Of a DNA stretch of 52,241 nt, positions 1 through 52,241 are shown piece by piece (position 1 is the stretch's first letter; each line of letters starts with the position of its first letter). The notes below the pieces were generated by a model. It had not been told where the DNA came from. It saw nothing but the letters and a program-made list of their open reading frames with translations, and searched no databases. The position numbers were made by a program, and so were the translations under genes. Source of the DNA: Eubacteriales bacterium (GTDB taxonomy: Bacteria > Bacillota > Clostridia > Lachnospirales > Lachnospiraceae); assembly GCA_030526265.1 (NCBI GenBank), contig JAUNDE010000010.1:754-52994 (forward strand), written 5' to 3'.

Positions 1-635
1 TCAGCTTCCTTTTTCAGCTTTGTAAGCGGTTTTAAAAACGAGAGCTCTTCTAATGCAAATTTTTCCTGCATTCCGCGCTCCTGCTCAAGCAGCATATTTC
101 CATACTGTCTCCGAAGTTTTTCCGAAAGCTCACAACTCCGATAATAGGCATCACATTTTTCTCGGATATAAAAATATAAATATTTACAGAAATAATATCT
201 GGCTTTTTCCCTGGATGCTGAAAAGTTACTGGCATTCTCCAGCATAAAAGCCTCAAAATCAGCTTCGTCTGAGCTTTCCTTCAGCTCAGTCTCCATCCAG
301 CGTGTCAAATACTCTGTCTGCAGTTGATGATCCGAACCTTTCATCACATACTCTTCTAATTGCTTTAGGGTAATCTTTCCACCAGAAAAAATCACCTTCT
401 GCTGGTTGCTCTCATCGTAAATCTTCTGACATTTTGCAAAAAGTTCTTTCCAGTGTGGATAATCAATTCCATGATCAAATGCATAAATCAGACTGGCCTC
501 AGAATAGCTTCTTACGTATAAAGTCTCGCAGTCATTTTCCAGAAGTTTTTCATTCACCTGTTTCGAAGTCATCTTTTTCTCAAATCCTTCTGCAAGGATT
601 TCCAGTCTCTTTGGCAAAAAAACATCTAATTTCAT
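1..635 (-). CDS. Hypothetical protein, 3' part cut off by window edge
   Basis: An open frame starts at ATG 635 and runs off the left edge, giving at least 211 residues. I do not recognise the family. The protein is soluble-looking, rich in Glu/Lys, with alternating charged and aromatic residues (for example YYFCKYLYFYIREK near residue 150), no signal peptide and no clear membrane helix; the end seen is probably coiled-coil. The start is supported by GGAGAAG about 5 nt upstream and by a good promoter at 679-707. The frame has no stop over 211 codons, which makes chance unlikely. Function unknown; coding call fairly sure. Confidence 0.75.
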   Translation of the reverse strand, partial: MKLDVFLPKRLEILAEGFEKKMTSKQVNEKLLENDCETLYVRSYSEASLIYAFDHGIDYPHWKELFAKCQKIYDESNQQKVIFSGGKITLKQLEEYVMKGSDHQLQTEYLTRWMETELKESSDEADFEAFMLENASNFSASREKARYYFCKYLYFYIREKCDAYYRSCELSEKLRRQYGNMLLEQERGMQEKFALEELSFLKPLTKLKKEA

Positions 636-678
636 ATTCACTTCTCCAATAAAAATAGGTCATAACAATCTTTCGATT

Positions 679-707
679 ATTATAACCTATCCATAACACC
701 TTTTCAA
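679..707 (-). promoter_or_regulatory. Sigma-A type promoter for the leftmost gene
   Basis: Reading the minus strand, TTGAAA (707-702), a 17-nt spacer and a perfect TATAAT (684-679) lie 44 bp before the ATG at 635. Hexamers and spacing match the housekeeping consensus. Confidence 0.6.
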
Positions 708-721
708 TTTTATACCTGTTA

Positions 722-1576
722 TTATTCCCGATAATAAGCACTTCCATCTTCCTGCTTATACATGACATTTGATCCATCAAATCCATAATAAAATGAAACT
801 GCGATTTCTTCACCTGCACCCCTGTGACAATAGATGTTCCCCTGATTTGCCATGACAGTAACGATTCCTTCACAATAATCCCATTCTGTCACCTCATTTG
901 CAGTATTCATGCCTATCGAATTTCCCGGAAGAATCGAATAATATCGGTACATTAACTGGTTGTTTTCTTTATAAAACTCAATGCCCTCTATATTATCTGG
1001 ATCTGTGCTGTCCACCCATTTCCCCAGAAGCTCTTCTTCACCAAACACAGTATCCGGCATCGGTGCCGTCTGATACGTATCACTCCAAACCATAATACTT
1101 ACCTGTGGTACACCGCTCTCACAAGTTCTGTTCACACTCAGATTCTGATATGGCATTGTTGCCGCAACTTTTAAAACTTCATTGTAAAAGTCTTCCCCGT
1201 TATTTATGCCATCTGAAAATTCACATGTCCAGGTAGTTCTGACAACATCTCCATGCACGATTTCCAGACTCATGATTCCTGACCTTTCAAATAATGTCTG
1301 AGTATGAAAATAATATACATTGCCTTCTAATGCAAATGGTTCTCCAATATCATTGACCAGATTATGTTCATAAAACAGAAGTGTTTCTTCTAATAATTCA
1401 ATCCCGTCTGCAATCGCTTGTGTTGAAATATTTTCTTCGTAAACGTTTTGCGTCGATGAAACACAGCTTGTAGTATCTGTCTCGCTATAAGAATCTCCAC
1501 TTGACGACTGGACTCCTGAATCCTTTGCAGTAACTATAGCTGCTGCGATCATAATTACAATGAATATCTTTTTCAT
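722..1576 (-). CDS. Secreted hypothetical protein
   Basis: This 284-residue protein begins with a short Lys-Lys and hydrophobic stretch (residues 1-17), a likely signal peptide or anchor. Unlike many such proteins in these bacteria I see no Cys at the end of it, so it is not an obvious lipoprotein. A Ser/Thr-rich linker follows (about 20-50). The C-terminal third has a GKWVDS element and alternating beta-like segments reminiscent of small lipocalin-like extracellular domains, which is a weak hint only. GGAGG lies 7 nt before the ATG. It follows the truncated sigma gene by 82 bp on the same strand and may be what remains of an ECF-sigma operon. Function unknown. Confidence 0.8.
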   Translation of the reverse strand: MKKIFIVIMIAAAIVTAKDSGVQSSSGDSYSETDTTSCVSSTQNVYEENISTQAIADGIELLEETLLFYEHNLVNDIGEPFALEGNVYYFHTQTLFERSGIMSLEIVHGDVVRTTWTCEFSDGINNGEDFYNEVLKVAATMPYQNLSVNRTCESGVPQVSIMVWSDTYQTAPMPDTVFGEEELLGKWVDSTDPDNIEGIEFYKENNQLMYRYYSILPGNSIGMNTANEVTEWDYCEGIVTVMANQGNIYCHRGAGEEIAVSFYYGFDGSNVMYKQEDGSAYYRE

Positions 1577-1658
1577 ATCATTTCCTCCGCTTTATACTGA
1601 ATTGGTTTCGTTTGTTTTGATAGTTTCAGTATAGAAAGCAGTTTGGAAAATTTGTTTT

Positions 1659-2090
1659 TCAGTTAAAGAAACTTTCTGTTTTTCCAAATGATTCCCCAAT
1701 CTGCCTGAATGACAATTCCCCAAAAATACGCAGTGAAAACACTTCTTTGTATGGTTCCTCCAATTCATGGAGAATCTTATGTATCTCGAAAACAGTTTCT
1801 TTACTCATCAGTGTATCGACAAAAGAATCGGTATCTTCTTTCTCAACTGCTGTATGAAGAGAAATATGACGTTTGCTTTTTTCATATTGTGTAAAATATG
1901 TATTCTTTGCAATCTGACAAAGCCAAACAAAGAGTGTACACTTTCCATCAAAATCACCAATCTTTTTTAATGCTTTGAAAAAAGTTTCCTGCGTGATTTC
2001 TTCTGCAAGACCTGTATTTCTGCACAGCGAAAATACATAGTGATATACATCTACAAAATAGGAATCGTATATGATCTGAAAGTTATCCAC
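1659..2090 (-). pseudogene. ECF-type RNA polymerase sigma factor, truncated in region 4
   Basis: The 143-residue product has region 2 (AEEITQETFFKAL near residues 29-41) and the beginning of region 4 (EPYKEVFSLRIFGELSFRQI, about 112-131), which direct core polymerase and -10/-35 recognition. It stops at FGKTESFFN, in the middle of the region 4 helix-turn-helix; in intact relatives the recognition helix continues for roughly 20 more residues. The expected anti-sigma gene is also absent: the next gene starts 82 bp on. A deletion that removed the sigma tail and the anti-sigma gene explains both. The start is GTG 2090, since the nearby ATG is out of frame. It may still bind core enzyme but is unlikely to read a -35 normally. 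Confidence 0.7.
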
Positions 2091-2117
2091 CCTTCATTCA
2101 CCTCGCTTTCATAAATA

Positions 2118-2144
2118 TGACTCGTGAAAATCGTATTCGTTACA
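2118..2144 (-). promoter_or_regulatory. Possible ECF-type promoter of the sigma gene
   Basis: On the minus strand TGTAACG (2144-2138) is followed 13 nt later by CGAGTCA (2124-2118), 28 bp before the sigma start. ECF promoters have an AAC-containing -35 and a CGTC-like -10; here the -35 is good and the -10 imperfect. This would fit autoregulation. Low confidence. Confidence 0.3.
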
Positions 2145-2310
2145 AAAAATACCAGTCTTTTTGTCAAAAAGCAACCGGACTACAGAAAAAAATATGGGCT
2201 GCTGTTCTAAGTCTCCTTAGCTCAGCAACCCTATTTTTCATTATCTTCCTTTCCGTCCATGTCCTCCACGCCGATGATGTTGTTGTGCATCTGAGAATAA
2301 CACCGACTGA

Positions 2311-3738
2311 TCACTCTTTCCACGCAAAAGTCATCGGACACAATTGATAGTGTTCCCCTTCTCCTTCACCCAGGATATTGATAGACTGATTCTCACATGG
2401 ATAGTACCGTGAAGTCATAACATATTCTCCATCATTAAAGAATACTTCGATAGAAGAAGAATCCAAAAAAAGATGAATGTTTCTCAGATTACTTATTCTA
2501 AGGAATCGTTCTGTTCGTCCATATCCTGCCTGCTCACTCAGGCTGAGCCTTACCAGACCATCTTTCCACTGAATTTCCGCATCTTCCCCAATGCGAAGTG
2601 TCAGCATTTCACCTTGATTCCGGAAAAAGAGTTCTCCACGCTGATGCATCGGAAGACTCACTTCCTTCTGACACAGAAAAGATTCTTTTTCCTGTCTGAG
2701 CTGCTTTAATTCCTGAATCGGCTGTGCAGTGAGCCTTCCGTTTACCCAGTGCAGTTCACGGGGAATGCTCATGCAATGCTGCCATAATTGTTCTGTTGTC
2801 GGATTGGAATAATCTGCATCCGGCATTCCCATCCAGCCAATGACGATTCTGCGTCCATCCGGCGCTTTAAATGTCTGAGGTGCATAATAGTCAAATCCCG
2901 CATCGGCTTCACAGTATTCTCCCAATGTGTACTCTCCGCGGAAATCCCCATACAGTGGAAAATATCCACAGGAATATACATTTTGTCCGACATAATCATG
3001 AGGTGCCATTCCCTGTGGAGATGTCATCACGATCCACTGACCATCCAAGCAGAAAATATCCGGACACTCCCACATATATCCGCATGGCTCAGGTGTTTTG
3101 ATCACATTGATGTGTGTCCAGTGATATTTATCTTCCGACTCAAAAATCAGAAGTTCCCCGATATCCTCACGAGTCCTTGCTCCAAGGACCATATAGTATT
3201 TCCCGTCCATTTTCCACACTTTAGGATCTCTGACGTGACAGCTCATATCTGATGGATACTTATCGTTTGACAGCAAGAGCTGGTTACTGTCCGGCTCTAT
3301 TCCATCTTTTGTCACCGCCAGACATACATTGTGCCCGCGGCCTTCATAAATGTAATCATAATCGCCGGGATATTTTACATTTCCCGTATAGTACAGGTAC
3401 ATGGCATCCTCTTCAACAAGCGCAGAGCCAGAGTACACTCCGTTCAGATCCCAGGAATCTACCGGGTATAGAAAAGTCGGCTGTTTCGTCCAGTTCAGAA
3501 GATCCGGGCTTGTATAATGCCCCCAGAAAATATTTCCCCGATTTGCGTTAAGCGGACTATGTTGATAATAAACATGGTAATTTCCTTTATACCAGCACAA
3601 TCCATTTGGATCGTTCATCCATCCGGATGGAGGCATCAGATGATACCCCTGTCGATAAGGATCATGCGCCATTTTTTCTTTTGCAACTTGTTCTGCTTCA
3701 AATATCTGTTGGCATAGTATCTCTTTCGTCGCTTTCAT
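2311..3738 (-). CDS. scrB: Sucrose-6-phosphate hydrolase (GH32 family)
   Basis: A cytoplasmic 475-residue enzyme that splits sucrose-6-phosphate to glucose-6-phosphate and fructose. The GH32 signatures are complete: WMNDPNG at 40-46 with nucleophile Asp43, RDP at 170-172 (transition-state Asp), and EC at 224-225 (acid/base Glu224). The five-blade propeller is followed by the usual C-terminal beta-sandwich; length is typical. There is no signal peptide, which fits a phosphorylated intracellular substrate. The gene lies 18 bp after the sucrose PTS gene on the same strand, so the two are surely one operon. Start chosen at ATG 3738 behind GAGG. The specific substrate is inferred from the PTS partner. 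Confidence 0.93.
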   Translation of the reverse strand: MKATKEILCQQIFEAEQVAKEKMAHDPYRQGYHLMPPSGWMNDPNGLCWYKGNYHVYYQHSPLNANRGNIFWGHYTSPDLLNWTKQPTFLYPVDSWDLNGVYSGSALVEEDAMYLYYTGNVKYPGDYDYIYEGRGHNVCLAVTKDGIEPDSNQLLLSNDKYPSDMSCHVRDPKVWKMDGKYYMVLGARTREDIGELLIFESEDKYHWTHINVIKTPEPCGYMWECPDIFCLDGQWIVMTSPQGMAPHDYVGQNVYSCGYFPLYGDFRGEYTLGEYCEADAGFDYYAPQTFKAPDGRRIVIGWMGMPDADYSNPTTEQLWQHCMSIPRELHWVNGRLTAQPIQELKQLRQEKESFLCQKEVSLPMHQRGELFFRNQGEMLTLRIGEDAEIQWKDGLVRLSLSEQAGYGRTERFLRISNLRNIHLFLDSSSIEVFFNDGEYVMTSRYYPCENQSINILGEGEGEHYQLCPMTFAWKE

Positions 3739-3756
3739 TCAGTCATTACCTCGTTA

Positions 3757-5649
3757 TTATTTATTGATTGTCAGTAATTCTTCCCCGGCACTGACCGTTC
3801 TATCCATATCTGCCAGAATGCTTTCATATACATCTGTATTTGTCACGATCACAGGTGTGATTGTTCGATAACCTTCTGCCTGAATTTTCTCCATATCGAA
3901 TTCCATCAGCAGATCTCCCGCCTTTACTTCCTGTTCCTGTGAACAATGCGGTGTATAGTATTTTCCTTCCAGTTTTACCGTATCGATCCCGATATGAATG
4001 AGCACTTCAACTCCGTTTTTACCTTCCAATCCGATCGCATGTCCCATAACGGAACGAATCGTTGCATCAAACGGTGCATAAACTTTTCCTTCGGATGGTT
4101 CGATTGCTGCACCCTTGCCGATCACTTCAGCAGCAAACGTCTGATCCCCCGTCTCATTCAGAGAAACTACCTTTCCTGAAACCGGTGCCGAAACATGCAA
4201 AGCTCCATCCATCTCCGGCTCTTTTTCAAACCCAGCCGGTTTTTCTGTTTCTTTTGCTTTCTTATCCACGTCTTTACTGTTCTGGTATCCAAACAGCCAT
4301 GTGAGAACAAATGCTACTCCTGCAGAGATTGCAAACATCAGGATGTATTTTACAGGTGCATTCAGGCAAAGTAAGATACCGAAGATACCAGTAACACCGG
4401 TACCGGTTGCACCAAGCGATGTAACAGAAGCAAACATTGCACCGCATCCGCCTCCGATACAAGCGCATACGAATGGTTTGAAAAATCTCATATTTACACC
4501 GAAAATCGCAGGTTCTGTGATACCCATAAATGCTGATAATGATGATGGCAATGCCATGGACTTGAGTTTCTTATCACTTGTTTTTAATGCGACAGCCAAA
4601 GCAGCAGCGCCCTGTGCGATATTCGCAGAAGATGCAAGCGGAAGCCAGTATGTACAGCCAAATTCTTTGATCTGTCCCAGGTCGATGATCGTGTACATGT
4701 GATGAATTCCTGTCACGACGGTCGGCGCATATAACGCTCCCATTATCAATGAACCAATACCCAAAGGAATCGAAATCAGAGCCTGAATACCGTTAATAAT
4801 ACCAGATTCAACAAAGTTGAACACCGGTCCAATCACTGTCATTGTCAGAAATCCTGTTACAAAGACAGATACCAGCGGAGTGATAAACAGATCAAACATC
4901 GCCGGAACATGTTTATGCAGCCATTTTTCGATCGTCACCATAACAAACACTGCAATAATAACGGAAATAACATGTCCCTGATAACCTACAAGCGGAACTT
5001 TCCACATACCGAAAACATCCAGATATTTTTCTACGCCTCCGGTCATTGTCCACGCATTCTGAAGGTTTGGATGTACCATGATCATACCAATGACTCCGCC
5101 AAGAAAAGGATTTCCACCAAATACTTTAGCGGCAGAGAAACCGATCAATACCGGCAGGAAAACATAGGCAGTATTGGCAAACATATTGGCAAGTACAAAA
5201 AGACTGCTTTCATTTGACAGTTCCACATATCCATTGTTAATCAGGAAATTCAGTGTTTCCATGATACCCATAAGGAAACCGGATGCTACGATTGCAGGGA
5301 TGATCGGAACAAAGATATCACCCAATGTCTTAATAAATCTCTGAAACGGATTTGCTTTACTCGCTGCTGCCTTCTTCACATCTTCCTTTGACGATGTTGC
5401 TATTCCGGCAATTGAAATAAATTCATCATAAACCTTGTTCACAACTCCCGTTCCAAAAATAATCTGCAGCTGCCCGGATGCTTCAAATACTCCTTTGACT
5501 CCATCCACTTCTTCTAATGCCTCGTTGTTTACCTTACTGTTATCTGCGATAACCATACGCAATCTGGTCGCACAATGTGCAGCAGAAACAATATTCTCTT
5601 TTCCACCGATGATCTCAATGATCTCGGCAGCGGATTTTTTGTAATCCAT
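3757..5649 (-). CDS. scrA: PTS sucrose-type transporter, fused EIIBCA
   Basis: This 630-residue membrane protein takes up a disaccharide, probably sucrose, while phosphorylating it. Domains in order: EIIB (about 1-90) with the phospho-Cys26 in SAAHCATRLRMV; a multi-span EIIC (about 105-465) with the substrate site; a linker; and a glucose-type EIIA (about 485-630) with the active His near 552 in VLIHIGIDTV. Fusion of all three means only HPr and EI are needed from elsewhere. A strong GGAGG precedes ATG 5649. Sucrose rather than trehalose or a beta-glucoside is inferred from the downstream GH32 hydrolase and upstream LacI regulator. Confidence 0.92.
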   Translation of the reverse strand: MDYKKSAAEIIEIIGGKENIVSAAHCATRLRMVIADNSKVNNEALEEVDGVKGVFEASGQLQIIFGTGVVNKVYDEFISIAGIATSSKEDVKKAAASKANPFQRFIKTLGDIFVPIIPAIVASGFLMGIMETLNFLINNGYVELSNESSLFVLANMFANTAYVFLPVLIGFSAAKVFGGNPFLGGVIGMIMVHPNLQNAWTMTGGVEKYLDVFGMWKVPLVGYQGHVISVIIAVFVMVTIEKWLHKHVPAMFDLFITPLVSVFVTGFLTMTVIGPVFNFVESGIINGIQALISIPLGIGSLIMGALYAPTVVTGIHHMYTIIDLGQIKEFGCTYWLPLASSANIAQGAAALAVALKTSDKKLKSMALPSSLSAFMGITEPAIFGVNMRFFKPFVCACIGGGCGAMFASVTSLGATGTGVTGIFGILLCLNAPVKYILMFAISAGVAFVLTWLFGYQNSKDVDKKAKETEKPAGFEKEPEMDGALHVSAPVSGKVVSLNETGDQTFAAEVIGKGAAIEPSEGKVYAPFDATIRSVMGHAIGLEGKNGVEVLIHIGIDTVKLEGKYYTPHCSQEQEVKAGDLLMEFDMEKIQAEGYRTITPVIVTNTDVYESILADMDRTVSAGEELLTINK

Positions 5650-5665
5650 GGAACTACCTCCTCTT

Positions 5666-5758
5666 TTTCAATCACATTCCTTTGTTGTTTCACTTCTTGT
5701 TTCATATTATATCACATTATTTCACATTTTCAATTATCAATGTTTCATAATAATTTCA
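5666..5758 (-). promoter_or_regulatory. scrA promoter with repeated TGAAA motifs (candidate operator region)
   Basis: A promoter reads TTGAAA (5733-5728), 16-nt spacer, TATAAT (5711-5706) on the minus strand, about 57 bp before scrA. TGAAA occurs seven times in this strand between 5666 and 5758, several as GTGAAA or ATGAAAC, on both sides of the -10. Such half-sites are plausible contacts for the adjacent LacI-family repressor, but no single clean LacI palindrome stands out, so the exact operator is not defined. Confidence 0.5.
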
Positions 5759-5826
5759 CATTCATTTTATGCACAATGCACATCAAAGCCTTGATTTACG
5801 CGATTTTTCGCTTAAAATACAGTTTC

Positions 5827-5870
5827 AAAAAAAGAAACTGACTGCGAATCAATGTTTCACAATCAGTTTC
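5827..5870 (-). terminator. Rho-independent terminator after the LacI-family regulator
   Basis: On the minus strand GAAACTGA (5870-5863) pairs with TCAGTTTC (5841-5834); TGTGAA and TTCGCA extend the stem inside, and seven T follow. It begins 3 bp after the regulator stop and separates it from scrA. The same GAAACTG also forms a perfect inverted repeat with CAGTTTC at 5820-5826. Confidence 0.75.
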
Positions 5871-5873
5871 ATA

Positions 5874-6854
5874 TTAACAGGATTCCTGTTGAATCACTTC
5901 GAATCCCATTTTCAATTTCTTTTTTATGTCCATTCCACTGTCAATCATCTTCAGAAGCATATCTGCCCCTTCCATCCCGGTAGATTTATAAAAAAGATGA
6001 GCGGTAGTCAGGGTTGGAGAAACAATCTCTGTCATACGGGAGTGCCCGATCCCTGTAATCGACACATCTTCCGGTATCTTCTTTCCAATTCCCTTCAGAT
6101 ACTGCATCGCTCCGATTGCAATCGTATCGGTCGCACAGAAAATGCCTTCTGTATCAGGTGCCTGGGATAACAGTTTCTCCGCTGCATCATATCCGGATTC
6201 CAGTCTGAAATCGGAGTATACGATCCGCTGCTCTTCACACGGAATATTGTGCGCACGTAAAGTGTCTGCAAATCCACGATATCTTGCTTCTCCCGCTGCT
6301 TTGTCTCTGGAAGTAACTACGATTGCGCCAATTTTTTTATTCCCTGTCTGGACCAAACGTTCTGTCATTTCTACAGCTGCCCCATAGTCATCATGGTAGA
6401 CACAGGAGTAGTCCGCCGTCTCCTGTCCAAGGATCACCACCGGAATATTCAGAGACTGTATTAATTTATGATGCTGTTCCGTAAGAATCGTCGCACTGAA
6501 GATAACTCCGGCCAGTTCGTCCTGCTGAAAAGACCGCAGATACTGAAGTTCATTTTCCACACTGTTCTCAGTATCTGCCAGCAGCATTCGGTAGCCTTCT
6601 CTGTTCAGGACCTGTGAAATCCCCGCCACCATGCGTGAGATACTTTCTGAATTGATCTTCGGTATGATCACCCCAACCGTTGGCTTTACATCCTGAGCAG
6701 CAGCCTGAATTTTTTTATTCGGCACATATCCGGTCGCCTCTACAACCTTTTTGATTTTTTCTTTCTTTTCCTCACTTACGTATCCGTGGTTAAAATATCG
6801 TGAAACACATGCCTTGGATACTCCCGCAAGCTTTGCAATCTCTGTTACTGTCAT
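5874..6854 (-). CDS. scrR: LacI-family sucrose operon repressor (ScrR-like)
   Basis: A 326-residue LacI/GalR regulator. The N-terminus is the family's DNA-binding headpiece (TVTEIAKLAGVSKACVSRYF, 2-21) followed by the hinge, then a periplasmic-binding-like effector domain from about residue 60 to the end. It sits just upstream of scrA and scrB on the same strand but is separated from them by its own terminator and a new promoter, so it is transcribed on its own. By position it should repress scrAB and be released by sucrose-6-phosphate or fructose; that effector is inferred from the family. Start at ATG 6854 behind AGAGGA. Confidence 0.88.
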   Translation of the reverse strand: MTVTEIAKLAGVSKACVSRYFNHGYVSEEKKEKIKKVVEATGYVPNKKIQAAAQDVKPTVGVIIPKINSESISRMVAGISQVLNREGYRMLLADTENSVENELQYLRSFQQDELAGVIFSATILTEQHHKLIQSLNIPVVILGQETADYSCVYHDDYGAAVEMTERLVQTGNKKIGAIVVTSRDKAAGEARYRGFADTLRAHNIPCEEQRIVYSDFRLESGYDAAEKLLSQAPDTEGIFCATDTIAIGAMQYLKGIGKKIPEDVSITGIGHSRMTEIVSPTLTTAHLFYKSTGMEGADMLLKMIDSGMDIKKKLKMGFEVIQQESC

Positions 6855-7181
6855 AGTCGTCCTCTATTCTGCTCCGTTTACTTCATTTTCTTTATCTTAC
6901 ACTATTTTCCGAAAATAATAAAGAAATCCCGCTGCTTATTTTCTCCGTCTTCGTCATATTCCGCTTCGATATATAATTCGCACCAAAAACATCCAGGTTT
7001 TATTAAATAATACAATATATCTATCTATATTATATCAAATCTGCTTATACCTGGAATCCTGTGCCTTTTTCTTATCATTTAATATATAGTAATTCCCTTG
7101 TGTACATGCTATACTTTTCTCATAGAAAACTCACAAAACATGTTTATTCCAATAAATATGTTTTACCTAAAGAGGTTCATT
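6855..7181. other. Divergent intergenic region, no gene
   Basis: A 327-bp AT-rich gap between the LacI-type gene (leftward) and the DUF3343 gene (rightward). It must hold promoters for both. A TATACT at 7110-7115 could be the -10 for the rightward gene, but no convincing -35 is paired with it. No ORF, repeat or RNA structure was seen. Confidence 0.4.
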
Positions 7182-7466
7182 ATGATTACACATAAAGAAT
7201 ATTATATTTTATCTTTCGATACCACAACCGATGCTATGCAGGCCGAAAAGCAATTAAAAGAAATTTTTAACATTGCTGTCATGCCTGTACCAAGAGAAAT
7301 CAGCAGTGGATGCGGACTTTCGATTCGCTTCCAGGAGCCTGATGAAAATGCTATCACGAATCACCTTAAAGATGATCCAGATATCCATGGGACTTTATAT
7401 AAAATGAGTACTCAAAAAGTGAACGGAAAACGTATCGTAACAAAACTGTTTTCCTCATTAAAATAG
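7182..7466 (+). CDS. DUF3343 family protein (putative Se/S carrier-like)
   Basis: A 94-residue cytoplasmic protein. It matches the DUF3343 pattern as I remember it: an N-terminal YYILSFDTTTDAMQAEK segment, a central PVPREISSGCGLSIRF block and a single conserved Cys in SSGCG (about residue 46). This family is often found next to selenium or sulfur-transfer genes and has been labelled a putative Se/S carrier; its reaction is not known to me. AAGAGG is placed well for ATG 7182; an earlier in-frame ATG at 7098 has no ribosome site. The position beside the selenoprotein locus supports a link with selenium, by inference. Confidence 0.8.
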   Translation: MITHKEYYILSFDTTTDAMQAEKQLKEIFNIAVMPVPREISSGCGLSIRFQEPDENAITNHLKDDPDIHGTLYKMSTQKVNGKRIVTKLFSSLK

Positions 7467-7488
7467 GATCAAAGTAATACTCTGATCC
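7466..7488. terminator. Weak hairpin between convergent genes
   Basis: GGATCA (7466-7471) and TGATCC (7483-7488) form a short stem with one mismatch and inner AGT/ACT pairs, between the DUF3343 gene and the convergent HMA-like gene. T-rich DNA follows only loosely, so this is a tentative bidirectional terminator. Confidence 0.4.
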
Positions 7489-7502
7489 CTTAATTCTATC
7501 TT

Positions 7503-7709
7503 TTATGAAATTCTTACAGATTCGTATCCAAGTTCTTTTAAGATCTCTTCTGTTGTTGCCTGGCATGTATCACAGTCACAAACAGAAATTGTCTTATTTT
7601 CTAAACTTATTTCATAGTGTTTTACACAAGACTCTGCCAATTCTGCTTCAATTTTCTTTACACAATTTTCACAGCAAAGTCCTTCCACTTTCAACACGCG
7701 CATATCCAT
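7503..7709 (-). CDS. Heavy-metal-associated (HMA)-like small protein
   Basis: A 68-residue protein with the length and beta-alpha-beta pattern of a HMA metal-binding domain. The metal loop is LCCENC at residues 11-16, giving a CxxC with an extra preceding Cys; a second cluster, CDCDTC at 44-49, adds three more Cys, which ordinary copper chaperones lack. It likely carries a soft metal or metalloid in the cytoplasm. A strong GGAGG precedes ATG 7709. It is the last gene of the leftward run behind the DsrE-like gene (43-bp gap), so I place it in the selenium-linked locus by context. Confidence 0.8.
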   Translation of the reverse strand: MDMRVLKVEGLCCENCVKKIEAELAESCVKHYEISLENKTISVCDCDTCQATTEEILKELGYESVRIS

Positions 7710-7752
7710 TCGTCTAATCCTCCTATACTACCAATCAATAGTATTGTGACTA

Positions 7753-8085
7753 TTACAATGTAATTACCTGATCAACGCCTGCTGGGGCTAATGCTGCATA
7801 TACGTTAGGGAAGCATCCGATTCCTGCTGGTGCAATTAACTTATCAGCAATATCTCTCTGATAGCAGCATCTGTCACATGCCATCAAAAGGACACCTGTT
7901 TTTTCACTCAATGCCTGAAGTCTTGCAGCAATATCACTTCCTTCAACTAACATATAAGTATTGTCAAAGAAAAACATCATTCCAGCCACTTCTACTCCGT
8001 GACGTCCTTCTTCCATCTGTGGAATGATCATGTGTTCAAGGATTTCTCTTGCATTTGTTGATTCTAATAAATAAGCTACTTTCAT
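7753..8085 (-). CDS. saoD: DsrE-related protein, SaoD-like
   Basis: A 110-residue protein of the DsrE/DsrF-like fold: KVAYLLES opening strand, a hydrophobic second strand (VAGMMFFFDNTYML) and a Cys motif MACDRCCYQRD at about 69-79. DsrE-type proteins relay sulfur or bind small thiol-reactive species on Cys. Start chosen at ATG 8085, 10 nt after GGAGGT; the earlier ATG at 8103 has no ribosome site. It lies 158 bp after the ATPase gene on the same strand. The SaoD name is a recollection of a family found in SAO loci and rests mainly on that context. Confidence 0.75.
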   Translation of the reverse strand: MKVAYLLESTNAREILEHMIIPQMEEGRHGVEVAGMMFFFDNTYMLVEGSDIAARLQALSEKTGVLLMACDRCCYQRDIADKLIAPAGIGCFPNVYAALAPAGVDQVITL

Positions 8086-8243
8086 GGTAATTCTTACCTC
8101 CATACAATAAAAATGTTCTTAACATAATTTTATCGAAAACTGTCTATCAAAGGAAGTAATATACACATTGTTTTAAATTTTCAATAATTATCTCACAATT
8201 CTTTCAATTTATTGATAAATTAATAATTTGTAATATTATTTTG

Positions 8244-9068
8244 CTAATTATTGCTTTCTTTACCCTGAATAAATTCCATAAGTTCCTTATCTTCCTGTGT
8301 ATATACACCGCCACTTAATGCTTCTTTCAAGATCTCAGTCAGCTCATCTACATATTCATGGTATTTTGGATGTGTTCGATCTCTCGGTCTTGGAAGATCA
8401 ATCTTTAAGTCCTTGATAATCTTTCCATGATCACGAGACATTACAACAACTCGATCACTTAAATAAATCGATTCATCCACATCATGTGTTACCATGAGTG
8501 CTGTTGTTTTCTTTGCCTGGAGAATGCTCTCCAATTGCATTTGCAGCATCTGTCGCATCTGAAAATCGACAGCTCCCAAAGGCTCGTCCATCAAAAGAAC
8601 AGTTGGATCACATGCAATCGCACGGAGAAGTGCAACTCGCTGTTTCATACCACCAGAAATCTCATGAATATAATAATTTTCATATTCCGTGAGCTGTGCC
8701 ATCTCAAGTAATTCTTTTAATTTCGCTGCTCTTTCTTCTTTTGGCATTCTCTTTTTCTTCATAGGATATTCAATGTTTTCTCCTACCTTTAGCCACGGGA
8801 ACAACGCATAATTCTGAAACATAAAAGAACGATCCGGTCCCGGCTTTGTCACTTCTTTTCCATTTACTACGATTCTCCCGGCATTTGGCTTCTGAAAACC
8901 TGCAATGATCGTAAGCGTAGTTGTTTTCCCGCATCCAGACGGGCCAAGAAGAGATACAAATTCCCCCTCTTCCACCTCAAAAGATACATCTTTGAGTACT
9001 ACATTATCCGGATCACCTTTTTTTCTTCCTTTGAAACTTTTTGTGATCCCTTCAACTGAAATGGACAT
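8244..9068 (-). CDS. saoA: ABC transporter ATP-binding protein, SaoA-like
   Basis: A 274-residue ATPase of the nitrate/sulfonate/taurine importer type. Walker A is GPSGCGKT at 42-49, the signature ISGGMKQR at 137-144 and Walker B VLLMDEP at 157-163, with the switch His in MVTHD. It should power import through the permease encoded on the opposite strand at 11479-12300 and the binding protein just upstream. The start ATG lies 2 bp after the SaoB stop, so translation is probably coupled. No in-frame TGA is present. Substrate is not readable from the sequence; an organometal or soft-metal compound is inferred from the locus. Confidence 0.88.
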   Translation of the reverse strand: MSISVEGITKSFKGRKKGDPDNVVLKDVSFEVEEGEFVSLLGPSGCGKTTTLTIIAGFQKPNAGRIVVNGKEVTKPGPDRSFMFQNYALFPWLKVGENIEYPMKKKRMPKEERAAKLKELLEMAQLTEYENYYIHEISGGMKQRVALLRAIACDPTVLLMDEPLGAVDFQMRQMLQMQLESILQAKKTTALMVTHDVDESIYLSDRVVVMSRDHGKIIKDLKIDLPRPRDRTHPKYHEYVDELTEILKEALSGGVYTQEDKELMEFIQGKESNN

Positions 9069-9070
9069 TT

Positions 9071-9862
9071 TTATTCCCCACTTTCTTTTAATGGTAAAAA
9101 TTGAATTGTTTTATTTTCTACCCAGCTTTCTTCAACACCTAATTTTTCAGCAAGATACTCTGGTTTATTAAGTTTTTTCACAGCTTTGTTATAGCTGTCT
9201 ATGAAATCAGCAAATGCTTTTGTCTGCGCAAACTCTTTGTCAACAACTAATACATAGGAAATGAAATCCGTCTCGGAAAGAGGCATTGTCGGATATTGTG
9301 GTACAACCGCAGATTTCTTCAAATCCTGAATGACCGCATCCACCTGTTCATCTTCCAGAGAATACAAAAGTCCCTTTTGCGTGACATCCTGAAATTCTTC
9401 AATCTGTGGATAAGTCTTCGCCGCCTGCTCCTTTTCCTCTTCACGCCCCTGACTTACGCCCACAAGCTTCACATCTTCCCAGTCATTTTTATAGCAGATC
9501 ACTTCTGCATTCATAATGACCGGTCCATAAATCATGACATTATCGTTTTCCTCGACTGTATGAACTGCAACATGTCCACAATAAAATGCAATGTTGATTT
9601 CTTCCGCACTCAGTGCCCACTGAGCAACGTTATTTCAGCAGTCCTGGAAAGAAGAGCTCTCTACCGAGTCAGAGATGGTATACTTTCCGTCCAACTGAGC
9701 AACTGTTTCATCCATCAGTATTCCGGACATATCATCTCCGGCTCCAATTCGGATGACTGCATCGTCATTTCTCTTCTCTTCTTTTGGAAAAAAAACTGCA
9801 ACAAGAGTTCCTACTAGTATAAATCCCAGGAAAAAAGCAAATATTTTCTTATCGATCCTCAT
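9071..9862 (-). CDS. saoB: Substrate-binding selenoprotein, SaoB-like (in-frame UGA read as Sec76)
   Basis: Read through one TGA at 9637-9635 the frame gives 263 residues. An N-terminal membrane anchor (8-25, no lipobox Cys) is followed by an extracellular domain like small periplasmic binding proteins. The TGA directly follows a Cys (SSFQDC-U-NNVAQW), so the pair is Cys75-Sec76, a strong soft-metal ligand. Both halves are in the same frame with no indel, and the continuation reads as normal protein to TAA at 9071. A 6-bp hairpin with loop GGGC sits 16 nt after the TGA. The ATG overlaps the SaoE stop by one base. Alternative: a pseudogene with a nonsense codon, unlikely because four neighbours show the same pattern. 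Confidence 0.85.
9609..9624 (-). promoter_or_regulatory. Candidate SECIS hairpin for saoB
   Basis: On the minus strand CTCAGT-GGGC-ACTGAG forms a perfect 6-bp stem with a 4-nt G-rich loop. The loop starts 16 nt after the TGA at 9637-9635, inside the coding frame, as expected for a bacterial SelB-binding element. Confidence 0.65.
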
Positions 9863-11013
9863 TATTTATGCGCTTTCATCTTTCCACGAACATATCTATA
9901 GAGAGCCACAAGTGCATATCCTATAATAATCAGGTTACAGATCGTACGCCCCCATCCGGGAACTTCGATCATCATCTTGTTTACCTGCTCAATCGTATTT
10001 GATGTTCTGTCAAAATCCAATACCGGTGAAAAACCTGGCATTAACAGTTTGTTTGTTACATAGCCTGCGATAAATGCGCAGACTGTAATCATTCCGAAAT
10101 ACATCGCACTTGCTCTCTTACCAATCATCTTTGATATCGTAAGAAGTTCCGGAATGTTCGTACCTGCTCCAGCCATCAGGTACATGATTGATACACCTGG
10201 CGCAGCCCCACTGGCAACCAGAGCTGCGATAAACGGTATATGTCCTACCGCTCAAACGTACATCAGGGAAGCTACGCCTGCAATTCCCATAAGAGAGATC
10301 ACACCCGGCTGTCCCAGATAATCATGAATAAATGACTGTGGTACGATTGTGAACAAGAATCCCGCCATCAACATTCCTGTAACACTGTATTTACTGATTG
10401 TTACAGATAATTCTGTCGCTGACCAGCGAAGTCCTGACTTAATCTTATCAAAGAAAGAAGGTTCATCAAATTCCAGCTGAATCATTCCACCGATCGATGA
10501 TTCTTCTTCATCATCCATTTCCAACGCAATGGATCCTTCTGATTCTCCTGACTTTTTATTACGAAGTCCAATATGCAACTCAGAACCTGCAAATTTGTTG
10601 GCAAGTGTACCAATTATTATTGGTGCAACAAAGCCTGTGATTACATAAATAGCTGTAATCTTCGGTCCCAAAAGTCCCCATGACATCACAACCGCCAACG
10701 GATTGATCATCGGAGTACTCGTCATAAATGTAAGAGTAGGTCCCAGATATGCTCCGCTATAATACATACTGATTCCCAAAGGAATTGTTCCACAGCTGCA
10801 AATCGGAAGCATCATTCCTGTCAGGGTTGTCCAAAGAAGTCCTGTAAATTTAGTTGAACCGATCGATGTCTTCTGCATCTGTTCTGGCTTGATAAATTCA
10901 TGCAGGAGACCCGCTACAATAAAACTAAAAATAACCCATGTAGAAGAACTGTCAAGCATCGACCACGCTGTTAATAGGATGTTCTTCATAAACACACTCA
11001 ATTCTGCTATCAT
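9862..11013 (-). CDS. saoE: Efflux permease selenoprotein, SaoE-like (in-frame UGA read as Sec254)
   Basis: With the TGA at 10254-10252 read as Sec the protein has 383 residues, the usual size for the DUF318/ArsP-like permease family, with about eight membrane helices in two bundles. The first bundle carries PICSCGTIPLG (Cys72, Cys74). The second has MYV-U-AVGHIPFIAALVASG followed by the family's AGAGTNIPELL block, so Sec occupies the position of a membrane Cys in the symmetrical half. Family members export organoarsenicals and similar compounds; export of the compound handled here is inferred. GGAGG lies inside saoT, whose end overlaps this start (ATGA). The acidic loop at 160-180 is cytoplasmic. 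Confidence 0.87.
10211..10250 (-). promoter_or_regulatory. Candidate SECIS region for saoE (two hairpins)
   Basis: After the TGA at 10254-10252 the minus strand first forms CGGTA-GGACATA-TACCG (10250-10234), then CTGG-TTG-CCAG (10221-10211) whose loop is 34 nt from the TGA. The second is at the usual SECIS distance; the first is unusually close. Which one SelB would bind cannot be told by eye. Confidence 0.5.
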
Positions 11014-11264
11014 ATCTTAAGCGCCTCCTCAAATGCTTTTCGTACTGCCGGTTTTGTAAGCTTTGTCACCGCTTTTTTCTCATTGATGACCAACATACTT
11101 CTCGAAACAGCACCGTATTTTGGTATATAATCAAAATCCACACCCGCCTGATAAATCTTCACATTTACTCTGCCGGCATAGTCGTTCGAAAGGGCTTGAA
11201 CCAAGTCCGCAAAAACTTCACATCATGCACAAGCAGCTATATATTCAATACATGGTTTTTCCAT
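11010..11264 (-). CDS. saoT: Thioredoxin-like selenoprotein, SaoT-like (Cys-Ala-Sec-Cys)
   Basis: A conventional call gives only a 64-residue fragment from 11204. Extending upstream in frame to ATG 11264, placed 10 nt after GGAGGT, adds an N-terminal strand and an active-site loop: IEYIAACA-U-CEVFADL, with TGA at 11225-11223 as residue 14 of 84. The rest (VKIYQAGVDFDYIPKYGAVSR, SMLVINE) follows the small redox-active disulfide protein family, in which the loop is CxxC. Here it is C-A-U-C, giving two Cys and one Sec. It would reduce or accept the cargo in the cytoplasm. First gene of the leftward operon saoT-saoE-saoB-saoA; the stop TGA is backed by an immediate TAG. Confidence 0.86.
11195..11208 (-). 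promoter_or_regulatory. Candidate SECIS hairpin for saoT
   Basis: On the minus strand CTTG-GTT-CAAG (11205-11195), extended by GG/CC with one bulged base, begins its loop 21 nt after the TGA at 11225-11223. Position, small loop and leading G fit a bacterial SECIS. Confidence 0.6.
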
Positions 11265-11373
11265 TTCTACGCATACCTCCTCCATTGTATTTAGCCTCCC
11301 TATTATATCTCCTGAAAACATTCTTTTCCCTTTTTATAAAAAAAAACAATAGTAATCCATGTATTTATTTCTT

Positions 11374-11401
11374 TGTCAAATATTTGTGTCATATATATTA
11401 A
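11374..11401. promoter_or_regulatory. Possible shared-35 divergent promoters of saoT and saoP
   Basis: The same 8 bp holds TTGTCA on the plus strand (11373-11378, then 17 nt and TATTAA at 11396) and TTGACA on the minus strand (11379-11374). The plus -10 is moderate and the minus -10 (TACTAT, 19-nt spacer) weak. Suggests back-to-back promoters where a regulator could act on both directions. Confidence 0.35.
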
Positions 11402-11478
11402 TATTTTGTTATTATTTCAGTGTATGTAGTGAAAGATTTCATTTACTTTGTTTGCGTATATGTCCAGGAGGTGAGTTT

Positions 11479-12300
11479 ATGAGTGAAAACAAACAGGTAA
11501 ATCGTATGATACATGCCACTCAAAACAAAGACAGGCGTAATTGGCGCAAATTTGGTGATAAAAACTATAATGTCGGCGCAATCATTTCATTGATCGTAAT
11601 TGGTGTTGTTTGGTTCTTTGCTGCCCATGTAGTAAATCAGCCTTTCACCTTCCCTTATCTGGAAGATGTGTTATATCAGGTTGGATATTGTTTGACTGAT
11701 ATGTATGTATTAACCAACCTTGCAATTACTATGAGGCGTGTATTAACCGGATGTCTCTACGCATTTATTATAGGTTTTCCTATTGGAATGCTCATGGGAT
11801 TTTCTCCAAAAATTTTAAAGTGGATGGCACCATTTATTAACTCTCTGCGTCAGGTTCCGATTATGGCATGGGTTCCACTGGCAATTGTATGGTTCGGTAT
11901 TGGTGATGGTCCGACCATTTTCCTTATTGCATTCAGTGGCGTGTTCACAGTCATCCTAAATACAATTCAAGGTGTACAGGATATCAGCAAAGATTTCTAT
12001 AACGCTGCAAGATCCATGGGTGCCAATACTTTCAGTCTTATCAAAGACATTGTTGTTCCCGGCTCGCTCCCAGGTGTGTTAACCGGTCTTAGACTTGCAA
12101 TTGGTCTTGGCTGGATGTCAGTTATATGAGCGGAGTTCATTGCGACAAGTGCCGGGTTCGGTTACATAATGGTGGAAGCACAGGCAATGCTTGAGACTGC
12201 AACAGTTATCGCATATATGATTATCGCAGCTGTTATCGGTTATCTTATCGATACTCTTTTAGTTCTTTTCGAAAGAATATTATTAAGATGGAGAGCATAA
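11479..12300 (+). CDS. saoP: ABC transporter permease selenoprotein, SaoP-like (in-frame UGA read as Sec217)
   Basis: The frame from ATG 11479 (GGAGGTG 6 nt upstream) to TAA 12300 gives 273 residues if TGA 12127-12129 is read through. It is an SsuC/TauC-type importer permease with about six helices. The EAA-like coupling loop (AARSMGANTFSLIKDIVVPG) lies just before the TGA, and GWMSVI-U-AEFIATSAGFGYIM follows the family pattern in which a small or Val/Ala residue normally stands where Sec is. The last helices (VIAYMIIAAVIGYLIDTLLV) are intact after the TGA, so truncation there would destroy the transporter. It should pair with the SaoA ATPase although transcribed in the opposite direction. 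Confidence 0.86.
12151..12162 (+). promoter_or_regulatory. Candidate SECIS hairpin for saoP
   Basis: GCCG-GGTT-CGGT forms a 4-bp stem (last pair G-U) with loop GGTT, starting 25 nt after the TGA at 12127-12129 and lying in the coding frame. Confidence 0.55.
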
Positions 12301-12317
12301 CTGAATAATGAACATTA

Positions 12318-12358
12318 AGGCGGATAACAAGGGCATGCCCACCAGGTTGCTCCCGCCT
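12318..12358 (+). other. Unexplained structured element downstream of saoP
   Basis: AGGCGG (12318-12323) pairs with CCGCCT (12353-12358). Inside are the perfect palindrome GGGCATGCCC (12331-12340) and AAC/GTT arms. It begins 18 bp after the saoP stop and is not followed by a T run, so it is not a simple terminator. GC content is well above its surroundings. It could be an RNA structure in the 3' end of the transcript or a protein-binding site. Confidence 0.35.
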
Positions 12359-12368
12359 GAAATAATAA

Positions 12369-12411
12369 AAAGAAGAAGGAGGATTCTAAAACAGAATTTT
12401 CCTTCTTCTTT
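12369..12411. terminator. Bidirectional terminator between saoP and lysR
   Basis: AAAGAAGAAGG (12369-12379) and CCTTCTTCTTT (12401-12411) form an 11-bp perfect stem with inner GATTCT/AGAAT pairs. On the minus strand the stem runs into TTTTTATTATT, so it is strongest as the end of the LysR gene, whose stop is 3 bp away. Confidence 0.7.
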
Positions 12412-12413
12412 GA

Positions 12414-13322
12414 TTATTTGAATTTACCTTGGCAATATTCTCTTAATTCTCTCAAAACTTCTTCACAACTGTTTCCAAGCATTCGATCTTTGTGATACAA
12501 CAGATATATTTTTCTCGTCGATGATGTTCCTTCAAATGAAAAACCCAAAACTTTCTGCTTATCCAATGATTCTTTTGCTGCAATCTTACTAATAAACGCA
12601 ACTCCTGTACCTGACTCTACCGCCCTTCGAACCATCTCTGAGGACTGAAACTGTACCGCCACATTTAGTGCGTGCGGATCTAAATGAAGTTCCATCTCCA
12701 GATTATCTGTGATGGTCTTTGTACCGCTTCCGATCTCTCTGACAATATACTTTTCTTTTTTCAGCTGCTCAATCGGGAACTTCCCATTCATACTGCGATA
12801 TTTCTGAGTATTCGGAGTGATTAAAATAATTTCATCTTCAAAAAGAACTTCTGAATGAATCTTCTCACTTCCACTATCCAAACTTCCGATTCCGATTTCA
12901 ACCTCAAAGTCAAATATTTTCTGAAGGACATCCCCACTGTCTCCTTCCATAACTTTAAAGTTAATATTCTCATTTTTATTCCGAAAATATCCCAAAAAAT
13001 CAGGAAGCATATAATAACCCGGCACAGATGAAACAGCCATTGAAATGGTACCTTCAATACCATCGGCCGTCTTTTTCAGCTGTCCTATTGCCTTATTCTC
13101 TATCTCAAGAAGTTGAATAGCGTATGGGTAAAACGCCTTTCCCTCTTTTGATAATAAGATGTCTCTCGTTGAGCGCACCAGCAGCTGCACTCCCAATTCG
13201 GCTTCAAGCTGTTTGATATGTGTACTGATGGTTGGCTGGGATAAAAACAGATATTTTGCGGCTAATGAAAAGCTTTTGTAATTTACAACTCCGACAAAAC
13301 TTTTCAAATAATCCAAACGCAT
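12414..13322 (-). CDS. LysR-family regulator of the selenium-linked locus
   Basis: A 302-residue LysR-type regulator with an N-terminal winged helix-turn-helix (FSLAAKYLFLSQPTISTHIK, about 18-37) and a co-inducer domain from about residue 90. It resembles the CysL/CysB-like group; I recall a LysR subgroup associated with selenium metabolism, and this one could belong, but that is memory plus context. It sits convergent to saoP and divergent from the second binding-protein gene, the classic arrangement for a LysR regulator controlling its divergent neighbour. Start ATG 13322 behind GGAAGGAGGG. The inducer is not readable from the sequence. Confidence 0.82.
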   Translation of the reverse strand: MRLDYLKSFVGVVNYKSFSLAAKYLFLSQPTISTHIKQLEAELGVQLLVRSTRDILLSKEGKAFYPYAIQLLEIENKAIGQLKKTADGIEGTISMAVSSVPGYYMLPDFLGYFRNKNENINFKVMEGDSGDVLQKIFDFEVEIGIGSLDSGSEKIHSEVLFEDEIILITPNTQKYRSMNGKFPIEQLKKEKYIVREIGSGTKTITDNLEMELHLDPHALNVAVQFQSSEMVRRAVESGTGVAFISKIAAKESLDKQKVLGFSFEGTSSTRKIYLLYHKDRMLGNSCEEVLRELREYCQGKFK

Positions 13323-13629
13323 TTTATCCCTCCTTCCAAAATATTACTAATTTGTCATAATATTATTTTAAAACCGTTCAAAATAATTGTCTAATAGAAA
13401 AATCTTATGTCGCTTATTGTTTCTATCTATTTATTTATTCGCTTTCAAAATATTTCAGGTTCAATTATTTAAAATGTTAATATAATTCAATTTTGCTTTT
13501 TCTTTATCTTCCGTTTTGTTATTATGGGTTTACAAATATTAATAAAAATTAATTTTTTCAGAATCACGAAATATTTTCAAAAGTGTCTCTGAACAGTTAC
13601 ATTCATTTTTCGTTTGGGAGGAAAATATT
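13323..13629. promoter_or_regulatory. Divergent lysR / binding-protein control region
   Basis: A 307-bp very AT-rich gap. A near-palindrome, TTCAATTAT (13460-13468) with ATAATTCAA (13482-13490), eight of nine bases matching, is the best candidate for a LysR site. A weak TTGCTT with TGTTAT 18 nt on could drive the rightward gene. No ORF was seen. Confidence 0.35.
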
Positions 13630-14910
13630 ATGAAAAAAAGAATTATCGCTGCTCTCTTAGTAGCAGCAATGTCATTATCTCTCCTCACAGGATGTCACGA
13701 CAGCGGAACGGGCAATGCTGTTGAAGTATCTGAAACAGACTACGATCCAAAGGAAGCGGTAGCTGATTTCGAATTCGGTGAGTTAAATGACGTTGAAAAA
13801 GACTACGTTGTGGAAATGGGATACTTCGCCTGCGACCACATGGTATGCTCAATCATTGGCGAAAAAGCTGGTATCTACGATGCACTCGGAATAAAAGTAA
13901 ATCTTACGAAATCACCTGAGACAGTTAACGCACTGATCAGTGGTGCTATGGACGTAGGATATATCTTCTTTAACAAGAACCTTATGGCTCCGGAATCACC
14001 AATTTTCCAGGCATCTGCTAACCACCTTGGTGGTTCTCGTTACCTTGTTGTTAATCCAGATGTAATTGATGTGAACGATCCGAAATCAATTGAAGGGAAA
14101 CGTATCGGATGCCTTTCAGAGCCTGAGATCAACTCCGAATGGAGAAAATGGTCTGAGGAATATGGCTTCTCTTACAACTCTGCAGACTATGAACTCGTTA
14201 CAATGGGACAGCAGGATGCAATGTTCGCATTGAAGGCAGGACAGATCGATGCTTTCACATGTTGTGACCCATATGCTTCTATGGCAGAATTCGAAGGATT
14301 TGGTAAAATAATGGCTATCAGCTGGGGAGCAAACCTTGAAGAGGGCGAACTTCTTTCAGATGCCAACGCATCTACATGCTGTAGTTATGCGATGTCTAAG
14401 AAATTCCGTGAAGAGTGTCCGGAACTTTCCCGTCGTATGATTTACGCTCATGCACTTGCTGTAGAATACTTATACACACATCCATACAATGCAGCATTGA
14501 TGTTCGCAGATGGATTTGATGCTGATCCATATGTAGGACTTCGTACCGTATATATGAAGACGGTAGCCGAAGGTCGTACAATCACATGGCAGTGGTCAGA
14601 GCAGAATATGAAGAACAACGAAGAATTCGATATGCAGTGGACAAACCCATCTATACCGGAAGAAGACATTATCCATGCTGATGAAGCAGCTACATCCCTT
14701 GAATTATCAGGCGAGATCTTCAAGGATGCCGGCGTAAAAGACTTTGATGAATTTATCTCTAAAGAGGTTGATAAAACATTCCCTCTTGGAATGACATTTG
14801 AAGACTGGTACAATGCAGCAATTATCGTTGACGGTGTTGCAAAAGAAGATGCTGTTGATATCACAAAAACAGCCACACCATATTTGAACGAAAACTTAGA
14901 AGAGAAATAA
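13630..14910 (+). CDS. ABC transporter substrate-binding lipoprotein, Cys-rich
   Basis: A 426-residue lipoprotein with signal peptide and lipobox LLTGC (Cys22). The mature part has the two-lobe fold of nitrate/sulfonate/thiamine-precursor binding proteins (EKAGIYDALGIKVNLTKSP, then ALKAGQIDAFTCCDPYA). It contains an unusual set of cysteines: Cys68, Cys73, and two vicinal pairs Cys211-Cys212 and Cys250-Cys251 close to the predicted ligand cleft. Vicinal thiols bind soft metals and arsenicals well, so a thiophilic cargo is a reasonable inference. No permease or ATPase adjoins it; it may feed the SaoP/SaoA transporter. Start ATG 13630 after GGGAGG. No TGA interrupts it. Confidence 0.85.
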   Translation: MKKRIIAALLVAAMSLSLLTGCHDSGTGNAVEVSETDYDPKEAVADFEFGELNDVEKDYVVEMGYFACDHMVCSIIGEKAGIYDALGIKVNLTKSPETVNALISGAMDVGYIFFNKNLMAPESPIFQASANHLGGSRYLVVNPDVIDVNDPKSIEGKRIGCLSEPEINSEWRKWSEEYGFSYNSADYELVTMGQQDAMFALKAGQIDAFTCCDPYASMAEFEGFGKIMAISWGANLEEGELLSDANASTCCSYAMSKKFREECPELSRRMIYAHALAVEYLYTHPYNAALMFADGFDADPYVGLRTVYMKTVAEGRTITWQWSEQNMKNNEEFDMQWTNPSIPEEDIIHADEAATSLELSGEIFKDAGVKDFDEFISKEVDKTFPLGMTFEDWYNAAIIVDGVAKEDAVDITKTATPYLNENLEEK

Positions 14911-14935
14911 ATAGCAACATATCATTCCTTATGTG

Positions 14936-14967
14936 AAGAACCGCAGAGCACTCGCTCTGCGGTTCTT
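14936..14967. terminator. Strong terminator after the binding-protein gene
   Basis: AAGAACCGCAGAGC and GCTCTGCGGTTCTT make a perfect 14-bp stem with loop ACTC. It lies between the rightward binding-protein gene and the convergent sensor kinase, so it can serve both. Confidence 0.85.
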
Positions 14968-14979
14968 TGTAATTTTATT

Positions 14980-16596
14980 CTATTCTTTTTGCCGGACTCT
15001 TGGAAAGTCAAGAATGAACATTGTTCCTTTCCCTTCTTCTGTCTTTGCCCGGACACGCCCTCCATGCTCCTGAGTGAGCCGGGTCACTACAGTCAGACCA
15101 ATTCCAGTTCCTTCTCCTGGCTGCTTTGTTGTAAAAAACGGCTGAAATACTTTCGCCTGAATTTCTTCAGGAATCCCCGTTCCCGTATCTTCCACAATAA
15201 GCCTTACATATTTTTCATTGTCTGTACTCAGTCCAAACTGAATCTTCAATACTCCTCCATCTTTCATAGCATGAATCGCATTCGTTGTCAGATTGAGTAA
15301 AATCTGATTGAGCGTTCCAACTTGTCCATGAATATAATAAGCTGTCTTACATATAGTCGTCTTTAATTGTATATTCGAAGGAATCAGTTTCTGTACCATA
15401 CTCACTGCCTCATTCACAGCATATGTTGCATCATAATCTGTCAGTACCTTCTCGGCTTTTCCCTGTCTGCTGTAACTTAAAAGCTGTCTTGCAAGCTCTT
15501 CACACCGAAACGCTGCACTCTTAAGTTCAGTAACTTCTTCGGGCATTTCCTGTTTTACAATTTCATTTTCCTCTAACAGATCTGCGTACAAAACAATCGG
15601 AGTCATCAGGTTATTAAATTCATGTGCAATTGCTCCTGTCAAAACTCCCATTGTCTTCGAGTGATTATACTTTTGCATGAGACCTTCCTGTTTTTTCATC
15701 GTCTCATTCAATGTTTTCTCATGCTGAAGTTCTTTCTCAAGAATTGCTTCCTTTTTTTGATGATCATATATCGAGTACATAAATCCAACAACAATCAGAA
15801 TCAGTACAACTCCAATCAAGCAAAGATACAACGCTATCTGTTCGATCGGTTTCACCAGCTGATCATAATCTTCGATAATATATAATACTAATTCCTCAGA
15901 ACCAATTTCTATATTCTCATAGGCAATCAATTTTCTTGTTCTTTCAGGCGTCACACCATTCGCTTCATAGATCCATGCAATGGTGCATCCATTATCCATT
16001 GTCTGGGAAATAGATATATTCCCTTCCGCATGATCACTCGGCATAATCGTTTCCCCATCAGAATCCTTCACGATACAGTATCGGCTATTGGCGACTTCGA
16101 GACTCGAAAGAGCCTGCTCATTTGCATAAAAATCATCCAGATCGATTTCTATCTGTACAACTCCCGTAATTTTGCCACTCACCGAGACTGCCTTTGTCAT
16201 ATACAGAATGTAACCGCCTGATTCGGATTGTATGATTGGTCCAATGATCACTTCCCAAGGTGCATTGACCGCTCCCTTTATTATCTCATCCGCCCCTTCT
16301 TCTGCCAGATAATCTGATTCAACATATTTTCCTTTTTCACCTAATTTTAAAAGTGTCGCCTCGATTTCCGATTCTGTCTCCATATCACCCGAGAACAAAG
16401 AGAAAATCTTCTCAGACTTTGCATATAAACTTGACTCCATACTCTGTGCATTTACTTTTGCAAGGCTCTTTAATCCCTCCTGCTCATTACCAATAATTGT
16501 CTTCTCTACCCTTCGATAACAGAATATTGCAGTTAATGCAAGCAGGAACAGGCCCATCATTGCTATGATCGCCTGTTTTCTTATAGTTTTCTTCAT
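14980..16596 (-). CDS. Membrane sensor histidine kinase
   Basis: A 538-residue kinase. One N-terminal helix (about 8-28), an extracellular Cache-like sensor (about 30-245, with GGYILYMTKAVSVSGKITGVV), a second helix (about 252-276), a coiled coil, then the kinase core. The H box is GAIAHEFNN, of the NtrB-like type, the N box LTTNAIHAM, and the G boxes DTGTGI and GEGTGIGL. ATG 16596 is chosen because GAGG lies 9 nt upstream; the longer frame from 16617 lacks a site. It is divergent from an OmpR-type regulator whose start is 116 bp away; the two are probably partners. Its place between locus genes suggests it senses the transported compound, by inference. Confidence 0.87.
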   Translation of the reverse strand: MKKTIRKQAIIAMMGLFLLALTAIFCYRRVEKTIIGNEQEGLKSLAKVNAQSMESSLYAKSEKIFSLFSGDMETESEIEATLLKLGEKGKYVESDYLAEEGADEIIKGAVNAPWEVIIGPIIQSESGGYILYMTKAVSVSGKITGVVQIEIDLDDFYANEQALSSLEVANSRYCIVKDSDGETIMPSDHAEGNISISQTMDNGCTIAWIYEANGVTPERTRKLIAYENIEIGSEELVLYIIEDYDQLVKPIEQIALYLCLIGVVLILIVVGFMYSIYDHQKKEAILEKELQHEKTLNETMKKQEGLMQKYNHSKTMGVLTGAIAHEFNNLMTPIVLYADLLEENEIVKQEMPEEVTELKSAAFRCEELARQLLSYSRQGKAEKVLTDYDATYAVNEAVSMVQKLIPSNIQLKTTICKTAYYIHGQVGTLNQILLNLTTNAIHAMKDGGVLKIQFGLSTDNEKYVRLIVEDTGTGIPEEIQAKVFQPFFTTKQPGEGTGIGLTVVTRLTQEHGGRVRAKTEEGKGTMFILDFPRVRQKE

Positions 16597-16712
16597 ATAT
16601 AAATTCCTCATGTACAATTCTGTGAAACATCTGGACTTTTTTGCGTTTTTTGGCTAAACTTAAACCGTGTCACGATACACATGTTAACAAAACACAGAAA
16701 GGATACCTTATT

Positions 16713-17426
16713 ATGAATCATATCTCTGTGCTTGTCATTGATGATGAAAAATCTGTATTAAAAGCAATTTCAGCTGCATTAAAACATGAAAAAATAGATG
16801 CTACTTGTTCCTCTGGCAGCAAAGAAGCTCTTGAATACTTAAAGAAACAATCTTTTGATATCATTTTACTAGATATTATGATGCCTGAGCAAGATGGTTT
16901 TTCTTTTTTAAAGGAACTGCGCAAAAATCAGATTCTGACTCCGGTCCTTCTCCTTAGTGGACGCGAAGAAGATGCCGCTCAGGTAGAGGGACTTGAGCTT
17001 GGTGCAGATGATTATATGACCAAACCATTCAGCAAATCAGTTCTTGTTTCAAAGATCCGTGCTATTGTAAGAAGAAATCAGCAATACGCTCCAACTTCGT
17101 CTCCTGCTCAAAATTCTTCAACAATGCAGACAGTAGCAACACTTGGGAATTTCACCATACATTTTGATTCTCAGACTGTTTTAAAGGGTGGAAAAGAGAT
17201 TTCACTTTCTTCGAAAGAGTTCGCTCTCTTGTGCCTGTTTATGGAAAATCCGGAAAAACTTTTCACAAAACAGGAAATTTTTACAAAAGTCTGGAAAAGC
17301 GAAGCATCGGATGATAATACGATTCTTGTTTATATCAAACGACTTCGTGACAAAATCGAGACGAACCCTTCAAGGCCAGAGCATCTTATGACCGTCTGGG
17401 GAAAAGGATATAAATTTATTCCATAA
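16713..17426 (+). CDS. OmpR-family response regulator
   Basis: A 237-residue regulator. The receiver domain (1-120) has the acidic pair Asp10-Asp11, phospho-acceptor Asp54 in ILLDIMMP and Lys in TKPF. The C-terminal winged helix (about 145-235) has the typical SLSSKEFALLCLFMENP and VYIKRLRDKIE elements. Start at ATG 16713 behind GAAAGGA; the longer frame from 16641 would overlap promoter DNA of the divergent kinase. Target genes are not visible, but the next operons rightward (SaoC and the dehydratase-like pair) and the kinase itself are candidates. Confidence 0.87.
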   Translation: MNHISVLVIDDEKSVLKAISAALKHEKIDATCSSGSKEALEYLKKQSFDIILLDIMMPEQDGFSFLKELRKNQILTPVLLLSGREEDAAQVEGLELGADDYMTKPFSKSVLVSKIRAIVRRNQQYAPTSSPAQNSSTMQTVATLGNFTIHFDSQTVLKGGKEISLSSKEFALLCLFMENPEKLFTKQEIFTKVWKSEASDDNTILVYIKRLRDKIETNPSRPEHLMTVWGKGYKFIP

Positions 17427-17434
17427 ATGATTAT

Positions 17435-17471
17435 AAAAGCCAGCCGCAACTAAAAATTGCAGCTGGCTTTT
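17435..17471. terminator. Bidirectional terminator between response regulator and saoC
   Basis: AAAAGCCAGC pairs with GCTGGCTTTT, then one mismatch and GCAA/TTGC, with loop CTAAAAA-like. It ends both the rightward response-regulator gene and the leftward saoC gene. Confidence 0.8.
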
Positions 17472-17477
17472 CCCTGA

Positions 17478-17492
17478 CTGGAGACCCTCCAG
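17478..17492 (-). promoter_or_regulatory. Candidate SECIS hairpin for saoC
   Basis: On the minus strand CTGGA-GGGTC-TCCAG has a perfect 5-bp stem and a GGGTC loop 19 nt after the TGA at 17509-17507. The GGUC-containing loop resembles the SECIS of E. coli fdhF. It lies beyond the real TAG stop, where only a recoding role or chance explains it. Confidence 0.65.
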
Positions 17493-17503
17493 CCCAATCT
17501 TCT

Positions 17504-18115
17504 CTATCAGCACTCTTCCATTCCCTGGTCAAATAAACTGACCGGTTCTCCTTCCATCACACGAAAAATTCCGTATCCAATTTTAGATCCCTTCTGACCC
17601 TGAAGAACGAATTCGATTTCTTCTTGTTCATCAATATTCTGAAATTTGATTCTCTGATTTTCTACCGGTGCAGGTACCAGTTCTGAACACTCATAGTTCT
17701 CACCGTCTCCAGAATCCACCATAACACAAAGTCGAATATATCCTCCGTCAATCAGCTGTGTATTTGCACTGTGTTCGTCCTCATGCGGATTATTTACCAC
17801 CAACACGAGGTCCTTACATCCATCATTGGTCAGATCCTCTTCACAGGCAACTAATATCTTTGCATCCGGATATAATTCTTTGAATTTCATCAGTATCTTA
17901 TTATCATCCGGCACATTTTCTGCATAATCAAGTTCTCGACCCACTCGTTCATCCGATTCTCCATCATAAACGACAGTTTCACCAGTGCCAATATTATTCA
18001 GAACATCATAAAGGTGATCCAACTGCGTTCTGATAAAAAAACCTGTCAGAAAGATGACTGCAATCAGGACGGCTCTTCCTTTGAAACTTTTGAAAAAAGT
18101 CATCATCTTTTTCAT
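17504..18115 (-). CDS. saoC: Membrane-anchored Cys-Sec-COOH protein, SaoC-like
   Basis: A 203-residue protein with an N-terminal anchor (about 14-28) and an extracellular domain. The usual reading ends QGMEEC at TGA 17509-17507, but the next codon is TAG and a SECIS-like hairpin follows, so I read the true end as Cys202-Sec203-COOH. I remember the SaoC family as proteins ending in Cys-Cys or a Sec variant, which this fits exactly. A terminal Cys-Sec pair on a flexible tail is suited to grabbing a thiophilic metal or organometal. Internal segment VACEEDLTNDGCKDLVLVVNN resembles an integrin-like repeat. ATG 18115 is preceded by AGAGGA. If Sec is wrong the protein is simply one residue shorter. 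Confidence 0.82.
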
Positions 18116-18337
18116 AAGGTATCCTCTGTATCAATTTATAACAATTCTGTAATATTTAACGTATCTATTTTACCTTCTCGGGAATGAAATGTAAAGTTTT
18201 TCATTTATTACAAAACATAATAAAAGATACCGGAAATATTGGTTTATCGAAAGAGTTTTCCTCTGCGTTGTGCTTAATATTGATGCATGTTAGTTTAAGT
18301 ATAGAGAATAACGGAATCACATTTAAGGAGGATCTTT

Positions 18338-19531
18338 ATGGCTAACGAATTACCAAAAAATTTCGAAGAATTTGCTGATGCACGACGCGTTGGCTTTCTT
18401 AAAATGAAAGAAGTAAAAGATGCCGGCATGAAAGTGTGCGGAATGTTCTGTCAGTATACACCTGCTGAGATCATCCATGCAGCCGGTCTGAAACAGGTTG
18501 CTCTTTGCGGTAGAAGTCATCTTCCAATCAAAACAGCAGAGACGCGCCTTCCAGCCAACCTTTGCCCACTGATCAAAGCCAGCTTTGGTCATGTAATGGA
18601 AGACAGTTGTCCATTTGCCTTTTTCTCAGACATTGTTGTTGGCGAGACAACCTGTGATGGAAAGAAGAAAATGTATGAACTGCTTGGCGAATATAAGCCA
18701 ATGGAAGTGATCCATTTGCCAAATATTCCAGATTATGAACGTTCACTGGATATGTGGGTTTCAGAGGTACGCAAATTCAAAGAAGCTTTGGAAAGACATT
18801 TTGATATCACCATCACAGATGACATGCTGAACGAATCCATCGTATGGAACAACAAATTAAGAACGCAGCAGGCGCATCTCTATGAATTAGGAAAATACGA
18901 TCCGCCGGCAGCTACCGGTGTTGATATGAACAATGTTACTGATGGACTTCAGTTCATGTTCGATGATGAAGAAAAATACCAAAAGATTGCTTCTGTCATT
19001 GAAGAAAGCGAGAAGAACTGGCACGAAGGAAAATATCCGGTTGAACCAGATCCATACCGTCCAAGACTGATCGTTTCCGGCGGTGGATATGTTGCAACAA
19101 ACGAAAAAACCATTAATGTCATGGAAGAACTCGGCGCTTCCATCGTCTGCTATGAAGGATGCTGCGGTATCTCATCCCTTCGCCGCACAATTGATGAAGA
19201 CACAAGCCGTGATCCAATTGTTCGTATCGCAGAGAAATACTTGGAAGTTCCATGTGCTGTTGTATCACCTAACACCAGACGTATGGAACAGGTAGCTGAC
19301 ACAATCGACGAATGGAATGCCGATGGATATGTCAGCATCACGCTCCATGCCTGCAACCCATTTGCAGTAGAAACAGAAAACTTAAGACGTGTTTGCGAAT
19401 CAAAAGGGATTCCTCTTTTACATATTCAGACAGACTTTACACCTGGTGATGAGAGTCAGATTCGTACACGTATTGAAGCTTTCCTTGAAATGATCCGTGA
19501 AAATAAAAAGGAGGCTGCTAAACATGAATAA
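18338..19531 (+). CDS. 2-hydroxyacyl-CoA dehydratase/double-cubane-cluster family protein A
   Basis: A 397-residue cytoplasmic Fe-S protein of the HgdB/FldB/BcrC-like family. Cysteines at 34, 38, 57, 76, 91 and 106, the ETTCDGKKKMYELL motif (103-116), a later GCCGISS and LHACNPF give the pattern seen in double-cubane-cluster reductases and dehydratase subunits. Such proteins do low-potential two-electron reductions after activation by an ATP-dependent activase. No activase gene is in the window. Gene B overlaps its end by 8 bp, so they form an A/B pair, probably a heterodimer. AAGGAGG fits ATG 18338. The substrate is unknown; its place next to saoC is suggestive only. Confidence 0.8.
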   Translation: MANELPKNFEEFADARRVGFLKMKEVKDAGMKVCGMFCQYTPAEIIHAAGLKQVALCGRSHLPIKTAETRLPANLCPLIKASFGHVMEDSCPFAFFSDIVVGETTCDGKKKMYELLGEYKPMEVIHLPNIPDYERSLDMWVSEVRKFKEALERHFDITITDDMLNESIVWNNKLRTQQAHLYELGKYDPPAATGVDMNNVTDGLQFMFDDEEKYQKIASVIEESEKNWHEGKYPVEPDPYRPRLIVSGGGYVATNEKTINVMEELGASIVCYEGCCGISSLRRTIDEDTSRDPIVRIAEKYLEVPCAVVSPNTRRMEQVADTIDEWNADGYVSITLHACNPFAVETENLRRVCESKGIPLLHIQTDFTPGDESQIRTRIEAFLEMIRENKKEAAKHE

Positions 19532-20615
19532 ACAGGAATTACAAAACAGTATTTCTAGTTGCCATGCGAACGGCAAAAAAGTGGCACTCTCCTTCTGTTC
19601 TCATGTTCCACAGGAAGTTTTGGAAGCAGCAGGATTCTATTCTCTTCGTGTGCCTTATATTCAGGATGTAGAAGATGCTGCATCTGAGATTCTGGTCAGC
19701 AACGTATGTCCGATCGTAAAAAATGTTTGCGACATTTGTGAAGATCCTTCTTTCTCTGAAGCAGATTTCATCCTTGCCGAGACATCATGCGACGGAAAGA
19801 AGAAGATGTATGAGCTGCTTTCCGATCAGGACAGACTCTATTTCTATCAGGTAGGTCAGGGAGCCGATAGAGACTATGTCAGACCATTGATCAAATCAGA
19901 AGTTAAATATTTGATCAGAGAGATCAAACGGCGCTTTGATATCGATGTAACAGATGATAAGATACGCGAAGCTGCCAAACTTGTAAATTCTGAAAGAGAA
20001 AGCATTAAAAATCTCATGGCGATTCAAAAATCTGTACCGGCTGCTGCCTGGGGCGGAGAAATCTTCAAAGCACTCGAAACACATCGTGCTCTCCCATCTA
20101 TTGAAGATCGAATTGCTGCAAACAATGCTTTCCGCGAGAAATTACTTTCGAAAGAAAGTCCGATAAAAAAATCTGCAAGGCGAATCTTGATCACCGGTTG
20201 CCCAATGAGCAGTGTTTACTCCAAGATCGTTGAAGCTGTAGAAAATAATGGTGGTGTTATCGTGGCATTTGAAAACTGTGAAGCACTCAAACCCGCGATC
20301 CGTCACTTTGATACAGATAATGAAGATATATATGAGGCATTTGCAGACTGTTATCAGAATACAGCCTGTGCAATCATGTCTCCAAACACAATCCGCTTCA
20401 ACTTAATCGAAGAACTCGTAAATGACTATCAGGTAGATGGTGTGCTGGATGTCACATTACATGCATGTCATCCATACACAGTTGAAAAAGATAAAGTAAT
20501 GCGTCTCTGTCATGAAAAACTTGGCATTCCATATATGACAATCGAAACAGATGCCGGAAATTCCAATACCGGACAGTTGGAAACAAGAATCGCCGCATTT
20601 ATTGAAATGCTGTAA
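19524..20615 (+). CDS. 2-hydroxyacyl-CoA dehydratase/double-cubane-cluster family protein B
   Basis: The 363-residue second subunit, homologous to its upstream neighbour: both share ET(T/S)CDGKKKMYE, a VCPI/LCPL cysteine, and LHAC(N/H)P. Here cysteines fall at 13, 25, 62, 69, 72 and 89. Compared with A it lacks the GCCG pair (ENCEAL instead), so the two probably differ in cluster binding. Start ATG 19524 is placed after AAAGGAGG and overlaps the stop of A (ATGAATAA), implying coupled translation. The longer frame from 19497 lies within gene A. Followed at once by a strong terminator, closing a two-gene operon. Confidence 0.8.
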   Translation: MNKQELQNSISSCHANGKKVALSFCSHVPQEVLEAAGFYSLRVPYIQDVEDAASEILVSNVCPIVKNVCDICEDPSFSEADFILAETSCDGKKKMYELLSDQDRLYFYQVGQGADRDYVRPLIKSEVKYLIREIKRRFDIDVTDDKIREAAKLVNSERESIKNLMAIQKSVPAAAWGGEIFKALETHRALPSIEDRIAANNAFREKLLSKESPIKKSARRILITGCPMSSVYSKIVEAVENNGGVIVAFENCEALKPAIRHFDTDNEDIYEAFADCYQNTACAIMSPNTIRFNLIEELVNDYQVDGVLDVTLHACHPYTVEKDKVMRLCHEKLGIPYMTIETDAGNSNTGQLETRIAAFIEML

Positions 20616-20656
20616 ATCAACTTCTAACTTTAGCTGTGTGACAATAGAATCCTTAA

Positions 20657-20704
20657 AAAGAACGAATGCGTAGCAGAGTCAAATCTGCTACGCATTCGTT
20701 CTTT
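20657..20704. terminator. Very strong bidirectional terminator
   Basis: AAAGAACGAATGCGTAGCAGA and its exact complement form a 21-bp perfect stem with a 6-nt loop (GTCAAA). It separates the dehydratase-like operon from the convergent M20 gene. Confidence 0.9.
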
Positions 20705-20705
20705 C

Positions 20706-21905
20706 CTAATCATTCTCCCTCTGCGCTTCTTCTTTGGAACACAAAGCTTCCTCCAGCCATCTTACTGCGCAGTGTGCAAGCCCTGCCATTCCAATCGGGA
20801 TCACATCCTCATTAAATCGCACTTTTGGATTGTGGGCCGAATAATTTCCGCGTTCATCTTCAAATCCAGCTGACAGATACATAAATACTGACGGCACCTG
20901 TTCTGCGATCACCGCGAAATCCTCCGAAGCATTTGCCTTCATATCTGCAATCGGATGTAATATTCCCAGTTCTTTCATATATCCCGCCATCGCTTCTGTG
21001 AGTTCTCTGTCACACATCAGCGGCGGAACCTCTGACAGCTTTGTAATCGTCACACTTCCTCCACACATCTTCGCTGCGCCCTCTGCTGTCTCTTTGATTC
21101 TTCTCACCAGCATTTCCCGCTCCGCTTTGTCGTTCGTCCTCAGTGTTCCTTCCATAAATGCTGTGTCCGGAATGATATTCGCTGCATTTCCACCGTGGAT
21201 CTGTCCGACCGTCAGCACACACGTCTTTTCCGGATTGGCCTCGCGGGCGATCAGTTCCTCAAGCCCGGCGTAGATCCGCGCCGCGATCCTGAGCGGATCC
21301 ACCGCAAGATTCGGATATGCGCCGTGTCCGCCTTTTCCTTTGATATCGATATGGAAGCCATCAACCGAATTCATCATGACACCTCCTGCATTATACATAA
21401 AAAGCCCCGGTCCCATCTTCCCCGGTGCAACGTGAAAGGCAAGTGCCGCATCCACCGGAGGATCCTGCAAGATTCCGTTTGCAATCATATCACGGCTTCC
21501 TTCAAATGTTTCTTCTGCTGGCTGAAACATGAATTTGACCGTTCCCTTCAGTTCTGACTCGCATTCCTTCAGAAGCTTTGCCGCTCCGAGAAGCATCGCT
21601 GCATGAAAATCGTGTCCGCAGGCATGGGCATGTCCCGTCCTGCACGCAAAGGTTTCGCCGCTGTCTTCCTCCATCGGAAGTGCATCCATATCCGCACGGA
21701 GCAGAAGCACCGGCGCGCCCTTTCCAAGCAAAGCAGTCACACCGTGTCCGCATTTTTCAGGATGAAGCCCGTATTCTTTCAGCTTCTTTATCACATATTC
21801 CTGCGCCATCGGCATATCGAGTCCCACCTCAGCTGTCTGGTGAAAATATCTTCTGCTTTCTATGATCTCATTTTTTAATTCTTTCGCTCTTTTCAGAAAA
21901 TCCAT
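20706..21905 (-). CDS. M20 family amidohydrolase (N-acyl amino acid/hippurate hydrolase type)
   Basis: A 399-residue cytoplasmic metallopeptidase of the M20D group. Metal and catalytic motifs are complete: RADMDALPM (70-78), GHAHACGHDFH (91-101) with a bridging Cys/His set, and QPAEE near 133-137 with the general-base Glu. A dimerisation domain lies between about 185 and 295. These enzymes remove an acyl group from amino acids or small peptides. It stands alone, transcribed leftward, with AGGAGG placed before ATG 21905. Exact substrate is not predictable. Confidence 0.88.
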   Translation of the reverse strand: MDFLKRAKELKNEIIESRRYFHQTAEVGLDMPMAQEYVIKKLKEYGLHPEKCGHGVTALLGKGAPVLLLRADMDALPMEEDSGETFACRTGHAHACGHDFHAAMLLGAAKLLKECESELKGTVKFMFQPAEETFEGSRDMIANGILQDPPVDAALAFHVAPGKMGPGLFMYNAGGVMMNSVDGFHIDIKGKGGHGAYPNLAVDPLRIAARIYAGLEELIAREANPEKTCVLTVGQIHGGNAANIIPDTAFMEGTLRTNDKAEREMLVRRIKETAEGAAKMCGGSVTITKLSEVPPLMCDRELTEAMAGYMKELGILHPIADMKANASEDFAVIAEQVPSVFMYLSAGFEDERGNYSAHNPKVRFNEDVIPIGMAGLAHCAVRWLEEALCSKEEAQREND

Positions 21906-22041
21906 CTTCCAGTCCTCCTATCTGCTTTGTATAACCAACCCGTTCCTACATTATACCAAAAGTATTTTCTTCCTACAAAAGTAGTTTCCCCATTTCTTCT
22001 ATCTTTATAAAAATTTCATATTCTCTGTTCACTCCGTCACG

Positions 22042-22224
22042 TTGACAATAGAATTTCTCAGTAGTATATTTTATCTCAGTCGAAGAAGACTCCCACTTCT
22101 ATAAGTGGTGAGTAATAACAAATTTATCTCAGTGGGAATTCAATCTCCGACTGAGACAAACGCTCCGCGAGGATGCGCAGCGATTCTGAGAAGAATGATG
22201 TCAGCTTAAGCTGACCAGAATCGC
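22042..22224 (+). ncRNA. Promoter-led structured element upstream of the MATE gene
   Basis: A consensus promoter TTGACA (22042-22047), 17 nt, TATATT (22065-22070) leads into a folded segment. TCTCAGTCG (22074-22082) pairs with CGACTGAGA (22148-22156), enclosing ACTC-CCACTT/AAGTGG-GAGT (22089-22113). A second domain pairs GCGATTCTG (22180-22188) with CAGAATCGC (22216-22224), around the perfect palindrome GTCAGCTTAAGCTGAC (22200-22215). The MATE start is 78 bp further on. It could be a 5' leader or riboswitch, a small RNA, or a non-coding relic of an IS200/IS605-type element whose ends carry similar hairpins. Its nature is undecided; the structure itself is clear. Confidence 0.5.
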
Positions 22225-22301
22225 GCGCCAAGTCTCACGTGCGTTCGACTTGAATACGTTTAGTTTTGAACCGAATCAATGCAAAACCGGAGGATTCAGT
22301 A

Positions 22302-23663
22302 ATGGATAATAACAAAGATATGCTTGGCACAGCGCCCATCGGGAAACTGCTGTTTAAGCTGGCGGTACCGACGGTCATCGCACAGCTTGTAAATATGCTT
22401 TACAATATCATCGACCGCATCTATATCGGGCACATCCCGGGCGAGGGAAGCCTTGCGCTGACCGGTGTCGGAGTATGTATGCCGATCATCCTGGTCGTTT
22501 CAGCGTTCGCTGCTCTCGTGAGTTCCGGCGGAGCTCCCCGTGCCTCCATCTTCATGGGGCAAAAGGATATGGATTCTGCCGAAAAGACACTGGGCGGATG
22601 CTTCACACTCCAGATCCTTGTCTCTGTAATCCTAACCGCGATCCTTCTGATTTTTGGAAGAGATCTGCTCCTTGCTTTCGGAGCAAGCGAAAATACGATC
22701 GCATACGCTGCAGGGTATCTGAGTATCTATGCCTGCGGTACACTCTTTGTACAGCTCACCCTGGGAATGAATGCATTCGTGACAGCGCAGGGCTTTACCA
22801 GAATTTCCATGATATCCGTCGTGATCGGTGCTTTGACAAATATTATTCTTGATCCGATTTTTATCTTTGCCTTTCATATGGGCGTTCAGGGAGCTGCCCT
22901 GGCTACTGTGCTCTCTCAGTCACTTTCCTGCATATTTGTCATGCGATTTCTGTGCAGCAAAAAAGCTCTCATTAAGATCAGGCGGAATAATCTGAGAATT
23001 GATCCCAAAATCGTCCTTCCGTGTATCGCACTTGGTACTGCAATGTTTATCATGCAGGCAAGCGAGAGTATTATTTCGGTATGTTTCAACTCTTCCCTCC
23101 TGCATTACGGTGGAGATATTGCCGTCGGTGCAATGACCGTCCTTACGAGTGTCATGCAGTTCGCAATGCTGCCTCTGCAGGGTATCGGACAGGGTGCACA
23201 GCCGATCTTAAGCTACAATTTTGGTGCCGAAAACGCGCATCGTGTAAAGAAGACGTTTCGCCTGTTACTGACATGCTGTATGACGTATTCGGTCACGCTC
23301 TGGATTGCGATCATGCTCTTCCCGGGCCTCTTTGTCGGCATCTTTACTCCTGACACGCAGCTGATTACCTTCGCTTCGAGGGCGCTTCGAATCTATGTTG
23401 CAGCCATGTTCTTATTCGGTATTCAGATCGCATGCCAGATGACATTTACTTCCCTCGGAAATGCCAAATGTTCGATCATCGTGGCTGTTGTGCGAAAATT
23501 TGTACTTCTGCTTCCGCTCATCTATATTATGCCCCGGCTGATCGCTGATCCAACGATCGGTGTTTATATGGCAGAGCCTGTGGCGGACGTGATCGCGGTA
23601 ACATTTACTGCAATCCTGTTCCTTTTCCAATTTAAAAAAGTGATCAAAAAAATTGAGAGCTGA
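22302..23663 (+). CDS. MATE family multidrug/organic-cation exporter
   Basis: A 453-residue inner-membrane protein with the twelve-helix MATE layout in two homologous halves. The N-terminal motif (IGKLLFKLAVPTVIAQLVNM, then NIIDRIYIGHI) and the mirrored half (QGIGQGAQPILSYNFGA) are typical. It exports cationic compounds in exchange for Na+ or H+. Start ATG 22302 sits 8 nt after GGAGG; an upstream in-frame TTG at 22266 has no site. The gene is preceded by a structured leader-like segment and followed by a terminator overlapping its last codons. The drug or metabolite exported is unknown. Confidence 0.9.
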   Translation: MDNNKDMLGTAPIGKLLFKLAVPTVIAQLVNMLYNIIDRIYIGHIPGEGSLALTGVGVCMPIILVVSAFAALVSSGGAPRASIFMGQKDMDSAEKTLGGCFTLQILVSVILTAILLIFGRDLLLAFGASENTIAYAAGYLSIYACGTLFVQLTLGMNAFVTAQGFTRISMISVVIGALTNIILDPIFIFAFHMGVQGAALATVLSQSLSCIFVMRFLCSKKALIKIRRNNLRIDPKIVLPCIALGTAMFIMQASESIISVCFNSSLLHYGGDIAVGAMTVLTSVMQFAMLPLQGIGQGAQPILSYNFGAENAHRVKKTFRLLLTCCMTYSVTLWIAIMLFPGLFVGIFTPDTQLITFASRALRIYVAAMFLFGIQIACQMTFTSLGNAKCSIIVAVVRKFVLLLPLIYIMPRLIADPTIGVYMAEPVADVIAVTFTAILFLFQFKKVIKKIES

Positions 23664-23680
23664 TGCCCTCAATTTTTTTT
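23646..23680. terminator. Bidirectional terminator after MATE gene
   Basis: AAAAAAATTGAG and CTCAATTTTTTT form a 12-bp stem. The left arm lies in the last codons of the MATE gene and the right arm reaches the stop of the convergent nitroreductase gene. Confidence 0.8.
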
Positions 23681-24203
23681 AAAACTTTTCACGGTGAATC
23701 TTTTCTGTCATGAGATCTTCCAGTTTCTTTGGTTCAGGATGTGATGCCGGCATTCCAAGCGACAAGATCGCTTCCAGTTTATAATGCTCCGGCACTCCAA
23801 GCAGTTCGCGCACATACTCTTCGGTCGTTCTTCCGTCCCCGGCAGTGCGAAGTCTTCCCTGAATCCAGCAGCTTCCGAGTCCCAGGCTGTCTGCCATGAT
23901 GTGCATGCTTGTCATGATAATGGATGCATCTTCTGTCCACACATCTGTCTTCTCCGGATCAGCGAAAACAACGATCGCCGCGTCCGCGCCAGTAAGCATA
24001 CCTGCGCCGTGGTCGCGGCACTTTGCAAGCTTCGCCAAAGTCTCTTTCTCTCGCACTATGATCAGCTCCCATGGTCTTCTGTTTCTTCCTGACGGAGAAA
24101 GAAGTCCTGCCTGGAGTACGAGATTTAATTTCTCTTCCGGGATCGGTTCTCCTGTGTAAGTTCTCACGCTTCCTCTGTTTTGTAAAATCTGTAATAATTC
24201 CAT
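23679..24203 (-). CDS. Nitroreductase family protein
   Basis: A 174-residue FMN-dependent oxidoreductase. RGSVRTYTGEPIPEEKL at the N-terminus and the PSGRNRRPWELIIV block are the FMN-binding signature, and the later LGLGSCWIQGR is also typical. It is a short member that reduces nitro- or quinone-type substrates with NAD(P)H; the physiological substrate is unknown. GAGGG precedes ATG 24203. It stands between the MATE gene and the patatin gene without clear functional links. Confidence 0.87.
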   Translation of the reverse strand: MELLQILQNRGSVRTYTGEPIPEEKLNLVLQAGLLSPSGRNRRPWELIIVREKETLAKLAKCRDHGAGMLTGADAAIVVFADPEKTDVWTEDASIIMTSMHIMADSLGLGSCWIQGRLRTAGDGRTTEEYVRELLGVPEHYKLEAILSLGMPASHPEPKKLEDLMTEKIHREKF

Positions 24204-24271
24204 GCTTTTTCCCTCTTTTCTTATTATATTGAAACATTCTGCATGTTCTTCATTCGCAAACTCTGTCCCAC

Positions 24272-25138
24272 TTACAGCTTTTCGCTCTCATCAGCACATC
24301 CGCCGATATATTTTTTCAGGTTTTCCACTGCCGCCAGTGCATCATTTCTTCCGAGGTCGTATACTTCCTGCAGTTTTTCCGGGTCCTTTTCTATTTTATT
24401 GATCCTGATCGGTACCGACGGACGTATGATAAATGCTTCTCCTTCTCTCTCCAGCTTTTTCAGTTCAACGACAGAAGTATTATAATTGTAATGCCGAAGG
24501 AGCATTTTCTTTTCGATCTTCGGATATTTCTTCCGAAGCTGCTTTGCCGCCAGCTTCGAAAACGGCTGCTTACGATATCCGAGATCTCTCGTCAGAATGA
24601 TGATCAGCTTTTCATATCCCTGATCGCGAAGCCAGCGGTATGGAATGCTGTCAGAGATTCCTCCATCAAGATATTTCTTACCATTGATTTCTACCGGTTT
24701 TGACACAAATGGCATGGAACCGGATGCTCTCAGCACATCCATCTGTTCAAAAACATCGGTAACCTGAAAATATTCCGGCTCCCCTGTCTCCACATTCGTG
24801 ACCACTGCATAAAACGGTACTTTCGACTTCTTATATGTCTCTCCGTCAAAGGGATCATACATTCTCGGCACATCTTCATATGCATACTTTGTACTCACGA
24901 TATTCCCTTCTGTTAAGAGCGGAAGCAATCCCATATATCTCCGGTCTCCGTTAAATCTCTTGTTATATCGGATCACACGGCCTTTCTGACCGGACAGATA
25001 GTTCACGCCGAACAGTGCGCCTGCCGATACACCGATCACTCCGTCCACCTGAATCCCCTGTTCCATAAATACATCCAAAACTCCGGCGGTAAACATGCCC
25101 CGCATTGCGCCGCCTTCCAGTACTAATCCTACTTTCAA
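24272..25138 (-). CDS. Patatin-like phospholipase
   Basis: A 288-residue cytoplasmic serine hydrolase. The oxyanion loop is EGGAMRGMF (8-16), the nucleophile Ser38 lies in GVSAG, and the catalytic Asp158 in LDGGISD, completing the Ser-Asp dyad. The family contains acyl hydrolases acting on phospholipids. A TTG start at 25138 with GGGGAG 5 nt upstream is used; no ATG is better placed. Monocistronic and leftward. Role unknown. Confidence 0.87.
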   Translation of the reverse strand: MKVGLVLEGGAMRGMFTAGVLDVFMEQGIQVDGVIGVSAGALFGVNYLSGQKGRVIRYNKRFNGDRRYMGLLPLLTEGNIVSTKYAYEDVPRMYDPFDGETYKKSKVPFYAVVTNVETGEPEYFQVTDVFEQMDVLRASGSMPFVSKPVEINGKKYLDGGISDSIPYRWLRDQGYEKLIIILTRDLGYRKQPFSKLAAKQLRKKYPKIEKKMLLRHYNYNTSVVELKKLEREGEAFIIRPSVPIRINKIEKDPEKLQEVYDLGRNDALAAVENLKKYIGGCADESEKL

Positions 25139-25425
25139 TTTTTCTCCCCTGCTTTCTATTTCATTTCATATTTACAAGTCTATCACAAACTGTTCTCCAA
25201 ATCATCTTAAGATTCTCTTTTTTCCTTTCTACCTCTCTAGAACAAAGAGTTCCGGACACTGACCTCCTCACATTGACAGACATCCGATTTTGCTCTATCA
25301 TTAACACTGTATTACTTTAATGTACGACGTTATTCAAATACAAAAACCACATGAAAAATCATCTCATTTCTTGATCTAAAAGAAAGACTGACCATCGTTT
25401 TTTGTGGTAGAAAGAGGTATCAATT

Positions 25426-26616
25426 ATGGCAAATTTAAACGAAAGAATGGTTTCTCTTGGCACACAGCGTTCTGTGATCCGTGAACTGTTTGAATTCGGT
25501 AAGGTTCGCGCTGCAGAGATCGGTGCAGAGAATGTGTTTGACTTTTCGATCGGAAATCCAAGTGTTCCATCTCCGGAGAAAGTCAATGAAACAGCCGTGC
25601 GTCTGATCAACGAAACAGATCCGATCATACTCCACGGCTACACAAGTGCTCAGGGTGATCTCGAAGTCAGAAAGCTGATCGCGGAATCCGTAAACAAACG
25701 CTTTGGTTCCCATGTCGGACCGGACAATTTCTATGTTTCCATCGGTGCAGCTGCCGCACTTTGCTGCTGCCTGAATGGTCTGTGCAATCCGACAGACGAA
25801 GTCATCGTATTTGCTCCTTATTTCCCGGAATACAAAGTATTCATCGAAGGTGCCGGCGCAAAGATGACACTCATCCCTGCAGATACAAAGAGCTTCCAGA
25901 TCGACTTTGAGAAATTCGAAGCTGCAATCAATGAAAATACGAAGGCTTTGATCGTCAACTCCCCAAACAACCCTTGTGGCGTTGTATATTCAAAAGAAAC
26001 GATCCAAAAGCTTTCCAGCATCTTAAAAGAGAAATCAAAGGAATACGGACATCCGATCTACATCATCTCCGATGAGCCATACCGCGAGATCGTATTTGAC
26101 GGAATCGAAGTACCGTATCTTCCGGATTATTATGACAACACACTCATCTGCTATTCATGGTCGAAATCCCTGTCTCTTCCGGGAGAACGTCTTGGATATG
26201 TCCTTGTACCAGATGAAGTGGAAGAACATGACCTTGTATATGCCGCAGTTGCAGGCGCAGGACGTTCACTTGGCTACGTCAATGCGCCAGGCCTTTTCCA
26301 GCGTGTATGTGCGGACTGTGCAGATCTGACAGCGGACATTTCGATCTACGAGACAAACCGAAATCTTCTGTATAACGGACTGAAAGAGCTCGGATTTGAT
26401 GTCGTGAAGCCGGATGGAACATTCTACATCTTCCCTCGCACACTCGAGGGTGATGACATTGCATTCTGTGAACGCGCAAAAGAATTTAACCTTCTGATCG
26501 TTCCGGGAACCGGATTTGGCTGTCCTGGTCATGCCCGTATCTCCTACTGTGTTCCTACAGAACGGATCGAGCGCTCTATGAAAGCATTTGCGAAGCTGGC
26601 AGAATCTTATAAATAA
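25426..26616 (+). CDS. PLP-dependent aminotransferase (class I/II)
   Basis: A 396-residue cytoplasmic fold-type I enzyme. The PLP lysine is Lys247 in SWSKSLSLPGERLGY, with Asp216 in SDEPYR pairing with the pyridine nitrogen and the NSPNNPCG block at 178-185. This is the aspartate/aromatic-type subgroup; length is normal. AGAGG precedes ATG 25426. Amino-acid preference cannot be read from sequence alone, and there are no pathway neighbours to help. Confidence 0.88.
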   Translation: MANLNERMVSLGTQRSVIRELFEFGKVRAAEIGAENVFDFSIGNPSVPSPEKVNETAVRLINETDPIILHGYTSAQGDLEVRKLIAESVNKRFGSHVGPDNFYVSIGAAAALCCCLNGLCNPTDEVIVFAPYFPEYKVFIEGAGAKMTLIPADTKSFQIDFEKFEAAINENTKALIVNSPNNPCGVVYSKETIQKLSSILKEKSKEYGHPIYIISDEPYREIVFDGIEVPYLPDYYDNTLICYSWSKSLSLPGERLGYVLVPDEVEEHDLVYAAVAGAGRSLGYVNAPGLFQRVCADCADLTADISIYETNRNLLYNGLKELGFDVVKPDGTFYIFPRTLEGDDIAFCERAKEFNLLIVPGTGFGCPGHARISYCVPTERIERSMKAFAKLAESYK

Positions 26617-26778
26617 GATTCCTGATGACGCCCCGAAATTGTTTACACAATTTTTATAATATATGTACAATTTATCCCTGTTTTTGTAGTATAATAATAG
26701 TAACGTCGATGATCTTATGATCGTAATATCGTAAAATTAATAAAAGGACTATATTGTATAAGAACAGGGGATGATTTT

Positions 26779-28386
26779 ATGAAACTCAGTTTTATTGGCG
26801 CCGCACACGAAGTGACCGGAAGTTGTCATCTTCTTCAGGCATGTGGTAAAAATATTCTCATCGACTGTGGTATGGAACAGGGACCTGATCTGTATGAAAA
26901 TCAGGAAATACCGGTAAATCCATCCGAAATTGATTTTATTTTACTGACACATGCACACATTGATCATTCAGGTAAGATCCCTCTTCTTTGTAAGAACGGA
27001 TTCAAAGGAGACATCGTCACGACATTTGCCACCTCAGATCTGTGTAATATCATGCTGCGAGACAGTGCTCACATTCAGGAATTTGAGGCGGAATGGAGAA
27101 ATCGAAAAGGCAGACGAAGCGGTCTTCCATTATACGAACCACTGTACACGATGGAGGATGCAGAAGCCGCAGTCAAACTTCTCTCTCCTTGTGACTATAA
27201 TCAGAAGATCACTCTGGCTGAAGGTATTGAGGTACGGTTTAATGATGTCGGCCACCTCCTCGGCTCAGCAAGTATTGAGATCTGGATCACCGAAGACGGC
27301 ATTTCGAAGAAGATCGTCTTCTCCGGTGATGTCGGCAACACCAATCAGCCGATCATCAAAGATCCGCAGCCGGTAAAAGAAGCTGACTATATCGTGATCG
27401 AATCTACATACGGCGATCGTACCCACGGGGATGATATCCCGGATTATGTTGGAGAATTTACACGGATTCTGTCTGAAACCTTTGACCGCGGAGGCAATGT
27501 TGTCATTCCTTCGTTCGCGGTAGGCCGTACTCAGGAAATTCTCTATTTCATCCGTGAGATTAAAGAGAAGAATCTGATCCCGGATCATCCGAATTTTGAA
27601 GTATACGTAGACAGCCCGCTGGCGATCGAAGCGACGAAAGTATTTCATAAAAATATTCAGTCCTGCTTTGACAACGATGCGATGGAACTGATCAGCAAAG
27701 GAATCAATCCGCTTCAGTTCCCGGGACTGAAAACTGCTGTTTCCAGCGAAGATTCCAAGATGATCAACTTTAACGAAAATCCGAAAGTGATCATCTCTGC
27801 TTCCGGAATGTGTGAAGCCGGTCGAATCCGTCATCATCTGAAGCACAATCTATGGAGAAAGGAATGTACGATCTGCTTCGTCGGATATCAGGCGGTCGGC
27901 ACAGTCGGACGCAAATTGATAGAAGGAGCAGACAGTGTGAAGCTTTTCGGAGAAACGATCGTAGTAAATGCAAAGATCGAATCACTAAAGGGCATCAGCG
28001 GTCATGCAGATATGAATGGTCTTCTCGCATGGCTAAAGGGATTTGAGACAAAGCCGGAGCGCATTATGGTCGTACACGGAGAAGATACTGTGACAGATCA
28101 CTTTGCAGAGCTTGCATCCGAGACGATCGGCTGTCCTGCTTTCGCACCTTACTCCGGCGGTTCGATTGACCTCGCTACGAATACGATCATCTCTCAGGGT
28201 ATTCCTGTTCCGAAGAAAGCGGCTGAGAAGCCTTCGAGAAGACGCGCGAACCTGGCATTTGACCGTGTCATCGCTGCGGCTAAGCGCCTGATGGATGTTG
28301 TACTCAAGAACGAAGGCCTTGCTAATAAAGATCTGGCGAAGTTCGAGACTCAGATCCAGAATCTTGCAGATAAGTGGGATCGATAA
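26779..28386 (+). CDS. Beta-CASP metallo-beta-lactamase fold nuclease
   Basis: A 535-residue protein with the metallo-beta-lactamase domain split by a beta-CASP insert, the architecture of RNA-processing nucleases related to CPSF-73. The zinc motif is THAHIDH (57-63, His58, His60, Asp62, His63), followed by VGHLLGSA, the VIPSFAVGR beta-CASP block, and ISASGMCEAGRI, then ISGHAD. A C-terminal 80-residue tail is Lys/Arg-rich. RNA as substrate is inferred from the family. Start ATG 26779 after AGGGGA. Single-gene unit, rightward. Confidence 0.9.
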   Translation: MKLSFIGAAHEVTGSCHLLQACGKNILIDCGMEQGPDLYENQEIPVNPSEIDFILLTHAHIDHSGKIPLLCKNGFKGDIVTTFATSDLCNIMLRDSAHIQEFEAEWRNRKGRRSGLPLYEPLYTMEDAEAAVKLLSPCDYNQKITLAEGIEVRFNDVGHLLGSASIEIWITEDGISKKIVFSGDVGNTNQPIIKDPQPVKEADYIVIESTYGDRTHGDDIPDYVGEFTRILSETFDRGGNVVIPSFAVGRTQEILYFIREIKEKNLIPDHPNFEVYVDSPLAIEATKVFHKNIQSCFDNDAMELISKGINPLQFPGLKTAVSSEDSKMINFNENPKVIISASGMCEAGRIRHHLKHNLWRKECTICFVGYQAVGTVGRKLIEGADSVKLFGETIVVNAKIESLKGISGHADMNGLLAWLKGFETKPERIMVVHGEDTVTDHFAELASETIGCPAFAPYSGGSIDLATNTIISQGIPVPKKAAEKPSRRRANLAFDRVIAAAKRLMDVVLKNEGLANKDLAKFETQIQNLADKWDR

Positions 28387-28544
28387 TATCCATTTGTGAA
28401 CGGTGCGATACGATTCAGAAACTTTTTCAATTATAAGATGATTTATTCAGCGTAACGCGCTATAATAAAAACAGGCTATAACGATGCATTCGGTAAATAC
28501 GTTGAATGACCGAAGCGTTACAGAAAGAAAGGAGTTACAATCAC

Positions 28545-28970
28545 ATGCTTGAAATTACATTTGACGAGAGTTTAGTAACCGGAAATGATACAATTGATAC
28601 ACAGCACAAAGAGCTGATCGACCGCATCGGCAATTTTGTCAGTGCATGTGAAAAAGGTGAAGGTAAGATCAAGGCAATTCAGATGCTTGATTATCTTGCA
28701 GATTACACAGAATTCCATTTTAATGCTGAAGAAAAGCTTCAGGAAAATGTGAATTATCCTGCTTTGAAAGAACATCAGGCAAAACACGAAGAGTTCAAAG
28801 GAAACTTACGCGAGCTTTATGAATTCTTCGAGGAAGTGGAAGGTCCTACAGATGAATTTGTAAAACAGGTAGAGATCAATGTTGTAAACTGGTTATTCAA
28901 CCACATCAAGACATTTGACCGTTCTGTTGCAGAATATATTTATATGAGAGAGAATCCTTCCCTCATCTAA
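28545..28970 (+). CDS. Bacteriohemerythrin
   Basis: A 141-residue four-helix protein that binds a di-iron centre for oxygen. The ligand set is visible in order: DTQHKEL (His21), FHFNAEEKL (His and Glu), YPALKEHQAKHEEF (two His) and NWLFNHIKTFDR (His and Asp). In anaerobes such proteins trap or sense oxygen. The start is ATG 28545, preceded by AAAGGAG at proper distance; the longer frame from 28506 has no ribosome site. A terminator follows, and the oxidative-stress regulator gene is next, so the surroundings share an oxygen-defence theme. Confidence 0.9.
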   Translation: MLEITFDESLVTGNDTIDTQHKELIDRIGNFVSACEKGEGKIKAIQMLDYLADYTEFHFNAEEKLQENVNYPALKEHQAKHEEFKGNLRELYEFFEEVEGPTDEFVKQVEINVVNWLFNHIKTFDRSVAEYIYMRENPSLI

Positions 28971-28992
28971 CAGACAAAACAAATCACAAAAA

Positions 28993-29036
28993 GGGCATCA
29001 AAAATCGTTATATCAATGATTTTTGAGGCCTTTTTT
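28993..29036 (+). terminator. Terminator after the hemerythrin gene
   Basis: TCAAAAATC (28998-29006) pairs with GATTTTTGA (29018-29026), with GGC/GCC outside and a run of six T after it. Confidence 0.8.
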
Positions 29037-29103
29037 ATTGTAATACTGAGTATCATTATTCCTTCGATCTCGCATTAATTATTCCTTCAATCTCCCATTT
29101 CTC

Positions 29104-29146
29104 TTGACAAACTCTCAAATAATATTTATAATTAGAATAATTCTAA
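29104..29146 (+). promoter_or_regulatory. perR promoter with a Per/Fur box
   Basis: TTGACA (29104-29109), 17 nt, TATAAT (29127-29132) is a full consensus promoter. The perfect palindrome TTAGAATAATTCTAA (29132-29146) overlaps the -10 and closely matches the Per box (TTATAATNATTATAA), so the adjacent regulator very likely represses itself here. Confidence 0.85.
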
Positions 29147-29163
29147 ATATAGGTGGTGATAGA

Positions 29164-29526
29164 ATGACAAAGTACGCGAAGCTGTTATTGGAATTAATAA
29201 ATCAGTCCGAAGAACACATGACAGCAGAACAGCTTTTTTTAGAACTGAAAAAAATAACTCCCTCCGTCGTGCAGGCAACCGTATATAATAATCTGAACAC
29301 GTTATGCCAGGAGGGACTGATACGGAAAATGTCTATAGAAGGTTCTCCTGATCGCTATGATAAAAACAGGAAACACGACCATCTTGTATGCAAAAAATGT
29401 GGCGCATTATCCGACAAATGTTTTGCAGATCTGACGAAGGATCTGGAAGATCAGCTGGGAGAAGGAATTATTGCATATGATTTAAAGGTATTCTATCTCT
29501 GTCCAAAATGTAGAGAAGAAAAATAA
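29164..29526 (+). CDS. perR: Fur-family peroxide regulator, PerR-like
   Basis: A 120-residue Fur-family repressor. An N-terminal winged helix (TAEQLFLELKKITPSVVQATVYNNLNTL-type) is followed by the metal domain with HDHLVCKKCG and YLCPKC, two CxxC pairs forming the structural zinc site. The neighbouring rubredoxin/rubrerythrin gene and the Per box over its promoter favour a peroxide sensor (PerR) over an iron or zinc sensor. ATG 29164 is preceded by AGGTGG; the frame upstream lies in the promoter. The next gene begins 15 bp on, so they form one operon. Confidence 0.85.
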   Translation: MTKYAKLLLELINQSEEHMTAEQLFLELKKITPSVVQATVYNNLNTLCQEGLIRKMSIEGSPDRYDKNRKHDHLVCKKCGALSDKCFADLTKDLEDQLGEGIIAYDLKVFYLCPKCREEK

Positions 29527-29541
29527 AAGGAGGTATTTATT

Positions 29542-31548
29542 ATGGTCTACAAATGCAGTATCTGTGGGTATGTATATGATGAGGAAAAAGAAGGTCATCC
29601 ATTTTCCGAATTGAAAGAATGCCCTGTCTGCAAACAGCCACCAGAAAGGTTTCAGGCAGCAGAAACCGACAAAAGCGCAGACACACAGCCTGAACCTGAG
29701 AAGAAGCCCGTTTCCATAAACGCCGAGGGTCTGGATTTAAGCTATCCGAAGGAAACGCGCAAAACAGACAGTAATTATCGTTACATGAAGGAAATCCATG
29801 AAATGGCTGTCACCGGAAAATCAGCGATCGAAGCAATGGGTACACAGATGAAGATGCCGGACTGGGACGATGTGCTTGTTCTGGGAGCACAATTAAATCC
29901 AATGCCTTTGGACGAACACGAGGAAGTGTCTTTGAAGACAGTGATCGGAAAACACGCGAAAAAGCCGATGGTTCTTGATATGCCTGTTTATATTTCACAT
30001 ATGTCCTTCGGCGCACTCTCCAAAGAAACAAAAATTGCGATGGCGAAAGGAAGTGCAGCGGCCGGAACAGCAATGTGCAGCGGCGAGGGAGGCATTCTCC
30101 CTGAAGAAAAAGCAGCAGCTTATAAGTATATCTTTGAATATGTACCAAATCTGTATAGCGTTACGGATGAAAATCTGAAAACGTCTGATGCCATTGAGAT
30201 TAAGATCGGTCAGGGAACCAAACCGGGAATGGGCGGCCACTTACCGGGTGGTAAAGTGACGCCGGAAATTGCAAAGATCAGAAACAAACCTCTTGGGCAG
30301 GATGTCATCAGCCCATCGAAATTCCCTGGAATCAACAGTGCGGACGATTTGCGAAATCTTGTAAGTGAACTGCGTACGCGAAGCGAAGGCAGACCTGTCG
30401 GTATCAAGATCGCCGCCGGGCGTATTGAGAGAGATCTGGCATTTTGCGTCTATGCCAGACCTGATTTCATTACCATTGACGGACGGGGCGGCGCAACTGG
30501 AGCATCCCCTGCTATTATAAGAGATTCCACCAGCGTTCCGACGATATATGCGCTCTATCGCGCGAGAAAATATCTTGATTCTGTTGGCTCAGATATCGAT
30601 CTGGTGATCACAGGAGGACTTCGTGTTTCTTCTGATTTTGCGAAAGCAATTGCTATGGGAGCAGATGCTGTTGCAGTGGCTTCAGCGGCTATGGTAGCGG
30701 CGGCCTGTCAGCAATATCGTATTTGCGGTACCGGAATGTGTCCGGTGGGTGTGGCTACACAGGATGAAAAGCTGCGCGAAAGATTACATATTGATACGGC
30801 AGCAAAGAGAATCGAAAACTACTTCAAATGCTCTGCGGAGGAATTGAAAACATTTGCAAGAATCACCGGCAATAAAGATATTCACGGTTTGTCCGTCGAT
30901 GATCTTTGCACGATCAGCGAGGAAATATCAGAACATACAAACATTGCACACGCGGGTGATATAAACCCAAATGTGTCATTAAATATGATCAGGGAGGAAG
31001 AAAACATGGGAATAACAAAATATGCAGGAACACAGACAGAAAAGAACCTTGAGGCAGCATTTGCAGGTGAATCACAGGCAAGAAATAAATACACCTATTT
31101 TGCCTCTGTAGCAAAGAAGGAAGGCTATGAACAGATCGCAGCTTTGTTCTTAAAAACAGCAGACAATGAAAAAGAGCATGCCAAGATGTGGTTTAAAGAA
31201 TTAAACGGAATCGGAGATACAAAGGAAAATCTTGCCTCAGCTGCTGAGGGCGAGAACTATGAGTGGACGGATATGTATGAGAATTTTGCCAAAACAGCTG
31301 AGGAGGAAGGATTCCCGGTACTCGCTGCGAAATTCAGACTTGTAGGCGCTATCGAGAAGCACCACGAGGAAAGATACCGTGCCTTACTCAAAAATGTGGA
31401 GACGGCATCTGTTTTTGAAAAGAGTGAAGTCAAGGTATGGGAATGCCGCAACTGTGGACACATCATTGTCGGAACAAGGGCACCTGAAGTTTGTCCTACC
31501 TGTAATCATCCGCAGAGCTATTTCGAAATTCACGAAGAAAATTACTAA
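29542..31548 (+). CDS. Rubredoxin / glutamate-synthase-like / rubrerythrin fusion
   Basis: A 668-residue three-part protein. Residues 1-40 are a rubredoxin with Cys5, Cys8, Cys27 and Cys30. About 70-470 is an FMN-binding glutamate-synthase-like barrel ([25 protein letters not shown]). From Met489 onward is a complete rubrerythrin: a four-helix di-iron domain with [12 protein letters not shown] and DNEKEHAKM, and a C-terminal rubredoxin-like knuckle (CRNCG, CPTC). The parts suggest electron flow from NAD(P)H or FMN through rubredoxin to peroxide reduction by the di-iron centre. Position behind PerR and its Per box supports an oxidative-stress role. AGGAGG precedes ATG 29542. Confidence 0.87.
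31006..31548 (+). other. Possible internal start giving free rubrerythrin
   Basis: Inside the fusion, AGGGAGGAAGAAAAC stands directly before ATG 31006, a textbook ribosome site and spacing. Initiation here would give a 180-residue stand-alone rubrerythrin ([20 protein letters not shown]...), the usual family length. Either the fusion arose by losing a stop between two genes and kept the old start, or both forms are made. Confidence 0.5.
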
Positions 31549-31558
31549 TCCATTTTTA

Positions 31559-31583
31559 AAGGGGCTGCAAAAAGCAGCCCCTT
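31559..31583 (+). terminator. Terminator after the rubrerythrin fusion
   Basis: AAGGGGCTGC and GCAGCCCCTT form a perfect 10-bp stem with loop AAAAA, 11 bp after the stop. T-tract is weak. Confidence 0.75.
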
Positions 31584-31668
31584 ATCTCTATGGATCATCA
31601 GCCGATCCATATGCATGCATTCCAATCCGTTCCTTCTCCTCGTTTCGTTCATTTATTCCGACGCCGTA

Positions 31669-32556
31669 TCATACGCCTTCCAGCGTAAAAGGAGGAATAA
31701 AGCTTTCTTTCGCAGTCTTCCCCTCCTGAATAAACGCACAGTTTACCCCTGTATCGATCGCATAATTCACCAATTTGTCATATTCATAAGTCGTAACTCT
31801 CCGATTCAGTTCCGGATACATTTCTTTATCCAAAGACGGTAACGGCGTATACTGATTCATAAGGCTTAAATAGATCCTGTCTCCATACTTTCCATGCAGA
31901 TAGCGCACGATCTCCTGCGCTTCTTTCACTTTTCCCGGTAACAGTAGATGACGTACGATCACACCCTTTTTCATGAGTCCGGAAGGAGTAAATTCCGCTG
32001 CTCCAACCTGCCTGACCATCTCGTCAACGGCTGCTTTCGCGACCTTCGGATAATCAGATGCCAGAGAATACTTCCTTCCGCTCTCCTCTTCCCAGTATTT
32101 GAAATCCGGAAGATAGATGTCTACGTATCCCTGAAGCATTCGGAGCGATTCTATCGACTCATATCCACCGCAGTTATATACAATCGGCAAATGCAGTCCC
32201 TTTTCTCTGGCAAGATCAAGAGCCTCCACGATCTGAGGAACATAGTGAGATCCCGTTACCAGATTGATATTGTTCGCGCCCTTTTCCTGAAGCTCGATCA
32301 TGATCTCTGACAGTCGCATCACCGTGATCTCTTTGCCCACTTCACTTCTGGACAGCGTATGGTTCTGACAGTATACGCATCTTAAATTACATCCTGTAAA
32401 GAAAATCGTGCCGGAGCCTTCCCTCCCGGAAATACATGGTTCTTCCCACATGTGAAGCGCTGCTCTCGCAACACGGATCCGTTCTGTCTCGCCGCAGAAG
32501 CCTCTCTGCTTCCTGCGGTCAGCACCGCACTGACGCGGGCAAAGCATACATCCCAT
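31669..32556 (-). CDS. Radical SAM protein (pyruvate-formate-lyase-activating-like)
   Basis: A 295-residue cytoplasmic enzyme. An N-terminal Cys-rich segment (CMLCPRQCG, then GFCG) precedes the radical SAM CxxxCxxC motif GCNLRCVYCQN, which binds the [4Fe-4S] cluster. The TIM-barrel half follows with NLVTGSHYVPQI and IVYNCGGYES. The family is annotated as putative PFL-activating-enzyme homologues and in some genomes goes with AMMECR1-type proteins; none is seen here. ATG 32556 is chosen because GAGGAG lies 7 nt upstream; the TTG at 32574 has no site. The actual target is unknown. Confidence 0.85.
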   Translation of the reverse strand: MGCMLCPRQCGADRRKQRGFCGETERIRVARAALHMWEEPCISGREGSGTIFFTGCNLRCVYCQNHTLSRSEVGKEITVMRLSEIMIELQEKGANNINLVTGSHYVPQIVEALDLAREKGLHLPIVYNCGGYESIESLRMLQGYVDIYLPDFKYWEEESGRKYSLASDYPKVAKAAVDEMVRQVGAAEFTPSGLMKKGVIVRHLLLPGKVKEAQEIVRYLHGKYGDRIYLSLMNQYTPLPSLDKEMYPELNRRVTTYEYDKLVNYAIDTGVNCAFIQEGKTAKESFIPPFTLEGV

Positions 32557-32600
32557 TCTTTTACTCCTCTTCAAATGGAGCGGATGCAGCTCCGCTCCAC

Positions 32601-32702
32601 TTACTCTTCCATGTAGTCTCTGTAATCACTTTCATCTGCAAATAACATATATTTACCATCTACATATCCCATATAACCATTGTCTGTTGTATAACCCTTC
32701 AT
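32601..32702 (-). CDS. Small conserved-looking protein, 33 residues
   Basis: A 33-residue frame from ATG 32702 to TAA 32601, with AGGAGG placed 9 nt before the start. The product begins MKGYTTDNGYMGYVDGKYM and ends in an acidic tail (ESDYRDYMEE); it is rich in Tyr, Gly and Asp with no Cys. I have a memory of near-identical short proteins in other Lachnospiraceae, without a known function. It lies between two leftward genes. Confidence 0.7.
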   Translation of the reverse strand: MKGYTTDNGYMGYVDGKYMLFADESDYRDYMEE

Positions 32703-32762
32703 GCTTTTTTGCCTCCTGCATTGATTTTATGGTTATACTTTAACCCCAATGGTGTGCCATAA

Positions 32763-34835
32763 TTATTCCAGCATCATTTTTTCTGCGGTCGCATCATCAA
32801 CCCAGAAATATAATGTCTTATCTCCAACCGGCGTCTGACACGTAGCCTCCAGTGAATAATTTGAAGATAAACTATTCATGCAGATTCCGCCTATCTCTGT
32901 ATATACAAACTGATCTTTATAGCGTGCAATGATATCCGGATCTTCTATCACATTCGTTTTGGATTCTTCATAATCTTTGGAGTAGTCCGTCACGCGGACT
33001 TCTCTGATCTCATAATCCGAAATCGCTTTCACACCCACCCCGTGTTCTTCAAGATAGGCGATGGTCTTTTCAAATGACGGATAAATATAATATCGATCCT
33101 TCATATTACCCACATTCTCATTCCAGTAAGGATTGAATCCTTCACTGCACGTCACGTAGAATTCACTGTGAGGGATGCTGTTTCGAATCTCAGTGTAAGA
33201 TAATGCATCCAGTTCCTTCCGGTAGATCTCTATGAATTCTTCTTTCTCCTGGCTGCTTAGTTTCACAGTCTCATACTCAACGATATTGTCCCATTCGATT
33301 CTGCTGATCTTTGAAATGTCCGCAGTATACAGGGAGAAATAGTCATCTTTGAAATCTTCGTCTGCATAAAGCTGATTCAGTAATTCCATCGATTTGTTCT
33401 CATCGATCTGATATTTTCTTCGTTTCACCTGGCCGTTTTTCATATGATAGGCCGTCTCCATCGTTATGATCATATGCTCTTCGTCGTTCTCATCATAATC
33501 GACTTCCACCGTACTCACATCACGCGCAAGCGCCCCTGCGCCCACAGCATTGCTGTAAACGACGGCATTCTCCGTATCTTCCGTAACGACCGCGTCCCGG
33601 ACAAGGGCCAGTATCGTCTCGACCGATTCGTCTGAGACACCGTCCGGCTTCTCTCCCCAGAAGCAGTCCTGCCTGTTCTCCATATTGTCGAGAGTTACCT
33701 CGATCGATTTCACCGATTCTTTCGCCGGGATCCATTTATCATATCCGATCAGGTCAAAATAGAATACAGCAGTAATTCCAAAGGAGAACAGGAATGTTGC
33801 CGCAAGCTGCTTCTTATGTGCAAATACTGCACGAATACTGGACTGAAAGATCGTCTCGATCAGACCGTGGAACAGGAATACTCCGATCATGATTCCGATC
33901 ACATGCCAGATCATGGAGTTCTGCATCGATGTCTCGGAAAGAAACCATCCTGCATAAAGTGCCATCGGAATAACGATCAGAAAACGAATGACCGGATTGA
34001 ACTTCTCAAATGTCATTGCACGCCCCGCAGCTTCCGCAGGCCGTCTTTGAAACAGCAGATAGCTGATGATCCCGACGATTCCGATCCACAGAATAATTCC
34101 GACCAGATATTTGCCCGTTTCTGTTCCGGACAGCAGACCAAAGGAGAGACTGACTGGTGAAAAACAGTTGTACGCAAATGCATTTTCCCATTCATATGCA
34201 TAGGAGAATGTGTGGAAAAACTTGCCGGAATATGTCGGAATCAGATTTCGGATGACAAGCGGCATATAGACAGCAACTACACCATATGCAAGCAGCCCGA
34301 CATACCACTGGCCGGTCAGGGCGATCACAAGCACGGCTGTGACCCATGACGCTAGAAATACAAGCATCTGATATACGATTCCTTTTAAGATAAGCATCAC
34401 AAACGAGCGTGTCAGGTACCCGACGACTCCGAGAACAATTCCTTTCCCGAGCGCAAGAACCAGAACCGGAACAAAGAAGATCAACAGACTGCTAAAGCCA
34501 TTCATCTGATAGACCGTTCTCCTTTTGACCGGCAAAGCCCCGTAGAAATCAGACTGTATCTTCGAATGAAGAAATCCAAATCCCGCATAGGCAAATGCCA
34601 CTCCAAAGACAAGTGCCGCACCAATCTCGATCTCCGACGGCTCTATGGCATATTGCAGCATTTCCAGCATTTCGACGCGTGAAGTGATCGACTGATAATC
34701 GATCAGTCTGTTCTGAATCTCAATAACAAACGCAAGAATCTGCATGAGACAGACAAACATCAGACACGATCCCACCGCCAGATATCGCTTCATATTCTCT
34801 CTACAAACCTTAGAAAATGAGATTTTTAATGTCAT
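32763..34835 (-). CDS. ABC transporter permease-type membrane protein
   Basis: A 690-residue protein with two parts. The N-terminal 380 residues form about ten membrane helices, with the early loop ALPVKRRTVYQMNG that is characteristic of ABC-2-like exporter permeases of the YtrC/BcrB-like kind. The C-terminal 310 residues (after a last helix, AVFYFDLIGYD) are a large soluble extracytoplasmic domain with repeated beta-like segments. GAGGTGG precedes ATG 34835; the start overlaps the ATPase gene by 26 bp. Together they form an exporter under a GntR regulator, similar to Ytr-type systems that answer cell-wall-active antibiotics; that role is inferred. Confidence 0.82.
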   Translation of the reverse strand: MTLKISFSKVCRENMKRYLAVGSCLMFVCLMQILAFVIEIQNRLIDYQSITSRVEMLEMLQYAIEPSEIEIGAALVFGVAFAYAGFGFLHSKIQSDFYGALPVKRRTVYQMNGFSSLLIFFVPVLVLALGKGIVLGVVGYLTRSFVMLILKGIVYQMLVFLASWVTAVLVIALTGQWYVGLLAYGVVAVYMPLVIRNLIPTYSGKFFHTFSYAYEWENAFAYNCFSPVSLSFGLLSGTETGKYLVGIILWIGIVGIISYLLFQRRPAEAAGRAMTFEKFNPVIRFLIVIPMALYAGWFLSETSMQNSMIWHVIGIMIGVFLFHGLIETIFQSSIRAVFAHKKQLAATFLFSFGITAVFYFDLIGYDKWIPAKESVKSIEVTLDNMENRQDCFWGEKPDGVSDESVETILALVRDAVVTEDTENAVVYSNAVGAGALARDVSTVEVDYDENDEEHMIITMETAYHMKNGQVKRRKYQIDENKSMELLNQLYADEDFKDDYFSLYTADISKISRIEWDNIVEYETVKLSSQEKEEFIEIYRKELDALSYTEIRNSIPHSEFYVTCSEGFNPYWNENVGNMKDRYYIYPSFEKTIAYLEEHGVGVKAISDYEIREVRVTDYSKDYEESKTNVIEDPDIIARYKDQFVYTEIGGICMNSLSSNYSLEATCQTPVGDKTLYFWVDDATAEKMMLE

Positions 34836-35709
34836 AACCAACCACCTCCGTCTCACAGATAAAGATTTCTTCCAACGATAACGGGATCGCTTCACAATAA
34901 ACAGGATCAAAAGAATTAACCACAGACATGACACTGTCCGCATCTGCGCGCACGATCATTGTAACAAGCTTGCCACGTCTCTCGAACTTCGCGACTTCCA
35001 GCAGAAATCGAATTCTCTCATCTGCCTCCTCCGGCAGCACACACTGTACTTTCAGAAGATTGGACTTCAGATCTTCCAGCTCTCTGGACAATAAAACGCC
35101 GCCTTTATGAAGCAGTCCAATGTGATCACAGATATCCTCCAGCTCTCTTAAGTTATGAGATGCTATGATCGGGGTAAGTCCTCTCTCATCGATCTCCTTC
35201 ACAAGAAGACTCTTGATTCCCTGTCTCATAACAGGATCAAGCCCGTCAAATGTCTCATCACAAATCAGATACTTCGTTCCGGCACAGATTCCCATCAAAA
35301 TCGAAAGCTGCTTTTTCATACCCTTCGAAAATGTACGCACTTTACGTTTCGAATCAAGGTCAAACCGAAGAAGGAACTTGCGAAACCGTTTCTCATCAAA
35401 ATCCGGATAATATACTTTATAAAAGGCCATCATATCCAGAACGGTTACATTTGGAAAATAGAACTGATCGTCTGAAATATAAAAGATATTCGATTTCACG
35501 TCCGGATTATCAAATACATCCTGACCATCCACCAGAAGTTCTCCCCCATCCGGCTTCAGTACCCCTGACATCATGCGAAGCAGGGTACTTTTTCCCGCGC
35601 CATTCGTGCCCAGCAGTCCAAAGATCTGCCCGTCCTGAATATCCAGCGTGACATTGTTCGATGCTTCTACCGTGCCAAATCTCTTACTGATTCCTTTGAT
35701 CTCAATCAT
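34810..35709 (-). CDS. ABC transporter ATP-binding protein (YtrB-like)
   Basis: A 299-residue ATPase with Walker A GTNGAGKST, signature FSKGMKKQ (in place of the usual LSGGQ) and Walker B LICDETFDGLDP. KG-type signatures are common in the BcrA/YtrB exporter group. A 90-residue C-terminal extension follows the core. ATG 35709 is chosen (GGAAGGGG upstream). Overlaps with the regulator before it (8 bp) and the permease after it (26 bp) show tight operon packing. Confidence 0.88.
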   Translation of the reverse strand: MIEIKGISKRFGTVEASNNVTLDIQDGQIFGLLGTNGAGKSTLLRMMSGVLKPDGGELLVDGQDVFDNPDVKSNIFYISDDQFYFPNVTVLDMMAFYKVYYPDFDEKRFRKFLLRFDLDSKRKVRTFSKGMKKQLSILMGICAGTKYLICDETFDGLDPVMRQGIKSLLVKEIDERGLTPIIASHNLRELEDICDHIGLLHKGGVLLSRELEDLKSNLLKVQCVLPEEADERIRFLLEVAKFERRGKLVTMIVRADADSVMSVVNSFDPVYCEAIPLSLEEIFICETEVVGYDIKNLIF

Positions 35710-36079
35710 TGTTTTCACCCCTTCCAAAAATAGTTTCTACCATCCCCCGTACTTCTGTCTCTGAAACACCTGCTTCTTTACAGGAAAGAATTTTTACTTT
35801 CAATTCATTTAACACATGTTCTCTTTTCACCTTAATAAGAGAATCATTGTCACGGACGAAATTACCGCGTCCTATTACGGTATAAATATATCCTGCCGCT
35901 TCCAGTTCATGATAAGCTTTCTGTATCGTATTCGGGTTGATCGAAAGTTCCATCGCCAGCGCACGGACGGATGGCAGCTTCTCATCCGGCTCAAGCGCTC
36001 CGCTCAGGATCAGCGCCTGCATACGATCCACGACCTGTTCATAGATCGGCCGTTTATCATTATAGTTTATGATTATCAA
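35702..36079 (-). CDS. GntR-family regulator (YtrA-like)
   Basis: A 125-residue short GntR regulator: winged helix (PIYEQVVDRMQALILSG, then LPSVRALAMELSINPNTIQK) with only about 45 residues after it, the YtrA-type layout without a large effector domain. First gene of the operon with the ABC ATPase and permease; it probably represses its own promoter. TTG 36079 is the likely start, 8 nt after GGAGGGG. The inducer is unknown; cell-envelope stress is typical of the group. Confidence 0.85.
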   Translation of the reverse strand: MIIINYNDKRPIYEQVVDRMQALILSGALEPDEKLPSVRALAMELSINPNTIQKAYHELEAAGYIYTVIGRGNFVRDNDSLIKVKREHVLNELKVKILSCKEAGVSETEVRGMVETIFGRGENND

Positions 36080-36217
36080 GTCGCTCCCCTCCTTCCTAAT
36101 ATTCCAACTGTATTAATACATATAGTACACTAAGTACGCACCATTGTCAATAAGGCGATACAAAGAACGCTGTTATGATACGTGCAGAATGTATTGTTTT
36201 CCGGCTCTGGTATCACG

Positions 36218-36868
36218 CTATGCAAACACTGCAGCTGCAAGTCCGAGTGCAAGAAACGGTCCAAATGCAATCGTATCGTTTCTCGTGATCTTACCTCTGA
36301 TCAGCTGGACAGAACAGTAACATCCTGCCGCAAACAGCCCTATCAACGCAGCATATATATTTGTTCTCCATCCAACAAGCCACCCGCACACCGCCATCAG
36401 CTTGATGTCGCCCCCACCAAACGCCCCGGGCGCAAGGATGGAAACAGCAAGCATCGGTATGGATATGACGATAGTCCCGTACATCCGCTCCACAATCCCT
36501 GTTTCCGGAAATACCCACATGGATGCTGCTCCCAGAATAACAATCACGAACAGAAAGCGGTCACTGATCGAGTTCGTATACCAGTCCGTCACCGATACAC
36601 TCATCAAAACCGCCAAGAACGCAAACACGAGCAGCCCTTTCGCATGGATCATTCTGCATGTCCCGCTTTGGTAAAAATACGTACAACAAACCGATGCCAC
36701 ACCTCCGGCAGCGTCTGTCACGATGACACTCAGAGGAGATCGCTTTCTTCTGCATCGCCTCTCCTGCAGCGACCTTTCATCCAAGATCGGATCACAGATT
36801 TTAACATTGATAAAATGAAAAGCCAGGGCACCGGTGAAGAAGTTCATCGCCCAAAAAATAATTTCCAA
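36218..36868 (-). CDS. A24 family prepilin peptidase
   Basis: A 216-residue membrane protein with about six helices. The aspartyl-protease signature is present: an Asp in VTDWYTNSI and the GxGD-type block FGGGDIKLMAVCGWLVGW. These enzymes cut leader peptides of type IV pilin-like proteins. The N-terminal methylase domain of larger homologues is missing, as in many Gram-positive forms. No pilin genes are nearby. The start is uncertain: TTG 36868 gives the full length but its ribosome site is weak; ATG 36847 is possible. Confidence 0.8.
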   Translation of the reverse strand: MEIIFWAMNFFTGALAFHFINVKICDPILDERSLQERRCRRKRSPLSVIVTDAAGGVASVCCTYFYQSGTCRMIHAKGLLVFAFLAVLMSVSVTDWYTNSISDRFLFVIVILGAASMWVFPETGIVERMYGTIVISIPMLAVSILAPGAFGGGDIKLMAVCGWLVGWRTNIYAALIGLFAAGCYCSVQLIRGKITRNDTIAFGPFLALGLAAAVFA

Positions 36869-36886
36869 AATAACGTTATCTCACCC

Positions 36887-37249
36887 CTAAACCACAGGCG
36901 TCCCAACCTCTATGAGATTGCCGTCAGGATCATAGAATCGAACGACCTTCTGTCCCCATGAATGTTCCATGAGTTCATTCACATATCTGATCTCAAAATC
37001 AGAAGCCTCCAGCTTCTTTACGAATCCTTCCAGATCGGATTCTTCAAAATAAAGCTCAGTCATATGATTCTCCGGGATCAATGGCTTCTTCAGGAAATCG
37101 CTCCAGATCTTCGCATCCTGCAGCACCAATCCTTCGGACATGATCACATTTCCATCCTGATCCAGAATAACCTCAAGACCAAAGAGTTCCCTATAGAATC
37201 TGACAGCTCTTTCCATATCATTTACCGCGATCAACACATTTTTCAGTCT
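36887..37249 (-). CDS. VOC (glyoxalase/bleomycin resistance) family protein
   Basis: A 120-residue protein of two beta-alpha-beta-beta-beta repeats: LIAVNDMERAVRFYRELFGL at the start and VVRFYDPDGNLIEVG at the end, the latter carrying the usual metal-ligand Glu. Members bind a metal and act on or sequester small molecules; specific activity is unknown. ATG 37249 follows GGAAAGGGG; the longer frame from 37279 is not needed. Confidence 0.83.
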   Translation of the reverse strand, partial: RLKNVLIAVNDMERAVRFYRELFGLEVILDQDGNVIMSEGLVLQDAKIWSDFLKKPLIPENHMTELYFEESDLEGFVKKLEASDFEIRYVNELMEHSWGQKVVRFYDPDGNLIEVGTPVV

Positions 37250-37456
37250 CATCTTAATCCCCTTTCCAGACGCACTCATTTTATGTAACCATTATATGAA
37301 ACGATCAGAGAATTATCAAGCAGGACAACGACATACTTACCGGAGCAAAGCACGCAAAATATCCACTGATATTTTGGTGTTCGAATCGCTGCATATGTGT
37401 TATAATGCACTTACATCAAAACAAGTCAAAATATTAAGAACAGGAGAATTTTTGAA

Positions 37457-37885
37457 ATGAAAAAATTTATGGAAGAATTCAAAGCATTTATCAGCCGCGG
37501 AAATGTGATGGACATGGCCGTTGGTATCATTATCGGCGGTGCGTTCACAAGCATCGTATCTTCCCTTGTAGAAGATATCATCAATCCGATTCTTGGCATG
37601 TTCGGTGGCATGAACTTCGATAAACTCAGCATTAATCTGTTGGGTGAGGCAACACTGAATTACGGTAAATTCATCACTGCGATCATAAACTTCCTTATCA
37701 TGGCTATTATTGTATTCATTATCATAAAGACAATGAATAACATCAGCGAAAAGATGAAAAAGAAAGAAGAGAAACCAGAAGAGCCTACAACAAAGAAATG
37801 TCCATTCTGCAAAAGCGAGATTGCTATCGATGCAACAAGATGTCCACATTGTACTTCTGTACTTGAAGAAAAACAAGTGAAATAA
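37457..37885 (+). CDS. mscL: Large-conductance mechanosensitive channel MscL with zinc-ribbon tail
   Basis: A 142-residue inner-membrane channel that opens under membrane tension to release osmolytes. The first half is standard: FISRGNVMDMAVGIIIGGAF (first helix) and FITAIINFLIMAIIVFIII (second helix). The C-terminal 30 residues are unusual: after a Lys/Glu linker, CPFCKSEIAIDATRCPHC forms a zinc ribbon with two CxxC pairs. It is seen in some Firmicutes and could sense or tether something at the cytoplasmic mouth. The opposite-strand frame over the same DNA is a shadow. Confidence 0.93.
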   Translation: MKKFMEEFKAFISRGNVMDMAVGIIIGGAFTSIVSSLVEDIINPILGMFGGMNFDKLSINLLGEATLNYGKFITAIINFLIMAIIVFIIIKTMNNISEKMKKKEEKPEEPTTKKCPFCKSEIAIDATRCPHCTSVLEEKQVK

Positions 37886-37894
37886 TGAAGAAAT

Positions 37895-37930
37895 AAAATG
37901 ACAGCAGCAATGTTGTCATTTTATTTTCCC
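37895..37930 (+). terminator. Terminator after mscL
   Basis: AAAATGACA (37895-37903) and TGTCATTTT (37914-37922) make a 9-bp stem followed by ATTTTCC. Confidence 0.7.
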
Positions 37931-37986
37931 TGTTCATGACAGGGCTGAACACTCGAATCAGATACAGATTCATGAAAGGATAACAA

Positions 37987-38484
37987 ATGGAAATCAGAAA
38001 AAGCACCTTGAATGATATAGAAGAGATTTTACATGTGTTTGACATTGCCAGAGAATATATGATATCACAAGGCAATGCATCACAATGGGGGGACGGATAT
38101 CCCGGAGAAGAGATATTAAAAGAAGACATATCAAATAAAAACAACTATGTGATAATCGATAATGGTTTGATTGTGGGCACATTTTCTTTTATCACAGGCG
38201 ATGACCCAACCTACCGGATCATCAAAAATGGCGCATGGCGCTATGATCATACATATGGAACGATTCACAGATTAGCTTCCACAGGGATTACCAGGGGAAT
38301 CGCCAGAACCTGTTTCGAATTCTGTTCGAAACAATCAGATTATTTGAGAATCGATACCCACAAAGACAATCACACGATGCGGACAGCAATTACGAAATAT
38401 GGTTTTCAGGAATGTGGTATTATCTTTGTAAGAGACGGATCAGAACGTATTGCATATGATTACTTAAAAAAAGAAGTGGACTGA
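37987..38484 (+). CDS. GNAT family N-acetyltransferase
   Basis: A 165-residue acetyltransferase. The opening EIRKSTLNDIEEILHVFD and the CoA-binding loop, here degenerate around STGITRGIARTCFEF, fit the family; YGFQECGIIFVRDGSERIAYDY is the usual end. It transfers an acetyl group from acetyl-CoA to an amine that cannot be predicted. GAAAGGA precedes ATG 37987. Monocistronic. Confidence 0.83.
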   Translation: MEIRKSTLNDIEEILHVFDIAREYMISQGNASQWGDGYPGEEILKEDISNKNNYVIIDNGLIVGTFSFITGDDPTYRIIKNGAWRYDHTYGTIHRLASTGITRGIARTCFEFCSKQSDYLRIDTHKDNHTMRTAITKYGFQECGIIFVRDGSERIAYDYLKKEVD

Positions 38485-38512
38485 TATCCACTTCTTTGTA
38501 CCTGCTAATGGT

Positions 38513-38827
38513 TTACTCGATAATCTTCACTGCTGTACCATATGCAATCACTTCTGCAGCTCCCTGCATGATAGCCGAAGAACCATATCTTACACCAACG
38601 ATTGCATCTGCACCCATTTCCTCGGCCTCATCTACCATACGCTTTGTAGCAATCTGTCTTGCCTCAATCAGCATTTCTGTATATCCGGTCAGTTCTCCTC
38701 CAACCAGTGTTTTCATACCAGCCATAAAATCTTTTCCTAAATTCTTTGACTGAACTGTCGTTCCTCTTACTAATCCCAGTGCCTCAATATTTTTTCCTGG
38801 AATTGTATCAATACTTACTAGCTTCAT
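38513..38827 (-). CDS. YbjQ/UPF0145 family protein
   Basis: A 104-residue protein of the UPF0145 (YbjQ) family, recognised by SIDTIPGKNIEALGLVRGTT and by EEMGADAIVGVRY. Function is unknown; a pentameric fold and possible metal or small-molecule binding are suggested for the family. Its start (ATG 38827, GAGGGGAAG upstream) lies inside the end of the MerR gene, 20 bp overlap, so the two are co-transcribed and perhaps functionally linked. Confidence 0.85.
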   Translation of the reverse strand: MKLVSIDTIPGKNIEALGLVRGTTVQSKNLGKDFMAGMKTLVGGELTGYTEMLIEARQIATKRMVDEAEEMGADAIVGVRYGSSAIMQGAAEVIAYGTAVKIIE

Positions 38828-39449
38828 CTGCTTCCCCTCCATCAATTTCTTTCATTCGCTCTCTCAGAGCAAGGACGATACCAATGATCACGAGTGTTGC
38901 CGGAACTGTCATGATCAGCATGACCGGCAGTGGAATTGGATCATATCTGCTGACAACTACAAAGAACAAATCCCACAAAAGAATCAATACGATCATGAAA
39001 ATCGCCGCATTTTTGGCTCCTCGTTTTTTCTTATTCACATCTACTTTAGAAATGTTCATAAACCGTATGCCCCCTTTCTCCATCTCATTTAATTCTTCCA
39101 GATACTCTTCTGCTTTCAGGTCAGCCAGACCACTCTCGTGATCTGAAAGATACTGACACATTTCACCCATCAGCTCTATATTATGTTTCTCATGATTCAG
39201 ATAGATTTGATGACGCTCTATGCAATCACTGAGTGAAAGCCTTCCCTCCAGCAACTTTCTAATTTCTTCAATTGGTACTGCAAGACGTCGAAGCAGCTTA
39301 ATCTTAAGAAGTAATCTCACATCCTCATCTGAATACTCACGATACCCGTTCGACTTATTTCGTTCCGGGCGAATCAATCCCTGATCTTCATAGAACCGGA
39401 TATTCTTTTTTGTGATTCCGACAAGCTGTTCTACTTCATTGATCTTCAC
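38808..39449 (-). CDS. MerR-family regulator with C-terminal membrane segment
   Basis: A 213-residue protein. The N-terminal 70 residues are a MerR winged helix (INEVEQLVGITKKNIRFYEDQGLI). A coiled-coil dimerisation helix follows (about 75-115). Instead of a classical effector domain there are two membrane helices near 150-190 (AAIFMIVLILLWDLFFVVV, then a second), so the regulator is probably membrane-bound. Start GTG 39449 is chosen because GGGGGG lies 6 nt upstream and it begins the MerR domain; the longer frame runs through its own promoter. The signal is unknown. Confidence 0.8.
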   Translation of the reverse strand: MKINEVEQLVGITKKNIRFYEDQGLIRPERNKSNGYREYSDEDVRLLLKIKLLRRLAVPIEEIRKLLEGRLSLSDCIERHQIYLNHEKHNIELMGEMCQYLSDHESGLADLKAEEYLEELNEMEKGGIRFMNISKVDVNKKKRGAKNAAIFMIVLILLWDLFFVVVSRYDPIPLPVMLIMTVPATLVIIGIVLALRERMKEIDGGEADEASKY

Positions 39450-39496
39450 CTTTTTACCCCCCCTGTTTTTCCAACTGATTCTGTATCTTTGTCCTA

Positions 39497-39527
39497 AATC
39501 TACACCTTCCATAAGATGGAATGTCAA
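39497..39527 (-). promoter_or_regulatory. MerR-type promoter with 19-bp spacer and dyad
   Basis: Minus strand: TTGACA (39527-39522), a 19-nt spacer, TAGATT (39502-39497). The spacer contains the dyad TTCCAT-CTT-ATGGAA (39521-39507). An over-long spacer with a centred dyad is the hallmark of promoters remodelled by MerR proteins, here autoregulated, 48 bp before the MerR start. Confidence 0.8.
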
Positions 39528-39583
39528 GTATTGTTTTGAAATTTCTTAATATTATTAGACAAAAAAGAAGTATACCCGCCGTT

Positions 39584-40579
39584 CTATTCTTCCGCACCGA
39601 TAATCAATCTCATGATTCCGGAAACTGCAGCAAATAATACTCCTGCAACCGGCCAGATGATCCAGGTGATATCCCATCGCATTGTCCAGAAACTCCATCC
39701 AAGATAGATTGCTGTAGCCAGACACCAGTAAACACCAGAAAATGCATCCAACTTACCTTTCACCTTTTTCTCTTTCTTGCTGAATTCACCTTCCTGAAGC
39801 AGTGTATCATAACTGCCTTTCACAGTACTCACACGAATGATCATATTAACACCTGTTGCGATAAATAAAAGTAACAGGCTTGTAAAAGCACAGCATATAT
39901 AATCCGGAGCATCCATAACACCTACAATGAACAATGGTACCACAGCAATAATACAGAGTACAACTCCGACTGCAAGCCCTCTTGTAAATACCGGTTCATA
40001 TGAACGGCTTCTTTCTTTCACCATTCCGGATACACCATACTCTGTCTCAAAAATCTCTTTCTCAAGGTGTTCCATATGACTTTGTTTTATTCCGCATGTG
40101 ATAAACATAAAGACTGCTGCCGCAATCATTCCGAACAAGAAAACTAATCCAAGGCCTACAGCAAGTGCTTCTGTAATGTGAAGAATCTGGTTTTCTGCCA
40201 TACCACCAAGAAGAACCAAAAGTGCGGGACTAATAATACACATAAAAGTGGCATTCGCGATAATAGGAGCACCCTTCTTCTTCATCTCCAAAAATTCATT
40301 TGCTTCCTCCATAGATACTCTTCGAATGGACTTTACTTCCTCTGCTCCATTTAATGTGTACACATCCGTTCCATTCAATTCCATATCATCTTTTAATAAA
40401 TAATCCGTGCTGACTCCAAACAGGTCTGCCAACTGAATGACTCTCTGAAGATCCGGCACTGAACCGGCACTTTCCCACTTTGAAACTGCCTGTCTGGAAA
40501 CTCCCAGCTTCTCTGCAAGCTCCTCTTGCGACCATCCATTTCTTTTTCTTTCTTCTGTAATCTTATCTGCCAATATCAT
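39584..40579 (-). CDS. XRE-family regulator with membrane domain
   Basis: A 331-residue protein. Residues 1-65 form a Cro/C1-type helix-turn-helix (ERKRNGWSQEELAEKLGVSRQAVSKWE). After a short linker, about seven or eight helices follow from residue 105, including ATFMCIISPALLVLLGG and YICCAFTSLLLLF. Such membrane-tethered XRE regulators are common in Lachnospiraceae; the sensor function is unknown. GGAGGAG stands before ATG 40579. No partner gene is adjacent. Confidence 0.85.
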   Translation of the reverse strand: MILADKITEERKRNGWSQEELAEKLGVSRQAVSKWESAGSVPDLQRVIQLADLFGVSTDYLLKDDMELNGTDVYTLNGAEEVKSIRRVSMEEANEFLEMKKKGAPIIANATFMCIISPALLVLLGGMAENQILHITEALAVGLGLVFLFGMIAAAVFMFITCGIKQSHMEHLEKEIFETEYGVSGMVKERSRSYEPVFTRGLAVGVVLCIIAVVPLFIVGVMDAPDYICCAFTSLLLLFIATGVNMIIRVSTVKGSYDTLLQEGEFSKKEKKVKGKLDAFSGVYWCLATAIYLGWSFWTMRWDITWIIWPVAGVLFAAVSGIMRLIIGAEE

Positions 40580-40654
40580 TAACTCTCTCCTCCTACATCC
40601 GGTTTTGTCTTTTCACAATCTCAATATAGGCTTTTCCCCGGTTGCAAGCCACCA

Positions 40655-40676
40655 TGTCAAGCTGTCAATTTGTCAA
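40655..40676 (-). promoter_or_regulatory. Three TTGACA hexamers spaced 8 bp apart
   Basis: TGTCAA occurs at 40655, 40663 and 40671 on the plus strand, so TTGACA is repeated three times in register on the minus strand, 76 bp before the XRE gene. They could be overlapping -35 elements or a repeated operator for that regulator. Confidence 0.4.
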
Positions 40677-40735
40677 TTTGGGGTTGCTCTTCTCCTTTCA
40701 ATCATATCTTTGTTTTCATAAAACTCCATTTTCTC

Positions 40736-40939
40736 TTACAATACTTTGTGCGGCCACTTACATATCCCTACTTCCAGAGCTTTCTCTTCCACCAGGTGAA
40801 AATCTGCATAACGGCAGTACCAGCAGCCTCTCAGACTCTCTATCGCTTCTTCTCTTGGCGTATATGCGGGGCAAAGATCATCCGGCCACACATTTCCATT
40901 TTTATTTGGCACATCAAACTCGTCTCTGTTACGTGTCAT
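40736..40939 (-). CDS. Small four-cysteine protein
   Basis: A 67-residue protein beginning TRNRDEFDVPNKNGNVWPDD. Cysteines at 23, 39, 42 and 60 (CPAY, GCWYC, ICKWP) form a likely zinc or Fe-S site of the CxxC type. It lacks a signal peptide and helices. I believe similar small proteins recur in Lachnospiraceae but know no function. The ATG at 40939 has GGTGGGAG just upstream; the frame could also begin at GTG 40948. It lies alone between two regulators and is transcribed leftward. Confidence 0.7.
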   Translation of the reverse strand: MTRNRDEFDVPNKNGNVWPDDLCPAYTPREEAIESLRGCWYCRYADFHLVEEKALEVGICKWPHKVL

Positions 40940-41020
40940 AGCTCCCACCCTTTATCCCGAAACTTATGCCGGCCATGAAACGGCTCTTTTTCTTCTAAAA
41001 GAATAGCATATTCTAAAAAT

Positions 41021-41054
41021 AAAGACCAGAATCACACGGATTCCGGTCTTTTTT
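41021..41054. terminator. Bidirectional terminator
   Basis: AAAGACCAGAATC and GATTCCGGTCTTT pair with one mismatch around loop ACACG; T runs follow on the plus strand and TATTTTTAG on the minus strand. It ends the kinase/TetR/LytTR operon region and precedes the small Cys gene. Confidence 0.6.
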
Positions 41055-41127
41055 ACACGGGATTATATCTGCATAGTGCCCGATTTGCAAAAATTTACAA
41101 AATTTGAAAGAAATCTTTCCAGAGAAC

Positions 41128-42459
41128 TTATACGATCATACGTACCCTGAACCTGTTTTCCTCCGCAAGATAACTGATCTCGCTGTTCGTTCTGTTAATA
41201 AACGCTACAACACTTCTCGTTCCGACTCCATGGTTCGTTTCATCGGAAAATGGATATCCGTCTTCATCCAGAGGAACCACTCCCTGACAGGAATTCTCTA
41301 TCTCCAGAAGGAGCTGAGATTTATATTTCGCTGTCATTTTCAGATACCGCTCCGCTTCCGGAAGCTTCAGACAGGCATGTATGGCATTTTCCAGAAGATT
41401 ACTGATGGTAATGGCAAGTTCCATCTCATCCACCGACAAACTTTCCGGAATATGTGCAGATACCGTCGTCCGGATCCCTTCCTTTTTCGCCAACAGGATA
41501 TAGTGATTGATGGCAGCATTTACAGTAGTGTTCTCACAGTATCTCTCCATTCCCTTCTGCTCCATCGCAAGACGTTCTTCCAGATACTTCTGTGCTTCCT
41601 GCACCTTACCATCCTCCAGGAGTTTCAGCAGCATCGCCTCAAAATGTCTTCTGTCATGCCGCATCACACGATCTTTCTGCATGACTGCTTCTGCTGACTG
41701 GAGACGTTCCTTCATCGATTTTGCTGCAAGCGCCATGATATCTGCATCCGACCTGAGCCTCGCCTTTTCCTGCGCAAATTCCATCTGACGCTTCATCATA
41801 TTCGTATATTTTTCAAGTATCGCAAAGATTGCAATATTTACAACGATCAGCAGAATCGCTGTCCGTAGGAACTGACCCGAATTAAATCCCTGATACCGTC
41901 CAAGTCCAAGCATAAACATATCTGCAACGATGAGCATCACAGAAATGACAGGCATTGCCATAAGCAGAAAAATCATTTTATCCGTTTTTTTATCTTTTGC
42001 TTTGCTTCCGAATCTGCAGATAATAAGCACCAGAATGATCTCAAAGAAATTCATCACCAACGCAATCTGAGGAGTGATCAGGTCGTACCTTGTACGGAAT
42101 CCCATTTCATTATTCAGGTATCCCCCACTAATTCCCAGGATTACTTCCATCGTCATCGTCCCTACCATGTAAAAGCAGAAATTGGTCAACTCCCGAATAC
42201 TTTTCACATGATAGACCAGAAACAGCGGGATCATATACGATGCGATCATTGTCACAAGATTAAGCGGTGGGATTTCCTGCAGGTTTGCCCAAAAAAGCAT
42301 ACACCAGTCGAGCAGATAGATTACTGACACCCAAAATGGTCTGTCTTCTGCCCATTTCTTTTTCTCGCAGAAAATTCTCTGCATATATCCAAAGAGATAA
42401 ATCGTCAGAATATCTCCTGTCCCCACCAACAGTTCTGTTGCAGAAATATGTATCGACAT
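41128..42459 (-). CDS. GHKL-type sensor histidine kinase (AgrC-like)
   Basis: A 443-residue membrane kinase. Six or seven helices (about 8-215) are followed by a coiled coil and the MRHDRRHFEAML block (about 265-276) with the phospho-His, then the GHKL ATPase domain: ITISNLLENAIHACLKLP and GVGTRSVVAFI. This is the quorum or peptide-sensing type paired with LytTR regulators, and one is encoded 0.7 kb upstream in the same operon. GGAGGGGG precedes ATG 42459. No autoinducer peptide gene was recognised nearby. Confidence 0.87.
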   Translation of the reverse strand: MSIHISATELLVGTGDILTIYLFGYMQRIFCEKKKWAEDRPFWVSVIYLLDWCMLFWANLQEIPPLNLVTMIASYMIPLFLVYHVKSIRELTNFCFYMVGTMTMEVILGISGGYLNNEMGFRTRYDLITPQIALVMNFFEIILVLIICRFGSKAKDKKTDKMIFLLMAMPVISVMLIVADMFMLGLGRYQGFNSGQFLRTAILLIVVNIAIFAILEKYTNMMKRQMEFAQEKARLRSDADIMALAAKSMKERLQSAEAVMQKDRVMRHDRRHFEAMLLKLLEDGKVQEAQKYLEERLAMEQKGMERYCENTTVNAAINHYILLAKKEGIRTTVSAHIPESLSVDEMELAITISNLLENAIHACLKLPEAERYLKMTAKYKSQLLLEIENSCQGVVPLDEDGYPFSDETNHGVGTRSVVAFINRTNSEISYLAEENRFRVRMIV

Positions 42460-42491
42460 GTTTCCCCCTCCTGTTCCGCATGGAGCGGAAT

Positions 42492-43091
42492 CTATGAATC
42501 CTTTGCATACACCTTTGCAAAATGCTGAAAATGCTTTCTGATTTCCTCCAGTACCTCTGCCTCTTTCTCCGGCTGCCTGTCATACACATGAATCAGCAAA
42601 GAGACCGGTGACACAAATTCCAATGCAAGACATTCCGGATCATCCTGCTTCATTTTCCCCTTTTCCATCATATCCGCAAAGATAGCTTCATACAATCTCT
42701 GCAGATTTTCCAGATGATAACGCGTCGCAAGCTCTGCCATCCGCTCGCTGCGAAACTGTTCCATTGCAAGGATCCTTCGAACTTTGCGGACGATATCATC
42801 GTGCATCGTGAACTGAATTTTCCCCAAAGCATCCTCGATCAGCTCATCCATGCTGTCCGGAAATCCTTCGGGCGTATTTTTCAGGCCGAACCCCTCTTCA
42901 TAGTGGGATTCAACCAGATCGATCAGCGAGTGAAAGATATCCTCCTTCCCTTTGAAGTGTCTGTAAAGAGAAGGACCTTTCAGTCCGGCATTCTCCGCGA
43001 TCAGATCCACTCCCACTCCGTCATAACCTTTTTCCGAGAAAAGATCGAGTGACGCGTATAGTATTCTTTCCTTTGTCGGCATCGCTTTCAT
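42492..43091 (-). CDS. TetR-family regulator
   Basis: A 199-residue TetR regulator with N-terminal helix-turn-helix (ILYASLDLFSEKGYDGVGVD, then GLKGPSLYRHFKGKEDIF) and an all-helical ligand domain. It lies between the LytTR and kinase genes in one leftward operon. The operon promoter carries two matching palindromes (43936-43972), so this protein probably represses its own operon and the two-component pair. ATG 43091 is chosen for the ribosome site; the longer frame from 43160 is not needed. Its ligand is unknown. Confidence 0.87.
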   Translation of the reverse strand: MKAMPTKERILYASLDLFSEKGYDGVGVDLIAENAGLKGPSLYRHFKGKEDIFHSLIDLVESHYEEGFGLKNTPEGFPDSMDELIEDALGKIQFTMHDDIVRKVRRILAMEQFRSERMAELATRYHLENLQRLYEAIFADMMEKGKMKQDDPECLALEFVSPVSLLIHVYDRQPEKEAEVLEEIRKHFQHFAKVYAKDS

Positions 43092-43175
43092 CTTCTTCCA
43101 CTCCTCCCATATATTAGTCCTTCGACAGACTGCACGAGACAGATTCCTGTGATTTTTCATTTCCCTGCCTCACAC

Positions 43176-43898
43176 TTAACGGAATCTATAATTCATATAT
43201 TTTTCAGAAACCAATGCATACCGGCTTTTTGAAACAGGCAGGATTTCCCTGTTTCGCACCATAATCTCAGTCTTTGTAAGCTTGTCAATCGCCCTGATAC
43301 CTACCGCAACAGACTCATGGCACAGCACAAAATCCTCTTCTGAATAATGCTGCTTCAGATACTCAGCAAATCCGATGCGGAGTGTGCTCGTAGAAATCGT
43401 CTCTCCGGACAGCAGATGATAACTCACCACATGATTTCTATAATCCATGTACATTATGTCATCCATATGAAGTGTACGATATCCGCCTTTCACCTTGATC
43501 GTAACGGTATTCTCTTCCTCAAGGCTGATTCGCTTTATCGCCAGACTCAATGTTTCAAACAGCTTTTCTCTTTTTACAGGCTTTAAAATATAGTTGATCG
43601 GATTCACATCGAAGGACTCGAGAGCAAAGGACTCCTCGGATGTGGCAAAAATGATCTGCGCATCCGGCTGGTTCCAACGTAGTTCTCTTGCCGCCTGTAT
43701 TCCGTTTACCATCGGCATCACAATGTCAAGAATATAAATGTGAGGCCTTATTTTCTCACATGAACAGATCATCGCATCGGGATGATCAAATACTTTTATC
43801 TCAGCCTGCAGCATCCTTTCCTGACAAAACTGCTGCACATACTGATACATACTGTCCCTGTCTTCCTTCCTGTCATCACAGATAACAATCTTCAGCAA
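43176..43898 (-). CDS. LytTR-family response regulator
   Basis: A 240-residue regulator with receiver domain (1-120; Asp8-Asp9, phospho-acceptor Asp58 in YILDIVMP, Lys in YILKPVK) and a C-terminal LytTR DNA-binding domain (about 135-240; DDIMYMDYRNHVVSYHL). The start is TTG 43898 with AGGAGA upstream, since the frame begins at the domain edge. First gene of the operon with the TetR and GHKL kinase genes. LytTR regulators control peptides, adhesion or exporters; the target is not visible. Confidence 0.85.
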   Translation of the reverse strand: MLKIVICDDRKEDRDSMYQYVQQFCQERMLQAEIKVFDHPDAMICSCEKIRPHIYILDIVMPMVNGIQAARELRWNQPDAQIIFATSEESFALESFDVNPINYILKPVKREKLFETLSLAIKRISLEEENTVTIKVKGGYRTLHMDDIMYMDYRNHVVSYHLLSGETISTSTLRIGFAEYLKQHYSEEDFVLCHESVAVGIRAIDKLTKTEIMVRNREILPVSKSRYALVSEKYMNYRFR

Positions 43899-43935
43899 CG
43901 CAGATCTCTCCTCTCTTATACTCCATAAACAACGC

Positions 43936-43982
43936 GAACGGTCGTTTTCTACATTATAGCTAACGACCGTTCTCATTGTCAA
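43936..43982 (-). promoter_or_regulatory. LytTR/TetR/kinase promoter bracketed by two TetR sites
   Basis: Minus strand: TTGACA (43982-43977), 18-nt spacer, TATAAT (43958-43953). GAACGGTCGTT (43936-43946) and its exact inverted copy AACGACCGTTC (43962-43972) lie after the -10 and within the spacer. Each also has inner AACG/CGTT symmetry. The best candidate ligand is the TetR protein of this operon. Confidence 0.8.
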
Positions 43983-43992
43983 TATAAATCTT

Positions 43993-45939
43993 CTATTCTG
44001 TCATGAAAATGAATTTCACACTTCCCTTCATTCCTTCGGAGATGCCGGAATAGTTATTGTATGCCTTCGCATGATCAACCATACCGTTCACTCGATCGAG
44101 CAGCTCTCCCAGATCGCCGTCAAAGACATTCACCAGCTTCTGTATTCCATCTTCATTGAACCGGACCATCCCTTCATTTAACTCCGCTGCTCCGTCATCC
44201 AGCTTCTTCGCACCTTCTGCCAGATCGGAAGTGCCCTGTTTCAGTGTCGTGAGTCCACTGTTTAACGTGTTCGTTCCGTCGCTCAGAGCAGTCGTTCCGT
44301 CTGCCAGAGATGAAGCTCCATCCGAGAGCTGTTTCGCACCGTTGTCTGCGGCTGTGATACCGGCATCGAGTGCCTGACTTCCCGCGGCCACCTGCCCCGC
44401 ACCGGATTCGAGTGTCGCAAGACCTGCGCCAAGGCTTGTGACTCCATTCTTTAACTGTCCCATTCCTTCCTCTAACTGACCCGCACCGGTCTGTAAGGCA
44501 GCGACACCTGTATCCACACCGGAGACGGCTCCCTGAAGCTGCTGAAGATAAGCTGTCAGTGCTGCAGCATCTACATTTACAGTCGCAGGTGTGTTCGTCG
44601 TCACATCTCTGTCTCCGATTGATGCCAACACAGTATTGATCGTTTCTTCACTCACACCTGCCGCCCCAAGCTGTGCAGCCACAGTATTTCTGACTTCACT
44701 GTTATCTACATGAACCGTTACTGCTGCGTTCCCTGTCGCTGACGTAGGCACAGATGCCAGGGCAGCGCCTGCGAGCTGGCTGATTCCTTCGATACTGCCC
44801 TTCACCTGGGCGAGCCCTGACTTTAGATTCTGCACGCCGCTGTCAGCTGCCTCGATACCGCCTGCGATCTGATCCGCACCTGCCTTTGCATTTGCGCTGC
44901 CCGCTGCGAGCTGGGACGTGCCGCTCACAAGTGACTTTGAACCGATCGAGAGCGCTCCTGTTCCATCTGCAAGGTCAGCCGCGCCTCCTTTTACCTGCTG
45001 TACCCCCGCAGAAAGAACATCCATCCCTTCCTTCAGCGTATTTCCACCGTCAGTCAGCTGATCTGCTCCTTCATCCAGTTTCCGCGAGCCGGAAACCAGT
45101 GTATCCAGACCTTCCCACAAAGCGCCAGATCCATCCACCAGCTGATTTGCCGCATCGGACAGTTCACGCATGGAACTTTGCAGATCATCGAGCGAATCGA
45201 TTCTTCCGTCTGCGATATCTTCAAAGATTTCATCTGTGGCGTAGGACATACATGTTATTTTTTCAAAATCCTTTACATCGGCCTCCAGCGAAAATTCCTC
45301 CGGAAGCTCCAGATCATTCAACGCTTCATTATCTGCTATACCAAGATACTCCGCCATTCCCGGGAATCCGAATCCTACGGCAACTTCCCTCTCTCCGTCA
45401 GAGACAATCTTACCGTTTTCCAGAGTAATATTTGAAAATACATCCTGATCGAGAACAATACCGCTCACGACAAGAAACGGAACATACGCCTCGCCGGAAG
45501 TATGATTTTCATACTGAACGCTGATTTTCAGATGACCGCTTTTCCCTTTCAGTTCCTCTGCCGTCATCGCTTTCCCATCCAGTTCGTAGCGGATCGACAT
45601 ACTGACCGGAAGCTCCGTCTCTGTTGTTCCCTGATAACAGATTTGGCTGCTCCCATCATTTTCCCATACAAGTTCGTCTCCGGACCGGGAAAACGTCTCG
45701 TCACCCTTTACATTCTCAACATCTGACAAACTACTGATATCAGGGATACTGTCCGCTTCTTCGATATTGGAAATCTCATCAGAAACTGTGACCGATGTCT
45801 TATTTCCATTTTCATCCATCTTCACATACACCGTCTCATCCTTTGTTACGGGTGCCGCATAAGCAGCTCCCACATTACCAAACGCAAGCCCTGCAGCTGT
45901 AACAGCCGCCAACAATGCACATACTTTTCTGTTCTTCAT
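43993..45939 (-). CDS. Secreted repeat protein of the YhgE/Pip-like type
   Basis: A 648-residue secreted protein: signal peptide (1-29, ending AYAAP) and a globular N-terminal part, then from about 250 to 600 a long series of repeats around DG(S/T)xxLxxG and heptad-like spacing (LVDGSGALWEGLDTLVSGS..., LADGTGAL), the kind of helical stalk found in YhgE/Pip and in bacteriocin- or phage-receptor proteins. Unlike those it ends without a membrane domain. It starts 2 bp after the RND transporter gene, so it is its partner, possibly an outer-face adaptor. AAAGGAG precedes ATG 45939. Confidence 0.85.
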   Translation of the reverse strand: MKNRKVCALLAAVTAAGLAFGNVGAAYAAPVTKDETVYVKMDENGNKTSVTVSDEISNIEEADSIPDISSLSDVENVKGDETFSRSGDELVWENDGSSQICYQGTTETELPVSMSIRYELDGKAMTAEELKGKSGHLKISVQYENHTSGEAYVPFLVVSGIVLDQDVFSNITLENGKIVSDGEREVAVGFGFPGMAEYLGIADNEALNDLELPEEFSLEADVKDFEKITCMSYATDEIFEDIADGRIDSLDDLQSSMRELSDAANQLVDGSGALWEGLDTLVSGSRKLDEGADQLTDGGNTLKEGMDVLSAGVQQVKGGAADLADGTGALSIGSKSLVSGTSQLAAGSANAKAGADQIAGGIEAADSGVQNLKSGLAQVKGSIEGISQLAGAALASVPTSATGNAAVTVHVDNSEVRNTVAAQLGAAGVSEETINTVLASIGDRDVTTNTPATVNVDAAALTAYLQQLQGAVSGVDTGVAALQTGAGQLEEGMGQLKNGVTSLGAGLATLESGAGQVAAGSQALDAGITAADNGAKQLSDGASSLADGTTALSDGTNTLNSGLTTLKQGTSDLAEGAKKLDDGAAELNEGMVRFNEDGIQKLVNVFDGDLGELLDRVNGMVDHAKAYNNYSGISEGMKGSVKFIFMTE

Positions 45940-45941
45940 AT

Positions 45942-48020
45942 TTATTCTCCTTTTTCTAACTGTCTCATTCCCCCGGTCGTCTTGCAGATCACGCTGTCAA
46001 ACAGACTCAAAAATGCCGGAAGAACAAGAATTACTACAAACATACTGATGATCGCACCCCGTGCCATCAATGTGCACAGAGAAGAAATCATATCGATATC
46101 GGAATACATCCCCACCCCGAACGTCGCTGCAAAAAATCCCAGTGCAGAGACCATGATCGACGGGATAGATGTGGACAATGCGATGCGCACTGCCTCTGTC
46201 CGCTGCATTCCTCTGCACCTCTCCTTCTTATATCTGTTCGTCATCAGAATCGCATAATCGACTGTTGCACCAAGCTGTATCGTTCCGATGACGATCGATG
46301 CAATGAACGGAATCGTCGTTCCCGTATAATACGGAATACCAAGATTCACAAAAATCGCAAACTCGATCACAGCTACAAGAAGGATCGGCAATGTGACAGA
46401 TTTCAGAACAAGTGCGATGATCACGAAGATCGCTGCGATCGAGACAACACTGACTGTTTTGAAATCCTTGTCTGTGATCTCGATCAGATCCTTCGTACAT
46501 GGCGCCTCTCCGATCAGCATCGATCCGGAATCATACTTCTTAATAATACGGTTCAGTTCCTCACACTGGGCATTCACCTCATTGGATGCCACCTTATATT
46601 CAGACTGCACGAGCATCAGCTGCCAGTCGCCGCTGATCAGGATCTCCCGCACATCCTCCGGGATGAAATCCTTCGGAATCAGACTACCTACCAGACTGTC
46701 AAAACCGAGGACGAATTTCACACCGTCCACATCCTGCATTTCATTCAGCATTGCTCTGGCATCCTTAGACGGCAGATCCGAGCCGGCAAGCACCATATGG
46801 GTCGCGTTCATATTGTAATCTTCGGAAAGCTTTTCATTCGCCTGCACACTCCGCAGCGTCTTCGGAAGTGTCGAGTCCAGATTGTAATATACGTGGGTGC
46901 CCCGATATCCGATGATGGCCGGCACAAGCATCACCAGAAATAACAGGATAAATACATTGCGGTGCTTCGTGATAAATGCCGCCGGCCGGTCCATTTTCGG
47001 CAGAACCGGCTTATGCCTCGTCTTCTCGATCGCACCGTCGCAGATCAGGATCATGGACGGAAGAATGGTGATACACCCAAGGACACCAAGGACCACTCCT
47101 TTCGCCATAACGACGCCAAGATCCATACCAAGTGTAAAACTCATAAAGCAGAGAGCAATAAATCCCGCCACGGTAGTGATGGAGCTTCCGACCACAGAAC
47201 TGAATGTATTCGAGATCGCATGCGCCATCGCCCGTTCCTTATCCCCCGGAAACCGGGTCTTATTCTCCACATAGCTGTGCCACAGGAAAATGGAATAATC
47301 CAACGTGACTCCAAGCTGCAGCACGGCACTCAGCGCTTTCGTAATATAGGAAATCTCCCCGAGGAAATAATTGCTTCCAAGATTATAGACAATCGTCATT
47401 CCGATACTCAGCATAAACAGCACCGGAAGCAAAAAACTGTCCATAGACACGGCAAGCACAATACAGGTCAGAAGCACGGCGATGAGTACATAGATCGGCG
47501 TCTCCTTCTGCGCCAGATTCTTTGTGTCTGTAACGATCGCCGACATTCCGCTGAGATAGCACTGATCACCTGTGATCGAACGGATCTCTTCGATCGCCTC
47601 CATCGTACTGTCCGCCGACGTCGTGTCCTCGAAGAAAATGGCCATCAAAGTCGAATCCTTCGCATTGAACAGTTCCTGCATCTCCTGAGGAAGAACTGAA
47701 ACCGGAACAGACAGATCCGCAATGGAGTCATACCAGATGACATCCGCCACACCGTCTACCTTACTGATCTTCTCCTTTACCTTTGCCACATCCTTATAGG
47801 GCATCCCCTCCACGATCTCCATGGCAAATGCCCCTTTCCCGAATTCATCTCTGAGAACATCCTGACCAACCATGGTCTCGATCTCATCCGGAAGATAATA
47901 CAAAATATCGTAATTTACTTTTGTTTTCACGTATCCGAGTGCGGATGGAATCAGCAATATCACAGCCAATATCAAAATCAGCACACGGTACTTCACAATT
48001 ATTTTTCTGATCTTTTCCAT
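45942..48020 (-). CDS. RND/MmpL-type exporter
   Basis: A 692-residue membrane protein with twelve helices in two halves, each starting with one helix, a large extracytoplasmic loop (about 35-165 and 370-500) and five more helices. The duplicated pattern, with GVTLDYSIFLWHSYVENK in one half and GATVDYAILMTNRYKKE in the other, is the MmpL/SSD RND signature, and the Asp in each half is the likely proton relay. The substrate is unknown (lipids, peptides or drugs). It is divergent from a TetR gene with three copies of an operator in between. GGAGGG precedes ATG 48020. Confidence 0.88.
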   Translation of the reverse strand: MEKIRKIIVKYRVLILILAVILLIPSALGYVKTKVNYDILYYLPDEIETMVGQDVLRDEFGKGAFAMEIVEGMPYKDVAKVKEKISKVDGVADVIWYDSIADLSVPVSVLPQEMQELFNAKDSTLMAIFFEDTTSADSTMEAIEEIRSITGDQCYLSGMSAIVTDTKNLAQKETPIYVLIAVLLTCIVLAVSMDSFLLPVLFMLSIGMTIVYNLGSNYFLGEISYITKALSAVLQLGVTLDYSIFLWHSYVENKTRFPGDKERAMAHAISNTFSSVVGSSITTVAGFIALCFMSFTLGMDLGVVMAKGVVLGVLGCITILPSMILICDGAIEKTRHKPVLPKMDRPAAFITKHRNVFILLFLVMLVPAIIGYRGTHVYYNLDSTLPKTLRSVQANEKLSEDYNMNATHMVLAGSDLPSKDARAMLNEMQDVDGVKFVLGFDSLVGSLIPKDFIPEDVREILISGDWQLMLVQSEYKVASNEVNAQCEELNRIIKKYDSGSMLIGEAPCTKDLIEITDKDFKTVSVVSIAAIFVIIALVLKSVTLPILLVAVIEFAIFVNLGIPYYTGTTIPFIASIVIGTIQLGATVDYAILMTNRYKKERCRGMQRTEAVRIALSTSIPSIMVSALGFFAATFGVGMYSDIDMISSLCTLMARGAIISMFVVILVLPAFLSLFDSVICKTTGGMRQLEKGE

Positions 48021-48034
48021 GACAACCCTCCATT

Positions 48035-48128
48035 AATGACTATTGGTCATTTCTTCGTATCTGCTACTATATAACCAAAATGACCAGAAGTCAATATTTT
48101 AATTGAAATTTATTGACTTTTGGTCATT
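48035..48128. promoter_or_regulatory. Three copies of a TetR operator between RND operon and tetR
   Basis: AATGACTATTGGTCATT (48035-48051), AATGACCAGAAGTCAAT (48079-48095) and ATTGACTTTTGGTCATT (48112-48128) share the palindrome (A/T)ATGACnnnnnGTCATT and differ mainly in the centre. They span the divergent control region, so the TetR protein probably represses both its own gene and the exporter. Confidence 0.8.
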
Positions 48129-48244
48129 TTTTGTTTATTATGCGAAATAAATGAGGGCAAAAACATAGAATCAGTAGACAAAAAAGACAGATGTCCTTTA
48201 GAATAATAGAGAATCAATCAGAAAAGATATTTCAGGAGTCAGTT

Positions 48245-48847
48245 ATGGGAAAAGTAGATCAGAATAAACAACAGAAACTGGAGAAGCTGCTGGAGAGTGC
48301 TCAGGCATTATTCCTGTCCAAAGGGATTGCGGACACATCCATCAGCGAGATTACGTCCCGGGCAGGCGTGGCAAAGGGAACATTCTACCTCTATTTCAAA
48401 GATAAATATTCCATTCGGGATCATCTGATCTCCCGCAGTGCAAAATCACTCTTCATCTCTGCCCATACTGCGCTGCAGCACGAGACACAGATCACAGACT
48501 TTGAAGATAAAATAATCTTCATCACAGACCATATCGTAAAAGAGCTGGAAAAAAACAGACCGCTGCTCCGCTTCGTTTCGAAAAATCTGAGCTGGGGACT
48601 TTTCAGACAGCTGATCGATTCCAACATCACAGACGAAGGAATGACCGGACAGGAAATCTTCGATAAAGTTGCGAGCGAATGCAGTGTATCCCTGAAAGAT
48701 CCGGAAATCATGATATTTATGATCATCGAGCTGGTAAACGCTGCCACCTATAGCGCCATCATCGGAAACGGTCCCGTCTCACTGGCCAGACTGCTGCCAT
48801 ATTTAAATGACGCGATCCGCGCAATCATCCGGAATCATATGGAATAA
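48245..48847 (+). CDS. TetR-family regulator of the RND exporter
   Basis: A 200-residue TetR regulator with the N-terminal helix-turn-helix (LLESAQALFLSKGIADTSIS, then AGVAKGTFYLYFKDKYSIRD) and a helical ligand domain. Divergent from the RND operon and next to three copies of a palindrome, so it is almost surely the exporter's repressor. ATG 48245 follows TCAGGAG; the longer frame from 48191 lacks a ribosome site. The ligand is presumably the exported compound. Confidence 0.9.
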   Translation: MGKVDQNKQQKLEKLLESAQALFLSKGIADTSISEITSRAGVAKGTFYLYFKDKYSIRDHLISRSAKSLFISAHTALQHETQITDFEDKIIFITDHIVKELEKNRPLLRFVSKNLSWGLFRQLIDSNITDEGMTGQEIFDKVASECSVSLKDPEIMIFMIIELVNAATYSAIIGNGPVSLARLLPYLNDAIRAIIRNHME

Positions 48848-48880
48848 ATGATCATCTTAGAGAGTTAGGAAGAAAAAGCA

Positions 48881-49396
48881 ATGGGAAAACAATCGACAAG
48901 AGCAAACAAGAATATATACCAGCTGTGCCGGGAGGCCAGAGGGCTCACCAGAGAAAAGGCCAGCGAAAACATGGCAGGCGTGTCCGCTTCCAGAATCGAG
49001 AAAATCGAATATGAGCTGCAGGAGCCGACCCCTTACGACATCATCCAGATGGCGGACTGTTATAAGAGACCGGATCTCTGCAATTACTACTGTTCCCACA
49101 AATGTATGATTGGTGACCGTTATGTCCCGGAAGTTGAGATCTCCGATCTTTCCAATATCATCCTGGAGACAATCGCCAGTCTGAATGAGATCAATCCACT
49201 GACCAACCGCCTGATCCAGATCGCGCGGGACGGAAAGATCACTGATGACGAGATCAAGGACTTCGCTTTCATCAGCAGGAAACTTGATGAAGTTTCTCTG
49301 GCTGTTGATTCCCTGAACCTCTGGGTCGACAAAACCGCCGGGGAAAACAATCTGAATATAGAGCTCCTGAACGCGGAGAAAGAAAAGCTGAAATAA
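48881..49396 (+). CDS. XRE-family regulator with Cys cluster
   Basis: A 171-residue protein. The N-terminal 75 residues are a Cro/C1-type helix-turn-helix (IYQLCREARGLTREKASENM, then SASRIEKIEYEL). Then comes a Cys-rich segment CNYYCSHKC (about residues 67-75) that could bind metal, and a helical C-terminal half. It starts 33 bp after the TetR gene and may be co-transcribed with it. The operator is unknown. Confidence 0.83.
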   Translation: MGKQSTRANKNIYQLCREARGLTREKASENMAGVSASRIEKIEYELQEPTPYDIIQMADCYKRPDLCNYYCSHKCMIGDRYVPEVEISDLSNIILETIASLNEINPLTNRLIQIARDGKITDDEIKDFAFISRKLDEVSLAVDSLNLWVDKTAGENNLNIELLNAEKEKLK

Positions 49397-49400
49397 ATAA

Positions 49401-49450
49401 TAAGCCCATCCTCACTCATACCAATGAGTTGAAGAAGGGCTTATATTTTT
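49401..49450. terminator. Bidirectional terminator
   Basis: AAGCCC (49402-49407) pairs with GGGCTT (49437-49442), enclosing ACTCAT/ATGAGT with short mismatches; TATATTTTTTG follows on the plus strand. It separates the XRE gene and the convergent thioredoxin-like gene. Confidence 0.75.
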
Positions 49451-49465
49451 TGTTGATTCATCCTG

Positions 49466-49777
49466 CTAACATCCGGCGTTTTTCAGAAGCTCCTGCACCT
49501 GGGCAGCCTTTAATACCTTTCCCATTGCCACAACCTTTTCGTTGACAACGATAGCTGGCATACTCATGACACCATAGCTCATAACGATTTCCATATCTGT
49601 GATGTACTCAACTTCAGCATCGAGCTTCATGTCCGCAACTGCCTTTTTCACATTTTCATACTGCTCGTGGCAGGACTTGCATCCCGCTCCCAGGACTTTG
49701 ATCGTACATCCGCTTCCTCCACAGCAGCATTCACCTTTTGTTTCCTCTTTTTTCTTACCAAATCCAAATAATCCCAT
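49466..49777 (-). CDS. Small redox-active disulfide (thioredoxin-like) protein
   Basis: A 103-residue protein. Residues 1-25 hold a basic, Cys-rich start (ECCCGGSGC), followed by a minimal thioredoxin fold with active site LGAGCKSCHEQY (CxxC) and the cis-Pro block VMSMPAIVVNE. Such proteins act beside DUF318 permeases. Compare saoT, which has the same fold with Cys-Ala-Sec-Cys. ATG 49777 follows AGGAG; the longer frame upstream is rejected. Last gene of the ArsR-controlled operon (37-bp gap to the permease). Confidence 0.87.
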   Translation of the reverse strand: MGLFGFGKKKEETKGECCCGGSGCTIKVLGAGCKSCHEQYENVKKAVADMKLDAEVEYITDMEIVMSYGVMSMPAIVVNEKVVAMGKVLKAAQVQELLKNAGC

Positions 49778-49814
49778 ATTGATAAATCTCCTTTCTTTTT
49801 TCACTTTTCCGCTC

Positions 49815-50810
49815 TTAAATAAGCATATATTGTATCGCGTTGAAGAAATATCCAACGACGATAATTCCCACGGTACAAATAGCAGCGAATACGCCCAAAA
49901 GCTTCGGCTTAATCGCTTTCTTTAACATAATCATGGACGGAAGACTCAATGTCGTAACTCCCATCATGAAAGAAAGAACGACGCCAAGCCTTGCTCCCTT
50001 TGCAAGCAGCGCTTCCGCGATCGGGATACACCCAAAAATATCTGCGTACATCGGAACTCCCGCAATTGTCGCTATGATAACGCCAAACGGATTGCCATTT
50101 CCGAGAAATCTCACGATCAGATCCTGCGGAATCCAGTTGTGAATAATAGCGCCGATTCCGACTCCGATCAAAATGTATGGAAATACCTTTTTGAATGTTC
50201 CTGCTACCTGTTCTGCAGAATACTTCAGTCGGTCTTTCACCGTAAGTTCTTCCTGTGGAATATCAATGTGTCTCGCATTTCGGATAAACTCTTCCACCTC
50301 ATTTTCAAGATGAAGCTTCTCGATCAGTGTTCCGCCCGCAACAGCGATCACGAGTCCGAGAATCACATACACGACCGCGATCTTTATACCGAAAATGCTC
50401 ATCAGAAGCACAAGCGATCCGAGATCCACCATCGGAGACGAAATCAGAAACGAAAATGTTACTCCAAGTGGTAGCCCCGCACTTGTAAATCCAATAAACA
50501 GCGGAATCGACGAACAGGAACAGAATGGCGTTACCGTTCCAAGAAGCGCAGCGATCATATTCGCACCGATCCCGTGGAATCTTCCCAGTATCTTCTTCGT
50601 TCTCTCCGGCGGAAAAAAACTTTGGATGTAACTTATGATAAATATAAGCGTGCAAAGCAGCACTGCGATCTTAATGACATCATAAATGAAAAACTGAATC
50701 GAGCCACCGATTTTACCTGTTATGTCTAATCCCAGTTTTTCCAGCAGATGCCCCGTCAGAACACTCAGCCATCGCATACCGAGCACCTGATTCTGTATCA
50801 ATGTCCACAT
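49815..50810 (-). CDS. DUF318/SO_0444 family permease (metal/metalloid efflux)
   Basis: A 331-residue membrane protein of about eight helices in two halves. TPFCSCSSIPLFIG (Cys97 and Cys99) lies in the first half and MYADIFGCIPIAEALLAKG in the second. The family is linked to export of arsenicals and other soft metals. It parallels SaoE at 9.9-11.0 kb, which has Sec where this one has none. GGAGG is 7 nt before ATG 50810. It is followed by a thioredoxin-like gene and preceded by an ArsR repressor gene, the usual three-gene set. Confidence 0.87.
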   Translation of the reverse strand: MWTLIQNQVLGMRWLSVLTGHLLEKLGLDITGKIGGSIQFFIYDVIKIAVLLCTLIFIISYIQSFFPPERTKKILGRFHGIGANMIAALLGTVTPFCSCSSIPLFIGFTSAGLPLGVTFSFLISSPMVDLGSLVLLMSIFGIKIAVVYVILGLVIAVAGGTLIEKLHLENEVEEFIRNARHIDIPQEELTVKDRLKYSAEQVAGTFKKVFPYILIGVGIGAIIHNWIPQDLIVRFLGNGNPFGVIIATIAGVPMYADIFGCIPIAEALLAKGARLGVVLSFMMGVTTLSLPSMIMLKKAIKPKLLGVFAAICTVGIIVVGYFFNAIQYMLI

Positions 50811-50828
50811 ACATATACCTCCATCTAT

Positions 50829-50844
50829 ATAGATATGCATCTAT
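50829..50844. promoter_or_regulatory. Second ArsR-type site, before the permease
   Basis: ATAGAT-ATGC-ATCTAT shares the ATAGAT/ATCTAT arms with the operator upstream of arsR, 19 bp before the permease start. Probably gives the regulator control of an internal promoter. Confidence 0.55.
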
Positions 50845-50907
50845 CTGTTTATCATATTTTTTGCTGGTGCCATTTGCACCAGCATTTCAAATCTTTTATC
50901 ATTAAAT

Positions 50908-51234
50908 TCACTTATCATTTTTCACACAGCAGACTTCTGCGGAACTCTCTGCGCGCACATCGCAGCTGCAGGTGATGGCTGCGAGATAACCCTTAAACTC
51001 CTTGAACTTATCGCAGTTGATCGAATAATGATGCCACTTTCCATCTTTATATGAACTCACAAGACCACAATCCGAAAGAACTTTCATATGGTGCGATAAT
51101 GTCGGCTGAGTAACATGCAGTTCCTCCAGCAGATGACAGCCGCACTTCTCTCCCTGCGTAAGCATTTCTATAATTCGTAGCCTGTTGGAATCTGACATTG
51201 CTTTACAGATCATTGCAACTTCTTCTCTTGTCAT
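50908..51234 (-). CDS. ArsR-family metal-sensing repressor
   Basis: A 108-residue winged-helix repressor: ICKAMSDSNRLRIIEML, CGCHLLEELHVTQPTLSHHMKVL and WHHYSINCDKF are all typical of the ArsR/SmtB family. Cys pairs in the recognition region (CGC) and at the C-terminus (CSCD, VCCVKNDK) are candidate metal or metalloid ligands. ATG 51234 is used, 5 nt after GGAGG. It should release the permease operon when bound by metal; which metal is not readable. Confidence 0.9.
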   Translation of the reverse strand: MTREEVAMICKAMSDSNRLRIIEMLTQGEKCGCHLLEELHVTQPTLSHHMKVLSDCGLVSSYKDGKWHHYSINCDKFKEFKGYLAAITCSCDVRAESSAEVCCVKNDK

Positions 51235-51246
51235 TTCGCCCTCCAT

Positions 51247-51268
51247 CACATAGATAAATATCTATGTG
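51247..51268. promoter_or_regulatory. ArsR operator, perfect palindrome
   Basis: CACATAGATA-AA-TATCTATGTG has 10-bp perfect arms, directly before arsR; a partial copy, CACATAGATAAATGT, follows at 51281-51295. Size and ATA/TAT core fit ArsR/SmtB sites. Confidence 0.8.
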
Positions 51269-51294
51269 TATTCTAGCATTCACATAGATAAATG

Positions 51295-51612
51295 TCAATT
51301 AATTTCCTGATCCTCATATACTTTCACAATTGCAGGAAGCAGCGGATCATCTTCTTCATCGCAAGTGCCTGCTGCTAATGTAAAAAAGTGTGCTGAGCAC
51401 ACTTTCATTCCATAACGTTTTGATAATGGCTCTATTTCATGGGTTTGAAGGCTTGGATAACTTGGATCAACTTCCAACAGCTTTAAAGCCTTTCCCCACT
51501 TATTATACAATTGTTCTTCTTTCTTTTTTATATTACCAGAACGATATTTCTCCTGCAGATCCAGCCAAAGTTCCTGCATTTCAGGAATTCCCATTCGTAT
51601 GTTAAAATTCAT
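51295..51612 (-). pseudogene. RelE-like family protein with a replaced C-terminus
   Basis: A 105-residue frame. The first two thirds (FNIRMGIPEMQELWLDLQEK, then YPSLQTHEIEPLSKRYGMKV) resemble a RelE-like family I remember, in which the text continues with an SYLENxTPxAGRxFW-type segment. Here it switches at KVCSAHFF to an unrelated tail ending EDQEIN. The switch point coincides with a perfect hairpin, GTGTGC-TCA-GCACAC (51389-51403). A deletion or recombination at that hairpin could have replaced the original end. AAAGGA fits ATG 51612. Possibly still translated, probably not active. Confidence 0.5.
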
Positions 51613-51706
51613 CACTTATTCCTTTTAAAAATCTGTCAAGTCAATAGCAGAGGAAACTTCACCTCATTTAATTGTCATCCTCAACTTTTCAAAAAGCAAA
51701 TATATA

Positions 51707-51750
51707 AAAGCCATGAAGCAACGTCTTATCAAACTTTGCTTCACGGCTTT
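51707..51750. terminator. Terminator after metG
   Basis: AAAGCCATGAAGCAA and TTGCTTCACGGCTTT pair with one mismatch around a 14-nt loop. On the minus strand it follows the metG stop by 22 bp and runs into TATATATTT. Confidence 0.75.
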
Positions 51751-51771
51751 CATTTTCTTTTATTCAGTCTT

Positions 51772-52241
51772 CTAGTACAGCTTTGCACCAGCAGGAATAT
51801 GATTGTCCACCATAAGAAGGTGAAGTTTCTCTTCTCCAGCTTCTGTGTGAATTGCAGAAAGCAGCATACCGTTAGACTCAATTCCCATCATTGCACGTGG
51901 CGGAAGGTTGGTGATCGCGATCAGTGTCTTTCCGATGAGCTCTTCCGGTTCGTAGTATGCATGAATTCCAGAAAGGATCGTACGGTCTTCGCCTGTTCCG
52001 TCATCCAGTGTGAACTGAAGAAGCTTCTTGCTCTTTGGAACTGCAGCGCAGTCTTTTACCTTCACAGCTCTGAAGTCAGATTTGCTGAATGTATCGAAAT
52101 CAACCTCGTCTCTGAACAGAGGCTCGATCTCTACATTCGAGAAGTCGATGACTTCTTCCACCGGTGCAGCTGCCACAGCTGCTGCCTGTGCAGCATTGTT
52201 CGCTTCATTCTTTGCAGCGCCCTGTGACTTCATCGTCGGGA
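51772..52241 (-). CDS. metG: Methionyl-tRNA synthetase, C-terminal part (runs off window)
   Basis: The frame is open to the right edge, so only the last 156 residues are seen. An Ala-rich linker leads to the C-terminal tRNA-binding domain of the EMAP/CsaA type: DFRAVKVKDCAAVPKSKKLLQF, TILSGIHAYYEPEELIGKTL and LPPRAMMGIESNGMLLSA. This appended domain improves binding of tRNA-Met and dimerises the enzyme. The catalytic part lies outside the window. An apparent ATG at 52233 is internal. Confidence 0.88.
   Translation of the reverse strand, partial: PTMKSQGAAKNEANNAAQAAAVAAAPVEEVIDFSNVEIEPLFRDEVDFDTFSKSDFRAVKVKDCAAVPKSKKLLQFTLDDGTGEDRTILSGIHAYYEPEELIGKTLIAITNLPPRAMMGIESNGMLLSAIHTEAGEEKLHLLMVDNHIPAGAKLY

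Follow-up and report, generated by a model that had tools for sequence, protein, structure and literature searches.

Gene content of the SAO-type locus

The window, a stretch of 52,241 nucleotides analysed as a whole, carries between positions 7503 and 18115 a cluster in which eight Sao models (SaoA, B, C, D, E, P, T and X) pass their NCBIfam cut-offs (Table 1). This SAO (Sec-assisted organometallic) system is reportedly that of Haft and Gwadz, 2023. The preliminary description of the DNA had used this name and had delimited the cluster to the same positions; the extent is right, and the name agrees both with the eight models and with the SAO operon described in a 2026 review (PMC13188914). 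The excerpted part of that review names SaoL, B, C, P, T and X as selenoproteins and gives the motifs CUxxT for SaoB, CU for SaoC and UxxC for SaoT, with none for SaoP.

Table 1 Features of the SAO-type locus and its flanks, with the evidence for each assignment
Feature	Position	Strand	Evidence
Small Se/S carrier-like protein, adjoins cluster, start codon uncertain	7098..7466	+	PF11823 69.9 bits, cut-off 25
HMA-domain metal-binding protein with extra CDCDTC stretch	7503..7709	-	PF00403 26.2 bits, cut-off 24.8
SaoD, DsrE-related	7753..8103	-	NF040732 187.9 bits, cut-off 169
140-base saoA/saoD gap, saoL slot of near relatives	8104..8243	-	Gene order, gap sequence, no SaoL match in genome
SaoA, ABC transporter ATPase	8244..9068	-	NF040729 441.6 bits, cut-off 360
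SaoB, substrate-binding selenoprotein, N-terminal hydrophobic stretch, motif DCU	9071..9862	-	NF040727 264.1 bits, cut-off 140; TGA 9635-9637
SaoE, ArsP-type efflux permease	9862..11013	-	NF040736 518 bits, cut-off 325; TGA 10252-10254 in YVUAVGHIPF
SaoT, thioredoxin-like selenoprotein, motif CAUC	11010..11321	-	NF040730 100.7 bits, cut-off 65; TGA 11223-11225
SaoP, ABC permease selenoprotein	11479..12300	+	NF040733 395.3 bits, cut-off 295; TGA 12127-12129
LysR-type regulator, selenium-metabolism family	12414..13322	-	NF040786 285.1 bits, cut-off 250
SaoX, substrate-binding protein, no TGA	13630..14910	+	NF040735 434.3 bits, cut-off 300
Sensor histidine kinase	14980..16617	-	HATPase_c over cut-off; HisKA and dCache_1 under theirs
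OmpR-type response regulator	16641..17426	+	NCBIfam response-regulator models; best 25 of 104 matches all under cut-off
SaoC, C-terminal Cys-Sec protein	17504..18115	-	NF040734 155.2 bits, cut-off 80; TGA 17507-17509, TAG 17504-17506
Double-cubane-cluster reductase (DCCP)	18338..19531	+	NF040772 429.6 bits, cut-off 350
Second DCCP-like protein	19497..20615	+	NF040772 311.5 bits, under cut-off 350

As had been described, five genes (saoT, saoE, saoB, saoP and saoC) each contain one TGA, with the frame unshifted when TGA is read as a residue, and the ATPase, DsrE-like and HMA-like proteins reported beside them correspond to the SaoA, SaoD and PF00403 matches. The earlier gene list holds for the members that it named but was incomplete, as SaoX, the LysR-type regulator and the two-component pair also lie inside the cluster; nor did that description remark on the absence of SaoL. 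Its statement that the locus is invisible to standard gene calling went too far: table-11 calling does cut four of the genes and drop the last residue of SaoC, but NCBI models for these proteins exist. The 3' end of saoC reads GAG TGC TGA TAG, and the product would therefore end in Cys-Sec. The TGA at 11010-11012, which overlaps the saoE start, is taken as the natural stop of saoT, whose start may instead lie at 11285 or 11264; the likely start of saoP is the ATG at 11479, with the ribosome-binding site AGGAGGTGA upstream. The gene order T-E-B-A-(L)-D-HMA, in which the HMA gene adjoins saoD, is the same in related loci L043, L044, L045, L047, L048 and L049, while other clades are ordered differently. 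A kinase similar to the sensor histidine kinase of the window is also present in the SAO loci of relatives, e.g. L043, L044 and L061. The last of these, from Extibacter muris DSM 28560, has Cys in SaoE and would have Sec in SaoP and SaoT.

TGA columns and the use of UGA

Homologues from eight families were aligned (38 to 51 rows per family), with minimum bit scores of 200 for SaoE, SaoP and SaoX, 240 for SaoA, 100 for SaoD, 60 for SaoC, 55 for SaoT and 50 for SaoB; the rows are non-independent, some genomes being near-copies, and three of the 49 contig loci (L089, L090 and L091) are permeases without SAO neighbours. Loci L042 and L057 share one SaoE sequence and seemingly represent one genome, and the SaoE proteins of L044 and L045 are identical. 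The TGA column is occupied by U in 25 and C in 17 of the 42 SaoB rows, by U in 46 and C in 4 of the 50 SaoP rows, and by U in 38, C in 8 and G in 5 of the 51 SaoT rows, the five Gly rows having Sec two residues earlier. The last residue of SaoC is U in 8 and C in 33 of 44 rows (gap in 2, Ala in 1), and the SaoE column holds C in 44 and U in 3 of 51 rows, with no residue in four (L067, L071, L078 and L087). The Cys or Sec expected in homologues is thus found at every TGA column, the few exceptions being these Gly, Ala and residue-less rows. In the window, SaoX carries Cys at the two columns that are occupied by Sec in some relatives; only 8/44 and 1/44 rows have Sec there, which is therefore not a fixed SAO trait.

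Across the eight families, 134 core TGAs fall on the named columns and 29 elsewhere, the latter comprising 24 in SaoT (13 at the natural stop and 11 before the start) as well as four in SaoA and one in SaoD near the ends. In SaoB, E, P, X and C, conserved-core TGAs are restricted to the named columns. The placement of TGA on Cys/Sec columns is more than chance.

The genes whose absence from the genome was to speak against selenocysteine, selA, selB, selD and that for tRNA-Sec, are all present. The SelB and SelD matches exceed their cut-offs, and the SelD frame itself has a TGA near the N-terminus, SelD often being a selenoprotein. Rfam and tRNA scans of the window found nothing, the Sec genes being located on another contig. 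Among 48 SAO genomes, selA was found in 46 (over cut-off in 45); genome G329 (L073) has the SaoP TGA and no selA match. The position of each TGA at a Cys/Sec column, together with Sec machinery in the genome, supports the Sec reading by comparison. Several genes of one cluster reading through UGA would also fit a genome-wide reassignment of UGA to another residue, but this explanation is exceedingly improbable given that TGA still serves as a stop, ending 7 of the 46 genes listed for the window, that Sec machinery is present and that the partner residue at the columns is Cys. Decay of the cluster through nonsense mutations and errors of assembly are likewise very unlikely origins of the TGAs. 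The loss of saoL shows that genes can be lost from this cluster, and the genome assembly is a 107-contig draft; however, the same Cys columns carry TGA across dozens of loci, the frames are open and conserved past the TGA, SaoE is about equally conserved on either side of it (identity before/after 0.77/0.70 with L048 and 0.76/0.77 with L050), and the SaoE TGA is common to one well-supported clade.

The evidence for SECIS signals is uneven across the SAO genes. Codon agreement, calculated for the 18 codons after the site relative to the rest of the gene with pairs of at least 90% identity or with too few shared codons dropped, was +0.201 for U-U (1013 pairs) and +0.063 for C-C (6 pairs) in SaoP, and +0.239 (26 pairs) and +0.001 (458 pairs), respectively, in SaoX; it was small in SaoB (U-U +0.029, C-C +0.035) and SaoT (+0.044). 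G-loop hairpins of Sec rows are stabler than synonymous shuffles in SaoT, SaoP, SaoX and SaoC, and also in SaoB, where the comparison with Cys rows is less clear. In the window itself, only the hairpins of SaoC and SaoP stand out, with 2 and 6 of 100 synonymous shuffles as low, compared with 10 for SaoB, 43 for SaoT and 50 for SaoE. Plain folding of the 51 bases after the site was mixed, giving a mean z of -1.78 for Sec rows (8) and -0.85 for Cys rows (36) of SaoX, and the opposite in SaoB (Sec -0.66, 25 rows; Cys -1.36, 17 rows). Consensus folds of the Sec rows of SaoP, SaoT, SaoB and SaoX did not beat shuffles (12 to 18 of 100 as low), and consensus folding of the SaoC Sec rows yielded no structure.

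SaoE as a candidate selenoprotein

SaoE with Sec is found in the window and two related MAGs (L048 and L050), all three genomes being MAGs or the 107-contig draft. Of the 47 SaoE sequences that show a residue at the column, 44 were placed in a tree, which left out one of two copies in each of L042, L057 and L058 and included all Sec rows; in it, the three Sec rows form one clade with support 100/100. The codons after the SaoE TGA agree strongly with those of L048 (18/18 identical) and moderately with those of L050 (12/18). Among the 1317 codon windows of the window-L048 pair, the most conserved ones start around the SaoE TGA, followed by SaoP; in the comparison with L050, the SaoE stretch ranks no higher than the top 18% relative to windows remote from the sites. 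Codon agreement in SaoE was +0.289 for U-U (3 pairs) and -0.023 for C-C (930 pairs).

Alternatively, the SaoE TGA could be a true stop of a shortened permease, with the other four TGAs encoding Sec. Consistent with this, Sec and Cys rows are alike in the hairpin test (-1.23 vs -1.42), and the Sec form occurs in three genomes only, with moderate agreement in L050. Termination at this site would nevertheless remove about one third of the protein although this part is conserved; moreover, codon conservation with L048 peaks around the TGA, and plain folding of the 51 bases after the site gave a mean z of -2.32 for the three Sec rows, lower than the -1.09 of the 44 Cys rows. A true stop in SaoE is therefore improbable.

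ArsP-type permeases function in organoarsenical efflux. SaoE matches their model (PF03773, 175.3 bits, cut-off 32.3), yet stands apart as its own NCBIfam equivalog among ABC importer genes. A sequence search for solved structures related to SaoE returned none at E 0.01. The excerpted part of the review (PMC13188914) does not name SaoE as an SAO selenoprotein; it does list an SO_0444 family Cu/Zn efflux transporter with the Sec motif UxC. SaoE matches the model of this family (NF033936) under the cut-off (197.7 vs 300 bits), and its Sec lies in YVUAVGH instead, whereas the UxC of the SO_0444 family probably falls at the first-half CSC motif.

Probable loss of SaoL and the proposed transport route

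A model search of the genome did not find the lyase SaoL, the enzyme that would act on the cargo; the saoL slot is too small for it, and the gap sequence is without it. The same model has matches in 31 of 47 other SAO genomes and none in 16, most of which are MAGs and may be incomplete; SaoL is therefore not universal. In Dorea sp. 5-2, the saoL core is deleted. The CU motif is present in 22 of 26 SaoL rows, the others being too short to show the site (3) or having Cys (1). As the SaoL of relatives is lost here, carbon-metal cleavage by SaoL would be no part of this version of the system, which weakens the term 'organometal' for this species. The locus resembles mer operons (MerB lyase, MerP) in its HMA protein and in the SaoL of relatives, which is MerB-like by model name, and differs from them in that SaoL was not found in its genome. 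Of 46 SAO loci, 24 have a DCCP-like gene within the stretch that was fetched. By a raw hand count, on which we do not lean, such a gene is nearby in 11 of 16 loci without SaoL vs 13 of 30 with it.

In the transport route that we propose, soft-metal or organometal compounds would be held outside the membrane on the Sec/Cys of SaoB, SaoC and SaoX, and would cross the membrane through the SaoP/SaoA importer, the membrane part of which contains Sec. Inside, SaoT, SaoD and the HMA protein may handle them before they are expelled by SaoE, whose Sec would lie in the second-half motif YV(C/U)AVGHIPF. The substrate is conjectural, and both the soft-metal or organometal cargo and the order of these steps are suggested by homology. 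The importer recalls nitrate/bicarbonate systems (CmpB, NrtB), SaoP aligning with CmpB of 9u9z (E 7e-26), and sulfonate-type systems (SsuA), SaoX being SsuA/NMT1-like, but differs from these by Sec in the permease and by a binding protein with Cys or, in some relatives, Sec. Altogether, we assign a probability of roughly 60% to the reading of the locus, in a genome taken to belong to the Lachnospiraceae, as SAO type, with five selenocysteine proteins (SaoB, SaoC, SaoE, SaoP and SaoT), the transport route above and SaoL lost.

A tentative alternative takes the cluster as a system for the uptake and either detoxification or scavenging of a soft metal or metalloid that is inorganic or bound to thiols, with organometal cleavage as an optional addition where saoL is kept. 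The patchy occurrence of SaoL matches, the disappearance of saoL from this locus, its core deletion in Dorea sp. 5-2 and the origin of SaoE and the HMA protein in metal-handling families are consistent with it; against it, most SaoL-less genomes are possibly incomplete MAGs, and the frequency of the CU motif fits an important role of SaoL where it is kept. For the SAO-type reading, the excerpted review (PMC13188914) provides the comparison: such a locus and Sec in SaoB, C, P and T are known already and recur, by sequence, in the window, whereas Sec in SaoE and a locus without SaoL go beyond the description in that excerpt; Cys in SaoX is a further difference from it. SaoE could possibly be a further SAO selenoprotein family, a metal efflux permease with a membrane-motif selenolate gained once in the clade of the window, L048 and L050, in an SAO system that is lyase-free here, perhaps involves the DCCPs and is basically devoted to soft-metal transport and redox chemistry rather than organometal cleavage; we consider this combined proposal somewhat doubtful.

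Unless it allows for UGA read-through, plain gene calling breaks permeases of this kind into two pieces. The lyase-free version separates transport from cleavage and shows which genes to test first. If the SAO-type reading with five selenocysteine proteins is right, a single transport route would employ selenocysteine in almost all of its steps, even in the exporter. The chemistry of the cargo would thereby become testable, because a membrane transporter that carries a selenolate suggests a soft metal or metalloid as cargo.

Gene content of the SAO cluster and the Sec machinery

Five neighbouring genes with an in-frame TGA (SaoT, SaoE, SaoB, SaoP and a SaoC-like gene, 7503..18115) had been named in the preliminary description as the Sec-assisted organometallic (SAO) system. 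Both the observation and the name are confirmed by the present analysis, in which both strands were read with TGA as a residue and as a stop: the TGAs lie at shared Cys/Sec columns, and eight NCBIfam Sao models score over their cut-offs. SaoP most likely starts downstream of a good ribosome-binding site, and the 3' end of SaoC reads GAG TGC TGA TAG. An HMA protein, an Se/S carrier-like protein, a LysR regulator of selenium-metabolism type, a histidine kinase, a response regulator and two double-cubane-type proteins, one of them scoring below the model cut-off, are within or adjoin the cluster.

Features of the window, with NCBIfam scores where given
Feature	Position	Score (bits)	Cut-off (bits)
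Sao cluster	7098-20615		
SaoA		441.6	360
SaoB		264.1	140
SaoC		155.2	80
SaoD		187.9	169
SaoE		518	325
SaoP	start most likely 11479	395.3	295
SaoT		100.7	65
SaoX		434.3	300
Double-cubane-type gene	18338-19531		
Double-cubane-type gene	19497-20615		
ArsP_1 permease and Thioredoxin_3 protein	49466-49855 and 49815-50840		

The Sec genes selA (603.5 bits, cut-off 267.9), SelB, SelD and tRNA-Sec (64.4, cut-off 47; ARAGORN agrees, anticodon TCA) are all present in the host genome, a 2.23 Mb draft in 107 contigs with 93.27% completeness. One contig carries YedF, SelD, SelA, SelB, a LysR regulator, a cysteine desulfurase family protein and YedE together with the tRNA-Sec, and the SelD frame itself has an in-frame TGA, in TAGUAAK. 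Among the SAO genomes, selA is present in 46 of 48, in 45 over the cut-off. The two genomes without a match are G331, with Cys at all these sites, and G329 (locus L073), where the SaoP TGA is present; the latter counts against the Sec reading unless this MAG is incomplete, as it perhaps is.

Sec and Cys at shared columns

A collection of species, described as comprising 84,980 genomes, was scanned with a SaoE alignment and yielded 49 loci, 46 of which have SAO neighbours and three of which do not. The eight Sao families were searched for and aligned in these loci, in the window and in two further loci from genomes of the same family. Cys or Sec, which the preliminary description had proposed to look for, was found at the TGA columns with few exceptions (Gly in SaoT, Ala in SaoC and rows without a residue): U25/C17 in SaoB (42 rows), U38/C8/G5 in SaoT (51 rows), U46/C4 in SaoP (50 rows), C36/U8 and C43/U1 at two columns of SaoX (44 rows), C44/U3 in SaoE (51 rows, four without a residue) and U8/C33 at the final residue of SaoC (44 rows, two gaps and one Ala). 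The five G rows of SaoT, from L082-L086 (Tissierella and Tissierellia records), have U two columns earlier and Gly at the usual position. The TGA of the SaoC Sec rows is followed directly by TAA or TAG in 7 of 8. Inside conserved cores, 134 TGAs fall on the named columns versus 29 elsewhere, of which 24 are in SaoT, upstream of the start or at the natural stop, and five are close to the ends of SaoA and SaoD.

In the Sec rows of five families, SECIS-type G-loop hairpins had a greater stability than synonymous shuffles; the values for Sec and Cys rows were, respectively, -3.19 (n = 38) versus -1.78 (n = 8) kcal/mol for SaoT, -3.54 (n = 46) versus -0.78 (n = 4) for SaoP, -3.49 (n = 8) versus -1.04 (n = 36) for SaoX, -3.81 (n = 8) versus -0.51 (n = 33) for SaoC and -2.17 (n = 25) versus -1.55 (n = 17) for SaoB. 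For the window alone, equally low values occurred per 100 shuffles in 2 (SaoC), 6 (SaoP), 10 (SaoB), 43 (SaoT) and 50 (SaoE). Plain folding after the sites gave a mixed outcome, and consensus folds were no better than shuffles.

The TGA of SaoE

SaoE scores over the cut-off in four of 299 genomes sampled from the host's family, and only the window's own match contains a TGA. In the wider set, the Sec-SaoE rows are the window and its relatives L048 and L050, which form one clade with 100/100 support in a tree of 44 rows, L050 being nearest to the window (77% identity). SaoE identity is similar upstream and downstream of the TGA. Codon agreement, the share of identical codons at same-amino-acid positions, was compared between the 18 codons after the TGA and the rest of the gene: 18/18 versus 113/239 for window-L048, 12/18 versus 122/243 for window-L050 and 12/18 versus 128/260 for L048-L050, a mean excess of +0.289 in the three Sec pairs versus -0.023 in 930 Cys-Cys pairs. 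Across 1317 18-codon windows of the Sao genes in window-L048, the top ones start near the SaoE TGA and the next near the SaoP TGA, and all off-site windows score below these; in the two L050 pairs the SaoE site is only within the top 18% and 10% of off-site windows. The hairpin test did not separate Sec from Cys rows of SaoE (-1.23 versus -1.42 kcal/mol relative to synonymous shuffles). Taken as sequence comparison, these data make Sec in SaoE likely.

Two SaoE copies per SAO cluster occur in L057, L058 and L042; L042 and L057 apparently come from a single genome. The window also encodes a Thioredoxin_3 protein paired with a further ArsP_1 permease, resembling SaoE/SaoT as a permease and redox pair but without an internal TGA.

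Loss of SaoL and a putative cargo route

The MerB-like lyase SaoL (NF040728) is present in 31 of 47 SAO genomes, in 28 over the cut-off, and 22 of 26 SaoL rows have a CU motif (one has Cys; three are too short to cover the site). The NF040728 search did not find it in the host genome, and none of the window frames of at least 35 residues matches the SaoL of a relative. Close relatives have the order T-E-B-A-L-D-HMA; in the window the saoA-saoD gap is 140 bases. In Dorea sp. 5-2 (L047, 12700-13060) the saoL core is lost and both gene ends are retained. Without SaoL, carbon-metal bond cleavage by this lyase would be impossible here, and the cargo would either need no cleavage or have it performed by another enzyme. 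DCCP-like (double-cubane-cluster protein) genes, defined by a phmmer match of at least 180 bits to the two window genes, occur in 24 of the 46 SAO loci, within the stretch fetched for each; the DCCP gene number per genome would, under an even spread, predict about one such locus. The loci carrying them fall within the range L047-L086. By nearness, not function, the adjoining double-cubane reductases are candidates for a substitute enzyme for SaoL.

Sec coding and the protein-family assignments are supported by comparison, and from these a route may be proposed. SaoX, SaoP and SaoA would form an importer, kin to nitrate/bicarbonate and sulfonate importers; outside, the cargo would be held by SaoB via DCU and by SaoC via its C-terminal CU; inside, it would be handled by SaoT and SaoD and then expelled by SaoE, an ArsP_1 family member. 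Sec or Cys at so many steps would suit a soft metal or metalloid cargo.

In its available text, a review (PMC13188914) describes an SAO operon with six selenoprotein genes and lists SaoL, SaoC, SaoX, SaoB, SaoP and SaoT as SAO selenoproteins; the name SaoE is absent from the available main text. SaoE is also unnamed among the matches listed by a literature search on SaoE with selenoprotein or selenocysteine, and some other papers citing Haft and Gwadz 2023 have, in their available text, SAO terms only in the reference list. The window locus is the known SAO system, from which it departs by the loss of SaoL and, probably, by Sec in SaoE.
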